A stretch of 51,240 bases of DNA from Vitreoscilla sp. (GTDB lineage Bacteria > Pseudomonadota > Gammaproteobacteria > Burkholderiales > Burkholderiaceae_C). The notes beneath the pieces are model-generated. The model was given only the letters and a program-made list of their open reading frames with translations, did no database searches and was not told where the DNA came from. Numbering within the stretch: the first letter of the stretch is position 1; every line of letters begins with the position of its first letter. The position numbers were made by a program, and so were the translations under genes. The stretch covers positions 1-51,240 of the forward strand of contig JADMKA010000063.1 of assembly GCA_018780145.1 (NCBI GenBank), read 5' to 3'. This document shows positions 1 through 51,240 of the stretch, in pieces.

Positions 1-3000
1 GGCTGCAGGTAGCGCATCATCGTGTGGATCTCGGCCATGGTGTTGGCCACCGGCGTCGCCGTCGCGAACACCACGCCGCGCTGCGCATGCCCATGGATCT
101 GCATCGTGTAGCGCGTCTTCAGGAACAAGTCGAACGCGCGCTCCGAGCTGGTCATCGGCAAGCCCGCCACCCTCGTCATCTTCGTGAACCGGTAGAGGTT
201 CTTGTGCAGATGCGCTTCATCCACGAATAGGCAATCGATGCCGAGTTGCTCCCACTTGAGCAGGTCATCCTTTTTCTTGTCGGACAGCAGCTTTTCCAGC
301 CTTGCTGCCCAGTTCTTCTTCATCGCCTCGAGCTGCTTGATGATCCGGTTGGATCGGTCGTTGCTCTTCTCTGCGCGTACCGCCATCTCTATCTCGTGAA
401 CGATTTCCTTGATGAAAGTCTCTGTGAATTGCGGCGACATCTTGATGCGCTCGAAGCTCGAGTGCGTGATGACCACCGCGTCCCAATCGCCCGTGGCGAT
501 GCGCGACACCAGCTCGCGCCGGCGGTCGCCTTCCAGGTCCTCTTTGCTCGCCATCAGCACCGATGCGTTCGGGTAGAGCCGAACGAACTCGGCTGTGTAC
601 TGGGCCAACATATGGTTCGGGACCACATGGCAGGGTTTGCTGACGAACCTCAGCCGGCGCAGTTCCATGCTCGCGATCACGCACACCGCCGTCTTGCCGG
701 CACCGACCACATGAAACAGCCCGGTGTTGCCGGACTGCACGATGCGCCAGACCGCATCGGGTTGATGCGGATGCAGCTCGTAGCAGCGTGAGAACCCCGG
801 CAGCTTCAGGTGCGAACCATCGAAGCGCCTCGGCCGCGTCGCGTTGAACAGATCGTTGTAGATTCTGCACAGCTTCTCGCGGCGCTCCGTGTCCTCGAAG
901 GCCCAGGCCGCGAAGCGCTCCTTGATCAAGCCCAGCTTCTCGCGCGCCGCCAGTGTCTCGTCGGGATTGACGAAATACCTGTCGGTCTCCGGGTCACGGT
1001 CCCGCACAGTCGGCACCTGCACGTTCAGCGCACACTGCACCAGCTCGATCGCGTTCATCCGTGAGGTGCCGAACTCCTGGGTCACCTTCACGTTCTGGCG
1101 CGCCTCCCACTCGCCGTACTTCACCGACCAGGCCCCGGCCTCGGCCGAGTAGCTCACCTGGCAGTCCTTGAGTTCCAGCACCTGCTGGACGAATTCCTCG
1201 ACGTCGATGGCCGGAATCCACACCGCACCCAGGCGCGGCTCAATGGCCGCGGGCAACAGGTCTTCCGGCTGCACCCTCTCCAACGCGTCGATGTTGCGCT
1301 GGTAAGCCGAGCCGGACATCGCCGCCTGCTTGAGCTTCGCCTTCACGTTGCCCGACAGGTAGTCGTCGGCTGCTCTCCACTCTCCGTCGGCGGGGTCAAG
1401 GAAGACTTGGCCCGCTTCGGCCAGCGCGTCCAGCACATCCTGTTCGGGCGCCGCCAGCAGCGCCGCCATGTAGGCCGGATCGACCCGGCCGCGCCACTGG
1501 ATGGACGCGGCCAGCGCTTCGGGCGGCTCGCCCGCCGTGCTCGGCTCCACCACCCGCGTCAACGTGCGCCGCGTGAACAGCGCCGCCTTGCGTGCCGTGT
1601 CGCTCTCTTCGTCGTAGTGCTCCAGTGACAGCAGCAGCGGGTAGTCCGGGTCACGCCGGAATGCCAGCGCATTGGCCCGCGTAGACAGATACCCGTGCTT
1701 GGCGACGTAACGGTCGTAGGTCCCGTTGAGCATGGCCCGCAGGTGTACCAGCCGCCTATCGTCGTCATGTGCAAGTTGCGCATCGAGCAGCGCTCGGGCA
1801 TGGTCGCGGATGGCGCACAGGCCCGTCACACGGGCGCGCTGCGTGGCGTTGAGCTGGTCATGAACGTCGACCATCTCGCTGCCCTCGACCCGATGCACCC
1901 GCCCCTGATGGAGGCGGTAGCTGCCAGGGCGCGCTCCGGCTTGCGCTGGGACGACCACTCGCAGTGGCGTTGTCTTGGCCACAGCAGGTTGGTACACGCC
2001 TGCAGGCAACTGTGCGATGCGCTCAAGCAGCGCAGTCTCGAGGTTGCCTTCAAAGACCGCGACCGGCACTTCTTCGTAGCCGTTGCTTTGGCGGCGAACG
2101 CGGCCGATGCAGAACTGGGGACTCTGCGCATACCAGGCGTTGATCTGAAGGTAGCGCTCGTGGCACTGCGGGTGCCGCAGGCTGTCGGGCAGGATGCCCA
2201 ACTCCACCCACTCGCTCGCCACTTCCTCGGCGCGATGCCGCTTGCGCAGGAACAGGATGTCAGTCTGCACATCCGTCGCAGCGAGTCCCGCGAATGCACC
2301 CTGCGGCAAGCGGATCGCACCCACCAGGTGAGCCTGCGCTGCGATGTACTCGCGTACGCCGTCGTACTGGGCATCCATCGTGTGGCTGCCGGTGATGAAG
2401 CACACCAGTCCGCCGGGCCGCACGAGGTCGAGCGCGCGGCCAAAGAAGTAGTTGTGGATGCTGAAACGGGCATAGGCCCGGTTGCTCACGTCGGCGACCT
2501 TGTACTTGCCGAAGGGGACGTTGCCGATCACCAGGTCGAACCAGTTGTCGGGCAACGCTGTCTTCTCGAACGGCGCGATCCGCACGTCCACGCCACCGGG
2601 CGCATAGAGCGCCTTGAGCAGGCGGCCGGACACCTGGTCGATCTCGATGGTCGTCGTCGTGCTGCGCTCGGCGAGCGCGCGCGGCATTGCACCGACGAAG
2701 TGCCCGACGCCAGCCGCGGGCTCCAGGATGCGTCCGCCGGTGAAGCCGAAACGCTCCACCGCCTGCCACATCGCCTCGATCACGTGGACCGCGGTGTAGT
2801 GGCTGTTGTTGACGGAGGCGCGCGCCGAGTCGTAGTCCTCGGCGCAGAGCTGTGCTTGCAGTCGCTGGGCGCGTTCGGCCCAGCTTCTGTCTTCGGCTTC
2901 GAGGTTGAAGCTCGCGGGCAGGCCGCCCCAACCGGTGTAGCGCAGCATGATCTGCCGCTCGGCTGTAGTGGCCGACCGCTCACTGGCTTCGATCTGTCGC

Positions 3001-3329
3001 AGCGTGTCGATGGCGGCCAGATTGGCCTCGAACTTCGCAACCGCGCCGGTCAGACCGTTCAGGTCGGAGCGTGTCAGCAGCGGCCAGACAACGCGGCCTG
3101 CGGTCTCGGAGGTCGCGGCGACCACGCGCCAGTTGGCGCGGACGTTCGCGGGAGATTGCTCCGGGTCGGCGTCGCCAGTGCCGGCGACAAGTGCCGTCTC
3201 GACAGGTTCAGCGGCTTGACCGGTGGTGGTTGATGAAGCGTTCGCCGTCAGGGACAACGGGGCAGGGGGCTCAGGCGTGTCCGGGTCGAACCCGGGCAGC
3301 CACATGGAAGGCGCGGTAGTGCGGGCCAT
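1..3329 (-). CDS. giant DNA N6-methylase / DEAD-DEAH helicase protein (partial, C-terminus off window)
   Basis: The frame is open from ATG at 3329 (GGAG 9 nt upstream on the minus strand) to base 1, giving 1109 residues with no stop, so the C-terminus lies outside. An N-terminal Rossmann methyltransferase has motif I ILEPAAGVGHF near residue 200 and the catalytic-loop variant NVPFG at residues 270-274. A superfamily-2 helicase follows, with Walker A GAGKT at 876-880, DEAH at 1037-1040 and motif III TATPVANT near the window edge. The layout matches the very large methylase-helicase proteins of conjugative islands, plasmids and phages (DarB-like), which are thought to protect incoming DNA; that role is inference. 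It is divergent from the PRTRC operon. Long plus-strand frames across it are antisense artefacts. Confidence 0.9.
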   Translation of the reverse strand, partial: MARTTAPSMWLPGFDPDTPEPPAPLSLTANASSTTTGQAAEPVETALVAGTGDADPEQSPANVRANWRVVAATSETAGRVVWPLLTRSDLNGLTGAVAKFEANLAAIDTLRQIEASERSATTAERQIMLRYTGWGGLPASFNLEAEDRSWAERAQRLQAQLCAEDYDSARASVNNSHYTAVHVIEAMWQAVERFGFTGGRILEPAAGVGHFVGAMPRALAERSTTTTIEIDQVSGRLLKALYAPGGVDVRIAPFEKTALPDNWFDLVIGNVPFGKYKVADVSNRAYARFSIHNYFFGRALDLVRPGGLVCFITGSHTMDAQYDGVREYIAAQAHLVGAIRLPQGAFAGLAATDVQTDILFLRKRHRAEEVASEWVELGILPDSLRHPQCHERYLQINAWYAQSPQFCIGRVRRQSNGYEEVPVAVFEGNLETALLERIAQLPAGVYQPAVAKTTPLRVVVPAQAGARPGSYRLHQGRVHRVEGSEMVDVHDQLNATQRARVTGLCAIRDHARALLDAQLAHDDDRRLVHLRAMLNGTYDRYVAKHGYLSTRANALAFRRDPDYPLLLSLEHYDEESDTARKAALFTRRTLTRVVEPSTAGEPPEALAASIQWRGRVDPAYMAALLAAPEQDVLDALAEAGQVFLDPADGEWRAADDYLSGNVKAKLKQAAMSGSAYQRNIDALERVQPEDLLPAAIEPRLGAVWIPAIDVEEFVQQVLELKDCQVSYSAEAGAWSVKYGEWEARQNVKVTQEFGTSRMNAIELVQCALNVQVPTVRDRDPETDRYFVNPDETLAAREKLGLIKERFAAWAFEDTERREKLCRIYNDLFNATRPRRFDGSHLKLPGFSRCYELHPHQPDAVWRIVQSGNTGLFHVVGAGKTAVCVIASMELRRLRFVSKPCHVVPNHMLAQYTAEFVRLYPNASVLMASKEDLEGDRRRELVSRIATGDWDAVVITHSSFERIKMSPQFTETFIKEIVHEIEMAVRAEKSNDRSNRIIKQLEAMKKNWAARLEKLLSDKKKDDLLKWEQLGIDCLFVDEAHLHKNLYRFTKMTRVAGLPMTSSERAFDLFLKTRYTMQIHGHAQRGVVFATATPVANTMAEIHTMMRYLQ

Positions 3330-4339
3330 CGGTGTGTTCTCCAAATGAATGGGGAACACGGCGACCCGTCGGGGAGGCGTGCTCCCCGGGTGGGTTGGGC
3401 AAGAGGGTCGTGGCGACCCGTGGGCAGTGGCTGGACGTGCAGGGACGTGCCGGTTCATGGCGAAGCCGCCAAGACCGACATGCGGTGTCGCTCGCGAGGT
3501 GCGTAGTGAACCGGCCGATGGGCATCGGCAGGCGCAGGACTCAGCTCGGCGCAGGGCGCGGAATCAGGTGGCAGCGGCGAAGCGCTGCCGGTTCTAGAAG
3601 GCGGGTAACGTCCGCAGCGCCCGATCCAAGTCGGGAGCGCTCCAAAGAGCGCGCGTGGCCAAAGCCGAATGCCTTCTCAGTGTGCAGGCCAACGCTCGAC
3701 GAGACCGGCCCGCCGACCAGCCGCCAGCGAAACTGCCATCGAATCGGTGGGCTTGTGGGTGGCGATTGGGTTCGCCGACCGCGGGGCTGCCATGGCGCCT
3801 CGACGTTTGTGAGGCAGGGCTCAGCGCAGGTGAACCGGAGAGGGGCTTGCACAGCAGCCGCGCTGCGCGAAGCTGCTCGCATGGACAAGAGTGGGCGCGT
3901 CGCGTTGGAGCTCGCGGCTGGGTACAACACCTGGGATGACTTCTTCAAGACCTCCGGGCTGGACGCCGTTCGCGCCTGCGCCGGCAACGTCTGGGTGGTT
4001 TGGAACCCGCAGACCTTGGTTCTCTTTCGCAGGCTGACGTACCGCGAAGCCATCCGGCAACTCTGCGCGCAGTTCGACCGTGATGGCCCCGACCACGGCT
4101 ACAACGCGATGGTGTCGGACTCTGTCGGCATCTGGTTGGGGCCGCGAGGCCAACGGCGCCAACCTCAGACGTATTCAGGATCATCTGCGCCGGCCGCAGC
4201 GCTCGCTGAAGCGCTGCGTGCGCACTGTGCAATCGCCGTTGGTGCGCTCCGTCCCTTCGACGGCATGCCCTTGAAGACCTCGCAGGCGCTGGACCATGAA
4301 GCATGCCCCTTGCGGGTCGCAACCCAGGAGAACCAAGCC
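3330..4339. other. 1 kb leader between helicase and parB; no confident gene
   Basis: This is the divergent spacer between the helicase and the PRTRC operon, so it should hold promoters for both. The parB frame stays open upstream through the whole stretch. From ATG 3881 to about 4150 it reads plausibly (aromatic-rich, for example WVVWNPQTLVLF), so it may be a remnant gene or an N-terminal extension of ParB. The rest is Arg/Ala/Pro/Gly-rich in every frame, as expected of non-coding GC-rich DNA. A 6-bp GGGGAG/CTCCCC hairpin lies near 3374-3390. Confidence 0.4.
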
Positions 4340-6127
4340 GTGCAACTGACTTTATCGATCGCGAAAATCGTGCAGGGGAAGAATCCCCGCGAGTACTTCG
4401 ATCCCGACGAGATGGCCGAACTCGAAGAAGGCATCCGCGCCTTTGGCGTGATCGAGCCCATCATCGTCCGCCCCGTTCCTGGCACGGACCTCTTCGAACT
4501 CATCGCCGGCGAGCGCCGTTGCCGGGCGGCAAAGAACGTATTCGGCGACACCTACGACATGCCCGTCGTCATCCGCGAAGCCAGCGACGCCGACAGCGAG
4601 GCCATCGCGTTGATCGAGAACTACCACCGCGCCGGCATGTCGGTGGCCGAAGAAGCGCGCACCGCGCAGCGGCAACTGCTGCGCAACAGGGGCGACAAGG
4701 CGGAAACCGCACGCAACCTGGGCTGGTCACGCGACGTGCTGGAAGGCCGTCTTGCGCTGATGGCTTGCACGCCGGCCGTGCTCAAGGCACTGGCGCATCG
4801 ACAGATCATGCTGGGGCACGCCGAACTGCTGGCGGGCGTGCCCCCGGAAAAGCAGGACACGGTGCTGTCCGCCATCGTCGCGCACAAGGTGCCGGTCGCG
4901 GTGCTCAAGGCGCAGTTGGGCCAGTACGTGCGGCGACTGGCGGACGCCATCTTCGACACCGCGCCGTGCACCGGATGCTCACACAACTCAGCGCGGCAGG
5001 CAGGGCTGTTCTCCGAGTCTCTCGGCGAGGGCTACTGCCAGCATCCCACTCACTTCGACGAACTGACCTTGCAGGCCGTGGACGCCAGGGCGGCGGCGTT
5101 GAAGGACGAGTACCCGGTGATCCGGGTCGTGAAGATCACCGATGGGTTTGAGTCGTTGCCGGTTTCGGCGGAGGGAGCGTTCGGGGTCGGCGACGTACAG
5201 TACGCGTCGTGCCAAGGATGCGAGTCGTTCGGCTGCGCCGTCTCAGCCATGCCCGGATCGTATGGTGCGGTCACACGGTCGCTCTGCTTCGACGCCGATT
5301 GCAACAGCCTGAAGGTCGCGGCATGGCGCAAGGTGCAGCGCGAAACGGTCTCGGGGCCGGCGCCACTCGCCGACAGGGGCCTGGAGAAGGGTCGTGCGCA
5401 TAAGGGTGCGAAGCGGACCCCGGGCCCCGTCAAGCCGGCGGCAGTGCAGAAAGCATCGAACCAGACGCCTCAGCGCGTAGTGGATCACCGCATCGCGCAG
5501 TGGCGCCGATGGGTCGCCAACGCGCTCATGACGCAGCCTGAACGCAACCACCGCGTCCTGATCGCGCTCGCCCTGGCAGGGCGCGGCAGCGACCTTCGCA
5601 GCGAACAGTTTGCCAAGGTGGCCGACAAGCTTGCCGGAGCGGCAAGCCGGTTCCAGTCCAACCTCGGAGGACACCTGCGCCGCGCGCATGCCATCGAGGC
5701 GGATCGCCTGGACAAGCTCGTGCACGCGGTGACCGCATCCGCAGCTTTCGGGGTCGATGTCCGCAACCTCGAGCTGCTACTGAGTTACCTGGAGGTTGAC
5801 GAGGCGCGCTGCTTCCAACTGGACAAGGCCTTCCTCGATCTGTTCACGATGAGCGAACTCGAGAGCCTCGCCGACGAACTTGGCTTGAAGCGGGTGATGG
5901 GTCAGGGTTTCAAGGCGGTGCGGGCTGGCAAGAAGGCCGAGTTCATCGCGGCGCTGCTGGCGGTCAAGGGATTCGAGTACCGGGGCGCGGTGCCGCAGGT
6001 CATGCGCTACCCGCGCCATGACGTCATCGGCGCCAATATCGATGAGCAGCAGACGCCGCCCGGGGACACCGGTGATGGCACTGCCGATGCGCAGTCCGAC
6101 GAAGAAACACAGGCCCTGGCAGCGTGA
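4340..6127 (+). CDS. PRTRC system ParB-family protein
   Basis: 595 residues from GTG 4340, chosen because CAGGAG lies 8-9 nt upstream and the family N-terminus (QLTLSIAKIVQGKNPREYF) starts here. The N-terminal ParB/Srx domain carries the box GERRCRA at residues 57-63, and a helix-turn-helix linker region follows. A Cys-rich segment with CTGC at 210-213 and a second SCQGCESFGC cluster near 291-300 suggests bound metal. ParB-like proteins bind centromere-like DNA or hydrolyse CTP; in PRTRC loci the exact role is unknown. It is the first gene of an operon with E, C, F, B, A and ThiF. No parA is adjacent; the actin-like protein D at 30265 is the likely motor partner (inference). Confidence 0.92.
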   Translation: MQLTLSIAKIVQGKNPREYFDPDEMAELEEGIRAFGVIEPIIVRPVPGTDLFELIAGERRCRAAKNVFGDTYDMPVVIREASDADSEAIALIENYHRAGMSVAEEARTAQRQLLRNRGDKAETARNLGWSRDVLEGRLALMACTPAVLKALAHRQIMLGHAELLAGVPPEKQDTVLSAIVAHKVPVAVLKAQLGQYVRRLADAIFDTAPCTGCSHNSARQAGLFSESLGEGYCQHPTHFDELTLQAVDARAAALKDEYPVIRVVKITDGFESLPVSAEGAFGVGDVQYASCQGCESFGCAVSAMPGSYGAVTRSLCFDADCNSLKVAAWRKVQRETVSGPAPLADRGLEKGRAHKGAKRTPGPVKPAAVQKASNQTPQRVVDHRIAQWRRWVANALMTQPERNHRVLIALALAGRGSDLRSEQFAKVADKLAGAASRFQSNLGGHLRRAHAIEADRLDKLVHAVTASAAFGVDVRNLELLLSYLEVDEARCFQLDKAFLDLFTMSELESLADELGLKRVMGQGFKAVRAGKKAEFIAALLAVKGFEYRGAVPQVMRYPRHDVIGANIDEQQTPPGDTGDGTADAQSDEETQALAA

Positions 6128-6186
6128 CGCCGGCACAGGCCGCGCTCGCCGTACAGGCACTGGACACACATGGGACGCCCCATAGG

Positions 6187-6209
6187 ATGAATTCATGGGG
6201 TGTACCCAT
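6187..6209. promoter_or_regulatory. nested palindromes upstream of PRTRC E (possible operator)
   Basis: A perfect 10-bp palindrome, ATGAATTCAT (6187-6196), overlaps an ATGGG/CCCAT inverted repeat with a 5-nt spacer (6195-6209). Both lie just before the AAGGAG ribosome site of gene E. Operator function is inference. Confidence 0.3.
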
Positions 6210-6225
6210 TCAAGGAGTGGATGAC

Positions 6226-6699
6226 ATGACGATGTTCGAAGAACTGCATGCGCTGGCGACTGGCGCGACCCTCACGATGATCGTGAGTGCCGACGAGAAG
6301 ACCGGCCGAATGACGGTCCACGTAATTCCGAAGCCGAAGAAAGACGTGGACGAGCCGGCGCTGACCAAGGCGCTGAGTCTCACAGCCACGCCGCAGGAGT
6401 TCGACGCCGGCTTCGTGGAAGCGCTGCGTGGCTACCGCGAAGTGCGGCACAGCCTCGCCGAACAGGCCGAGGCCACCAAGGAAGTTCTGGAAGCCGCCAA
6501 GCAGGCCTCAGTCAAGAAAGCTGGAGACGCTGCATCCAAGGCGTCGAAGCCCGCTGCTCCGGCGAGCAGCGCGCCAGGCGCGACAGCACCTGCAATTCAA
6601 GTGTCGAGTACGACCGAGGACGACGAGACCGGGGACCAGGCCCAGGCGCCAGCGGCGGCCATTGCCAGTGGCAGCGCGCCGCTCGACCTGTTCGGCTGA
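6226..6699 (+). CDS. PRTRC system protein E
   Basis: 157 residues. ATG 6226 is chosen because AAGGAG (6212-6217) lies 8 nt upstream; the in-frame upstream codons overlap the end of parB and look non-coding. The N-terminal 95 residues form a compact domain (start MTMFEELHALATGATLTMIV). The rest is a low-complexity Ala/Ser/Thr-rich tail ending in PLDLFG. The C-terminal LDLFG resembles the clamp-binding-type hydrophobic tails seen in some replication proteins, which is only a suggestion. It is recognised as PRTRC E from its sequence and its place between ParB and C. Function unknown. Confidence 0.85.
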   Translation: MTMFEELHALATGATLTMIVSADEKTGRMTVHVIPKPKKDVDEPALTKALSLTATPQEFDAGFVEALRGYREVRHSLAEQAEATKEVLEAAKQASVKKAGDAASKASKPAAPASSAPGATAPAIQVSSTTEDDETGDQAQAPAAAIASGSAPLDLFG

Positions 6700-6842
6700 A
6701 ATAGAGGCAGCGCCCCAGCCCGCTGCGGCGACTCGTCCGCGCGGTGGACTTGATGACCTGCCGTCCGCTGAGAGACTGACCGCAGGGCAACCGAGACGCG
6801 GTTGCCGCCCATGACGCCATAAGCAGAACAGAAGGAGAAGCG

Positions 6843-7283
6843 ATGTCCATCGAAGTTCACGAAATCCAGCGGCGATTCCGCTACAACGGCATCCTGCTGC
6901 CGGATGTGCCGGGGCTGGAGCCCCGCGAGGTACGCGACCTGTACAGCGCGCAGTATCCCGAACTCGTCAGCGCCGAGATCGAGCCCGGCGAAGTGCGCGA
7001 CGGCGTGCAGGAGTTCAGCTTTCGCAAGGCCGTGGGCACCAAGGGCGCGACCCACCGCAAGGACAATCGCCTCGCCGCCTTGTCGGCGCAGGTCGAAGCT
7101 CAAGTCGGTGGCGAGGTCGGTGGTGCAGAAGGCAAGCTCACCGGCCCGATGGGCCGCAAGGCCGTGATGCAGTGCGCGCAGGCCTGGAGTGCGTTCGCCC
7201 ACCGTACCCACGCGGGCAGGGCGCAGGACCGCGACACATCGAGGATCGTGCCGCCCAGCGAAACGCTGGCACCGCTGCCGTGA
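6843..7283 (+). CDS. PRTRC system protein C, ubiquitin-like, with long C-terminal tail
   Basis: 146 residues from ATG 6843, with AGAAGGAG just upstream. Residues 1-68 match the PRTRC C / prokaryotic ubiquitin-like (beta-grasp) family, with FRYNG near residue 12 and YPEL near 39, ending at VGTKG (64-68). From memory, typical members stop about at this Gly. This one continues for 78 residues with Ala/Gly-rich sequence of unclear fold. If the Ubl must expose its C-terminal Gly, the JAMM protease of the same operon (protein A) could trim the tail. The end overlaps the start of gene F. The possibility that the tail is a natural extension of no consequence cannot be excluded. Confidence 0.88.
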   Translation: MSIEVHEIQRRFRYNGILLPDVPGLEPREVRDLYSAQYPELVSAEIEPGEVRDGVQEFSFRKAVGTKGATHRKDNRLAALSAQVEAQVGGEVGGAEGKLTGPMGRKAVMQCAQAWSAFAHRTHAGRAQDRDTSRIVPPSETLAPLP

Positions 7284-8287
7284 ACGGTGTGATGACGCTG
7301 CCGCGCCTTGCGGCAGCGATTCCCAAGTCACTGGTCCCCACGCCATTAGCCAAGGCCAACGCCACCGTGTCGAGCTTCCTGATCGAGGCGGGAGCCATCC
7401 GGGAAGGCGACCTCCCGGCGGCGTGGGATGACACGTTGCGCGTGTGCGAACAGGCGCTGGACGCCTGGATCCAGCGCCAGATCGGGCCGCTGCACTGTCT
7501 GTCGCCCTGCTTCGTGATGGGCGCGGTGGGCGAGGGCGGTGCCTACGTGATGCCACGCACGGATGCCCCGCCGCGCTACAGCGCTCTTGACCTCTACTGG
7601 TACGAGACGCGCGAACACGAATGGCCCATCGGCGAGGGGCTGGAGGCGCTGGAGCGGGCCTGTGTGGGACTCGGCGCCGCCGTGCTCAAGGTCATGGCCG
7701 AGAGGAGCCGCTTCGTCTACCCGCTGTTCACCCCTGACATCGCCTGCGACGTGGCGACCTACGTGTACTGGTGCGGCGAGGAAAACGAAGAAGTCGCGCT
7801 GGACATGCAGTGCGGGGAGGATGAGGAGGCGAGGGCGGCGATGCGCGAAGAGATGGTCACGAGCCAGACGCTGACCCAGGCGTATCCCGACTGGGCCCGG
7901 CACTGGCCACGGGGCAGTTCAAGGGCGCGGCGCGCGCCAAGTCTGTCAAGCATGGCACGCAAGCTCGACGATCCAAAGGCCCAGCAAGTCGCCGCCGACG
8001 CGCTCGCGCTGTCTCGCTTGCGGATCGAAGACGAGTTCCGGCCCGACATCGACGGCGAATACATCGGCTTCGGCGCCGTGCTGTCCTGGCGCGAGAGCGA
8101 CGTGACGGTGCGCATCTACGACGACTTGCTGAACCTCGCACATGAGGCCGAGTTCTGCGACCGCATCGGCGAGTTGCAGATGCCGCTGAACGAGCCGCAC
8201 CGCATGGCCGATTGGCAGCGGACCATGCGCACACGCTTCAAGGCCATCGGGCTCATCGACCGCTTGATCCACCAGCTTTCGGGGTGA
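7280..8287 (+). CDS. PRTRC system protein F
   Basis: 335 residues from GTG 7280, which overlaps the stop of gene C as GTGA; an in-frame ATG at 7292 is the alternative start. It is a mostly helical protein without obvious catalytic motifs (N-terminus MTLPRLAAAIPKSL after the alternative start; C-terminus FKAIGLIDRLIHQLSG). It is recognised as PRTRC protein F by sequence character and position between C and B. Members of the associated ubiquitin-like operons carry such alpha-helical proteins of unknown role. Tight coupling to C suggests coordinated amounts. Confidence 0.85.
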   Translation: MNGVMTLPRLAAAIPKSLVPTPLAKANATVSSFLIEAGAIREGDLPAAWDDTLRVCEQALDAWIQRQIGPLHCLSPCFVMGAVGEGGAYVMPRTDAPPRYSALDLYWYETREHEWPIGEGLEALERACVGLGAAVLKVMAERSRFVYPLFTPDIACDVATYVYWCGEENEEVALDMQCGEDEEARAAMREEMVTSQTLTQAYPDWARHWPRGSSRARRAPSLSSMARKLDDPKAQQVAADALALSRLRIEDEFRPDIDGEYIGFGAVLSWRESDVTVRIYDDLLNLAHEAEFCDRIGELQMPLNEPHRMADWQRTMRTRFKAIGLIDRLIHQLSG

Positions 8288-8346
8288 GACTGAAGGCTGG
8301 AATTCGAAGCACACGACGTGCGACGACTACGGTCTTGGAGACGACG

Positions 8347-8601
8347 ATGAGAACCGAAAGATTGCTGCGAGTCAGCTACTCGACCGGGGACGCCAGACAG
8401 GCGTTGAAGCAACTGGTCCCGTCCATGGCGTCGGGATTCAACGTCAACGCCGTCCACGGCATCTGTTCAGTGAACGGCGCAGATGCGAAGGCGCTCGCGG
8501 ACTTGCTCGCGGAGCGCATCGCGTTGCGCCTCGAAAGCGCGAAGGCGCGCAGGAAGCAGCGCGGCGCAGGCACGAATCCTGGCCAGCCGTCGAATCCGTG
8601 A
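8347..8601 (+). CDS. small conserved-looking protein between PRTRC F and B
   Basis: 84 residues from ATG 8347 with GGAG 6 nt upstream (8337-8340). The stop overlaps the ATG of gene B (TGATG), so it is translated with the operon. The sequence (start MRTERLLRVSYSTGDARQAL) contains two short helices with a hydrophobic centre and a basic, Pro-ending tail. I do not recognise a family. It may be a PRTRC accessory or a DNA-binding adaptor; neither is shown. Confidence 0.7.
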   Translation: MRTERLLRVSYSTGDARQALKQLVPSMASGFNVNAVHGICSVNGADAKALADLLAERIALRLESAKARRKQRGAGTNPGQPSNP

Positions 8602-9353
8602 TGGACCTGAACACCATGAACCAAGCCGAGTTTTCGATCAGGACGCAGACGGATGGCATCCTGCGTCTGGATCGGGCGGTGCTGATCTACCACGGGGCCT
8701 CGGGCAGCGCCTTCGCGACGGTGCATGAGGTCGAGGAGATGGAGGGCGAGTCGGTGATCGGGGCCGGTCAGGCAATGACGCCGCGTGCCGCCATCGATCT
8801 GGCGCGTGCCCTGAACAAGAATGTGTCGCATGGCGGCTTCCTGCCTGAGACGGTGCTCTACATGGACGGCGATCTGCTGGTGTGGTGGCTGCCGCCGGGC
8901 AAGCGGCACATCGCGCTTCGGACCGAAGGCCACGAAGAACAGATGGGGGCTGTCGAACGAGGCGAGACAGTGTCCCACCCCGGGCTGGTGTTCGCGGCTT
9001 CGAGCCGCGTGTGGAAGGTCTGGGCCGTCAAGGGCGGCGCCCGGCCCACACCCGCCACGCCGCTGTTCCAGGCGCCGTACTTCAACGTCTACCCGAACGG
9101 TGACATCTGCCAAGGCAACGCGCCCCGGCCCGAGGGCACCACGGCCGAGAAGATCGGGGCCTGGAACGATGCTTTCCTGCGCTCCTACTTCACCCACCCC
9201 AACACCCAGGGCAAGTTGGTCAGCTACCGGGGCGGCGCCTACGCGTTCTGGCGCGACATGCTGGACGGCAAGTTTGGCCGCTTTCCCGAGCGTGTCCTGT
9301 TGGATTCGAAGCAGACGCTCGGTGCGCTGCTCGGCGCGAAGGAGGGCGCGTGA
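8601..9353 (+). CDS. PRTRC system protein B (E2-like family)
   Basis: 250 residues from ATG 8601, overlapping the previous stop; GTG 8598 is an in-frame alternative. Sequence and order match PRTRC protein B, which Pfam groups with prokaryotic E2-like family D. The Cys in YPNGDICQGN (about residue 172) is the obvious candidate for the E2-like thioester cysteine, though this is inference. Context supports a conjugation cascade: a Ubl (C) upstream, a JAMM protease (A) overlapping downstream and an E1-like enzyme (ThiF) after that. Confidence 0.88.
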   Translation: MDLNTMNQAEFSIRTQTDGILRLDRAVLIYHGASGSAFATVHEVEEMEGESVIGAGQAMTPRAAIDLARALNKNVSHGGFLPETVLYMDGDLLVWWLPPGKRHIALRTEGHEEQMGAVERGETVSHPGLVFAASSRVWKVWAVKGGARPTPATPLFQAPYFNVYPNGDICQGNAPRPEGTTAEKIGAWNDAFLRSYFTHPNTQGKLVSYRGGAYAFWRDMLDGKFGRFPERVLLDSKQTLGALLGAKEGA

Positions 9354-10042
9354 TGGACCTGCGCGATGCCGCGCTGCAATCGACCTGTCCGGTGGTTGCC
9401 ATGCCCCGCTACGGTCTGCTGCCGGACATGCTCAACGGCCAGCGCGTGATCGTGGCCGTCAACGGCGTGTTCGTGCAGTTCAGGCTGGACTGGCTGGATT
9501 GTGTGCAGCGCCTGATGCCTTGCCCGCCCGGCCTGCCCTTGCCCTATGGGCATGTGCAGGAGCGCGTGGCATTCTCGTTCGGTGTGCTGCCGATCCGCCT
9601 GATCGAAGCCTTCGTCGAGCAGGGGCGGCGGGCATTGCCCAACGAGGCGGCAGGCGCCTTGGTCTACTCCCGCCGCACGCGCGGCCTGCGGCTGGTGATG
9701 TGCGAGGCGACGGAAAGCTCGCCGGTCCGCGTCGACTACCGCCTGCCGGCACTGACCGACGACGAGGCGGTTGCGGTGGACCTCCATACCCACGGGCATG
9801 GCCTGCCGTTCTGGTCCGACGATGACAACCGGGATGACCAGGGCATCAAGGTCGCCGGCGTCTTCGGATGCCTGCACCACGAGCGGCCCCGGGCCAAATT
9901 CCGACTGGTGCTCAACGGCATGTACCGGGCACTGCCGCATCCCTGGCAGCGCGAAGAACAGCTGAGCTACGAGGCTGACGCCGCCCTTGAGACGAGCTTG
10001 CTGCGCAAGATACTGAGCTTGTGGCTCAGAGCGAGGGCCTGA
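9353..10042 (+). CDS. PRTRC system protein A, JAMM/MPN metalloprotease
   Basis: 229 residues from ATG 9353, sharing bases with the stop of gene B (TGATG). The C-terminal half is a JAB1/MPN (JAMM) domain. It has a conserved Glu in PNEAAGALVY near residue 105 and the metal motif HTHGHGLPFWSDDD, exactly H-x-H-x7-S-x2-D. JAMM proteins cut isopeptide or peptide bonds after ubiquitin-like C-terminal glycines, so the likely substrate is the tailed protein C encoded upstream or its conjugates (inference). All metal-binding residues are present, so it should be active. Confidence 0.9.
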   Translation: MDLRDAALQSTCPVVAMPRYGLLPDMLNGQRVIVAVNGVFVQFRLDWLDCVQRLMPCPPGLPLPYGHVQERVAFSFGVLPIRLIEAFVEQGRRALPNEAAGALVYSRRTRGLRLVMCEATESSPVRVDYRLPALTDDEAVAVDLHTHGHGLPFWSDDDNRDDQGIKVAGVFGCLHHERPRAKFRLVLNGMYRALPHPWQREEQLSYEADAALETSLLRKILSLWLRARA

Positions 10043-10857
10043 AATTGGAACACCGTATCGACAGGAGATTGCTGGATCGGCGTGTCGCCATCCACCTGGT
10101 TGGCGTCGGCGGCAACGGCGCGCAGATGGCAACGTGTCTGGCCCGCCTGGACATCGCGATGAAGGCGCTGGGGCACCCCCATGGACTGCACGTGACCGCC
10201 TTCGACGCCGACCGCGTGAGCGAAGCCAACGTCGGTCGCCAGCTCTACAGCCCCGCCGACGTGGGACGCTTCAAGGCGCTGGTGACGATCCATCGCCTCA
10301 ACCAGTTCTACGGCCTGGACTGGTTGGCCCACCCGGCGCGCTATGAAGACCACCAGCGCGAACGCCGGCTCCGCCTTGACGCCGACATCCTGATCAGTTG
10401 CGTGGACAGTCGGGCGGCGCGCCGGGCGATCCATGCCCAGGTATTCCATCCGCACGGCAACTACCGGTACTGGCTGGACCTCGGCAATACCGAATCGACG
10501 GCCCAGGTCGTGCTGGGGCAAGCGCCCAGGCATACGCCGCCAACCGAAGGCGGGCCGCGCCTGCCTTGCGTCACCGAACTGTTCCCGGAACTGCTGGACG
10601 AAGCAGTGCTGGACGACAACCGCCCCTCGTGTTCGGTGCGCGTGTCCTTGGCCTCGCAGGGGCTCTTCGTGAATGACGTTGCGGTGCGCTTCGCCGCGCA
10701 ACTGCTCTACGAACTGTTCTCAAACGGCCGACTCTCGGCGCACGGCGTGATGGTCAACCTCGGCTCCAAACGCAGCGGCCCCATCGAAGTCGATCCGCAG
10801 ACGTGGCGGCGCTTCGGCTATGTCGAGGATGCCGATGCGGTTGCCGAACCTGCCTGA
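10021..10857 (+). CDS. PRTRC system ThiF-family E1-like adenylating enzyme
   Basis: 278 residues from GTG 10021, overlapping the end of gene A by 22 nt. It has the Rossmann nucleotide motif LVGVGGNGAQMA near residue 26, then the E1/ThiF signature D-x-DRVSEANVGRQLY near 63-78 and a SCVDSRAARRA segment near 126. ThiF/E1 enzymes adenylate the C-terminal Gly of a ubiquitin-like or sulfur-carrier protein; protein C is the expected partner. A candidate thiol is Cys in PSCSVRVSL near residue 204. It closes the PRTRC conjugation module. Confidence 0.9.
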   Translation: MAQSEGLKLEHRIDRRLLDRRVAIHLVGVGGNGAQMATCLARLDIAMKALGHPHGLHVTAFDADRVSEANVGRQLYSPADVGRFKALVTIHRLNQFYGLDWLAHPARYEDHQRERRLRLDADILISCVDSRAARRAIHAQVFHPHGNYRYWLDLGNTESTAQVVLGQAPRHTPPTEGGPRLPCVTELFPELLDEAVLDDNRPSCSVRVSLASQGLFVNDVAVRFAAQLLYELFSNGRLSAHGVMVNLGSKRSGPIEVDPQTWRRFGYVEDADAVAEPA

Positions 10858-10868
10858 AGGTGCGGACT

Positions 10869-11075
10869 ATGCTGAAACGATGGAATGTCTACCTGCGCCG
10901 GCAAGGCCGACCGCAGCACATCGGCGAGGTGAGCGAGCGCGACGAGGCACTGGCCCGCTGCGCCGCGTTGTCCAAGTACGGCGTCAGTGACGACGAAATC
11001 GCTGCTGGTGAGAGTCGTTCGCCAGACCGGGCGATCTACCCGGACGACGAGTTCGACGTGTCGCTCGGCGCGTAG
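10869..11075 (+). CDS. small hypothetical protein downstream of PRTRC ThiF
   Basis: 68 residues from ATG 10869 with a GAAGG site about 8 nt upstream, beginning 11 nt after thiF stops. The sequence reads like a real acidic/basic mixed small protein (start MLKRWNVYLRRQGRPQ, end YPDDEFDVSLGA). No family is recognised. Spacing suggests it is the last gene of the PRTRC operon. Confidence 0.6.
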   Translation: MLKRWNVYLRRQGRPQHIGEVSERDEALARCAALSKYGVSDDEIAAGESRSPDRAIYPDDEFDVSLGA

Positions 11076-11171
11076 GGCGGGCCATGCGTCGGATATCGTT
11101 CGTGACCTGGGCGTTTGATGCAATTTGATTGAAGTTGCCGCCTTGTGGTCAATATCATCGAGTGCCAGCCA

Positions 11172-11825
11172 ATGAGCAAGTCCCCCATTCAAGCATTGCC
11201 GCCAGGTGGCGTGCTGTCATTCCGGCCTTGGTCGCAGGGCGAGGCCAAGCCGGAGTCGGACAAGGCCAGCCATTCGTACTTGGTGCAGGTCCACGGCGAT
11301 GCCCTGTCGCAGGTCCTGGAGACCGTCATGCCCATGCTGGACCGCCTGCTGGCGCAGAAGACGACCGAGGTTCGCGAGCAGAAGTTGGAGGCACTGGTCG
11401 ACTTCATCACCGGGCAGATGGCGGGGCCGATCGCGGCGCGGCATGCCCGCGTCCTGAACGAGTTCGGCTTCGTGACCGCCGAGGAGTTGGCAGACGCGAA
11501 CCAGTCCCGCGCCGGCAACCGCAACGCGCTGGCGGACGACTGGAAGAGGCGCCGGAAGGTGTTCGCGGTGCGCCATCGTGACGAATCCGGCCGACCTTGG
11601 GAGGTCTTCCCGTTGTTCCAGTTCGAGAACCACAAGCCGATCAAGGCGGTCCAGGCCGTGCTCGAAGCCTTCGGGAAGCACAAGGCCCCGTGGAAGCTCG
11701 CGCTGTGGTTCACGTCGAACAACGGCTGGCTGCCGGGGCAGGCGCGGCCGGTTGACCTGCTCAAGTTCGCCCCGGACGCCATCGTGCAAGCAGCGCGGCG
11801 CGATGCGGCTGGGAGTGCCGCTTGA
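11172..11825 (+). CDS. RES-toxin-associated antitoxin-like protein (MbcA/ParS/Xre C-terminal type)
   Basis: 217 residues from ATG 11172 (GTG 11145 also possible). The C-terminal 90 residues carry the pattern seen in antitoxins encoded just upstream of RES toxins: VFPLFQFEN, then LALWFTSNNGWLPG, then a conserved DLL...VQAARRD ending. The N-terminal part is helical, without a clear helix-turn-helix. The downstream reading frame starts on the overlapping TTG at 11822 but breaks off after about 35 RES-like residues, so this may be an orphan antitoxin. An orphan could still neutralise a related toxin elsewhere (inference). Confidence 0.7.
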   Translation: MSKSPIQALPPGGVLSFRPWSQGEAKPESDKASHSYLVQVHGDALSQVLETVMPMLDRLLAQKTTEVREQKLEALVDFITGQMAGPIAARHARVLNEFGFVTAEELADANQSRAGNRNALADDWKRRRKVFAVRHRDESGRPWEVFPLFQFENHKPIKAVQAVLEAFGKHKAPWKLALWFTSNNGWLPGQARPVDLLKFAPDAIVQAARRDAAGSAA

Positions 11826-11962
11826 GTTCTCGCGCGCCGGGGCCGACCCTCGACGCGCTGATCGAGCCTTGGCCTGCGAGGCAGGTGACCTACGTGATCC
11901 ACGACGCAGCCTTCGACCCCGGGGAGCTTCGATGCCGGCATCGACGCCGCCGGCAAGGATGA
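11822..11962 (+). pseudogene. truncated RES-domain toxin remnant
   Basis: A TTG start overlaps the antitoxin stop, as in RES toxin-antitoxin pairs. Residues 8-34 (PTLDALIEPWPARQVTYVIH, then DAAFDPG) fit the usual RES N-terminus. The frame then becomes Arg-rich and stops at 11962. Another frame continues with FDAGIDAAGKDER, suggesting a frameshift followed by loss of the rest of the gene. The catalytic Arg-Glu-Ser part is absent. Confidence 0.5.
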
Positions 11963-12112
11963 ACGCAATTTGACGGTGCGCTTCTCGTCGGCCACCTGTC
12001 CATTCAACTGGCCAGTGACCTCGTGACAGGTCTGCACCCAACTGCGGCGGATGTCATCGCGCCGACGATGACGGGTTACGGGCCGCATCTCCAACCTCCG
12101 ATGTCAAGGCCT

Positions 12113-13267
12113 CTAGAAGGTGGCGTCCATCTCCGCGTGGGCACGGTCGAGTTCTTCTCGAAGCCCCTGAACAGCCTCCAGCGTCTTGAGCATCGCGTCG
12201 TAGTCGCGCCGCAGTGCCTCGTTGTCGAGCTTGTCGTCAGGGTTGCGCAGTACCTTCAGCACTTCGGGTAGCCAGGCTGACTCCCGGAAGTCATTCAACT
12301 CGAAAGGGATGTCCTGGTGAGCCATGTGTCTTGCCGACATGGTCAGCAGTTGGGCTCTCATGAAGGGTGTGTGGTAGTAGGTGCTCGACGACTGGTCATC
12401 GAAGGCTCGAAAGGTACACGTTGTCGACAAGGCCAGCATGCGCAGCAGGTTGCGCTGGTCGTTGCCGAAGGCGCTGTACCAGCCGGAGGATTTCGTGTTG
12501 AACAGCAGCGTTCCCAGGAACTTCCCGGCAAAGATGTCGGCGTCCAACTCCATGGCGCGGCGCAGACTCTGCTGCCGCGTCTCCGATGGTGAGTGGGCAT
12601 TTGGGGTGCCGACTTCGTACAGCCTCGACACGCCGAACCGCGTTCTCAGGAGCCAGAGGTGTCCTCGCACGATGTGACCGATCTCGTGGGCGAAGACCGC
12701 CGTCAATGCAAGCGTCGTCAGGTCGATGGCGCACTGGCGACGTGACGGGTCGTTGGGAATCACGCCCAGCAAGGTGCCGGTACGGCCCTGTCGTTCCAAC
12801 TCGACCTTGCCGACCTCCGGCAGAGACCTTGGGTCGGCCAAGACCCGCAAGAGACGATCGGCCGTGTGGATGAACAGGCCCGCGTGCAACCCGATGTAGA
12901 AGTAGGGCGCTCGCACGTCGGTCACCTGTCCGGCGGAACCGTTCACCTCGAGGCTGCCCTGGGTCATGGCCATGATGCGCAGCGGGTGCCATTGCCGAAG
13001 CAGGGTGCTGCGGTGAAACGTCTCATCCAGTCGTGACCAGACTGTTCGCATGACGAGGTCTGCTGTCGCGCGGTCCACCTTGTCGACGATGGCAGGAGGC
13101 AGCGCGCCCTCGTTGCCAAGAATGACGTACCCATCGCTGCGCAGCAGTGCTCTTGATTCCATCTGCACATGCCGTGGCACGTTGCCCAGCCCGTACGGAT
13201 CCCGCTCGCCGAATCGCAGGCGATCCAGTAGCGCGAGCCCTCGTTCGAGAAAGCGGATCGTCGTCAT
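12113..13267 (-). CDS. gluzincin-like zinc metallopeptidase, HEIGH motif
   Basis: 384 residues from ATG 13267. The zinc motif HEIGH is at residues 194-198, inside a hydrophobic helix, and a third-ligand motif ELDAD is at 240-244 (E240, D244), the order seen in gluzincins. The N-terminal 190 residues and C-terminal 130 residues match no family I can name. There is no signal peptide and no clear membrane span, so the enzyme probably acts in the cytoplasm. It stands alone between the toxin-antitoxin remnant and the nuclease. Target unknown; a defence or stress role is guesswork from context. Confidence 0.75.
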   Translation of the reverse strand: MTTIRFLERGLALLDRLRFGERDPYGLGNVPRHVQMESRALLRSDGYVILGNEGALPPAIVDKVDRATADLVMRTVWSRLDETFHRSTLLRQWHPLRIMAMTQGSLEVNGSAGQVTDVRAPYFYIGLHAGLFIHTADRLLRVLADPRSLPEVGKVELERQGRTGTLLGVIPNDPSRRQCAIDLTTLALTAVFAHEIGHIVRGHLWLLRTRFGVSRLYEVGTPNAHSPSETRQQSLRRAMELDADIFAGKFLGTLLFNTKSSGWYSAFGNDQRNLLRMLALSTTCTFRAFDDQSSSTYYHTPFMRAQLLTMSARHMAHQDIPFELNDFRESAWLPEVLKVLRNPDDKLDNEALRRDYDAMLKTLEAVQGLREELDRAHAEMDATF

Positions 13268-13493
13268 GCCGATGGGCTACGCGGGCCCTTCGGGGCCGTC
13301 CGTACCCGGCGAATGCCTGCCACGACGATGCCGGAGACGCGGCCTCGTCACTGACAGCATGGCACCGGTTGAGGCCCCCCGATGAATCGCTGATGCTCCT
13401 TGCCAACGGCGGCGCGGGTGATCGCACGCGGTCAAGGAATGCCGCATGGGAAACGCCGCGCGCCGTCGCTCATCGGACTGTGCGGCGTTGGCG

Positions 13494-14423
13494 TCAGGCC
13501 AGCATGATGTCGCGCACGTCGCGCAACGCAGCGGCGAAATTCACACCAGCACCCGCCAGCACGTCGTGTGGCGTGAGGTCCGGGAATTTGAGGCCGGTCA
13601 TCGCTTCGATGGCCGCCAGAGGCCGCTGCTGGTGCTCGAAGTCGCCGAACACGAAGGCAGGCTTGAGGTCGGCGACGGCCTTGGCTTGCGAGGCCAGGTA
13701 GCCGGTGGCCGTGAGTGCCCCGGTCTCGTCGTGCACGAAGGCCACGATCTTCCAGAACCGCACCGGAACCTTCACGGCGTGCACGACCGGATCGGTGGCC
13801 GCAAACACCGGTCCGGTGAACACGCTGACGCGCATGCTGTCGGTCTTGGTGTTGCCCAGCACGTAGTCCTCGATGCCGCCCCACAGGCCGTCATTGAAGG
13901 ACTGCACCTGCGGGGCTGCGTTCGTCGCGTGGAAGGTGTCTGCGTCGGCCCGGGTGGCCACGAACTTCGCGCCCCAGTCGGGATCCTGCCGGCGGGTCAT
14001 GTGACCACGACTGAAGTAGCCGTCCTTCTGATTGCCGTAGACCTCTTTGAGCATCTGGTACTGCTGAGGGATGCGCGGGTCGAATTTCCAGATGTCGGTG
14101 CGGGGGATGGTTTTGGCGGCAGAGCCGTTGATATTGCATGCGCTGAATATCGGCATGCGGCGTGATCTGGAAACCGCCGTAGAAAAGTGCGTGTAGGTGA
14201 GGACGTGGGTCTTCTCGCCCTTCCAGTCGAAGCTGACGGCGTCGCGCTTGGCGGCCGCCCCCAGGCGGGGCAGGGCGACAGACAAACTGGCATCGATGAA
14301 CTGAGGGTCGTAGCCGGTGCGGTCCTCGTAGCTCTCGACGGGGTCCGGGGTCAGCCGCACCCGCTTGGCGGCCAGTTCGGGTGCCGGTGCGAACCGGTAG
14401 CGTGGCGTCGACCGTTTCGACAT
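13494..14423 (-). CDS. DNA/RNA non-specific endonuclease (NUC family)
   Basis: 309 residues from ATG 14423, with a GGGGGA ribosome site. It has the beta-beta-alpha-metal nuclease signature YFSRGHMT, with R139-G140-H141 (Ser in place of the first Asp of DRGH, a tolerated variant). The TNAAPQ ... FN ... W ... E segment follows near residue 165 and provides the metal Asn and structural residues. No signal peptide is seen, so unlike secreted NucA relatives it appears cytoplasmic and needs control. A terminator ends only 20 nt before the start codon, and the subtilase operon lies just upstream on the same strand. Confidence 0.85.
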   Translation of the reverse strand: MSKRSTPRYRFAPAPELAAKRVRLTPDPVESYEDRTGYDPQFIDASLSVALPRLGAAAKRDAVSFDWKGEKTHVLTYTHFSTAVSRSRRMPIFSACNINGSAAKTIPRTDIWKFDPRIPQQYQMLKEVYGNQKDGYFSRGHMTRRQDPDWGAKFVATRADADTFHATNAAPQVQSFNDGLWGGIEDYVLGNTKTDSMRVSVFTGPVFAATDPVVHAVKVPVRFWKIVAFVHDETGALTATGYLASQAKAVADLKPAFVFGDFEHQQRPLAAIEAMTGLKFPDLTPHDVLAGAGVNFAAALRDVRDIMLA

Positions 14424-14442
14424 GTCTTTCCCCCAGGACGTG

Positions 14443-14466
14443 AAAAAGCCCGGCGAGCCGGGCTTT
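14443..14466 (-). terminator. Rho-independent terminator between inhibitor-like gene and nuclease
   Basis: A 10-bp GC-rich stem (AAAGCCCGGC and its complement, 2-nt centre) is followed on the minus strand by TTTTT at 14447-14443. It lies between the 14480 stop and the 14423 nuclease start. The plus-strand T tract is weaker, so minus-strand termination is the better reading. Confidence 0.75.
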
Positions 14467-14479
14467 CGTTGGAACCGTG

Positions 14480-14719
14480 TCAGACGGGCTGCTTCAGCAC
14501 CTTGTGCGGCGGCTTGATGCCGGCACTCCCGACCGGTGAAAAAGTCCACAGCTTGAGCTTCTTCACGACCGATGCCACTTCGGCTTCTGAACCATCCACC
14601 AGGATGTTGCCGGGCATGCGGTCGATGACCTTGGCGCGCTTCAGCGAAGACACGAGCGATCGCTCCTCTCCTGCGGGAGGATCCGTCACGCCCTGGTAGA
14701 GGATCACGAAGCGGCTCAT
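14480..14719 (-). CDS. small protein resembling a subtilase propeptide/inhibitor (I9-like)
   Basis: 79 residues from ATG 14719, 12 nt after the subtilase stop at 14732 on the same strand. Its pattern (start MSRFVILYQGV, middle GNILVDGSEAEVASVVKKLK, then LWTFSPV) fits the beta-alpha-beta fold and length of stand-alone I9-type propeptides, which fold or block subtilisins in trans. The similarity is by pattern only. Position directly behind a subtilase supports it; cysteine and metal motifs are absent. Confidence 0.6.
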   Translation of the reverse strand: MSRFVILYQGVTDPPAGEERSLVSSLKRAKVIDRMPGNILVDGSEAEVASVVKKLKLWTFSPVGSAGIKPPHKVLKQPV

Positions 14720-14731
14720 AGCGCGATCATC

Positions 14732-16234
14732 CTACCGCAAAAGCCCCGCCCCCTCAAACGACGCCCCGAAGCCCAGGGTCTGGACGGCGGTGAGGGCCAG
14801 TTTCATGATGGCGTCGGACCGTTTCTGGTTCCTGTCCATGCCCAGCACCTTGGGCTTGCCGGCCAGCGCCCGGGCCAGGGCGCCGGTGGCCACCGGGCAG
14901 GCCATCGACGTGCCATCCATCACGGCGTAGCCTCCTGGGTAGGCCGAGACGATGCCCACACCGGGCCCGGACAGGTCGACGCCGCTGCCGATGTTGCTGA
15001 AGCCGGCCACGAAATTCTTCCGGTCGGTGCCGAACGGCTTGACTGCTTCGAGTTCCTGGGCGGCACCGGCCGGATAGGTCGCCTTGCGCCCGAAGGCGCT
15101 GATGCCCAGCGCCTGGCTGTAGCGGGCCGGGTAGTTAACCGGGCCGCGGTAGTCGTTGCCGGTGGCGGCCAGACAAACCACACCCAGCGCCCGGGCTCGC
15201 TGGATTTCGCGCAGGACGTCTGGTATGTCGACCTCGCCGCCCAGGGACAGGTTGATCAGGTCGCAGCCATCGTCAACCGCCTGCCGGATGCCCTTGGCGA
15301 TGTTGAACGACAGTGCGGTTTCCTGCCCTTTCGCGAACACCCGGTACACGTGGAGGTCGACACCCGGCGCCACGCCCCGAACACCGCTGCCTGATTTGGC
15401 TCGGCCGGCGACGATGCCGCACACGTGCGTGCCGTGGCCGATCAAGTCGCTCGCGTCCTTGGCGGCCTCGCCCTTGACGACGTTCAGCGACTTGGCCACA
15501 CGCAGGTCCTTGTGCTTGGCGACGCCGGTGTCCACCACCGCCACCTTGACGCCCGCACCGTCCGCATCAGCCCCCTCGAACCCGAAATGCCCCCGGGCCT
15601 CCTGTACCGCCAGATCGATAGGGACGCACGACAGCGTGAGGCTGCCGCTGGACGTCTGAACGGCCGATGTATACGCCGGCCAGTGGCCAGACGGTGCGAA
15701 GGCTTCGATGGACTCAAGGACCGTGACGCTGGAGGGAAACAGCAGCTTTGCGACGCCCTTGCTGTTCGTGGTGTTGCTGGCACCGACGCGGTTGGCGCGG
15801 TCGGTCATGCCGACAACCTCGACCCCGGCGAGGGCCTTGCCGGTCACTGCATCCACGACCTTGACCTCAAGCGAGGTCTTCGTCCCTGCCGACACGCCGA
15901 TCAGCGGGGACAGCTTGAAGCGCCTGAGCCACAAGGGCGACAGTTCTGCGACCGGGGCGATGCGCAGGCCGGGGTGGGCGCGCAGCAGGTTGAAGCGCTC
16001 GGCTTCGTCCATGGACACCAGCACGGTTTCGTGGGGCGCGACCTCGTCGATCAGGGTCACGTCCAGCGCCGCTTCATCCAGGCTCACCGGCGCTTTCGCT
16101 CGCAGGTGCGCGCCCAACTGCCGGCTGATCGAGCGCATGAATATCTGGCTGCCGCCTGGGGCGTTAGTGTTCCAGACGTTCAGGTTGGGAAGCACCACGA
16201 AGAGCGAGCCCCGCCGGCGATCAGATTCGGACAT
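14732..16234 (-). CDS. cytoplasmic subtilisin-like serine protease (S8)
   Basis: 500 residues from ATG 16234, with GGGGAG upstream; an in-frame ATG at 16294 is less likely. The catalytic triad is complete: D235 in VAVVDTGVA, H267 in GHGTHVCG and S443 in GTSMACP. About 90 residues of unassigned N-terminus come first. A carboxypeptidase-regulatory-like beta domain then spans about residues 115-200 (LEVKVVDAVTGKALAGVEVV). No signal peptide is present, so it probably works inside the cell. It forms an operon with the inhibitor-like gene, and a nuclease gene follows, suggesting a protease-controlled effector unit (inference). Confidence 0.88.
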   Translation of the reverse strand: MSESDRRRGSLFVVLPNLNVWNTNAPGGSQIFMRSISRQLGAHLRAKAPVSLDEAALDVTLIDEVAPHETVLVSMDEAERFNLLRAHPGLRIAPVAELSPLWLRRFKLSPLIGVSAGTKTSLEVKVVDAVTGKALAGVEVVGMTDRANRVGASNTTNSKGVAKLLFPSSVTVLESIEAFAPSGHWPAYTSAVQTSSGSLTLSCVPIDLAVQEARGHFGFEGADADGAGVKVAVVDTGVAKHKDLRVAKSLNVVKGEAAKDASDLIGHGTHVCGIVAGRAKSGSGVRGVAPGVDLHVYRVFAKGQETALSFNIAKGIRQAVDDGCDLINLSLGGEVDIPDVLREIQRARALGVVCLAATGNDYRGPVNYPARYSQALGISAFGRKATYPAGAAQELEAVKPFGTDRKNFVAGFSNIGSGVDLSGPGVGIVSAYPGGYAVMDGTSMACPVATGALARALAGKPKVLGMDRNQKRSDAIMKLALTAVQTLGFGASFEGAGLLR

Positions 16235-16366
16235 GTTGCGTCTCCCCTGGCGTGAATTGTTGTCGCCGAATGGTACTGCCGGGCGCGAGAACAACCGCCC
16301 AGGACCTCGCCGCGTGGCCGCACCGACGTCGCTTGAGGCTCCCCTGTCGCTGCGGTCACCGAGCGC

Positions 16367-16395
16367 TTGACATCATCGCCTGTCCTGACGATGAT
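16367..16395 (+). promoter_or_regulatory. sigma-70-like promoter for the Dam-like methylase
   Basis: TTGACA (16367-16372), a 17-nt spacer and GATGAT (16390-16395). The predicted transcription start falls on or next to the ATG at 16402, so the message may be leaderless. Confidence 0.45.
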
Positions 16396-16401
16396 CCGGG
16401 C

Positions 16402-17079
16402 ATGCGATATCCGGGCGGCAAGGGAAAGTGCTATCAGCGGTTGATCAGCCTGATGCCGCCACACACCACGTATATCGAATCCCACCTCGGTGGCGGAGCG
16501 GTCCTTCGCAACAAGCGTCCAGCGCAGATCAGCATTGGCATCGACGCAGACGCGCGGGTCATCGATCGGTGGCAGCGCGAGCACTCGGACCTTTGTCAAC
16601 TCGTGCACGGCGATGCCGCGTCATTCCTGGCGCGCTACTCCTTCTGCGGAGAGGAACTCGTCTACGCCGATCCACCGTACCTGGCGGAGGCGAGACGCCG
16701 GCCAAAGGTCTATCGGCACGACTACTCCAGGGCCGACCACGAGCGGCTGTTGGCGGTGCTCAGGTCACTGCCGTGCAGGGTGATGCTGTCGGGCTACGAC
16801 AGCGCGATGTATCGCGGCTTGCTATCGGACTGGCGTTGCGTGAGCTTCGCCGCCAAGACGCATGTGGATGTTCGGCAGGAGTGGGTCTGGCTCAACTTCG
16901 ATCCGCCGGCGACCCTGCACGATGCCTCGCATCTTGGCGCCACATTTCGCGAGCGCCAGACGATCAAGCGTCGCCACGCGCGGATGGTCGACAGATTCAG
17001 CCGGATGGACCCTGTGGAGCGCCACCAGGTTCTTTCAATGCTGAACGACCAGTACGGGAACAGGACGGGCGGACCATGA
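16402..17079 (+). CDS. Dam-like (D12 class) DNA adenine methyltransferase
   Basis: 225 residues from ATG 16402, chosen because the D12-class motif I MRYPGGKGK forms the very N-terminus, as in this family. The catalytic motif DPPY is at residues 90-93. There is no target-recognition insertion of the size seen in E. coli Dam, and the protein is shorter (225 against about 280). No good ribosome site precedes the start, and a promoter ends at 16395. The stop overlaps the ATG of the glycosylase gene (ATGA). It probably methylates adenine in a short site; sequence specificity cannot be read off. Confidence 0.85.
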   Translation: MRYPGGKGKCYQRLISLMPPHTTYIESHLGGGAVLRNKRPAQISIGIDADARVIDRWQREHSDLCQLVHGDAASFLARYSFCGEELVYADPPYLAEARRRPKVYRHDYSRADHERLLAVLRSLPCRVMLSGYDSAMYRGLLSDWRCVSFAAKTHVDVRQEWVWLNFDPPATLHDASHLGATFRERQTIKRRHARMVDRFSRMDPVERHQVLSMLNDQYGNRTGGP

Positions 17080-17918
17080 CGCAGTCTGGTGCCGTGTTTC
17101 TGGGACCCACGACCGTGCAGATCGAGCTGCCGGCTTGCGGCGACGAGGCGTTGCCGGGCGTCGCCTGGGGCTCGATCGATGCGTTCCCGACGCCGGCCTA
17201 CTGGGCCTACCAAGTGATCGCCCGCCGCGTGGGCGGCGCGCCGGTACGGCACCGACTCGGTCAGACGCTGGCGGAGGAGGTCGCGGCGTGTCTGCTCGGC
17301 GGCCACGGCATTCCGGCCAGCGTTGGCATGGCGGCGTTTCGGAGGCTGCAGTCGCTCGACATGCTCGCCTCGGCATCGAGCGAGGAGGAACTGTTGCATC
17401 AGTTGACCGTCCCGCTGATCGTGAACGGCCGACCGGTCAAGTACCGATTCGCCCGGCAAAAGGCGAAGTACCTCGACGCCGCCCTGAAGCGGCTGTCCGC
17501 AGAATCACCTCCGACGGAGTGCGGTCGGGTGCTGCGGGACTGGCTCGTCGAACTGCCTGGCATCGGGCTCAAGACGGCGTCCTGGGTGGCACGCAACTGG
17601 CTCGACGCCGACGACGTGGCGATTCTGGACATCCACATCCTGCGAGCCGGGGCGCTGGGGGGCTTCTTCGATCGCAGCTTGACAGTGGAGCGCGACTACA
17701 AGGAACTTGAAGCCCAGTTCATTCGGTTCAGCCGGGCCATCGGTGTCCGGCCTTCGGAACTCGACGCGGTGATCTGGTTCGAGATGATGTCGTCGCCGGC
17801 GACCGTCAATCAACTGCTGGGGGGCCGACGAGGCGGTGATGCTTCAGCTCGCGCATCATCGCGGCGTCGCTCCCACGAACGCGGCCCCAACCCCCATCAG
17901 GCCCGGCTGATCGAGTAA
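17076..17918 (+). CDS. HhH-GPD DNA glycosylase (8-oxoguanine-glycosylase-like)
   Basis: 280 residues from ATG 17076, overlapping the methylase stop as ATGA. The helix-hairpin-helix LPGIGLKTASWV contains the catalytic Lys K166, and the conserved Asp D185 sits in ILDIHILRA. K plus D marks a bifunctional glycosylase/lyase of the OGG type. It lacks the four-Cys iron-sulfur tail of EndoIII and MutY. Its last 20 or so codons lie antisense to the nitroreductase 3' end and look low-complexity. OGG-like and QueC-like genes occur together in type IV CBASS loci, which makes the neighbourhood suggestive. Confidence 0.85.
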   Translation: MTQSGAVFLGPTTVQIELPACGDEALPGVAWGSIDAFPTPAYWAYQVIARRVGGAPVRHRLGQTLAEEVAACLLGGHGIPASVGMAAFRRLQSLDMLASASSEEELLHQLTVPLIVNGRPVKYRFARQKAKYLDAALKRLSAESPPTECGRVLRDWLVELPGIGLKTASWVARNWLDADDVAILDIHILRAGALGGFFDRSLTVERDYKELEAQFIRFSRAIGVRPSELDAVIWFEMMSSPATVNQLLGGRRGGDASARASSRRRSHERGPNPHQARLIE

Positions 17919-18530
17919 CTGGCTGGTCCAGGGTTCACCGGTGACGCCGAGCGGGCAGAAGCTCAGGTCCAGCGCCTCCGCGGCCATCGACAGCCAGCCC
18001 AGCAGGATGCCGGCGTCGCGCCAGACCAAGCTCCAGGGATGGTCGTATTTCGCCGCTGTCATGCCACCTTCGGCAGCCAGCAGCAGCAGAGTCGCGCCAG
18101 GGGCCGCGAGCACCTCCTCCATGGCGCGTCTGACACGCTGAGCATCGACGCTCGTTAGCACGTTGACCAATGCATGACGGAAGGGGTCGTAGCGCTGCCA
18201 TGCGGACGTGCCAGGCCCCAGCAAGATCAGGTGGATCGGGTGGATGGCGCCAGCCGAAGGCGCAGGACGCCGTGTCAACGGAAATCCCAGCGTTGTGTCC
18301 CCGACTTGCTGCACGCGACAGGTGAGCGACAGCAGCGCGCTGAGTTGGCCAGCTTCCAGCGCCGAAAAGCTGCGACGCGTGCGCCGGCCCACGGCTGCCT
18401 CGCCGAACGACCGCGTGGCAGCCTCCGAAGGAGGAGGCAGCGGAACGAGCGCACCGGTGGGCCACACGAGCGGTGTGTAGGGCCGTGCCGCCGATAACGG
18501 ATGCGGGTTACCCAGGTCGATCCATGTCAT
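17856..18530 (-). CDS. SagB/nitroreductase-family flavin oxidoreductase
   Basis: 224 residues from ATG 18530, overlapping the queC-like stop by 23 nt. It has nitroreductase-fold features: an RRTRRSF segment near residue 50 (FMN phosphate contact), PSAGAIHPIHL near 90 (typical of SagB/ThcOx-type members) and a C-terminal WRDAGILLGWLSMAAEAL helix before LGVTGE. Such enzymes use FMN to oxidise azolines or reduce small substrates. As the last gene of the QueC operon it may change the redox state of a nucleobase adduct (inference). Its 3' end overlaps the convergent glycosylase gene by 63 bp. Confidence 0.82.
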   Translation of the reverse strand: MTWIDLGNPHPLSAARPYTPLVWPTGALVPLPPPSEAATRSFGEAAVGRRTRRSFSALEAGQLSALLSLTCRVQQVGDTTLGFPLTRRPAPSAGAIHPIHLILLGPGTSAWQRYDPFRHALVNVLTSVDAQRVRRAMEEVLAAPGATLLLLAAEGGMTAAKYDHPWSLVWRDAGILLGWLSMAAEALDLSFCPLGVTGEPWTSQLLDQPGLMGVGAAFVGATPR

Positions 18531-19113
18531 GGTCGAGTTCCCGGAGCACCTCGAAGTACTTGTTGCAGCCGCGGCAGTCCCCGCAGGCGACATCCGCCTT
18601 GTGGCAACTGTGCGCCCACGCGAGTGCGCCGGCAGGCACGCCCGACTCGCGGGCCAACTCGGCCGTTGTCATGTCGATGGCGGGCGCTTCAACCCGCAGG
18701 CCGCCTTCCTGCAACGCCAACACGTTGCTGATGGCTGCCACGAAGGTCGGAGTGCCGTCACGGTGGGTGCCGTCGGACTTGACCGTACCGATCCACAGAT
18801 GGTTCACGCCCAGGGCGATGGATTTCATCGCGGCCAATGTGATCAGCAGTTGGTTGCGATAGGGCCACCAGTCGGTAGCTGGGGCGTGCACGCTCGCCTC
18901 CGCACCGGCCATGTCGCCGGAGCCGAGGCTGCGGCAGTCGATGCGGAGGATGTGGTGCTCGATGCCTAACTGCTGGCAGATCGCCGACGACGCCGCGATC
19001 TCGGCCGCAGCCGGCAGTTGACCGTAGTCGATCGTGATGGCCACGTCGGGGCGTTTCCACCAGGCGAGACACAGCGAGTCCATGCCCCCCGACAACAGCA
19101 GGCCGGTCTTCAT
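18508..19113 (-). CDS. QueC-like 7-cyano-7-deazaguanine synthase family enzyme
   Basis: 201 residues from ATG 19113, overlapping the upstream stop (ATGA). It has an ATP-pyrophosphatase P-loop SGGMDS at residues 8-13 and a C-terminal zinc cluster with Cys at 170, 177, 180 and 183 (CGDCRGC). QueC makes preQ0 from carboxydeazaguanine. No queD, queE or queF is nearby, arguing against a queuosine operon. From memory, QueC-family enzymes of type IV CBASS and Qat defence systems have been reported to attach deazaguanine to protein N-termini. The neighbouring glycine-rich protein would be the natural substrate here (inference). Confidence 0.88.
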   Translation of the reverse strand: MKTGLLLSGGMDSLCLAWWKRPDVAITIDYGQLPAAAEIAASSAICQQLGIEHHILRIDCRSLGSGDMAGAEASVHAPATDWWPYRNQLLITLAAMKSIALGVNHLWIGTVKSDGTHRDGTPTFVAAISNVLALQEGGLRVEAPAIDMTTAELARESGVPAGALAWAHSCHKADVACGDCRGCNKYFEVLRELDHDMDRPG

Positions 19114-20342
19114 AGGGCGCAGGCAGTCCAGAGCGTCTCGTAGATGGCACTGACGTAGTCGTCGCGGAGAACGCAGCCCGATCCACGCATCATCTTCTTG
19201 TTCTCGTCCGATTCGTTTTCGGCGTACATCACGACCGGCTTTCCTTTGGCGCGTGCGTAGCCGATCTCGTAGACGGTGCCGGAGTCCATGCCATCACCAA
19301 TGGCGAACACCAGGTCGGCCGTGTCGATGCCCGCAAGGTCCAGCATGACGACGTCTTCGGCGGAACCATGACCGACATCGTGGTACGGCGAAAACACCCG
19401 CAAGCCCATGGCACTCAGATCGGCGCGGGCCTGCTCGACAAGCCAGAGTTGAGCCAGCGTGAAGAACGGTCCCGCCAGGTACACGGTCGGGCGCCGCCCG
19501 GCCTGATAGGCAGCCGATGCGTCAACCGGGGCGGGATGGAATCCTTCAAGACCTGAGGGCGTCGCGAACCCGCGTGTCTGGCAGTAGTAGGCGGTCGCGC
19601 GCGAGGCGAGGTCGGCGCTCTCCGCTGCGGATCGACCCTCGTGCATCCACCGATGCGCGAAGTGGGCGACGAAGTTGTCGCCCGACCCGAGCTTCCACAC
19701 ACTCGATGAACGGTAGGCCGGGATCGACTGCGCGTTGCGACCGTCATGGACCCATGCACCCATCGGGCCCTGCTTGATGATGACCACCTGCGCCGTGCCT
19801 TGCCGGATCAGCGCCTCGGCCATCTGAGCGGCTGGCGCGCCCGTGAGGCCGGTCAGCAGCGCCGCCTCATGGCGATTGAGCACCACCGCCAGCTGACGGG
19901 CGGTGGAGCCGTTGGCAGCAAAGGCCTGAGGCGCCACGGCATCCTGCGGATCGAACACGACCCGGTCGCCGTGCACGACGGCATCGCCCTCCATCATCCC
20001 GAACCGCACGATGTGTTCAGCGCGGACCATCAACGGAGGATGGCTGTCGCCAGTGCCACGGATCCGGGGCGTTTCCAGCCCATGGTGGTAGTCGAACGTG
20101 ATGGAGCGATCGATCGGCGTCGGCCGAACCTCGAATCCTTCCAGCGCGCCACGGGACTCCATCACCTCCCGCGCGAGGGGGTCGAGGTACGAATGCAGTT
20201 CGACCGGTGCCCCCATGCTCGCGATCGCAGACGCCGCGCGGCCTGCAGAGCCGTAGATTTCTCGCCATGCAGGCCGCATGCACCACTCTCGGTACACGCC
20301 GCCGACAACAGCGATCGGTGCGATGGGAACGGCGCCGGCCAC
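19110..20342 (-). CDS. PfkB-family kinase fused to nucleoside 2-deoxyribosyltransferase
   Basis: 410 residues from GTG 20342, starting 2 nt after the small-protein gene stops; ATG starts further upstream would run through that gene. Residues 1-275 are PfkB/ribokinase-like, with the anion-hole/catalytic motif KLGSGDNF (D222). Residues 284-410 are a nucleoside deoxyribosyltransferase domain opening PTVYLAGPFF, with nucleophile E359 in DSGTVYEIGYA. The first domain should phosphorylate a nucleoside or sugar and the second should break or exchange an N-glycosidic bond. Together they could produce or consume a modified nucleobase for the QueC-like enzyme; this is inference. Confidence 0.85.
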   Translation of the reverse strand: MAGAVPIAPIAVVGGVYREWCMRPAWREIYGSAGRAASAIASMGAPVELHSYLDPLAREVMESRGALEGFEVRPTPIDRSITFDYHHGLETPRIRGTGDSHPPLMVRAEHIVRFGMMEGDAVVHGDRVVFDPQDAVAPQAFAANGSTARQLAVVLNRHEAALLTGLTGAPAAQMAEALIRQGTAQVVIIKQGPMGAWVHDGRNAQSIPAYRSSSVWKLGSGDNFVAHFAHRWMHEGRSAAESADLASRATAYYCQTRGFATPSGLEGFHPAPVDASAAYQAGRRPTVYLAGPFFTLAQLWLVEQARADLSAMGLRVFSPYHDVGHGSAEDVVMLDLAGIDTADLVFAIGDGMDSGTVYEIGYARAKGKPVVMYAENESDENKKMMRGSGCVLRDDYVSAIYETLWTACAL

Positions 20343-20344
20343 GC

Positions 20345-20671
20345 TCAGGCAGCCTTGACGCGTACCCGCACCTGTCCGTCGTTCTTCGCGGTGACGTTCG
20401 CGATGTACTGGGTACCGCCGGCCATGCACTCGCGCAAACGTTGGACCAGCGGAGACGCGAGGCCGCCCGCGACCTGGCCCTTGTGCAGGACCACCACCAC
20501 AGTGGTGCCGCCCACCGTCTGGGTCGCCACCAACAACTCGTCGCCGACCTGAATGCCAGCGACGACGGCCTGCTTGGGGGAACTGAGCTGGGTGTCGAAC
20601 ACCAGCGCCGCGCAGCTGTCGGGCGGCGAATCAAAGCCGCCACCGCCGCCACCACCACCCGAACCTGACAT
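20345..20671 (-). CDS. small protein with glycine-rich N-terminus (possible conjugation substrate)
   Basis: 108 residues from ATG 20671, with a strong AGGAGG 8 nt upstream. It starts MSGSG followed by seven further Gly and then Phe. A Cys-containing link (PPDSC) leads into a beta-rich domain of about 85 residues (GIQVGDELLVATQTVGGTTV ... GQVAGGLASPLVQRLRECM). It is the first gene of the operon with the kinase/transferase fusion, QueC and nitroreductase. A flexible glycine-rich N-terminus beside QueC recalls the QatB-QatC arrangement as I remember it. Function is not established. Confidence 0.8.
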   Translation of the reverse strand: MSGSGGGGGGGGFDSPPDSCAALVFDTQLSSPKQAVVAGIQVGDELLVATQTVGGTTVVVVLHKGQVAGGLASPLVQRLRECMAGGTQYIANVTAKNDGQVRVRVKAA

Positions 20672-20961
20672 ATGGTTGTCCTCCTGCCGGTCCAAGAATA
20701 ACTGATCACTCGGCCGTGGCGCGTCGAGAAACCGGCGTTGACTGGGTAGGCCAAGAGGCGGCACCGCTTCAAGGCTAAGCGCTGCAGCCTCGGGCGCGAT
20801 TCCGGCGTTGCGTCGATTCATCAGCGGGTCAAGCCGGCCCCGAGTTGCCGTCGTCCGCTTTGGGCCTCGGTGCAGGCTCAGTCGGGCGCGGATCGGCCTG
20901 AAGCCGCACGGGCTTCGGGCTGCCTCCTACGTAGTTGAAATGTGTAGCTGCACATATCTGC
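20672..20961. other. upstream region of the glycine-rich gene and left flank of the outer RIT element
   Basis: No gene is seen. It should contain the minus-strand promoter of the QueC operon; TTATTC near 20695-20702 is a possible -10, with no clear -35. A 6-bp GAAGCC/GGCTTC hairpin lies at about 20899-20915. An ATGTG/CACAT inverted repeat (about 20939-20955) lies just before the RIT end. Confidence 0.4.
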
Positions 20962-20995
20962 TATTTAGGTCAGTCCGCGGTTATGCGCAGCAAGG
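20962..20995 (+). repeat. outer RIT left terminal inverted repeat
   Basis: Begins TATTTAGGT, 2 variable bases, then GTCCGCGGTTATGCGC and AGCAAGG. It pairs with 27907-27940 on the other strand with two mismatches (bases 10-11). Confidence 0.85.
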
Positions 20996-21096
20996 CCCGT
21001 AAAGGTTGATGTACCAGGAGCCCCGGTGATTCTGTCAGCGCATAACACCTCGCAGCCCAGACCCTGCTGGGACTGCGAGGCAGGGCTGGCGCCGGC

Positions 21097-22107
21097 CTAC
21101 AGCGAGCGCAGCCAGTCCAGCAGCGACTTGCTCTGCTGCCACGACGGCAGCGAGGCCGATGGTGACTCTCCGGCCACCTTCTCCAGCGCGCGCCGCTTCA
21201 TCTCCAGGTTCGCCCGGGCGTAGATCTGCGTTGTCTTCACGTCCACGTGCCCGAGGAAGTCGCGGATGATCTCCAGCGACACACCGCTCTGCAGAAGATG
21301 CATGCCCTTGGTGTGCCGCATGCTGTGGGGGCTGATCTTCTGCGTGAAGCCAGGCACCGCCGACCTGGCTGCCTGCACGTGGCACTGCAGCAGGTACCGC
21401 AGGCCCGACCTCGACAGGCGCCCACCCTGGCGGTTCTGGAACAGCGGCAGGTGGCCTCGCTCAGGCCGGTCGAGATCGTTCTCACGCAGGTGGTCACGCA
21501 GCAGCCGAGCCGTGGCGTCCATCAGGGGCACCACACGAACCTTGCGTCCCTTGCCCAGGAGCCTGACCTGGGCTGGCGTTGTCAGGCGCACATCGTGGGC
21601 GTTCAGATCGATCAACTCCTGCGCCCGGGCGCCGGTGTCGTACAGCACGCTGAGCATCACCGCGTCGCGCCGCCCAGCCGGCGTGGTGGGATCGGGATGC
21701 GCCAGCACCTGCGTCAGCTCGTCCTTGGACATGTAGGCCACCGGCACCTGGACATGGCGCCGCAGCGGCATTGCCATGATCCTCTGGCACTGCAACATCC
21801 GCTCGGGCACTTCGGACTGCACGTAGCGGAAGAACGCGTGCAGCACGGCCAGCCGCTGGTTCAGGGTGCGGATCGAACACTTCCGCTCATGCGCCAGGTG
21901 ATCGAGGAAGGCCTCGACGAAAGCCACGTCGATGTCGGCCAGGGACAGGCGCTCGACGGCGATGCCGCGACCGTCACGGCCGAAGCGCAGCATCAGCGTG
22001 AACACATCGCGGTAGGCCTTGATCGTGTTCGGGCTCAGGTTGCGCTGGCCGGCCAGGTAGCGCGTGAGGAAGTTCGTCACGTGCACGGAGAGGTCGGTCG
22101 GCTTCAT
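21097..22107 (-). CDS. outer RIT recombinase C (tyrosine recombinase)
   Basis: 336 residues from ATG 22107, overlapping the stop of the outer recombinase B remnant (ATGA). The N-terminal SAM-like core-binding domain (LSPNTIKAYRDVF) is followed by a catalytic domain with R in YDTGARAQELIDL, HxxR in SPHSMRHTKGMHLL and nucleophile Tyr in TTQIYARANL. It appears intact. Its middle partner gene is broken, so the outer element is probably immobile unless supplied in trans. Confidence 0.88.
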   Translation of the reverse strand: MKPTDLSVHVTNFLTRYLAGQRNLSPNTIKAYRDVFTLMLRFGRDGRGIAVERLSLADIDVAFVEAFLDHLAHERKCSIRTLNQRLAVLHAFFRYVQSEVPERMLQCQRIMAMPLRRHVQVPVAYMSKDELTQVLAHPDPTTPAGRRDAVMLSVLYDTGARAQELIDLNAHDVRLTTPAQVRLLGKGRKVRVVPLMDATARLLRDHLRENDLDRPERGHLPLFQNRQGGRLSRSGLRYLLQCHVQAARSAVPGFTQKISPHSMRHTKGMHLLQSGVSLEIIRDFLGHVDVKTTQIYARANLEMKRRALEKVAGESPSASLPSWQQSKSLLDWLRSL

Positions 22108-22323
22108 GACGACCTCCAGGGCCTGCGCGGAATGACGTCGCTGAAGGCGGCGTCCGATCGCGAGACGATCTCCGGGTACAGCTCGGCGGTCATCTGCAGG
22201 TAGTCCTGCGTGCCGTCGATCGAGGCGTGGCCGAGATAGGTGGCCAGCACGGGCATCCTGGCCTGCAGATCGGCGCCCTCGCGGTACCAGCGCAGCAGCG
22301 TGTGCACCGCAAAGGTGTGGCGC
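22104..22323 (-). pseudogene. outer RIT recombinase B, 3' part
   Basis: Encodes the C-terminal 72 residues of a tyrosine recombinase, from RHTFAVHTLLRWYREG to RRPWRSS, with the Tyr region YLGHASIDGTQDYLQM. Its 5' part is at 25765-26540. Joining the two gives 996 nt, a 331-residue protein in one frame, with HDLRHT rebuilt at the junction. Confidence 0.88.
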
Positions 22324-22349
22324 TAATTCCGGCTCCGGAATTAGCGCCA
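22318..22349. repeat. 32-bp palindrome at the left junction of the inner RIT
   Basis: 15-nt arms TGGCGCTAATTCCGG and its exact complement flank CT. The left 6 bases (TGGCGC) are target sequence also found at the right junction (25759-25764). The right arm ends directly at the TAACTCC terminus of the inner element. Confidence 0.85.
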
Positions 22350-22376
22350 TAACTCCGGGTCCCGGATTATTCCGGG
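22344..22376 (+). repeat. inner RIT left inverted repeat
   Basis: 33 bp starting GCGCCATAACTCCGGG. Identical to the reverse complement of 25732-25764. The first six bases coincide with target sequence, so the element-specific repeat may be 27 bp. Confidence 0.92.
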
Positions 22377-22505
22377 TACGGGACGCTGGTCTTCGGCAAG
22401 CGGCGTCTTTGTTCGGCTGTCGCCGAAGGCGCCTCTTGATCTGCCGGAATTATTCGGCTGTCGTCTCCGGCCGGGACTCTTCCCGGATCTTCAAGGAGGC
22501 GAACG

Positions 22506-23738
22506 ATGGCGACCACCCGGCACGCAGCTGCAATTGACGAACTCTCCGGCCCAGGGCCGCTGGAGTGCTGCATCAAGGGCTTTGCGGCGCAACTCTCGAA
22601 TCAGGGATATGCGCCGAACACGATCCACGCCAAGTGTGATCTGCTGGCCGACCTCAGCCGCTGGCTCGAGCGGCGCAAGCTCTTTCTGACGGCTCTGGAC
22701 GAGCGTCGGCTGAGGCAGTTCCAGGCCAGCCGTCGTCGGCGAGGCAAGATGCGTCGCGGCGATCCCGCCACGGCCCAGCAGCTACTGCAATATCTGCGGG
22801 AGCATGGCCACATCGCGCCGGCCGCACAGGCAGTCGATGTGCACCCAGCGGCGTTGGTCTTGTGTGACTTCGAGTCGTTTCTTCGTTCCGAGCGCGGACT
22901 GTCAACGGCCACGGTGGTTTCATACCTGGCGGTCGGTCGTCGCTTTCTCCATGAGCGGTTCGGACGCAAGGCGCTGCGTCTGAGGCAGCTGCGAGCGGAG
23001 GACCTTCACCGCTTCGTTGTTCGCGAGATCCAACGTGTCACTCGCACGCACGGCAAGATCGTCATCACGGCGCTGCGGTCGTTCCTACGCTTCTTGCTGC
23101 TGCGCGGCGCCATTCAGACTGACCTCGCCCGAACGCTTCCCGGCGTGGCGACCTGGAGACTGTCGCATCTCCCACGGTCGTTGCCTCCCGAGCAAGTGGA
23201 GCACCTGCTCGCGTGCTGCGACCGCGGTTCACCGAGCGGCAAGCGCGACTACGCGATCTTGCTGCTGTTGGCCCGGCTTGGCTTGCGCGGTGGAGAGGTC
23301 GTGCACATGGCCTTGGAGGACCTGGACTGGGAGCGCGGCGAGCTTGTCGTGCGGGGCAAGGGCCAACGGCTGGAGCGACTGCCTTTGCCCGCGGACGTCG
23401 GTGCGGCGCTGGCGCGCTATCTCTGCGAAGTTCGTCCGCCTTGTGCCACGCGTCGGGTATTTGTCCGCATGGATGCGCCGTGCCAGGGCTTGGCACAGTC
23501 GGGTGTCTGTTGCGTCGTCCGCCGCGCGTTGGCGCGCGCCGGATTGGATCCCGAGTGCAAGGGGGCGCACCTGTTGCGCCACTCCCTTGCCACCAACCTG
23601 CTGCGCCGCGGTGCGTCCCTGAGCGAGATCGGTCAGCTGCTGCGCCACCGGCAGCCGACGACCACGCAGATCTATGCCAAGGTGGACATCGAGGCGCTAC
23701 GCGTCATCGCGCTGCCGTGGCCAGGGAGTGCGTCATGA
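22506..23738 (+). CDS. inner RIT recombinase A (tyrosine recombinase)
   Basis: 410 residues from ATG 22506 with AAGGAGG 6 nt upstream. It has an extended N-terminal DNA-binding region, then the catalytic domain with R in RLGLRGGEVVHMAL, HxxR in HLLRHSLATNLL and Tyr in TTTQIYAKVD. It is the longest of the three, as usual for the first RIT gene, and its stop overlaps recombinase B (ATGA). A 130-nt leader with several CCGGAAT-type repeats separates it from the terminal repeat. Confidence 0.92.
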   Translation: MATTRHAAAIDELSGPGPLECCIKGFAAQLSNQGYAPNTIHAKCDLLADLSRWLERRKLFLTALDERRLRQFQASRRRRGKMRRGDPATAQQLLQYLREHGHIAPAAQAVDVHPAALVLCDFESFLRSERGLSTATVVSYLAVGRRFLHERFGRKALRLRQLRAEDLHRFVVREIQRVTRTHGKIVITALRSFLRFLLLRGAIQTDLARTLPGVATWRLSHLPRSLPPEQVEHLLACCDRGSPSGKRDYAILLLLARLGLRGGEVVHMALEDLDWERGELVVRGKGQRLERLPLPADVGAALARYLCEVRPPCATRRVFVRMDAPCQGLAQSGVCCVVRRALARAGLDPECKGAHLLRHSLATNLLRRGASLSEIGQLLRHRQPTTTQIYAKVDIEALRVIALPWPGSAS

Positions 23739-24667
23739 GTCCGCTGCAAGTCGCACTCGACGAATACCTCGCAGTCCGTCGCGCCCTGGGATACAAGCTC
23801 CGTCTGTCCGGCCGCCTGCTGCAACGCTTCGTCGATTTCGCCGCTGGCCAGGGGGCGACGTACATCACGTCCGAACTCGCCGCGGCATGGGCAACGTTGC
23901 CTGGCTCAGCGCAGCCCGCTCAGTGGGCCAACCGGCTGGGGATGGTGCGCCGCTTTGCACTGTATTGCAGTGCGCAGGAGCCGCGCACGGTCGTGCCGCC
24001 GCCGGACTTGCTTCCTCATCGATACCGCCGTCCTGAACCCTACCTGTACAGCGACGAGCAGATCAAGCGCTTGCTCGATGCCGCTCAACGCCTTCCATCG
24101 GCCACCGGTTTGCGGCCCCATACGTTCGCCACGCTCTTCGGTCTGTACGTGGCCACGGGGCTGCGAGCCAACGAGCCGTTGCGCCTCAACCGCGACGATG
24201 TCGACCTCACCAACGGCCTGCTGACGATCCGCGGGACGAAGTTCGGCAAGTCCCGCTACGTGCCGGTGCATCCCTCCGTCCTGCGTGCACTGCACCGCTA
24301 CGCCGACCACCGGGACCGCTGCTGCCCCGACCCGGCAACGTCGAGCTTCTTCGTCTCGGACCGAGGGACTCGCTTGACCGAGTGGTGTGTGCGGTGGACG
24401 TTCGTCAAGCTGTCGAGAGAGATCGGCTTACGGGGGGCGGACGATTCGCGGGGACCTCGCCTGCACGATCTACGTCATCGCCTGGCGACCGCTACGCTGC
24501 TGAGGTGGTATCGGCACGGCGTCGACGTCGAGCGCCACCTGCCCGTGCTGTCGGCCTACCTCGGCCACGCCCATGTCACCGACACGTACTGGTACTTGAC
24601 CGCGACGCCCGAGCTCCTGCACTACGTCATGCAACGGGTGCAGCGCTCCAGGGAGCAACGGCCATGA
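23735..24667 (+). CDS. inner RIT recombinase B (tyrosine recombinase)
   Basis: 310 residues from ATG 23735, overlapping recombinase A's stop. Catalytic residues are seen in VATGLRANEPLRL (R), LHDLRHRLATATLL (HxxR) and the C-terminal Tyr segment TDTYWYLTATPELL. It belongs to the same subfamily as the outer recombinase B that the element has interrupted: both carry GPRLHDLRH followed a few residues later by LLRWYR. The element therefore inserted into a homologue of its own middle gene. Confidence 0.92.
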   Translation: MSPLQVALDEYLAVRRALGYKLRLSGRLLQRFVDFAAGQGATYITSELAAAWATLPGSAQPAQWANRLGMVRRFALYCSAQEPRTVVPPPDLLPHRYRRPEPYLYSDEQIKRLLDAAQRLPSATGLRPHTFATLFGLYVATGLRANEPLRLNRDDVDLTNGLLTIRGTKFGKSRYVPVHPSVLRALHRYADHRDRCCPDPATSSFFVSDRGTRLTEWCVRWTFVKLSREIGLRGADDSRGPRLHDLRHRLATATLLRWYRHGVDVERHLPVLSAYLGHAHVTDTYWYLTATPELLHYVMQRVQRSREQRP

Positions 24668-25662
24668 GCATCGCCGCCACATTGCCCGCGCTGGTGCAGT
24701 CGTTCTTCATGGATCGGCTCATGCAGCAGCGCCAAGCCAGCCCTCACACCATCGCGAGCTATCGCGACACCTTTCGGCTGCTCTTGCAATACGCCCAGCA
24801 GCGGTTGGGCAAGTCCCCGACGAGCCTGACGGTGCCCGACCTCGACACCCCGCTACTTGGCGCATTCCTCGAGCATCTGGAGCGCGACCGCAAGAACAGC
24901 GCCCGCAGTCGCAACGTGCGCCTGGCGGCGATCCATTCCTTCTTTGGCTACGTGGCGCTGCATGCGCCGGAGCACAGTGCCGTCGCGCAGCGCGTGCTGG
25001 CCATGCCCAGCAAGCGCTATTCGCGGTGTCCGATTGCCTTTCTGAGCGCCGTCGAAGTCGACGCGTTGCTCGCTGCGCCGGACCTCGCGACATGGTCAGG
25101 GCGGCGTGACCGGGCGCTCCTCATGCTGGCGGTGCAGACCGGGCTGCGCGCTGCGGAGCTCACCGGGCTTCATTGCGAGGACATCGTTCTTGGTGCCGGC
25201 GCGCATGTCCGCTGCGAGGGCAAGGGCCGCAAGCGGCGCTGCACGCCGCTGCGCAAAGACACGGTCCGAGTGCTGCGCGACTGGCTGCGCGAGCGAGGAG
25301 GTCAGCCTTCGGATCCGCTGTTCCCGACCACGCGAGGCACCGCCCTGAGCCACGACGCGCTGCAGGACCTGCTCAACAAGCATCTTGCCGTAGCGCGTCG
25401 GCGATGCCCATCGCTGGCACGCAAGCGAGTCACACCGCACGTGCTGAGGCACACGCTTGCGATGGACCTGCTTCATCACGGCGCCGGCCAGACAGTGATC
25501 GCTCTTTGGCTCGGACACGAGTCGCCCGAGACGACGGCCATCTACCTGCACGCGGACATGCAGCTAAAGGAACGTGCCCTCGCAGCCACGACTGCCAAGA
25601 AGACGTCGGTACCTCGCTTCCGGCCCAGGGACCGCCTACTGGACTTCCTCAAGGGCCTCTGA
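24664..25662 (+). CDS. inner RIT recombinase C (tyrosine recombinase)
   Basis: 332 residues from ATG 24664, overlapping recombinase B's stop. The N-terminal core-binding domain (ASPHTIASYRDTFRLLLQY) precedes a catalytic domain with R in VQTGLRAAELTGL, HxxR in TPHVLRHTLAMDLL and Tyr in TTAIYLHADM. It ends RLLDFLKGL, close to the end SLLDWLRSL of outer recombinase C, so the two are clear homologues. Only 69 nt separate its stop from the right terminal repeat. Confidence 0.92.
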   Translation: MSIAATLPALVQSFFMDRLMQQRQASPHTIASYRDTFRLLLQYAQQRLGKSPTSLTVPDLDTPLLGAFLEHLERDRKNSARSRNVRLAAIHSFFGYVALHAPEHSAVAQRVLAMPSKRYSRCPIAFLSAVEVDALLAAPDLATWSGRRDRALLMLAVQTGLRAAELTGLHCEDIVLGAGAHVRCEGKGRKRRCTPLRKDTVRVLRDWLRERGGQPSDPLFPTTRGTALSHDALQDLLNKHLAVARRRCPSLARKRVTPHVLRHTLAMDLLHHGAGQTVIALWLGHESPETTAIYLHADMQLKERALAATTAKKTSVPRFRPRDRLLDFLKGL

Positions 25663-25731
25663 TAATGCCGGGGATCGCTCGGCGTTCCGCCAATGACGAC
25701 ACTCGATGGTGCGGCGCTTCTCGACGCCGCG

Positions 25732-25764
25732 CCCGGAATAATCCGGGACCCGGAGTTATGGCGC
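25732..25764 (-). repeat. inner RIT right inverted repeat
   Basis: 33-bp exact reverse complement of 22344-22376. Its last six bases, TGGCGC (25759-25764), repeat the left target flank at 22318-22323. Confidence 0.92.
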
Positions 25765-26540
25765 AGGTCGTGAAGGCGAGGCCCTTCTCCTCGGCCACCG
25801 TGGCCGATATGACATCGGTGCAGCAGGTCCCGGTAGTTGCGGTACACGCCGCTGCCGTGAAGCTGGCCGCCGCGCGGTGACGGGAAGAAGTAGTCATCGT
25901 CGGAGCGAGGCCCCAGCGCGGCCGCGTACTTCTGCAGACGAACCACCAGTGGCCGGGCCGGCGGCACCAGACGGTCCTTGCGGAACTTGGTGTCGTTGAT
26001 GTGCAGCACGCCTTGGATTAGGTCAACGTCACGTATGCGCAGGCTCAGGGCCTCTTCGAGACGAAGGCCACATCCGTACAGCACGCGCAGCAGCTCTGGC
26101 AAGACGATGTGGCGCAGGTGTGTAGACGCCATCGGCTCGATCCGGTCAACGGTGTCGAGCAAACGGCGGACTTCCTCGTGCGTCAACACGCGTGCCAGGA
26201 ACGACTTCGATTCCTTGGCGCCGCTGCCCTGATCTGGCACGTCGGCGGGAAGGCCGAGTCGGCGCATGAACAGAGCGAATTGGCGAACCAGGTTGATACG
26301 AGCGCGCTGGGTCTTGCCGGTCTCGTGCGGCTGCTTGGTCAACCACGATGAAGTCATGGACCTCGGCAACTCGACTTGCTGCAAGCCTTGGCGGCACAGA
26401 TGGGCGTCGAGTCGGCGGAGGCTCCATGCGCCAACGTTGTAGCGATAGCCACAGGCTCGCTTCTCCTGAACGAACTGCGCCATCAGTGGGGCCAACGGGC
26501 TGCTGCCGGTGAATGTCGCGGGCTTACGAGGCGCGGCCAT
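25765..26540 (-). pseudogene. outer RIT recombinase B, 5' part
   Basis: Starts at ATG 26540, overlapping the stop of outer recombinase A (26524) by 17 nt. It encodes 258 residues plus two bases, ending at GPRLHDL, where the inner element enters the codons of the HxxR catalytic motif. The upstream Arg box (YGCGLRLEEALSLRI) is intact. The frame runs on into the inner element for about 75 missense codons on the minus strand, so a truncated hybrid could still be made. Confidence 0.88.
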
Positions 26541-27795
26541 GGCGCACCTCCTCCGGATCGATGGCGGCGATGCGCAGCGTCTCCACATCGGCCTTCGCAT
26601 AGATGAAGGTCGTTGCCGGCGAGGCATGCCCCAGCACTGCGGAGATGACCGGAAACGGTGTCTGTGCACCGAGCAGCCGGGTGGCCAGGGTGTGGCGCAG
26701 CGAGTGCAGGCCCTGGCGCTGCGGCGTCCTGAACTTGATGCCGGCCAGCTCCCGCCAATAGGCGACGACACGGTGGAGTCGATCGCGCTCGCAGATGGGC
26801 TCGAACGGCGGCGTCAGGTTGGTGAAGAGATGCCGGTGCTCCACCGGGGGTCGGCCTGCACGCAGATAGTCGATGAGAGCGGTGCCGACCTCCTCGATCA
26901 GCGGCAGGACCAGAGGCTCACCCGTCTTGTGCTGGACGATCTCGATCGTGGAAGTGGTCCAGTGCAGGTGGTCGAGCGTCAAACCCTTGATGTCGCCCAG
27001 GCGCAGACCCAGGCGCGCGGCGAGCAGCAAGATGGCGTAGTCACGCTTGCCCTTGGGTGAGCGGCGATCGACAACGGCGAGCAGCCGCTGGACCAGTTCC
27101 GGCTCCCACACCGAAGGCACCGTGGCATTGCTCGCCAGTCGGATCGTTGGTATCGCGGTGCTGAGGTCACGGGGCAGGACGTCGCGCATGAACAGGTACT
27201 GCAGGAACAGCCGCAGGTCAGACGACACGCGCGAGACGGTCCTCGGCTTCCAGGCCGTCCGGGTCTGAATGAAGGCGCTGAGGTCTTCGGCCTGCAGGGT
27301 ATCCAGCGACTCCAATCCTCGGGCGCGCAGGAAGTCCAGGAACACTGCGATGTTGTGCATGCGCTCGGCCAGGCTGCTGGGCCGCAGATGCCGGCGCTCT
27401 CTGGCGTACTGCTCGTACTCGCGCAGCACCTTGTGCATGCCCACCGGCACGCGCAGCCCGGTCGTCTCGACCACGAAACGGCAGATGGTGCCGGTGCGCA
27501 CGAGGTCGTCGAGCACCTTGATGCCGAAGACCAAGTGCCGCCGCCACTGTTGGCCGAGCTTGAGCACCTCCCCGTTGCGAAGGCCGTACGCCTGTTCGAA
27601 GCGCAGGGCCAGCTCACGCGTGTACTCGGCAGGCAGGCCCTGGGCGCGGGCGAAGTCGGCCAGTTGCTCCCACACCCGCTTGTAGCGATTGATGGTGCGG
27701 ATGGTGTAGCTGCGCATCAGCAGTTCCTGCGCAGCGCCTTGGCAAAGCGGCTCCAGCGCCAGCGCGCCGGGCCCATTGGAGTTGAGCGAATCCAT
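26524..27795 (-). CDS. outer RIT recombinase A (tyrosine recombinase)
   Basis: 423 residues from ATG 27795, chosen for the GAGGAG site 6 nt upstream; ATG 27831 is also in frame. The long N-terminal region is followed by a catalytic domain with R in ARLGLRLGDIKGL, HxxR in GLHSLRHTLATRLL and Tyr in TTFIYAKADVETLR. It is similar in plan to inner recombinase A. It looks complete, whereas the next gene in the trio is broken. Confidence 0.88.
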   Translation of the reverse strand: MDSLNSNGPGALALEPLCQGAAQELLMRSYTIRTINRYKRVWEQLADFARAQGLPAEYTRELALRFEQAYGLRNGEVLKLGQQWRRHLVFGIKVLDDLVRTGTICRFVVETTGLRVPVGMHKVLREYEQYARERRHLRPSSLAERMHNIAVFLDFLRARGLESLDTLQAEDLSAFIQTRTAWKPRTVSRVSSDLRLFLQYLFMRDVLPRDLSTAIPTIRLASNATVPSVWEPELVQRLLAVVDRRSPKGKRDYAILLLAARLGLRLGDIKGLTLDHLHWTTSTIEIVQHKTGEPLVLPLIEEVGTALIDYLRAGRPPVEHRHLFTNLTPPFEPICERDRLHRVVAYWRELAGIKFRTPQRQGLHSLRHTLATRLLGAQTPFPVISAVLGHASPATTFIYAKADVETLRIAAIDPEEVRHGRAS

Positions 27796-27874
27796 GATCG
27801 TCTCCTCGTTGACGGCAGCCACAGCGGCCACCGGGGAGGACGATCTTGGAAGCGTTATGCGCAGTCGGGATGGC

Positions 27875-29065
27875 CTACGTCATAGGTGGATCGCTCGGCT
27901 TGAGGCCCTTGCTGCGCATAACCGCGGACGAACCTAAATACGCCCCTGCAGCTCTAAGGCGCGCATGGCCCGCGAGTTTCGAGACGGCCTGCCAAGCGGC
28001 CCGATCCAGCTCGGGTGCCACGGGCCCTCCGCCCTGAACCGGCGAGGCCTCGCCGGCGATCTGCTGATAGACCTGGTTCAGCACCTCATGACGCAGCCCG
28101 TGCCCGGTGGCGCCGCGTTCGCGCAGCGTGATGCCGAACTTCTCGAGCACGTAGTCGAAGCGCCGCAGGTTCCTTCGCAGATCGCGCGCCGGGTCGCCCA
28201 TGTGGGCGTCGCGGCTGCTGACCACGCCTTGTGCGTGCGCCACCGCCGCCAACCGGGCAGGGCTGTCCAGCGCGATCCAGCGCACGCGACCCCCCTTGCC
28301 TTTGACCCACCCATACCGATCCGCCTGCTGTTGGTCCGCCGGCAGCCCCGTCTCGCTGAAGGGCAGGACATGCTCGAAGGGGCGGAACTGCACAGCCTCC
28401 TTGCGCCGCAGCCCCATCGCCTGGATCAGCCTGAGTGAGGCGCCGACGTGCGCATCGAACGCGCCAACTTGGGCGATCAACTGCTCAACGTCGATGCCCT
28501 GGCCCGACCAACTCTTGTCGCGCTGGGCGGACTCATGGCGCTGGTACTCGTCGAGCGTCAGGCCGTAGTAGGCCGGCGGGCGCACAAAGCCATGCTTGCC
28601 CATCCACATGCCCAGCCCACGCAAGAAGCTCAGGTAGGTCTGGATGGTGGCCGGCGCCAGGTGCTCATGCTGCCAGACCTGCACCATCGCGCGGATGTGC
28701 TTCTGCCCCAGGTTGCGCGGGTCGGGCATGGTCTTGAACCCTGCTTTGAGCTTCAGGTCGCGGAAGAAGCGCCGCAGGAACTGCGCGCGCTCGTGCCGGG
28801 TCTTGTGCGAGACAGTTTTCTCCAGCGCGGTGTGCAGCGTGTTGAAGAGTTCGATCAGCACGTCCAGAACCTTCAGCGGAGGCGCTTTGCCGGGGATGTA
28901 GCGTTCGAGGATTTCTTCGGGCGATAGGCCCGCCCAGTTCTGCCTGCGCGTGGGCTGGCAATGGCTGGCCCGTCCCGGACTGGGCGTGTCCTGACGTCGA
29001 CGACGCGAGGACGGAGGGGCGGGGCGTTGCTTGTGATGGCGGGGCTGATGAGTGTCGAGAGGCAT
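27875..29065 (-). CDS. tyrosine integrase (Integrase_1-like) with 3' end inside the RIT terminus
   Basis: 396 residues from ATG 29065; further upstream codons look non-coding. It has a basic, Pro/Arg-rich N-terminus, a core-binding domain (LAPATIQTYLSFLRGLGMWM), R in QAMGLRRKEAVQF, then GHGLRHEVLNQVY. The catalytic Tyr is in RAAGAYLGSS. The outer RIT repeat begins exactly at this Tyr codon (27938-27940), and the last 21 codons to the stop at 27875 are RIT sequence, so the original C-terminus has been replaced. Activity is uncertain. Confidence 0.8.
   Translation of the reverse strand: MPLDTHQPRHHKQRPAPPSSRRRRQDTPSPGRASHCQPTRRQNWAGLSPEEILERYIPGKAPPLKVLDVLIELFNTLHTALEKTVSHKTRHERAQFLRRFFRDLKLKAGFKTMPDPRNLGQKHIRAMVQVWQHEHLAPATIQTYLSFLRGLGMWMGKHGFVRPPAYYGLTLDEYQRHESAQRDKSWSGQGIDVEQLIAQVGAFDAHVGASLRLIQAMGLRRKEAVQFRPFEHVLPFSETGLPADQQQADRYGWVKGKGGRVRWIALDSPARLAAVAHAQGVVSSRDAHMGDPARDLRRNLRRFDYVLEKFGITLRERGATGHGLRHEVLNQVYQQIAGEASPVQGGGPVAPELDRAAWQAVSKLAGHARLRAAGAYLGSSAVMRSKGLKPSDPPMT
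27907..27940 (-). repeat. outer RIT right terminal inverted repeat
   Basis: Reverse complement begins TATTTAGGTTCGTCCGCGG and continues TTATGCGCAGCAAGG. Two mismatches to 20962-20995. It supplies the C-terminal codons of the neighbouring integrase. Confidence 0.85.
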
Positions 29066-29909
29066 GGCAGTGCTCCATGGCGAATGCCTGCCGCCCGCAC
29101 GGCAGACAAGTGGATCGATGATCTGGAATCCTCGGTAGCCATCGGCAGGGCGGATTCCGTCGCCTGGCCGGTCGGTGGTCAAGTGATTCGGTGCCGCGCG
29201 CGACCACAGCGTCGCGGCACCTACCCAAAGGGTTCGTGGCCCCGCACCTGCGCGCGGGCCCACTCGGTCGGTCTTAAAAATACAAATGGGGTGATCCGTC
29301 CCGCGCGTGCATTTCTGCAACTGCGGGGTTGGTGACGCCGGCCGGCCTCTGGGGCTGGCGATCGGCATCGGCGGCAAGGTCAGGCCTTGCTCGCCACTGG
29401 TGGATCAGTTCTGAATTCGTAGCGCCATCGACTCGCATGGGTCCGCCCCTGACCGAAAGTCCAGGGCAGTGCCGAGTCTGTGAGCGGGGGCGAGCGGGGA
29501 GCCCATCAGGGCAAACACAACCGCGCGCTGCGTGGAACGCGTGCTCAGGTGATGGCGGGAACATCGGTGCGGCATCAGGTGCCGACCGGAAGATCGAAGG
29601 CGGTGGCGCGTTTCAGGAACGCCCGGCGATGAACGCCGGCGGGGACCACAGGCACATGCACTACGAAGAGGACCTCGGGGCCGCCGCCTCTTGGGACTGG
29701 GGCTGTCCCGGTTCCAGACCGGGGCTTGAAGGGCAGGTAACGACTGCGACGCCTTTTGCTCCATGAGGAGCATGGCCAGGACGGCCAACGGGAAACCGTA
29801 GTGGACGCTGGGCCTGCGCCCGGGTCAAGCCGCGGGTGCCGCAACGGGCTTGGTGTCGCGGCGATTGATGGTGGCGAATGCCTGGGCGGGAGTTGCTGGT
29901 GAGCCGCGT
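29066..29909. other. 844-bp stretch without a convincing gene
   Basis: Frames on both strands are short, Arg/Pro/Gly/Ser-rich and lack ribosome sites. It presumably contains the promoter of the integrase at 29065. I see no repeats, RNA gene or recognisable remnant. Confidence 0.4.
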
Positions 29910-30083
29910 TTATTGTCCCGAAGGGTCAGCGAGCGAGGCTGCATGCGGGGTTGACAAGGAATCCTGCTGCCTCTGGTCCAAGGGGAGCCTTTCGAGCCGT
30001 GCCGGCAGGTCGGTCGTGGCTGTGCCCGCCGCGCCGCGAGCGGGGTTGACGAGCCACATTCGGGTGAGACCGTAGCTCGACAT
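29910..30083 (-). CDS. possible 57-residue protein with strong ribosome site
   Basis: ATG 30083 is preceded by a perfect AGGAGG 6 nt away (30090-30095). The product (start MSSYGLTRMWLVNPARG, end SLADPSGQ) has no known motif and no membrane span. It is divergent from the PRTRC D operon. The ribosome site is the main reason to list it; composition does not clearly support coding. Confidence 0.35.
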   Translation of the reverse strand: MSSYGLTRMWLVNPARGAAGTATTDLPARLERLPLDQRQQDSLSTPHAASLADPSGQ

Positions 30084-30264
30084 GCAGGACCTCCTGAAGC
30101 GCACGAGAGAGTTGCTCGCGCTTGGATGCGAGTCGATGACGTTGTGGTCGGACCCGGGTTCGAGCTGGTCGCGAAATCGGGCGTTTTGGAGGGGTGTTCT
30201 GCGTGGACGCGTCGCATCGTCATGTCGATGCTGACCCACCTTGAATTACAGAACGGAGCCTTCC

Positions 30265-31317
30265 ATGGAATTGATCGTCCGAGCGGTGGATGTCGGATTC
30301 GGCAACACCAAGTTCGTCACCGGCATCGGTGGCGGACGCGCCAGCGACATTCGCTGCGCCAGCTTCCCGTCAAGGGCCTACCCCAGCCCGCGCGACCCGT
30401 CGAAGGCCTTGGGCAGTGAAGGACGCAAGACCTTCGCCATCCCGATCGGCGGCTTGTACTACGAGGTCGGCCCAGACGTGATGCTGGCGGCCGATGCCTT
30501 CCGTGCCACCGAGATCCACGGCGACTACATCGAGACACCGCAGTACCTGGCGCTGGCACGCGGCGCGCTGCGGATGATGAAGGTCGATGCGATCGACTTG
30601 CTGGTGGTCGGACTGCCGGTAGCGGCGTTCGCGGCCAAGAAGGCGGCCCTCGAAAAGCTGATGACCGGCCGTCACGATGTGGGCGGCGGCAAGACCGTGG
30701 TCGTGCACAAGGCGCTGGCGATGGCGCAGCCCAACGGGGCACTGATCGACTACGCCACGCAGCACGACAAAGTCGAGGCGATGGAGCATGAGCAGAGCCT
30801 GGTCATCGACCCCGGCTCGCGGACCTTCGACTGGCTGGTCGCACGCGGCATGAAGCTCTCGTACAAGCAGAGCTATTCCGTGGACCGCGGCGTATCGAAC
30901 ATCCTGCAACTGATCGCCGACGACATCAGCCAGGAGATCGGGCAGGCCTACACGAACCTGGACAGCATCGACTGGGCGCTGCGCAACGGCAAGCCCCTCA
31001 CGGTCTACCAGCGCCCGTACAACCCGGCGCGGATGCGGCCGATGGTCGAGATCATCGCCAAGGACGCCGTCGCGGCCATGATGCGTCGCATCGGCGGCGC
31101 CTTCAACGTGCAGCACGTGATCCTGGTCGGCGGCGGCGCCTTCTTGTTCAAGAAGGCCGTCAAGCAGGCGTTCAGCACCCACCAGATCCTCGAGGTGAAA
31201 GAGCCGATGTTCGCCAATGTGCGCGGCTACCAGATCGCCGGGACGAACTACGCGCACACCACGCTGCCCAGCGCGAGCCGGCAGCGCGTGGCGGCATCGG
31301 AAGGAGAGGGCGCATGA
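30265..31317 (+). CDS. PRTRC system protein D, actin/ParM-like ATPase
   Basis: 350 residues from ATG 30265, with GGAG 6-7 nt upstream. It has actin-fold nucleotide motifs: phosphate-1 VDVGFGNTKF at residues 8-17, phosphate-2 VIDPGSRTFDWL near 187 and adenosine motif ILVGGGAFLF near 293. Relatives (ParM/StbA) polymerise to segregate plasmid DNA, so D is the probable motor for this island's extrachromosomal form (inference). It lies 19 kb from the other PRTRC genes and leads a four-gene overlapping operon. Confidence 0.9.
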   Translation: MELIVRAVDVGFGNTKFVTGIGGGRASDIRCASFPSRAYPSPRDPSKALGSEGRKTFAIPIGGLYYEVGPDVMLAADAFRATEIHGDYIETPQYLALARGALRMMKVDAIDLLVVGLPVAAFAAKKAALEKLMTGRHDVGGGKTVVVHKALAMAQPNGALIDYATQHDKVEAMEHEQSLVIDPGSRTFDWLVARGMKLSYKQSYSVDRGVSNILQLIADDISQEIGQAYTNLDSIDWALRNGKPLTVYQRPYNPARMRPMVEIIAKDAVAAMMRRIGGAFNVQHVILVGGGAFLFKKAVKQAFSTHQILEVKEPMFANVRGYQIAGTNYAHTTLPSASRQRVAASEGEGA

Positions 31318-31607
31318 CTCACGATGCGAAGCATGTCCCTGAACCGGTGCGGTTGCTGTTCGAGATGACGCGTGACGACAACCCGCGCCTGTACGACGAC
31401 CTGATTCGATTCAACAAGGGCACGAAGCGCGTGAACCGGCTGCGGTTTCTGGCGCACGAGGGGTTGATCGCACAGCACTGGATGGCAGCGCAAGGTGTCG
31501 CGGCATTGGGCCCGCTGGTGAGCCCAGTGAGCGAGCCGAGCGTCAGGTCCTCGGTCGCGCGTCACACCAATCAGGTTTTCGAAGCGCCGCCGGTCGGGGA
31601 GGGGTAG
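31314..31607 (+). CDS. small partner of PRTRC D, possible StbB/ParR-like adaptor
   Basis: 97 residues from ATG 31314, overlapping the stop of gene D (ATGA). It is predicted helical (RLYDDLIRFNKGTKRVNRLR near residue 22) with a disordered Pro/Ser/Val tail. Small proteins coded directly after ParM/StbA-type ATPases are commonly the adaptor that links filament to DNA, which is the only ground for the suggestion. No ribbon-helix-helix is certain. Confidence 0.65.
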   Translation: MTHDAKHVPEPVRLLFEMTRDDNPRLYDDLIRFNKGTKRVNRLRFLAHEGLIAQHWMAAQGVAALGPLVSPVSEPSVRSSVARHTNQVFEAPPVGEG

Positions 31608-31943
31608 ATGAAGAAGCATGCCACCCCTTATCGCGATGTGGTCAGCGCGTCCGAACTGGCGGAGATGGGGGTGTGCGAGCGAAGAGTGTTGCTGGCACAT
31701 CGCCACGGCCCGAGGCGGACGTTGGCGCAACGAAGGGCACTGCGGCGCGGCCTGCGCGCGCACAAGCGGTTTCATCGCGATGGGCTTGCTGCAAACGAAG
31801 GAGCGACTCACCGGTGCTGCCCCACGGCGTTTGCTTCGGTCGGTCGGTGGTTCGTGGGGCTCTGCACGCGCATTGCACTCGCTGTGCTGTGCGCGCTCGC
31901 TGGTCGCAGACATCGGTCTCCAGACCTGGGAGAAGGCGGATGA
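31608..31943 (+). CDS. conserved-looking 111-residue protein with CERR motif
   Basis: ATG 31608 follows the previous stop directly. The N-terminus (YRDVVSASELAEMGVCERRV) looks conserved, and a basic Arg-rich helix follows. Residues 75-95 are hydrophobic (VGRWFVGLCTRIALAVLCAL) and may form one membrane span. The stop overlaps the ATG of the nuclease gene, so the two are probably made together. The SASELAEMGVCERR start resembles the N-terminal part of Cas4/RecB-type nucleases, so it could be a split or paralogous piece; not certain. Confidence 0.6.
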   Translation: MKKHATPYRDVVSASELAEMGVCERRVLLAHRHGPRRTLAQRRALRRGLRAHKRFHRDGLAANEGATHRCCPTAFASVGRWFVGLCTRIALAVLCALAGRRHRSPDLGEGG

Positions 31944-32491
31944 CGACCAACTGGGCTGCTTGGGCGCTGCCGACGCTCGCTCTGACGCTCGGAATGAGTG
32001 TGGCATTGCGGCGTCCACGCGCGGCGCTGGCTGATCGCATGGACAGGGTCAGCCGCCCTTCGGACTTGAGGGACGCGGAACTGCTCTACCAGGAGAAGCG
32101 GTTCGACGTGTCGGAGCCAGTGCGGCTCTCGACCAGGCTCGATCGCGCTTACCGGATGCCGTCTGGTCTGGTCGTGCTCTTGGAGTTGAAGACCCGTAGC
32201 GTCAATCGCGCGTTCCCGTCGGATGTGATTCAGTTGTCGGCGCAGAGGTTGGCGCTCGAGCGCAGAACGCGGGAGATCGTTGCGCAACACGGCTATGTGG
32301 TTGCCCAGACACCGGACGGCGCGCGCGAGGCACATCGCGTTCGGCTGGTTTCGGGACAAGCCGTGGTCGCGTTGGTCAGGCGACGTGAGGCCATCCTGGC
32401 TGGCCGGATCAGTCCAAGGCCCGCGGCTTCGGTCGGGGTGTGCAGAACCTGCGCCTATCGATCCATCTGTCCGGATCGCCTTGGCAGGTAG
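31940..32491 (+). CDS. Cas4/RecB-like PD-(D/E)XK nuclease, membrane-anchored
   Basis: 183 residues from ATG 31940, overlapping the preceding stop (ATGA). An N-terminal hydrophobic helix (WAAWALPTLALTLGMSVAL) suggests a membrane anchor. The nuclease core has Asp in RLSTRLDRAYRM, then LELKTR as the E-x-K, then a Q-containing helix. A C-terminal CRTCAYRSICP cluster matches the iron-sulfur Cys of Cas4-like proteins. No CRISPR array or other cas gene is in the window. In PRTRC-type islands it probably processes transferring or replicating DNA (inference). Confidence 0.75.
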   Translation: MTTNWAAWALPTLALTLGMSVALRRPRAALADRMDRVSRPSDLRDAELLYQEKRFDVSEPVRLSTRLDRAYRMPSGLVVLLELKTRSVNRAFPSDVIQLSAQRLALERRTREIVAQHGYVVAQTPDGAREAHRVRLVSGQAVVALVRRREAILAGRISPRPAASVGVCRTCAYRSICPDRLGR

Positions 32492-32616
32492 TCGTCTCAC
32501 GCCGGCCAATCGCGAAACGCCACGTTTTTCGGCCTCTCTCTTCCTGGGTCAATTGGCGCGTCAACGTGAGCATCTGGGTTTGTCGTCCGTGCACCGGGCA
32601 TCAACCCTCGCCAGCC

Positions 32617-33072
32617 ATGAATCACGAATCGATAAGCCAAATCTGCTTCGCCGAAATCTACGTCGTTCCCTCTCACCAGACGGCGCGCTCGCTGTTCACG
32701 CGGCTGCCGCACGGCATGGCCTACGCTGACACGCTGATCGAATGCCTTGCGACCGGGTACCTCATCGCGGTCGTCGAGTCGATCTGCATCAAAGAGATGC
32801 AGCAGCAGATCGATCCCGACATCGAGGTCGTCGTCGGGCGCAGTATTCGCATCGAGCACCGTGCGCCGATCCCTCCGGGGTCAGCCATCCGCGTGTCGGG
32901 CTGGGTCGAGCAAGTGGGAAGACGCAGCACGACCTTCTGCATCCGAGCGTTCGATGACCACGAACTTGTCTGCGAAGGACAGGTGACGCTGGTAGCCGCC
33001 GATCGCGAATCAATCGAGTCAAGAATTGCGACCAAGATGAACAGCCTGCAAGACTTGGGTGCCGCGGTGTAG
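32617..33072 (+). CDS. hot-dog-fold thioesterase-like protein (FlK-type)
   Basis: 151 residues from ATG 32617; the start is uncertain because no good ribosome site is seen, and a GTG at 32565 is in frame. The pattern YADTLIECLATGYLIAVVES, then IRIEHRAPIPPGSAIRVSGW, fits fluoroacetyl-CoA-thioesterase-like hot-dog proteins, where Thr/Glu and a His form the active site; candidates here are T, E in DTLIE and H in IEHRA. It probably hydrolyses an acyl-CoA or detoxifies a small acid. It is the only metabolic gene near this end of the island. Confidence 0.65.
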   Translation: MNHESISQICFAEIYVVPSHQTARSLFTRLPHGMAYADTLIECLATGYLIAVVESICIKEMQQQIDPDIEVVVGRSIRIEHRAPIPPGSAIRVSGWVEQVGRRSTTFCIRAFDDHELVCEGQVTLVAADRESIESRIATKMNSLQDLGAAV

Positions 33073-33207
33073 TGCCGCCGCTCAGGTGCCTCTGAAGCGC
33101 TGTACGACCACACAAGCTCGTTGCGTTGGCACGCGCGCCGTGTATCGGTGCAGTGCGGCGTGCTCACGCCGGTGGGGTCGGCATGCCGTTCCCCCACACC
33201 TGGTTGC

Positions 33208-34485
33208 CTATGTGCCCGTCCTTTGCCTCATCCCGATGACATTGAAGGCTTCCCCTCGACTCGTTGCCGCGAGCAACATCGCCCAGCGCGACAAAGCGAG
33301 CTTGCGCTCTTCAAAGTAGTCGTACTGGTTGTACACACCCTCGACATCGCGGACCTTGTGATTCAGGGCTCGTTCGGCGACGAAGCGATCCACGCCCAGC
33401 GCGGCCATGTGGGTGCGTGCTGTCCTGCGCATGTCGTGCACGGTGAAGTGTTCGATGTCGTCGAGCGGCAGCCGTTTGAGCGCGACGTTCAGCGTGTCCG
33501 GACTGACGTGCTCGAAGCGGTTCTTCCGCGGCACGCCGGCTTTCATGTGAATGAGCCGTCGGGCCGGGAAGAGATGGTCGCTCCCGCAGGCGAACACCTT
33601 GAGTTCCCTCAGCCACTCGACCACTGCGGGGGCAAGAGGGATGTCGATCGCGGACTTCATCTTGGTCCTTGACGGACGAAGCAGCCACACGCCATTGTCG
33701 AGATCGAACTCGGACCACTTCGACGAGAGCAACTCCATCTTCCGGACGCACAGCGCCAGCAACAGCCACACGGCCAATTCATTCGGGCGGCCGAAGGTGG
33801 ACGTTTCACGCATCGCCTTCGACAGGGCCGCAAGTTCTTCCCGGTTGAGCCAGCGCACGCGCGACTTCTCGGTGCCGCCCGCATCGGAGATTTCGAAGCC
33901 GTAGACGGGGTTGGAGTCGATCCACTTTCGCTTCACCGCGAAGTGGAACATGCGGAACATGTACCGCAGCGCGTCGTTAGCGACAGTGGGGGCGCCGGCG
34001 GCGACGATCTTGGTGAGGACGCCGTCGATGTGAACGGGCCGGACTTCCTCGACCGGCAGCTTTCCGATGGCCGGCTTGATGTGGCGGCGGATGACGCGCT
34101 CCACGACTTCGGGGTGCTTGTACTTGCCAGCGATGTGTCGCTCGTACCAGATGCTGGCCAGGCCTTCGACGTTGTGCATGTCGATGGCCTTGAGCTTCTC
34201 TCGCCGCTTTGCGGCACCAACGTCCACGCCTTGCTGGAGCAGCGCTCGGTCCTTGCGAGCCAACTCCCTGGCGTCCTTGAGCGAGACATCAGGGTAGCGT
34301 CCGAGCGTCTTCTCCTTCTCGCGTCCGCCGTAGCGGTATCGGAGCACCCAGGAGGCCTTTCCCCTGCGCGCACTTGCGACCGTTGCGACGAAGGTGAGGC
34401 CGTCGCCGACCCCCCGGTCCGTTGGGCCGGCGTTGAGCCAAGCCCTCAAATTCTTGTCCGTAGCGTTTGTCTCAAAGCCAGTCAC
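33208..34485 (-). CDS. P4-type site-specific integrase
   Basis: 425 residues from GTG 34485, where the DUF4102-type N-terminus begins; an upstream ATG at 34575 would read through repeat sequence. The N-terminal arm-binding region includes YRYGGREKEKTLGRYPDVSL. The catalytic residues are R in ALCVRKMELLSSKW, HxxR in TVHDMRRTARTHMAAL and Tyr in YNQYDYFEE. P4 integrases sit at one end of islands beside the attachment site. This one is the last accessory gene before yicC, so the island boundary should be within the next 200 bp. Confidence 0.9.
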   Translation of the reverse strand: MTGFETNATDKNLRAWLNAGPTDRGVGDGLTFVATVASARRGKASWVLRYRYGGREKEKTLGRYPDVSLKDARELARKDRALLQQGVDVGAAKRREKLKAIDMHNVEGLASIWYERHIAGKYKHPEVVERVIRRHIKPAIGKLPVEEVRPVHIDGVLTKIVAAGAPTVANDALRYMFRMFHFAVKRKWIDSNPVYGFEISDAGGTEKSRVRWLNREELAALSKAMRETSTFGRPNELAVWLLLALCVRKMELLSSKWSEFDLDNGVWLLRPSRTKMKSAIDIPLAPAVVEWLRELKVFACGSDHLFPARRLIHMKAGVPRKNRFEHVSPDTLNVALKRLPLDDIEHFTVHDMRRTARTHMAALGVDRFVAERALNHKVRDVEGVYNQYDYFEERKLALSRWAMLLAATSRGEAFNVIGMRQRTGT

Positions 34486-34506
34486 GGCGCGGCCTCCAGC
34501 GGAATT

Positions 34507-34576
34507 TGTGGGGGAAAAAATCGGGAGTTCGCCCGAACGTGGGTGGAACCAAATTTCCCCCACAATTTCCCCCACA
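34507..34576. repeat. short direct and inverted repeats upstream of the integrase
   Basis: Two head-to-tail copies of AATTTCCCCCACA (34552-34564, 34564-34576, 12-bp period) and one inverted 11-bp copy TGTGGGGGAAA (34507-34517). The placement suits arm-type integrase or excisionase sites near the attachment core; function is inferred. Confidence 0.6.
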
Positions 34577-34684
34577 GAAAGCGTGCGCTTCGCTGGGACG
34601 GTCCGCTACCTCATGAGACCAATTGCCATTGTGAATCAACGACTTATCGAGGTGTTTTGGGGTGGCAAGACACCCTAGAAAACC

Positions 34685-35599
34685 CTACTCGATGTTCTGC
34701 ACCTGCTCGCGCATCTGCTCGATGGCCACCTTCATGTCCACCGAGATGCCGGTCAGCTCGAGTGCCGAGGACTTGGAGCCCAGGGTGTTGGCCTCGCGGT
34801 GCAGTTCCTGGATCAGGAAATCCAGCCGCTTGCCCACTTCGCCGCCGCGGTCGAGGAGGCGCTCGATCTCGTCCAGGTGGGCCACCAGGCGCGAGAGCTC
34901 CTCGGCCACATCGATGCGGATGGCGTAGGCGGCAGCCTCGTTCAGCGCGCGGTCGCGCGCCGCTTCGGCGGAAACCGCGCCGCCGCCACCGCCAGCGGCC
35001 TCCAGGGCTTCAGCCCAGCGCTCCAGGAAGCGCTGCTGCTGCTTCTGCACGACCGCCGGCACTAGCGGTGCGGCCTGGGCGGCCAGCTCCCGCAAGGTGC
35101 GCACGCGCTCCATCAGGATCTGCACCAGCCGGGCGCCTTCGCGGGCGCGGGCCTCGCGCAGGGCCTCCACCGCGTTGCGGGCGGCCTGCATCGCCAGCTC
35201 GTCGAGCCCGGTGGCCACGGTGGCACCGCTGCCGCCGCGGCACCATTGCAGCACCTCGTGCACCGACAGGGCCGCCGCATGCGGCAGCCAGCTCTGCACC
35301 GTGCTCTCGGCGCGGCCGAGTCGGTTGAGCTGCTCGGTGGTCGGTTGCGGCAGACCGTCGTCGGCGCTCTTGCCCAGCGCCGCACGCACCTCGACCTTGC
35401 CGCGCCGCAGCCCGGCCACCAGTGCTTCGCGCAAGGCCGGCTCGATCTGCCGGAGTTCATCCGGCAGGCGGAAGGCGATGTCGAGGAACCTGCTGTTGAC
35501 CGTGCGCAATTCCACGGTCACGCCGATGGGGCTGGAATCCCCCTCGGCCACGGGTGCGGCGCCAGCGCTCGCGAACCCGGTCATGCTGTAAACTGGCAT
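34685..35599 (-). CDS. yicC: YicC-family endoribonuclease
   Basis: 304 residues from ATG 35599 (start MPVYSMTGFASAG, the usual YicC opening). The C-terminus has the conserved DEIERLL...VGKRLDFLIQELHREANT segment (positions about 245-285). YicC proteins are RNA endonucleases that act on small RNAs and mRNA. It is the first core gene right of the island and ends 109 bp from the repeat cluster. Its start is only 30 bp from the divergent kinase gene. Confidence 0.92.
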   Translation of the reverse strand: MPVYSMTGFASAGAAPVAEGDSSPIGVTVELRTVNSRFLDIAFRLPDELRQIEPALREALVAGLRRGKVEVRAALGKSADDGLPQPTTEQLNRLGRAESTVQSWLPHAAALSVHEVLQWCRGGSGATVATGLDELAMQAARNAVEALREARAREGARLVQILMERVRTLRELAAQAAPLVPAVVQKQQQRFLERWAEALEAAGGGGGAVSAEAARDRALNEAAAYAIRIDVAEELSRLVAHLDEIERLLDRGGEVGKRLDFLIQELHREANTLGSKSSALELTGISVDMKVAIEQMREQVQNIE

Positions 35600-35629
35600 G
35601 AAGCTTTTGCACCAAGCAAAAACCCGATT

Positions 35630-36595
35630 ATGTCAAAGCCAAAACCTGCCCCGTTGCCTGCGGGCACCGTGGTCGGTGGCTACCAGATCATCAAGAAGCT
35701 GGCAGCCGGCGGCTTTGGCGTGGTGTACCTCGCCGAGGACGACCAACGCCACCTGGTGGCCCTGAAGGAGTACCTGCCGTCCTCGCTGGCCGAGCGCTCC
35801 GTGGGTGAACTGATCCCCCGCGTCAAGCCCGAGAAGCAGCCGCTGTACCGCCTGGGCCTGAAGAGCTTCTTCGAAGAGGGCCGCTCGCTCGCGCAGATCT
35901 CGCACCCCAGCGTGGTCTCGGTGCTGAACTTCTTCCGCGAGAACGAGACCGTCTACATGGTGATGAACTACCTGCAGGGCGACACCCTGCAGGATTTCAT
36001 CGTCACCGCGCGCGACCTGAAGCGCGACAAGGTGTTCCGCGAGTCCACCATCCGCAGCCTGTTCGACGAGATCCTGCGCGGCCTGCGCATCGTGCACCAG
36101 CACAAGATGCTGCACCTGGACATCAAGCCGGCCAACATCTTCATCACCAACGACAACAAGGCGGTCCTGCTCGACTTCGGCGCAGCGCGCGAGGTGCTGA
36201 GCAAGGAGGGTAACTTCATCCGCCCGATGTACACGCCCGGCTTCGCCGCGCCCGAGATGTACCGGCGCGACGGCTCGCTCGGCCCCTGGACCGACATCTA
36301 CGCCATCGGCGCCTGCATCTATGCCTGCATGCAGGGCTACCCGCCGACCGACGCGCCGCAGCGCATCGACAAGGACCGGCTCTCGCTGTCGATGTCGCGC
36401 ATGCGCAATACCTACTCCGACAACCTCATCGAGGTCACCGAGTGGTGCATGGCGCTGGATCCCTTGTCCCGCCCGCAAAGTGTGTTTGCGCTCCAGAAGG
36501 AACTGTCGCGCGAGACCGAGCGGCGCTACACCTCGCTCAGCTTCACCGAGCGCCTGAGGCTGCAGATCGAGAACCTCAAGACGGGGGCACGATGA
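35630..36595 (+). CDS. eukaryotic-like Ser/Thr protein kinase
   Basis: 321 residues from ATG 35630. It has the glycine loop LAAGGFGVVYLAED near residue 24, catalytic Lys in VALKEYL, a catalytic loop LHLDIKPANIFI (HLD instead of HRD) near 160 and DFG in LLDFGAAR near 180. There is no extracellular sensor or membrane helix, so it is cytoplasmic. The stop overlaps the start of a PP2C phosphatase, giving a kinase/phosphatase pair that likely sets phosphorylation of shared targets. Only 30 bp separate it from divergent yicC. Confidence 0.92.
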   Translation: MSKPKPAPLPAGTVVGGYQIIKKLAAGGFGVVYLAEDDQRHLVALKEYLPSSLAERSVGELIPRVKPEKQPLYRLGLKSFFEEGRSLAQISHPSVVSVLNFFRENETVYMVMNYLQGDTLQDFIVTARDLKRDKVFRESTIRSLFDEILRGLRIVHQHKMLHLDIKPANIFITNDNKAVLLDFGAAREVLSKEGNFIRPMYTPGFAAPEMYRRDGSLGPWTDIYAIGACIYACMQGYPPTDAPQRIDKDRLSLSMSRMRNTYSDNLIEVTEWCMALDPLSRPQSVFALQKELSRETERRYTSLSFTERLRLQIENLKTGAR

Positions 36596-37503
36596 AATTT
36601 TCCGTCTACCAGGTCAGCCGCAAGGGCGGGCGCGAGAAGAACGAAGACCGCATGGGCTATTGCTACACGCGGGATTCCGGCCTGTTCGCGCTGGCGGACG
36701 GCATGGGCGGCCACCCGGAAGGAGAGGTGGCTTCTCAGCTCGCGCTGCAGACCCTGGCGGCCGCCTTCCAGCGCGAGGCCAAGTCCAACCTGAAGAGCCC
36801 GCTGCGCTTCCTGCAGGACGCCATCCTGGCCGGCCACCACCAGCTGCTGCGCTACGCCACCGAGAAGGGCCTGGTCGACACGCCTCGCACCACGGTCGTC
36901 GCCTGCGTGCTGCAGGGCAAGGCGGCGTTCTGGGCCCATTGCGGCGACTCGCGCCTGTACCTGGTGCGCGGCGGCAAGCTGATCGCCCGCACCCGCGACC
37001 ACTCCTACACCGAACTGCAGCAGACCCTGTCGCAGGTGGTGCCGATCGACGCGCGCTTCAACCGCTCGGTGCTGTTCACCTGCCTGGGCAGCCCGGGCAA
37101 GCCGGTGATCGACACCGTCGGCCCGGTCAACCTGCAGACCGGCGACCGCCTCATCGTCTGCTCCGACGGCCTGTGGAGCCAGCTCGACGACGACGCCATC
37201 GTCGACCTGCTGACCACCCGCTCGCTGTCGGATGCCGTGCCCGAGATGGTCGAGCGTGCGCTGCGCAACGGCGGCGCGCGGGGCGACAACGTCACCGTGC
37301 TGGCGGTCGAGTGGGAGGCGGTGGAAGAGAGCGACAGCACCGCCGGCATTTCCACCCGCAGCCTGGGTGAGGATGTCTTCGCTTCCACCATCCAGGCCAG
37401 CCTGGCCGACAGCGGCTCCGGTGACCTCGACGAAGCCGAGATCGAGCGCTCGATCCGCGAGATCAACGAAGCGATCCAGCGCTCCTCCAAGAAGCGCTCC
37501 TGA
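36592..37503 (+). CDS. PP2C-type Ser/Thr protein phosphatase
   Basis: 303 residues from ATG 36592, overlapping the kinase stop (ATGA). PP2C metal motifs are present: KNEDRMG near residue 17, [13 protein letters not shown] near 32, CSDGLWSQ near 190 and ARGDNVTVL near 230. The last 60 residues are an acidic tail beyond the catalytic domain. It should reverse the action of the adjacent kinase. Confidence 0.92.
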
Positions 37504-37568
37504 CGGCGCGGCAGGCTGCGGCCGGCGCGGCCCGCGCCGCCTTTCCCCATTCAACACCAAGGTCGACC

Positions 37569-38306
37569 ATGAGCTTTCAACGTTCCCAAGGCCGTGCGCC
37601 TGCCGCCTTGCGCCCGCTGCGCATCACCCGCGGGTTCACCCGCCACGCCGAAGGCTCGGTGCTGATCGAGTTCGGCGACACGCGGGTGCTGTGCACCGCC
37701 TCGGTCGAAGAGCGCGTGCCGCCGCACAAGCGTGGCAGCGGCGAGGGCTGGGTCACCGCCGAGTACGGCATGCTGCCCCGCGCCACCCACACCCGCAGCG
37801 ACCGTGAGGCCGCGCGCGGCAAGCAGAGCGGCCGCACGCAGGAGATCCAGCGCCTGATCGGGCGTTCGCTGCGCTGCGTGTTCGATCTCAAGCTGCTCGG
37901 CGAACGCACCATCACGCTCGACTGCGACGTGCTGCAGGCCGACGGCGGCACCCGCACCGCGGCCATCACCGGGGCCTTCGTGGCGGCCCAGGATGCCGTG
38001 AACGGCCTGCTCGCCCAGGGCAAGCTGGTGGCGTCGCCCATCCTCGACCACGTGGCCGCGGTGTCGGTGGGCATCGTCGAGGGCACGCCGCTGCTGGACC
38101 TGGAGTACACCGAGGATTCGGCCTGCGACACCGACATGAACGTGGTGATGACGGGCCGGGGCGGTTTCGTCGAGGTGCAGGGCACGGCCGAGGGGGCAAG
38201 CTTCAGCCGCGCCGAGCTGGACGGCCTGCTCGGGCTGGCCAGCGATGGCATCGCCACCCTGGTGCAGGTGCAGAAGGACGCACTCGCGCAACCCTTGCCG
38301 CGCTGA
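37569..38306 (+). CDS. rph: ribonuclease PH
   Basis: 245 residues, full length. The phosphorolytic exoribonuclease trims tRNA 3' ends using phosphate. Recognised from [20 protein letters not shown] at the N-terminus, the conserved [13 protein letters not shown] loop and the ACDTDMNVV motif with catalytic Asp near residue 190. It is followed by rdgB after 9 nt, a common gene order with yicC and hemW in betaproteobacteria. Confidence 0.96.
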
Positions 38307-38315
38307 AGGCAGGCC

Positions 38316-38948
38316 GTGCGCATCGTTCTCGCCTCCAACAATGCGAAGAAGCTGGCCGAGCTGGGTGGGCTGTTCGCGCCGCTGCGGCTGGAGCTGGTCA
38401 CCCAGGGCTCGCTGGGCGTGAGCGAGGCGGAGGAGCCGCACATCACCTTCATCGAAAACGCGCTGGCCAAGGCGCGCCATGCGGCGCATGCCACCGGCCT
38501 GCCCGCCCTGGCCGATGACTCCGGCCTGTGTGTGGATGCGCTGGGCGGCGCGCCCGGCGTGCAATCGGCCGTGTACGCGCCGTTCATGCCTGACCCCGGG
38601 CAGGAGCGTGAGGCGCATCGGCGTGCCCAGGACGCGGCCAACAACACGCTGCTGCTGCAGCGCCTGGCCGGTGTGGCCGACAGGCGCGCCAGCTTCGTCT
38701 GCGCGCTGGTGGCCTTGCGCACGGCAGGCGACCCCGAGCCGCTGATCGCCTTCGGCCGCTGGGAGGGCGAGATCCTGGCCGAGCCGCAAGGCGATGGCGG
38801 TTTCGGCTACGACCCGCTGATGTTCATTCCCGCTCTGGGCTCGACAGTCGCCGCCCTGCCTGCGGCCACCAAGAGCGCGCACAGCCACCGGGCCATTGCC
38901 GCCGCGCAACTGCTCGGACTGATGCGCAGCGCCTGGCACCTGGCATGA
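38316..38948 (+). CDS. rdgB: dITP/XTP pyrophosphatase (RdgB/HAM1)
   Basis: 210 residues from GTG 38316. It hydrolyses non-canonical purine nucleoside triphosphates (dITP, XTP) to monophosphates. Signatures: ASNNAKKLAEL at the N-terminus, FIENALAKARHA, ADDSGLCVDALGG near residue 68 and GFGYDPLMFIP near 165. Its stop overlaps hemW (ATGA). Confidence 0.95.
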   Translation: MRIVLASNNAKKLAELGGLFAPLRLELVTQGSLGVSEAEEPHITFIENALAKARHAAHATGLPALADDSGLCVDALGGAPGVQSAVYAPFMPDPGQEREAHRRAQDAANNTLLLQRLAGVADRRASFVCALVALRTAGDPEPLIAFGRWEGEILAEPQGDGGFGYDPLMFIPALGSTVAALPAATKSAHSHRAIAAAQLLGLMRSAWHLA

Positions 38949-40141
38949 ACACCGTCGACCACTACCTGCGGCCCGGCACGCTGCAACTCGGCGCACCGCC
39001 GCCGCTGTCGGTCTACATCCACCTGCCGTGGTGCCTGAAGAAGTGCCCGTACTGCGACTTCAACTCGCATGAGCTGAACCCCAGGGATCCGGCCGCGCCG
39101 CTGCCCGAGGCCCGGTATCTCGATGCCCTGCGTGCCGACCTCGAGGCCAGCCTGCCGTTGGCCTGGGGCCGCACGGTGCAGACGGTGTTCATCGGCGGCG
39201 GCACACCCAGCCTGTTCTCGCCGGACGGCATCGAGCGCCTGCTGTCCGACCTGCGCTTGCTGCTGCCGCTGGCGCCGGGCTGCGAGGTCACGCTGGAGGC
39301 CAACCCGGGCACCTTCGAGCGCGAGCGCTTCCGCGCCTTCCGCGCGGCCGGGGTCACGCGGTTGTCGATCGGCGTGCAGAGCTTCGACGATGCCAAGCTC
39401 AAGGCCCTGGGCCGGGTGCACGACCGGGCGCAGGCCATCGCGGCGGTGGAGGAAGCAGCGAGCAGCTTCGACACCTTCAACCTCGACCTGATGTATGCCT
39501 TGCCTGGCCAGACGCTGGGCGAGCTCGAGGCCGACCTGCGCATGGCGCTGGGTTTCCGGCCGCCGCATCTGTCGCTCTACCACCTGACCCTGGAGCCGAA
39601 CACCGCGTTCGCCCGCCGGCCGCCGGTGCTGCCCGACGAAGACACCGGCGCGATGATGCTGGACCGCCTGGTCGAGCTGACCGGCGAGGCTGGCCTGGAG
39701 CGCTACGAGGTCTCGGCCTTCGCCCGGCCCGGCCACCGCTGCGCGCACAACCTGAACTACTGGCAGTTCGGCGACTACCTCGGCCTGGGCGCCGGCGCGC
39801 ACGGCAAGCTGAGCTTCCCGCACCGCGTGCTGCGCACCGTGAAGTGGCGCGAGCCGGCCCGCTACATGGCCGAGGCCCTGGCCGGCAACGCGGCGTCCAA
39901 CCAGGACGAGGTGGCGCGCCAGGCGTTGCCCTTCGAGTTCATGCTGAACGCACTGCGCCTGCGCGAGGGCTTCGAGCTGCCGCTGTTCACGCAGCGCACG
40001 GGCCTGCCACCCTCGGCCATTGCCGCGGGCCTGGCCAAGGCGCGCGAGAAGGGCCTGCTCGACAAGGCGGAAGGGCCGCAGGTGCGGCCCTCGGACAAGG
40101 GATTCGACTTCCTCAGCGACCTGCAGGAAATCTTCTTGTAG
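38945..40141 (+). CDS. hemW: HemW-like radical SAM protein (heme chaperone)
   Basis: 398 residues from ATG 38945. The radical SAM cluster CLKKCPYCDF is at about residues 31-40, with the four-residue spacing typical of HemW, followed by GGGTPSLF and IGVQSFDD. HemW resembles coproporphyrinogen III dehydrogenase but acts as a heme chaperone. It ends back to back with cheB, with no spacer (40141/40142). Confidence 0.94.
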   Translation: MNTVDHYLRPGTLQLGAPPPLSVYIHLPWCLKKCPYCDFNSHELNPRDPAAPLPEARYLDALRADLEASLPLAWGRTVQTVFIGGGTPSLFSPDGIERLLSDLRLLLPLAPGCEVTLEANPGTFERERFRAFRAAGVTRLSIGVQSFDDAKLKALGRVHDRAQAIAAVEEAASSFDTFNLDLMYALPGQTLGELEADLRMALGFRPPHLSLYHLTLEPNTAFARRPPVLPDEDTGAMMLDRLVELTGEAGLERYEVSAFARPGHRCAHNLNYWQFGDYLGLGAGAHGKLSFPHRVLRTVKWREPARYMAEALAGNAASNQDEVARQALPFEFMLNALRLREGFELPLFTQRTGLPPSAIAAGLAKAREKGLLDKAEGPQVRPSDKGFDFLSDLQEIFL

Positions 40142-41233
40142 TCAGACCCGGTGCAGCAGCGCGCCGTGGATCTGGCGCAGCTTGTCCATCAGGTGCGAGG
40201 CGATGTCCTGCAAAGGCAGCACCTCGTGTGCCGCACCGTGCTGGATGGCTTCGCGCGGCATGCCGAAGACCACGCAGGTCGACTCGTTCTGCGCATAGTT
40301 GTAGCTGCCGGCGTCGCGCATGGCCTTCATGGCCTTGGCGCCGTCTGCGCCCATGCCGGTCAGCATGATGCCGAACGCGTTCTGGCCCACCACGCGGGCG
40401 GCCGACTCGAACAACACCTCCACCGAGGGCTTGTGCCGGTTCACCGGCTCGCCGTCGCGCACCCTGGCCACGTAGTTGGCGCCCGAGCGCTCGACCGACA
40501 GGTGCAGGCCACCTGGCGCGATGTAGGCGTGGCCGGGCAGGATGCGCTCGCCGTCCACGGCTTCCTTGACGCGGATCTTGCACAGCGTGTCCAGCCGTGC
40601 CGCGTAGCTACGGGTGAAGCCCGGCGGCATGTGCTGGGTGATGACCACGGCCGGCGAATCCGGCGGCAGGTTCATCAGCACTTCCTTGGTGGCCTCGGTG
40701 CCGCCGGTGGAGGCACCGATGAAGATGATCTTTTCGGTCGACAGGCGGCCCAGCGGTGCTGCGGCTGGCCTGGCGGCCGCAGCCGGGGCGCCCGGCGCGG
40801 CCGGCGCCGTTGCAACCGGTGCGCGCTTGATATGCGCCTTGGCGGCGATGCGGACCTTGTCGGTGATCTCCTCGGCGAGCTGCTTCAGGCCGTCGGCCAC
40901 GCCGATCTTGGGCTTGGCGACGAAATCGACGGCGCCGAGTTCCAGCGCACGCATCGTCACCTCGGCGCCGCGCTCGGTCAGCGTGGAGACCATCACCACC
41001 GGCATCGGCCGCAGGCGCATCAGCTTGGACAGGAAGTCGATGCCGTCCATGCGGGGCATCTCGACGTCCAGCGTGATCACGTCCGGGTTCAGGTTGCGGA
41101 TCATCTCGCGGGCGGCGAACGGGTCCGCCGCCGAGCCGATGCATTCCATGTCGGGTTGCCGGTTGATGATCTCGGCCAGCAGGCTGCGCACCAGCGCCGA
41201 ATCGTCCACCACCACCACGCGCGTCTTTGGCAT
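40142..41233 (-). CDS. cheB: chemotaxis protein-glutamate methylesterase CheB
   Basis: 363 residues from ATG 41233 with AAGGA upstream. An N-terminal receiver domain has DDSALVR and the phosphorylation Asp in [12 protein letters not shown] near residue 56. An Ala/Pro linker around 140-165 leads to the methylesterase with catalytic Ser in GASTGGTEA, His in ITQHMPPGF and Asp in [10 protein letters not shown]. It removes methyl groups from chemoreceptors. Last gene of a cheR-cheD-cheB operon; no cheA or cheW lies in the window. Confidence 0.95.
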
Positions 41234-41266
41234 GTTGTTTTCCTTTACTGCTTGTCGTCGCGGAGG

Positions 41267-41956
41267 TCAGAACAGGTCGATCGAGCCGCCGCTCGAGACC
41301 GGGGCGGCCTTCTGCGCCGCGGCGCGATCCTGCGCCAGCAAGGCCTCGGCGTTGGTGGGCGCCAGGCGCTTGACCATGGCCTTGCCGCTGGCCGGCAGGA
41401 AGCAGACCTTGCGGGGGTAGACGTCCATCACGTCCTTCGAGACCACCGGGATGCGCTCGGTTGCCAGGAACTCCATCACGAACTGGGTGTTGCGCTCGCC
41501 GACGTTGATCGAGTTCATGCCGCTGATGACGGCGCCGCCGCCGAAGACCTTCGCCTCCATCGTCATGCGCGAGGCGCCGCGCTTCATCATCTCGTTGATC
41601 AGCAGTTCCATCGCAAACGAGCCGTAGCGGCCCGAGTCGCCCGCGCCTTCGGGCAGCATGAAGTGGTTCATGCCGCCGATGCGGGCCTGGCGGTCCCACA
41701 GGCAGGCGGCGATGCACGAGCCCAGCGTGGTCATCACCAGCAGGTCTTCGGTGTCGCAGTAGTACTCGCCGGGCAGCACCTTCACCGCTTCGTTCTTGAA
41801 GTGCGCGTCGTAGAAGAAGAACGAGGCCTCGCCGGGCTTGCGGGCCTGGGCCTTGAGCTTGTCCAGGCGGGGTGTGCGGCCGATCTGGCTGGCGGCGCCG
41901 GGCGGCGGCACCAGGCGCGAAGCGGCTGGCGTGGCGGAGGAGGGCAGTGTGGCCAT
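41267..41956 (-). CDS. cheD: chemoreceptor glutamine deamidase CheD
   Basis: 229 residues from ATG 41956. The catalytic Cys is in TTLGSCIAACLWD and His in GGMNHFMLPE, then Thr later in the fold, as in CheD deamidases. An N-terminal extension of about 45 residues rich in Ala/Pro precedes the domain, and it ends SSGGSIDLF. It deamidates receptor glutamines and works with CheR and CheB on either side. Confidence 0.93.
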   Translation of the reverse strand: MATLPSSATPAASRLVPPPGAASQIGRTPRLDKLKAQARKPGEASFFFYDAHFKNEAVKVLPGEYYCDTEDLLVMTTLGSCIAACLWDRQARIGGMNHFMLPEGAGDSGRYGSFAMELLINEMMKRGASRMTMEAKVFGGGAVISGMNSINVGERNTQFVMEFLATERIPVVSKDVMDVYPRKVCFLPASGKAMVKRLAPTNAEALLAQDRAAAQKAAPVSSGGSIDLF

Positions 41957-42012
41957 GGAGAAACCTGGTTCGCGAGGGGGGCTGGTGGCGGTCGGGTCGC
42001 TTGGTGGGTGCG

Positions 42013-42882
42013 TCAGACGCGCTTGTAGATGGTCTTGCCCTGCAGGTGGAACAGGTCGCGCGAATCGGTGAAGTTCTCGGAGTGGCCCACGAACAGCAGG
42101 CCGCCAGGCTTCATCACGCCGTGGATGCGCTCCAGCACCTTGCGCTGGGTGGCATGGTCGAAATAGATCATCACGTTGCGGCAGAAGACCATGTCGAAGG
42201 CCTCGCCCATCGACCAGCTGGTGGTCATCAGGTTGAAAGGCTTGAAATCGATCATCTTGGCCAGATCGGGCTTGGCGCGGATGAAGCCCGCGTTGGCGCC
42301 GGTGCCGCGCATGAAGTGGCGTTTCAGGCGCTCGGGCGACAGGCCGCGCGCGTCGGCCGGGTAGACGCCGCGCTGCGCGGTCGCCAGCACCTTGGTGTCG
42401 ATGTCGGTGGCCAGCAGGCGCGCGCCGCAGGTGGCGCCCAGCACCTCGGCGATCACCATCGTGATCGAGTAGGGCTCCTCGCCGGTGGAGGCGGCGTTGC
42501 ACCAGATTCGCGGGTTGGTCTTGCCCAGGCCGCGCAGCGCGTCGGCCAAGGCATGGAAGTGGTGGTCCTCGCGGAAGAACGAGGTGAGGTTGGTGGTCAG
42601 GCAGTTGACGAACTCCTGCCACTCCTGGTCCGCGGAGCTGCCGCTGGCGGCCTCCAGCCACTGCAGGTAGTCCTTGAAGCTGCGGTGGCCTGTCTCGCGC
42701 AGGCGGCGCGACAGCCGGCTGTAGACCATGGCCCGCTTGCCATCGTGCAGGCTGATGCCGGCGCGCTGGTAGATCAGCTTGCGCACCCGCTCGAAGTCGG
42801 CGGCGGCGAAGCTGAATTCCTGGTCGATGGAGTCGGCATCACTGGCGGCCGGGCGTTGGGGGGCGTCAAGCGTTGGACTCAT
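42013..42882 (-). CDS. cheR: chemotaxis protein methyltransferase CheR
   Basis: 289 residues from ATG 42882; an in-frame ATG at 43035 would add a less plausible 51-residue extension. It has an N-terminal helical CheR domain and NLTSFFRE, then SAM motif I region WCNAASTGEEPYSITM and FDMVFCRNVMIYF. It methylates receptor glutamates using SAM. First gene of the che operon, divergent from the diguanylate cyclase gene. Confidence 0.94.
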   Translation of the reverse strand: MSPTLDAPQRPAASDADSIDQEFSFAAADFERVRKLIYQRAGISLHDGKRAMVYSRLSRRLRETGHRSFKDYLQWLEAASGSSADQEWQEFVNCLTTNLTSFFREDHHFHALADALRGLGKTNPRIWCNAASTGEEPYSITMVIAEVLGATCGARLLATDIDTKVLATAQRGVYPADARGLSPERLKRHFMRGTGANAGFIRAKPDLAKMIDFKPFNLMTTSWSMGEAFDMVFCRNVMIYFDHATQRKVLERIHGVMKPGGLLFVGHSENFTDSRDLFHLQGKTIYKRV

Positions 42883-43103
42883 CGTGTTGTACTGCGCTAG
42901 GGCTGTCGTGGGAGGTCGCCGCCACCCCAGCCAGGGCAGGGGCGCGGTGCGGACAAGACACGGATCGGAGTTTTCCGAATCCGGGGCTGCCATGGCGGGC
43001 GAATTTGAGACGGCTTCCCACCCCTTTTTCGGCACCAGCCGGGCGTAAGCACACTGCTAGACTGCAACGAAACATTACCCGCCCGTCCGATTTTTCACAC
43101 CGC

Positions 43104-43829
43104 GTGAGCGCCCACCCCGAACCCCGGCCCCCCAGCCCCGCCGATCTGCGGGTGGAGCAGGCGCTACAGTTGCTGCAGCAGTCCGGGCATCCGTTGCCCC
43201 CGGGTGCCCCCGGCAGCGCGGCCTGGATGCAGGGCCTGATCGACGCGCTGTGCGACCTGTCCAGCCGCGACGCGCTCACCGGCCTGCCCAACCGCCGCAG
43301 TTTCGAAGCAGCGCTCGGGCGTGAGATCGACCGCGTGGCCCGCTCGGGCGAGCCGGCGCTGCTGCTGCTGCTGGACATCGACCATTTCAAGCGCGTGAAC
43401 GACACCCATGGCCACAGCGTGGGGGATCTGGTCATCCAGGCGGTGGCCGACGCGCTGCGCGATTCCGTGCGGCCGATGGACCTGCCCGCGCGCGTCGGCG
43501 GCGAGGAGTTCGCCATCATCCTGCCGAACTGCCCCCCGGCTTTCGGCGAGACCGTGGCCGAGCGCGTGCGCCACCGCATCGAGAACAAGATCATTCGCTT
43601 CGGCCCGTCGCAGACCCTGGGCGTCACGGTGAGCATCGGTGGCGCCTACGCGCCGCAGTGGGTGCGCTCCACCGCCGGCATCTGGGTCGAGCGGGCCGAC
43701 CTGCAGCTCTACCGCGCCAAGGCCGAAGGCCGCAACCGCACTTGCCTGGAGCCGACGCCGGTGTCGCTCGTCAGTGCCGAGGAAAAGGGCATGCTGTTTG
43801 GCACCTCGAATTTCGGGGATTTCGAATGA
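43104..43829 (+). CDS. GGDEF diguanylate cyclase
   Basis: 241 residues from GTG 43104 (start tentative; codons further upstream are also open). The single GGDEF domain has the active-site variant GGEEF preceded by an inhibitory I-site, in RPMDLPARVGGEEF, so c-di-GMP product control is expected. The substrate region is DIDHFKRVNDTHGH near residue 90. No sensor domain is fused; the first 55 residues are Pro-rich or helical. The stop overlaps the FlhG-like gene, and a globin follows. Confidence 0.9.
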   Translation: MSAHPEPRPPSPADLRVEQALQLLQQSGHPLPPGAPGSAAWMQGLIDALCDLSSRDALTGLPNRRSFEAALGREIDRVARSGEPALLLLLDIDHFKRVNDTHGHSVGDLVIQAVADALRDSVRPMDLPARVGGEEFAIILPNCPPAFGETVAERVRHRIENKIIRFGPSQTLGVTVSIGGAYAPQWVRSTAGIWVERADLQLYRAKAEGRNRTCLEPTPVSLVSAEEKGMLFGTSNFGDFE

Positions 43830-44611
43830 CCGCCCAGAACCCCTCCCCGGTGCCCCGCGGCGCACGCATCACCGCCATCACCAGCGGCAAGGGCGGCGTG
43901 GGCAAGACCTTCCTGTCGGCCAACCTGGCCGCTGCCCTGGCGCGCCAGGGCGAGCGGGTGCTGGTGCTCGACGCCGACCTGGGCCTGGCCAATCTGGACG
44001 TGGTGCTGAACCTGTTCCCGAAGATCACGTTGCACGACGTGTTCACCGGCAAGAACACGCTGGAGCAGGCCATCGTGCCGGCACCCGGCGGCTTCCATGT
44101 GCTGCTGGCCGGCTCGGGCATGGTCGAGTACTCGCGCCTGACGCCCGAGGTGCGCGATCAACTGGTGGATGTGGTGCGGCAGGTCCGCCCGCGCTTCGAC
44201 AGGATCCTGCTGGACACCGGGGCCGGCATCTCCGATGTGGTGCTCTACACCGTCTCGCTGGCCGACGATGTGCTGGTGGTCACCACCCCCGAGCCCACCG
44301 CACTGACCGACGCCTACGCGACCATCAAGGTGCTGGCCACCACCCAGGGCCGGCGCGACCTGCGCGTGCTGGTCAACCAGGTCAATCGCACCGGTGACGG
44401 CCGCACCATCCGCGGCCAGTTGCAGCAGGTGGTGGACCGCTATGTCTCGCCCGGCCTGGAATCCCCGGTCAAGCTGGAGTTCCTCGGCGAGGTGCTCAAC
44501 GACAAGACGGTGCGCGAGGCGGTGACACGCCGGCAACTGCTGATCGAGAGCTTCCCTGGCTGCGCGGCTGCGCAGGGCGTGATGGCCGCTGCGACCCGCC
44601 TGATCCTCTGA
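43826..44611 (+). CDS. MinD/ParA-type ATPase, FlhG/FleN-like
   Basis: 261 residues from ATG 43826, overlapping the GGDEF stop. It has a deviant Walker A SGKGGVGKTFLSANLA near residue 20, with the signature first Lys, then LDADLGLANLDVVLNL, which is typical of FlhG/FleN flagellar number regulators. The membrane-targeting helix of MinD is not obvious. Placement near che genes and a c-di-GMP enzyme suits control of flagella or of another polar structure. Confidence 0.85.
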   Translation: MTAQNPSPVPRGARITAITSGKGGVGKTFLSANLAAALARQGERVLVLDADLGLANLDVVLNLFPKITLHDVFTGKNTLEQAIVPAPGGFHVLLAGSGMVEYSRLTPEVRDQLVDVVRQVRPRFDRILLDTGAGISDVVLYTVSLADDVLVVTTPEPTALTDAYATIKVLATTQGRRDLRVLVNQVNRTGDGRTIRGQLQQVVDRYVSPGLESPVKLEFLGEVLNDKTVREAVTRRQLLIESFPGCAAAQGVMAAATRLIL

Positions 44612-45009
44612 TGCCCGCCGATCCGGTCGAGACCACACCGTTCGAGCGCCTGGGCGGCGAGCCCGGCGTGCGGGCGCTGGTCGACAGGTTCTACGACCTG
44701 ATGGAACTGGAGCCCCGCTACGCCGTGCTGCGTGGCGTGCACGGCAACGACCTGGCGCAGGCGCGGCAGCGGCTGTTCTGGTTCCTGTGTGGCTGGCTGG
44801 GTGGCCCCAACCACTACATCGAGCGCTTCGGGCACCCGCGGCTGCGGGCGCGCCACCTGCCGTTCTCCATCGGCCAGGTCGAGCGCGACCAGTGGCTGGC
44901 CTGCATGTATCAGGCGATGCAGGAGTGCGGCGTCGAGCCGGCGCTGCGCGAGCGGCTCGAAGTCTCGCTGTTCGACACCGCCGACTGGATGCGCAACCGC
45001 CCCGGTTGA
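44611..45009 (+). CDS. group II truncated hemoglobin
   Basis: 132 residues from ATG 44611, overlapping the previous stop (TGATG). The trHb2 pattern is clear: ERLGGEPGVRALVDRFYDLM, WLGGPNHYIERFGHPRLR and RARHLPFSIG with the heme-binding proximal His, then WLACMYQAM. Such globins bind oxygen or NO. Translational coupling to a diguanylate cyclase/FlhG pair suggests an oxygen or NO input to motility control (inference). Confidence 0.9.
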   Translation: MPADPVETTPFERLGGEPGVRALVDRFYDLMELEPRYAVLRGVHGNDLAQARQRLFWFLCGWLGGPNHYIERFGHPRLRARHLPFSIGQVERDQWLACMYQAMQECGVEPALRERLEVSLFDTADWMRNRPG

Positions 45010-45011
45010 CG

Positions 45012-45683
45012 TCAACGGGCGTTCAACAGCACCACCAGTGCCCCGGCACCGCCCTGCGGCCCCGGCGCCTGGGCGAAGGCGATCACCTCGCGGCGTTGCG
45101 CCAGCCAGCGCTGCACCTTGGCCTTCAGCACCGGCTCCTTGCCGGGTGATCCATGGCCCTTGCCATGAACCACCCGCAGGCAGCGCCGGCCGTGCTGGTG
45201 CGCGGCCCGGATGAACTCGCTCAATGCGTCGCGAGCCTCGTCGCGACGCAGGCCGTGCAGGTCCAGCTGGCCCTGGATCGCCCACTGGCCGCGGCGCAGC
45301 TTGTTGAGCACGTCGGGGCCGACGTCGGGACGGCGGTAACTCAGGCCGTCGTCGGTCAGCAGCAGGGTCTCGATGTCGACCTCGTCGGACAAGGCTTCGC
45401 GCAGCGCGGCCTGCTCGTCGCGCTCGCGCTGCAGCGGCTCGGGTGCCGGCGGGCGCACGCTCGGCGCGGCCTTGGCGGCCGCCTTCAGGCGCTTCACCGG
45501 GCCCACTGCGTGGCTGAAGGCGTGCCGCTCCTGCTCGCGCCGGGCTGCCTCGGCGGCCGCACGTGCGCGGGCCACGGCGGCGTCGGCCTCGGCAGCTCGC
45601 AAGGCGTCGCGCAGGGCACCCAGGTCTTTCAGGTCTTTGGACTTCACGATGCCGGCATTGTCGGGGCCGGCGCGCGTCGCCAC
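45012..45683 (-). CDS. Smr-domain protein
   Basis: 223 residues from ATG 45683. The N-terminal half is an Ala/Arg-rich coiled-coil-like region (about 20-75). The C-terminal Smr domain has LDLHGLRRDEARDAL and VVHGKGHGS. Stand-alone Smr proteins nick branched DNA or act on RNA at stalled ribosomes. Convergent with the globin gene, leaving 2 bp between stops. Confidence 0.9.
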   Translation of the reverse strand: MATRAGPDNAGIVKSKDLKDLGALRDALRAAEADAAVARARAAAEAARREQERHAFSHAVGPVKRLKAAAKAAPSVRPPAPEPLQRERDEQAALREALSDEVDIETLLLTDDGLSYRRPDVGPDVLNKLRRGQWAIQGQLDLHGLRRDEARDALSEFIRAAHQHGRRCLRVVHGKGHGSPGKEPVLKAKVQRWLAQRREVIAFAQAPGPQGGAGALVVLLNAR

Positions 45684-45693
45684 GCTGGCAGGG

Positions 45694-46368
45694 TCAGAGC
45701 AGCCCGCGCTCGGCGAAGCTGACCACCTGGCCGGCGCCCACCACCAGGTGGTCCAGCACGCGCACGTCCACCAGCTGCAGCGCGGCCTTCAGCGACTGGG
45801 TGAGGAACTCATCGGCACGCGAGGGTTCGGCCAGACCCGAGGGGTGGTTGTGCGCGAGGATCACCGCACCGGCGTTCAGGTCCAGCGCCTGGCGGACCAC
45901 CTCGCGGGGGTAGACCGAAGTCTGTGCCAGCGTGCCGTGGAACAGCTCGCGCCACTCGATGAGCCGGTGCTGGCTGTCGAGGTACAGCACGCCGAAGACC
46001 TCCCGGTCATGGCCGCCCAGCTTCAGCGCGGTGAACTCCTTTACCTTGGCCGGCGAGTCGAATACCGGGCCACGCTCCAACTGCTGGGTCAGCGAGCGCC
46101 GCGCCATCTCCACCACCGCGGCCAGCTCGGCACGCTTTGCCGGGCCCATGCCCTTGATGCGGCGGAAGTCGTCGGCGCCCGCGTGCAACAGGCCGCTGAA
46201 GCCTTTGAAGGCTGTCAGCAATTCGTCCGCCAGCGCCAGCACGCCCTTGCCCTTCATGCCGGTGCGCAGCAGCAGGGCCAGCAGCTCGGCGTCGGCCAGC
46301 GCGCCTGGGCCATGGGCGAGCAGCTTCTCGCGCGGCCGCAGCGCGGCCGGCAGTTCCTTGATCGACAT
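45694..46368 (-). CDS. radC: RadC-family JAB-domain protein
   Basis: 224 residues from ATG 46368 with GGGAG upstream; ATG 46389 is an alternative. A helix-hairpin-helix motif ([12 protein letters not shown] near 75) precedes the JAMM domain, with metal ligands in [15 protein letters not shown] near 175. RadC proteins have an unclear, probably DNA-linked, role. It precedes the Smr gene by 10 bp, so they may be co-transcribed. Confidence 0.93.
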
Positions 46369-46459
46369 CGGGCACTCCCTGAGGTGCACCGCCAGGCCGT
46401 CTGTCGACGTCGGTCAGCCGCGGCCCGTGCGTGCGGCGCCGAGGATACCAGCGCCAGCT

Positions 46460-47498
46460 TCAGGGGGCCGGCGGGGTCAGCAGGAAGGCGTGGCTCTCGT
46501 GGGCGATGGTATTCGTCGCCGTGCCGGTGATCACGCCGTGGTCGTTGATCGCATAGGCCACCCGCAGAAACCAGCCCGCGGCGCGGGTCTCGTCGTCCAG
46601 CAACGTGTTGAGGTCGATGATGGCGCCGTTCTTCCACATCGTCGCGCGCTGGCCGAGAAACTCATAGGCCTTCTCGACAAAGCTGGTGCCGACAGCGACG
46701 CCAGCGTCGTTGATCCCGTAGGCGTGGCTGAGGTCCCTGCCCGGCAGGGTGCCGAGGTCGGTGGCGGCCTTGCCGTCCCACAGCGTGGCGTGTAGATCCC
46801 CTTGCGCAGTCAGGCTCCAACCGACCACTTGCCCCCTGCCGTTCGGTGCCCAGGCCACGCTGTGCAGGCCTCCCAGCGTACCCAGCTCGACCACCTTGGC
46901 ACCGCGCCAGACGGTGGCGCGCACCAGGTCTTGCTGGTTGTAGCTGTAACCTGCCACGTGGCCCTTGTCGTTGATGGCATGGGCCTCGCTGAGGCTGCCT
47001 CCCGGCAGTGTGCCCAGGTCGATGGGGGTGCCATCGACCCACATCGTGGCATGGAACGGCACCCCCGTGGATACGCTGCTGATGCCGACGACCCAGCCCG
47101 CCTGGTTGATGGCGTATGCGAAGCCCCACCGCCCGTCGAGGGGGGGGCAGTACGGTGGCCATGCCAGCTTTCCACAGCACCGCCTGGTTCCCGCATTCAC
47201 CGACAACGGCCGCTTCTCCGTTGATCCCGCGAGCCCGGCAGGTCCCCAGCTCCGGGCTCGGTTCGCCAAGAGCGGTGATCTTGCCGTGGTGCCACAGGGT
47301 GGCGCTCCGGGTCTCGTCCCTGACGCTGATGCCTGCCACCGAGCCGTGCCGGTTGATGGCAGATCCGCTGCTGTAGTTGCCCAAGGCGCCCAGATCCGTG
47401 AAGCGGTAGGCGCCTTCGGCGTGGGCCGTGCCGGCCATCACGGCCCAGAGGGCAAGAGGCAGGGCCGTACGCCAACATGGCCGCTGTCCAGTCTTCAT
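46460..47498 (-). pseudogene. HAF-repeat exported protein, frameshifted at a G8 tract
   Basis: A signal peptide from ATG 47498 (MKTGQRPCWRTALPLALW, cut after AHA) opens the frame, which reads well to about residue 117. There a run of eight G (47140-47147, C on the coding strand) shifts it. Reading seven bases instead joins it to LDGRWGFAYAINQAGW and the rest of the protein to 46460. The product would have the HAF pattern (DLGTLPGG ... INDKGHVAGYS ... HATLW) like its two neighbours. Homopolymer phase variation, true decay or a sequencing error are all possible. Confidence 0.8.
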
Positions 47499-47606
47499 GC
47501 GTGTCCCCCGTCCCATGGCGACGCCCATACTGCCATGTGACTCACGCGTCCCTGGCCAGGCTAACCCTGCTCAACTCCGAGCTGGCCCGGAAACTCGGTG
47601 CCGGAA

Positions 47607-48656
47607 TCAGGGGGCCGCCGGCGTCAGCAGGAAGGCGCGGGTGTCGTGGACGATGCCGTTCGTCGCCACGCCGGTGATCACGCCGTGGTCATTGATCGCC
47701 GTGGCCGCCAGCAGCAGCCAGCCCGCAGCGCGGGTCTCGTCGTCGAGAAGCGTGTTGAGGTCGATGGTGGTGCCGCCGTTCCACATCGTCGCGCGCCGGT
47801 CGAGGTACTTGGCAGCCTTCGTGACGAAGGCGTAGCCGACGGAGACGCCCGCGTCGTTGAGCCCATGGGCGCAGCTGGTGACGCCGCCCGGCAAGGTGCC
47901 GAGGTCGACGGCGGCTTTGCCGTTCCACAAGGTGGCGTGCGAATGCCCTCTCCCGGTCTGGCTGCAACCGGCCACCTGCCCCCTGCCATTCAGGGTCAGG
48001 GCCTGGCTGTTCAGGCCGCCCAGCGTGCCCAGGTCGATCACCTTGGCGCCGCGCCAGACGGTGGCGCGCGAGAGGCCTTGCCGGTTCGTGCTGTACCCCA
48101 CCACCTGCCCCTTGTCATTGATGGCGTGGGCCTCGCTGTACGTGCCGCCGGGCAGGGTGCCCAGGTCGGTGGGTGCGCCATCGATCCACATCGTGGCATG
48201 GGTCGCGCCCAGCACGGCCAGGCTGCTGCGGCCGACGACCCGGCCCGCCTGGTTGATGCCGGAGGCATGGCCGTACAGTCCGCCCAGGGTGGGCAGCACG
48301 GTGGCCACGCCGCCTTCCCACAGCATCGCACGCGGATAGCCGTCGTCGCCCAGGCATTCGCCAACAACGGCAACTTCACCGTTGATGCCGTGAGCCTGGC
48401 AGTTCCCCACGTCCGGGCTCGGGTCGCCGAGGGCGGTGATCTTGCCGTGGTGCCACAGGGTGGCGCTCCAGGTCTTGCCGCTGCTGAAACCAGCCACCGA
48501 CCCGTGCTGGTTGATGCCGTAGCCGATGCTGAAGCTGCCCACGGCGCCCAGATCCGTGAAGCGGTAGGTGCCTTCGGCCTGCGCCGCGCCCGCCGGTGCG
48601 GCCCACAGGGCCAGAAGCAGGGCCATGGGCCCAAGCTGTCGGTGTCCAGTTTTCAT
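47607..48656 (-). CDS. HAF-repeat exported protein
   Basis: 349 residues from ATG 48656, with a signal peptide (start MKTGHRQLGPMALLLALW, cut after AQA). It has about six repeats of some 45-50 residues with the core DLGTLGG-x-S-x-A-x2-IN-x2-GQVVGYS and HATLW, which likely form a beta-propeller-like exported or periplasmic domain. Function of HAF proteins is unknown. Intact paralogue of the frameshifted gene at 46460, sharing the C-terminal motif AFLLTP. Confidence 0.88.
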   Translation of the reverse strand: MKTGHRQLGPMALLLALWAAPAGAAQAEGTYRFTDLGAVGSFSIGYGINQHGSVAGFSSGKTWSATLWHHGKITALGDPSPDVGNCQAHGINGEVAVVGECLGDDGYPRAMLWEGGVATVLPTLGGLYGHASGINQAGRVVGRSSLAVLGATHATMWIDGAPTDLGTLPGGTYSEAHAINDKGQVVGYSTNRQGLSRATVWRGAKVIDLGTLGGLNSQALTLNGRGQVAGCSQTGRGHSHATLWNGKAAVDLGTLPGGVTSCAHGLNDAGVSVGYAFVTKAAKYLDRRATMWNGGTTIDLNTLLDDETRAAGWLLLAATAINDHGVITGVATNGIVHDTRAFLLTPAAP

Positions 48657-48859
48657 GCGCGTCCCCTGCCAGGCGTGAACGAGTGGCCGGCGGTGGCCAA
48701 GCCGCCGCGCCATGACCAAGCCGATGGCGCAATGTGCCGCAAGCGTGCGAGTTCGGTTTGATCCTGCTCAATTCCATGCGGGCCGGCCGGCCCGGCCGCT
48801 GGGAGCGACCCGGCGCCCACGGTGGACGCAGCAGTTCGGGCCACGGTGGGATCCCCGCT

Positions 48860-49909
48860 TCAAGGGGGTGTCAGTCGAAAACCGCGTTCCTTGCCGTTGA
48901 TGGCGTTCTTGGCGACGCCGGCGATCACGCCGTCCTCGTTGATTGACCTCGCTTCGAGCAGCACCCAGCCCGCCGCGCGCGTGGCGTCATCGAGCCAGGT
49001 GTTGAGGTCGATGGCTGCGCCATCGCGCCAGACTGCGGCGCGCCGGTCCTTCACATGGTTGTGGGCGGTCGTATGGCTGTAGCCGACCACCGTCCCTTCG
49101 TGGTCGATGCCCCAGGCGTAACTGTTCCGGCCCTCGCCCAAGGTGCCGAGGTCGATGGCGATGCCGTCGCGCCAGAGCGCGGCATGCACGGTGTAGGCCG
49201 CGGGGACGTCGCTGTAGCCGGCCACCCAGCGTTTGCGGTTGACCGCCGCGGCAATGCTCCACTGGCCGCCCAGCGTGCCCAGGTCGACGAGCGTGCCGTC
49301 CGCCGCCCAGAGCGCGGCGTGCGCCTGATTCCCGGGGATGTAGGCATAGCCCACCGCGTCGCCGAGCGCATTGATGGCGTTGGCCGCGCTGTGGGCGCCG
49401 CCGAGCGTGCCCAGATCGAACGGCACCCCGCCGACCCAGCGTGTCGCGTGGTACTCGGTGTCGCCGGCCAGCTGGCTGTAGCCGACGATCTGGCCCGCGT
49501 TGTTGATGGCGCTGGCCACGCCGATGCTGCCCCCCAGTGTGGGCAGCAGCGTGGCGACACCGTCCTGCCAGAGCGCCGGCCGCGCCTGGTCGGGGGGCAG
49601 CCGGATGCTGCCGACGATGTCCAGGTACCGGTTGGCGCCGTAGGCCTCGCTCGCCAGGCCCAGTTGGTGGAGGTCCTGCGGCATGTTGCGGCGCCACAGC
49701 GTGGCGTGCGGCATGTTGTCGTCGAGAGGGTGGCTGTAGCCCACGACCGCGTCATGGCCGTTCAGGTCGCGCGCGTCGCCGTCCGAACCCCCAGGCCCAT
49801 GCAGCGCGGTGAAGCGGTATGGGGCCTGGGCGGCAACTCCGAAGCTGAGGGCAGCCAGGACGATGGTGCACAGCGTGGTCCGGAGGCGGTGGCTCGGTGA
49901 TGGTGACAT
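48860..49909 (-). CDS. HAF-repeat exported protein (third tandem copy)
   Basis: 349 residues from ATG 49909, with GGAGG just upstream. The signal peptide is LCTIVLAALSFGVAAQA. HAF repeats include FDLGTLGGAHSAANAIN and VDLGTLGGQWSIAAAVN. It is more diverged from the other two than they are from each other, and it ends RGFRLTPP. Same orientation as its paralogues, but each gene has its own upstream region of about 110-200 bp. Confidence 0.88.
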   Translation of the reverse strand: MSPSPSHRLRTTLCTIVLAALSFGVAAQAPYRFTALHGPGGSDGDARDLNGHDAVVGYSHPLDDNMPHATLWRRNMPQDLHQLGLASEAYGANRYLDIVGSIRLPPDQARPALWQDGVATLLPTLGGSIGVASAINNAGQIVGYSQLAGDTEYHATRWVGGVPFDLGTLGGAHSAANAINALGDAVGYAYIPGNQAHAALWAADGTLVDLGTLGGQWSIAAAVNRKRWVAGYSDVPAAYTVHAALWRDGIAIDLGTLGEGRNSYAWGIDHEGTVVGYSHTTAHNHVKDRRAAVWRDGAAIDLNTWLDDATRAAGWVLLEARSINEDGVIAGVAKNAINGKERGFRLTPP

Positions 49910-50067
49910 GTGCCCTCCTTCGCGACCCTTGGCGCCGCACGGCTCACGAATGTGGCCCGTGCGGCGAACCGGTTCCTTGCGCAGGCGCAAGCCTGGCGCG
50001 GGGCGTGCCATGCCGGCGCGTGGCCGTTGTACGGCGGTGGAATGGGCCGGGCCGCTAAAATCGGGCT

Positions 50068-50511
50068 GTGAACACCGTCCAACCCGGGTCCTTCCTGACC
50101 TTGCACTACCGACTCGCCGGCCCTGATGGGGCCGACGTGGTGAGCACCTTCGCCGACAAGCCCGCGACGTTGGCCATTGGCGCGGGCCAGCTGGCGCCGG
50201 CCATCGAGGCCCGCCTGATCGGGCTGGAGGAGGGCGCCGAAGCCACGTTCGTGCTGGCCCCCGGCGAGGCCTTCGGCGAGCGCAACGCCGAGATGCTGCA
50301 ACGCGTGGGCCGGGGGCTGCTGGCCGAGCATGGCGACCCCGAGGCCGAGTACCACCTGGGTGACGTGGTCGAATTCCCCACGCCCGACGGCACCGGCCGC
50401 TTTGCCGGCGTCGTGCGCGAGTGCGGCGACGACTGGCTGCTGTTCGACTTCAACCACCCGCTCGCGGGGCAGGCCGTGACCTTCCAGGTCCGGCTGATCG
50501 GGGTGATGTGA
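50068..50511 (+). CDS. fkpB: FKBP-type peptidyl-prolyl isomerase, SlpA-like
   Basis: 147 residues from GTG 50068. It is an SlpA/FkpB-type FKBP with an inserted IF domain, with LTLHYRLAG at the start, then [17 protein letters not shown] near residue 38 and [18 protein letters not shown] at the end. Its stop overlaps the ispH start (TGATG), matching the common fkpB-ispH pair. It probably helps fold cytoplasmic proteins. Confidence 0.93.
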
Positions 50512-51240
50512 TGACCGTGCAACCGAGCGATGTCCTGCTGGCCGAGCCGCGCGGCTTTTGCGCTGGCGTGGACCGGGCGATCGAGATCGTCGAGCGGGCG
50601 CTGACCCGGTTTGGTGCCCCGATCTACGTGCGGCACGAGATCGTCCACAACACCTTCGTCGTCAATGACCTGAAGTCCAAGGGCGCGATCTTCATCGAGG
50701 ACCTGGCGGAGGTGCCCCCTGGCGCCACGCTGGTCTTCTCGGCCCACGGTGTTTCGCAGGCGGTGCGGGTGGAGGCGGCACAGCGCGGCTTCCAGGTCTT
50801 CGACGCCACTTGCCCGCTGGTCACCAAGGTCCATGTCGAGGTCGCCAAGCTGGCCAAGGAAGGCTACGAGTTCATCATGATCGGCCACAAGGGTCACCCC
50901 GAGGTCGAGGGCACGATGGGCCAGTTGCGCGATGGCATCTTCCTGGTGGAGGACGTGGACGATGTCGCCCGCGCCCCGGTCACCCGCCCCGACAAGCTGG
51001 CGGTGGTGACCCAGACCACGCTGAGCGTGGACGACGCGGCCGAGATCCTCACCGCGGTGAAGGCGCGCTTCCCGCAGGTGCGCGAGCCCAAGCAGCAGGA
51101 CATCTGCTATGCCACCCAGAACCGGCAGGATGCCGTCAAGCTGCTGGCGCCGCTGGTGGACGTGGTGATCGTCGTCGGCAGCCCCACCAGCTCCAACAGC
51201 AACCGCCTGCGCGAGCTGGCCGAGCGCCTGGGCACGCCGG
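50511..51240 (+). CDS. ispH: 4-hydroxy-3-methylbut-2-enyl diphosphate reductase IspH (partial)
   Basis: The first 243 residues are present; the gene runs off the right edge. The iron-sulfur ligands are in [21 protein letters not shown] and [11 protein letters not shown], and the substrate loop [11 protein letters not shown] is seen. IspH makes IPP and DMAPP in the last step of the MEP isoprenoid pathway. Translationally coupled to the FKBP gene. Confidence 0.96.

Follow-up and report, generated by a model that had tools for sequence, protein, structure and literature searches.

For a four-gene operon in a 51,240-nucleotide stretch of Vitreoscilla sp. DNA (the window), the question arises whether QueC-type chemistry serves the metabolism of a free nucleobase or, as a first-pass annotation made from the sequence alone had proposed, the conjugation of a nucleobase to a small glycine-rich protein. 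As shown in Table 1, the four minus-strand ORFs were found where they had been placed, with the claimed 2-nt gap between the small-protein and PfkB-NDT genes, the ATGA overlap of the latter with the QueC-like gene, and the 23-nt overlap of the QueC-like and nitroreductase genes. The strong ribosome site was identified as the AGGAGG listed in the table, and the kinase/deoxyribosyltransferase fusion was borne out by matches to both Pfam families in one ORF. The SagB-like assignment of the FMN oxidoreductase stood as far as PF00881 was concerned, whereas the match to the SagB-type model TIGR03605 (7.1e-12, 45.2 bits) lay below the cut-off of 78.4. The four-gene set is real, but a downstream pair had been missed, namely the D12 methylase and OGG genes, which are joined by an ATGA overlap; OGG, whose gene is convergent to the operon and overlaps the nitroreductase 3' end, belongs to the set elsewhere, and the nitroreductase is optional.

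Table 1. Features of the operon and of the convergent gene pair in the window
Feature	Position	Strand	Remarks
Ribosome-binding site AGGAGG of the operon	20680..20685	-	8-nt spacer to the small-protein ATG
Small partner protein, 108 aa	20345..20671	-	MSGSGGGGGGGG tail (about residues 1-19) and predicted HIRAN-fold domain (24-107)
PfkB-type kinase/nucleoside 2-deoxyribosyltransferase (NDT) fusion	19110..20342	-	GTG start; PF00294 2.9e-12, PF05014 6.2e-18
QueC-like ATP-pyrophosphatase, "Cluster 4" type, 201 aa	18508..19113	-	PF06508 9.2e-24
SagB-like FMN nitroreductase, optional accessory	17856..18530	-	PF00881 2.8e-7, above cut-off
OGG-like HhH glycosylase	17076..17918	+	PF22175 1e-13 (scanned from 17094); start reads MTQSGAV
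D12-class adenine methyltransferase, accessory in a subset of loci	16402..17079	+	PF02086 1.2e-7

A canonical queuosine operon was ruled out by the motifs of the QueC-like protein, its TIGR00364 score and its gene context, in agreement with the first-pass annotation: the protein carries HRDG and WWPYRN where canonical QueC has the substrate motif YPDC and VPxRN, and its 75 bits fell short of the cut-off of 150.3. Its Cys cluster, described beforehand as an intact zinc cluster, is complete (CH(x)5CxxCxGC) and reads CHKADVACGDCRGCNK, which satisfies the signature CH(x)5CxxCxGCxK of Cluster 4 of the PF06508 family; SGGMDS matches SGGxDS, and YGQ(x)5E is one residue shorter than the printed YGQ(x)6E. 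The neighbouring PF00294-PF05014 protein is likewise that expected of Cluster 4, and the window protein is thus a member of this cluster, whose pairing with PfkB-NDT is already in print and was read as probable purine salvage (Libby, 2026; PMC13329287). The candidate is therefore not wholly new as had been supposed, although the part of that paper considered here makes no mention of the small partner, OGG, the nitroreductase, adjoining queD/E or a defence context.

Across 57 loci, permissive versions of the QueC motifs were retained almost throughout (SGGx[D/E]S in 56; YG-x-x5-E, [W/F]W[P/A][Y/F]RNQ and [H/F]xDG in 57 each). A ten-member QueC-like profile matched E. coli QueC, Cap9 and B. subtilis QueC in the PDB and no others at E <=0.01. 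The QueC-like proteins share a GSGxLxG segment with Cap9, and the base-stacking Tyr of QueC and Cap9 is replaced by His (Phe in L050). The partner enzymes also keep their motifs, with GSGD (PfkB), DSGTxxE (NDT) and the invariant columns D222, G355, T356 and E359 (25 sequences) in PfkB-NDT, and GIGxKTAS and D-x-H in OGG. The tree, which took 31 of the 57 Cluster 4 loci, lacked the canonical L007 and labelled the divergent member L074 "canonical", joined Cluster 4 with Cap9 at a support that is not strong (87/78), and a common origin was neither proven nor rejected by the AU test (p 0.29). Cap9 was represented by a single row on a long branch because none turned up when 398 genomes of the phylum were searched (E 1e-22, without a positive control).

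Co-occurrence elsewhere, on which the first-pass proposal had been made to depend, proved to be widespread. The small protein, PfkB-NDT and QueC were found together in all 43 non-redundant loci with enough flank, accompanied by OGG in 33 (upstream on the same strand in 18, convergent downstream in 15) and by the nitroreductase in 27; 12 of 57 loci have a D12 methylase no more than 6 kb from QueC. The carriers comprise several bacterial phyla, including E. coli, and haloarchaea, and the set is often plasmid-borne, with a patchy distribution over plasmids and islands. Pairwise distances of the five proteins correlated with r values of 0.63-0.86 (26-38 shared loci; none of 999 permutations reached the observed value in any of the 10 comparisons). 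Since the set recurs in other species and the distances correlate, the association is not due to chance and, judged from these sequences, the gene set is co-inherited.

The constant partner of this set is the small protein, for which we found no earlier description in the open-licence PMC literature. Its second domain was confidently predicted to adopt a HIRAN fold; a Pfam scan of 44 small proteins gave weak, scattered matches alone (PUA_4 in 4 of 44, best E 0.01), so that the assignment rests on the predicted fold. The HIRAN domain of HLTF binds DNA 3' ends. Relative to the HIRAN domains of HLTF/Rad5 and Hachiman HamB, the one predicted here shows 11-15% identity and stands alone, with a Gly tail and no helicase, as a putative DNA binder.

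At its other end the protein has a disordered Gly tail, on which an M-S/G-G start is conserved. A start of the form M-[SGCAT]-G lay within 60 codons of the first start in 50 of 54 small ORFs versus 43 of 587 background ORFs, and was given by the first start itself in 38 of 54 versus 4 of 587 (truncated L004 and L005 excluded); these counts are free of the partial circularity of one start listing in which starts were picked by the motif. The four small ORFs without such a start were L039 (MSSG), L054 and L064 (motif start further down), and the + copy of L094, and the start with the best ribosome site differed from the motif start in L004, L005, L033, L040, L041, L048, L062, L065, L066 and the + copy of L094. 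Annotated small genes in plasmid records began with M-[S/G/C]-G in 11 of 12 cases and with MSSG in one, and the annotated E. coli start (L125) is MMSGSGG. The window protein begins with MSGS, some relatives with MGGS (L057, L064) or MGSG (L074), and planctomycete and Bacillaceae partners with MGGSGGG and MGSGGFS. The idea of a Gly-tailed substrate gains support from the conserved start, with the amendment that this is usually Met-Ser-Gly, not Met-Gly, and the small protein is proposed to be both conjugation substrate and sensor.

These features invite comparison with the known QueC systems. To judge from the part of the type IV CBASS report considered here (PMC11996544), that system shares a short QueC-like enzyme with GSGxLxG (Cap9, 9NTO) and Y/FxQ(x)5E and a glycine-rich partner N-terminus, and differs from the window operon in that the latter has PfkB-NDT, a HIRAN-like partner starting with MSG, and HxDG instead of YxDC; the CBASS partner start MGGS is not that of the window protein. 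In qatABCD (PMC13279940), a QueC-family enzyme likewise accompanies a partner with a disordered tail and a conserved small/Gly N-terminus (QatB, MGTS), whereas QatC is about twice as long (about 400 aa with extensions) as the window protein and has Thr/Thr in place of the Tyr/Asp base-recognition pair, of which Cluster 4 proteins keep the Asp. Residue 2, usually Ser here, is the Gly that is modified in CBASS and required in QatB. Among the ten neighbouring proteins (window positions 12113-20671), we detected no CD-NTase (Pfam, PADLOC, NCBIfam), TGT-like Cap10 (Pfam), QatA NTPase or QatD TatD nuclease (Pfam, PADLOC), and membership of type IV CBASS or Qat was rejected on the absence of their defining genes from these neighbours. 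At one CBASS locus examined, L097, the cyclase beside a Cap9-like QueC starts with MGGSGGGFF, like the planctomycete and Bacillaceae partners, and the gene between the two had no Pfam match. An association of OGG with type IV CBASS was unconfirmed, with none at L097 and nothing in the literature searched; L123, which has OGG and a truncated QueC, is a phage-like contig and was discarded as a CBASS locus.

A further link to QueC-dependent systems came from Rhizobium/Agrobacterium operons (L098-L101), for which, as for a TIR cousin in general, no published name or report was found in the open-licence PMC literature. These combine PfkB, TIR-TGT, OGG, QueC and an MGGG-TIR protein: L098 encodes a PfkB-NDT homologue (288 bits with the profile from the present family), an OGG (64 bits), QueC and a partner starting with MGGG, and L099-L101 have the same gene order. 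They differ in that the partner is a ThsB-type TIR protein and a TGT domain is present (both by Pfam in L098), and their QueC falls outside Cluster 4 in the tree. NDT is degenerate in this cousin operon, where TGT is present, and intact in the window operon, where TGT is absent.

As to precursor supply, the first-pass statement that queD/E are missing holds for the ten neighbouring proteins, but not for the family: in two actinobacteria (L069, L070), each with the Cluster 4 protein as the one QueC match in its genome, queD and queE lie directly downstream of the QueC-like gene, pointing to 7-carboxy-7-deazaguanine as the probable base. The window's genome (96.5% complete) has a canonical QueC and gave no match to QueD (TIGR03367, PF01242) or QueE (TIGR03365, TIGR04349), which counts against the conjugation model; neither was matched in 4 of 32 host genomes, and QueE was lacking in two more.

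Among the neighbours are genes whose products match models of dGTPases and of proteins from Mokosh, Wadjet, CBASS and PARIS. A dGTPase-family gene is found no more than 4 kb away at 9 of 57 loci and a restriction-endonuclease-like gene adjoins 5 of 57, each versus 0 of 20 control windows. At the loci, 124 PADLOC models were matched against 33 in control windows (148 of 267 and 135 of 320 ORFs scanned, respectively), but these are redundant, single-gene counts with several models per protein, and the control windows hold defence genes too. One control window, L105, gave a single weak PfkB-profile match (37.6 bits).

Taken together, the operon is best read as a putative HIRAN-based variant of QueC-dependent immunity, and we give a probability of roughly 0.6 to its being a mobile anti-phage system that acts via protein deazaguanylation. 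N-terminal deazaguanylation is favoured by the M-S/G-G start, which resembles those of type IV CBASS and QatB, by the predicted HIRAN fold, and by queD/queE in the two actinobacteria. Conjugation without CD-NTase or Qat genes, as first suggested, is well supported by comparison, through the start, the QueC motifs with GSGxLxG, queD/queE, the defence neighbours and the TIR cousin. Co-inheritance of the set, the transporter-like genes in L037 and L089 (see below), the state of NDT with and without TGT, and the E. coli copies beside prophage genes also speak for the anti-phage reading. Against it stand the predominance of Ser at residue 2, the His in place of the base-stacking Tyr, the modest support for the join of Cluster 4 with Cap9, the lack of OGG at L097 and the window genome's lack of queD/queE matches. 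The small protein would act as a HIRAN-type binder of DNA ends or single-stranded DNA with a flexible Gly-Ser tail, whose N-terminus, Ser-Gly or in some phyla Gly-Gly, would be freed by Met removal. At the expense of ATP, the QueC-like enzyme may then join this N-terminus and the 7-carboxy-7-deazaguanine carboxylate, in the way Cap9 acts on the type IV CBASS CD-NTase. The NDT domain would next add a ribose or deoxyribose to the base on the protein, or exchange one there, conceivably in the role of the TGT-like Cap10, and phosphorylation by the PfkB domain would yield either a nucleotide linked to the protein or an attachment of the protein to DNA. OGG could read or remove the modified base, the nitroreductase, dGTPase and endonuclease genes may represent variable accessory or effector parts, and the system might be switched on when the HIRAN domain senses the ends of phage DNA. 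The sugar and kinase steps rest on domain complementarity in few lineages.

Free nucleobase metabolism, in which PfkB-NDT and the QueC-like enzyme would salvage or make a purine or 7-deazapurine nucleotide with the small protein a mere carrier or regulator, appears unlikely to us. NDT and PfkB families do work on free nucleosides, the published reading of Cluster 4 is of this kind, and a queuosine-precursor-transporter-like gene lies downstream in L037 (TIGR00697 below cut-off) and L089; the patchy, plasmid- and island-borne distribution, the defence neighbours and the cousin operon with TIR genes, however, speak against it, as do the constancy of the partner and the conservation of its M-S/G-G start, and the HIRAN fold is left unexplained. 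Improbable as well is a DNA modification or restriction system, in which QueC and NDT-PfkB would produce modified DNA or a deoxynucleotide of 7-deazaguanine, and OGG, methylase and endonuclease would read or cut the mark. NDT makes deoxynucleosides, OGG (33 of 43 loci) and a methylase (10 of 43) are at hand, and so are the restriction-endonuclease-like and dGTPase-family genes counted above; yet methylase and endonuclease are minority parts, no TGT-like base-inserting enzyme occurs among the ten window proteins examined, and this reading leaves unexplained why the small protein conserves its N-terminal tail. RiPP-like maturation, in which the Gly-rich protein would be a precursor and the SagB-like enzyme would oxidise its backbone, suits that dehydrogenase and the Gly/Ser-rich, leader-like tail but is very hard to credit, because 16 of 43 loci have no nitroreductase and the C-terminal part, instead of a core peptide, is a HIRAN-like domain predicted with confidence.

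Beyond the deazaguanylation reading of this operon, we tentatively consider, at somewhat less than even odds, a general modular immune chemistry in which a shared kit for QueC-driven N-terminal deazaguanylation (QueC ligase, base exchange by TGT or NDT-PfkB, and OGG) would be fitted to different Gly-tailed partners, namely a CD-NTase (CBASS), a HIRAN DNA-end sensor (the present operon) and a TIR effector (Rhizobiaceae). NDT-PfkB would turn the protein-linked base into a protein-linked nucleotide that becomes joined to invading DNA or incorporated in it, where OGG would read it. If the reading of this operon is right, protein deazaguanylation, so far proven in one case (type IV CBASS) and probable in another (Qat), would extend to a widespread module, with a new partner type in the HIRAN-like protein and an added sugar/phosphate-handling enzyme, the current "purine salvage" annotation would need revising, and the TIR-type cousin suggests further systems of this type. 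The E. coli versions would open the system, including the fate of the base once QueC has conjugated it, to tests in E. coli K-12. Of 5426 E. coli genomes, 18 have a version with a query coverage of at least 80%, and E. coli copies adjoin prophage genes near dsdC and at tRNA-Sec.

Four open reading frames on the minus strand of the window, encoding a small protein with a glycine-rich tail, a PfkB-NDT fusion, a QueC-like enzyme and a SagB-like nitroreductase, were confirmed where the first-pass annotation had placed them, with the 2-nt gap, the ATGA overlap and the 23-nt overlap that it described. Family searches of the window ORFs matched the three enzymes to the families proposed, and the small protein, predicted by modeling to adopt a HIRAN fold, was without any match in these searches. 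That gene list was nevertheless incomplete, lacking an OGG-type glycosylase and a D12 methylase, the genes of which are joined to each other by an ATGA overlap.

Genes of the system in the window
Gene	Position	Strand or orientation	Basis
PfkB plus NDT	19110-20342	minus	family match
QueC	18508-19113	minus	family match
Nitroreductase/SagB-like	17856-18530	minus	family match
OGG-type glycosylase	17076-17918	opposite strand to operon, converging on it	family match
D12 methylase	16402-17079	opposite strand to operon, converging on it	family match

When the QueC-like protein was searched against plasmids with tblastn, 30 records matched, 24 of which carried enzymes of the same QueC branch (Cluster 4; 45-73% identity), with a clear gap to the other six, canonical QueC at 30% identity or less. 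The genome scan yielded 39 loci, comprising 29 (L042-L070) at 39-74%, nine (L071-L073 and L075-L080) with canonical or other QueC, and one divergent member (L074), and six viral-collection contigs also matched. Within the class (369 genomes), the only close matches besides the window's genome were G367 (61%) and G015 (58%), the next ones listed being at 38% or less. Of 5426 E. coli genomes, 22 matched and 18 contained 80% or more of the query; two lineages were represented. According to the record names, the hosts include Pseudomonadota, Cyanobacteriota, Bacteroidota, Campylobacterota, Planctomycetota, Verrucomicrobiota, Actinomycetota and Halobacteria.

With profiles derived from the window proteins, 57 loci were examined: the small protein was detected in 54, PfkB-NDT in 55 and OGG in 41, and 34 loci had the nitroreductase and 12 the methylase. 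The three loci without the small protein (L059, L063 and L083) start too near the gene. In the non-redundant set (QueC sequences less than about 92% alike, with flanks of 4 kb or more upstream and 3 kb or more downstream), the small protein and PfkB-NDT accompanied QueC at 43/43 loci, OGG at 33/43, the nitroreductase at 27/43 and the methylase at 10/43. The expected co-occurrence of the four genes elsewhere was borne out for the first three and only partly for the nitroreductase. In 18 of these loci OGG was upstream and shared the strand of the operon; in 15 it was downstream and convergent. Pairwise distances of the five proteins correlated at 0.63-0.86 (26-38 shared loci), and 0/999 permutations reached as high a value in each of 10 comparisons. 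On a phage-like contig (L123:1-923), an OGG gene adjoins a truncated QueC-like gene.

The cysteine motif of the window enzyme was that of Cluster 4 of Libby et al. (2026; PMC13329287), who report PfkB-NDT in about 89% of Cluster 4 neighborhoods and read this as probable purine salvage; the motif printed there as YGQ(x)6E is YGQ(x)5E here, a difference of one residue. A ten-member profile matched E. coli QueC, B. subtilis QueC and Cap9, the QueC-like enzyme of type IV CBASS, among PDB sequences (E 0.01 or less), and two features of the enzyme recur in Cap9, a GSGxLxG segment and the spacing of YxQ(x)5E. The Asp reading the guanine edge was retained, the stacking Tyr was replaced by His (Phe in L050), and [H/F]xDG was present at 57/57 loci. 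A tree of 50 rows placed the 31 rows of Cluster 4 in one group with support of 100/99, while the join of this group with Cap9 and L074 received only 87/78; Cluster 4 plus Cap9 was not rejected by the AU test (p 0.29), and L074 joined Cap9 on long branches. The divergent Bacillaceae version in L074 (7657-10627) encodes a small MGSGG protein, OGG, PfkB-NDT and a QueC with GSGSLVG and YKDT.

N-terminal deazaguanylation of the small protein is probable, and the system would work like type IV CBASS and Qat, being a member of neither. It would represent a variant of QueC-dependent immunity, the new parts of which are the partner and the wider kit.

The GxGD motif of PfkB was kept in 54/57 PfkB-NDT copies and the GTxxE motif of NDT in 55/57; L086 and L094 each have a second copy that lacks both motifs, and the L063 copy was partial. 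Each second copy is paired with a second small protein (L086:10603-12143 and L094:3241-4844). D-x-H was kept in 41/41 OGG copies, and the Lys motif was recognized by pattern in 32/41 and by eye in the other nine. A sugar/phosphate step performed by NDT-PfkB is possible.

PfkB-NDT matched 75 plasmid records; among the 60 listed, 24 were copies of this system, and another 13 long matches came from Rhizobiaceae. Four of the latter, on Rhizobium/Agrobacterium plasmids (L098:2661-8484, L099, L100 and L101), revealed a related operon encoding a PfkB protein whose NDT-like domain is degenerate, a TIR-TGT protein, OGG, QueC and a TIR protein starting with MGGG. The TGT domain was detected by Pfam in L098 (1.6e-9), with equivalent place and length in L099-L101, and the MGGG protein of L098 was ThsB-type by Pfam; close by is a SLATT gene (by Pfam in L098) or a gene with the annotation DUF4231. 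No published name for this operon was found in literature searches, and it is likely a second QueC-conjugation immune system. NDT was intact where TGT was absent and lost where it was present, a complementarity suggesting, from few lineages, that the two have an equivalent role in handling the base.

As for the substrate, queD and queE come after the QueC-like gene in Microbacteriaceae L069 and Phytohabitans L070, where in L070 the genes run QueC-nitroreductase-queD-queE and overlap by short stretches. In both, QueD exceeded its cut-off, and QueE was best matched by QueE models, under their cut-offs; the only QueC match in either genome was the Cluster 4 enzyme. A queuosine-precursor-transporter-like gene (match below cut-off) lies downstream in L037, and the same gene occurs in L089. 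The queD/queE and transporter-like genes together point to 7-carboxy-7-deazaguanine. Counted against this substrate, QueD (TIGR03367, E 1e-8) matched in 22/32 host genomes, 13 above cut-off, and QueE (TIGR03365, E 1e-5) in 26/32, one above cut-off. A PF01242 search of 11 host genomes added two QueD-like proteins, one weak, and a TIGR04349 search of 12 added no QueE. Profile searches found neither protein in 4/32 host genomes, the window's own among them, and no QueE in two more (G769 and G772). In the window's genome, a canonical queC lies on contig C50, and neither queD nor queE was detected; either the pathway falls within a gap or is a diverged one, or the system works on a different substrate.

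A defense role is inferred with a probability of about 0.8. Beside 22 loci, 124 PADLOC models (E 1e-15) were matched (148/267 called ORFs scanned), the 25 listed including CBASS cyclases, dGTPase, MkoA/MkoC, AriA, JetA/C/D, ThsB, DRT2 and HEC-05, versus 33 in 20 control windows elsewhere in 17 host genomes (135/320 ORFs), the 25 listed being type II/III restriction-modification, ThsB, mad3, PDC and WYL models. Since the models are redundant and single-gene, the difference indicates a trend and has no statistical weight. A dGTPase-family gene lay within 4 kb at 9/57 loci versus 0/20 controls, and a restriction-endonuclease-like gene adjoined 5/57 versus 0/20. One E. coli copy adjoins prophage genes near dsdC and another lies at a tRNA-Sec island, a dGTPase gene coming after the system in both.

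The window operon lies between parts of a PRTRC-type element (3332-10857 and 30265-31317; ParB, E, F, B, A and ThiF, with D further on), and therefore in a plasmid-like integrated element. Several tyrosine recombinase-like ORFs, recognized by eye, occupy both strands directly upstream (21097-27831), an integrase-domain gene lies at 33208-34575, and no tRNA was found in the window. The segment 12113-16294, possibly a further defense cassette, holds a subtilase (6.9e-35 for the PADLOC subtilase model) accompanied by a 79-aa ORF that gives the impression of an inhibitor, together with a DNA/RNA non-specific endonuclease and an M48-like protein. On two plasmids, Multiubiquitin/ThiF/DUF6527 cassettes adjoin the system (L088:5261-8069 and L093:11488-13785).
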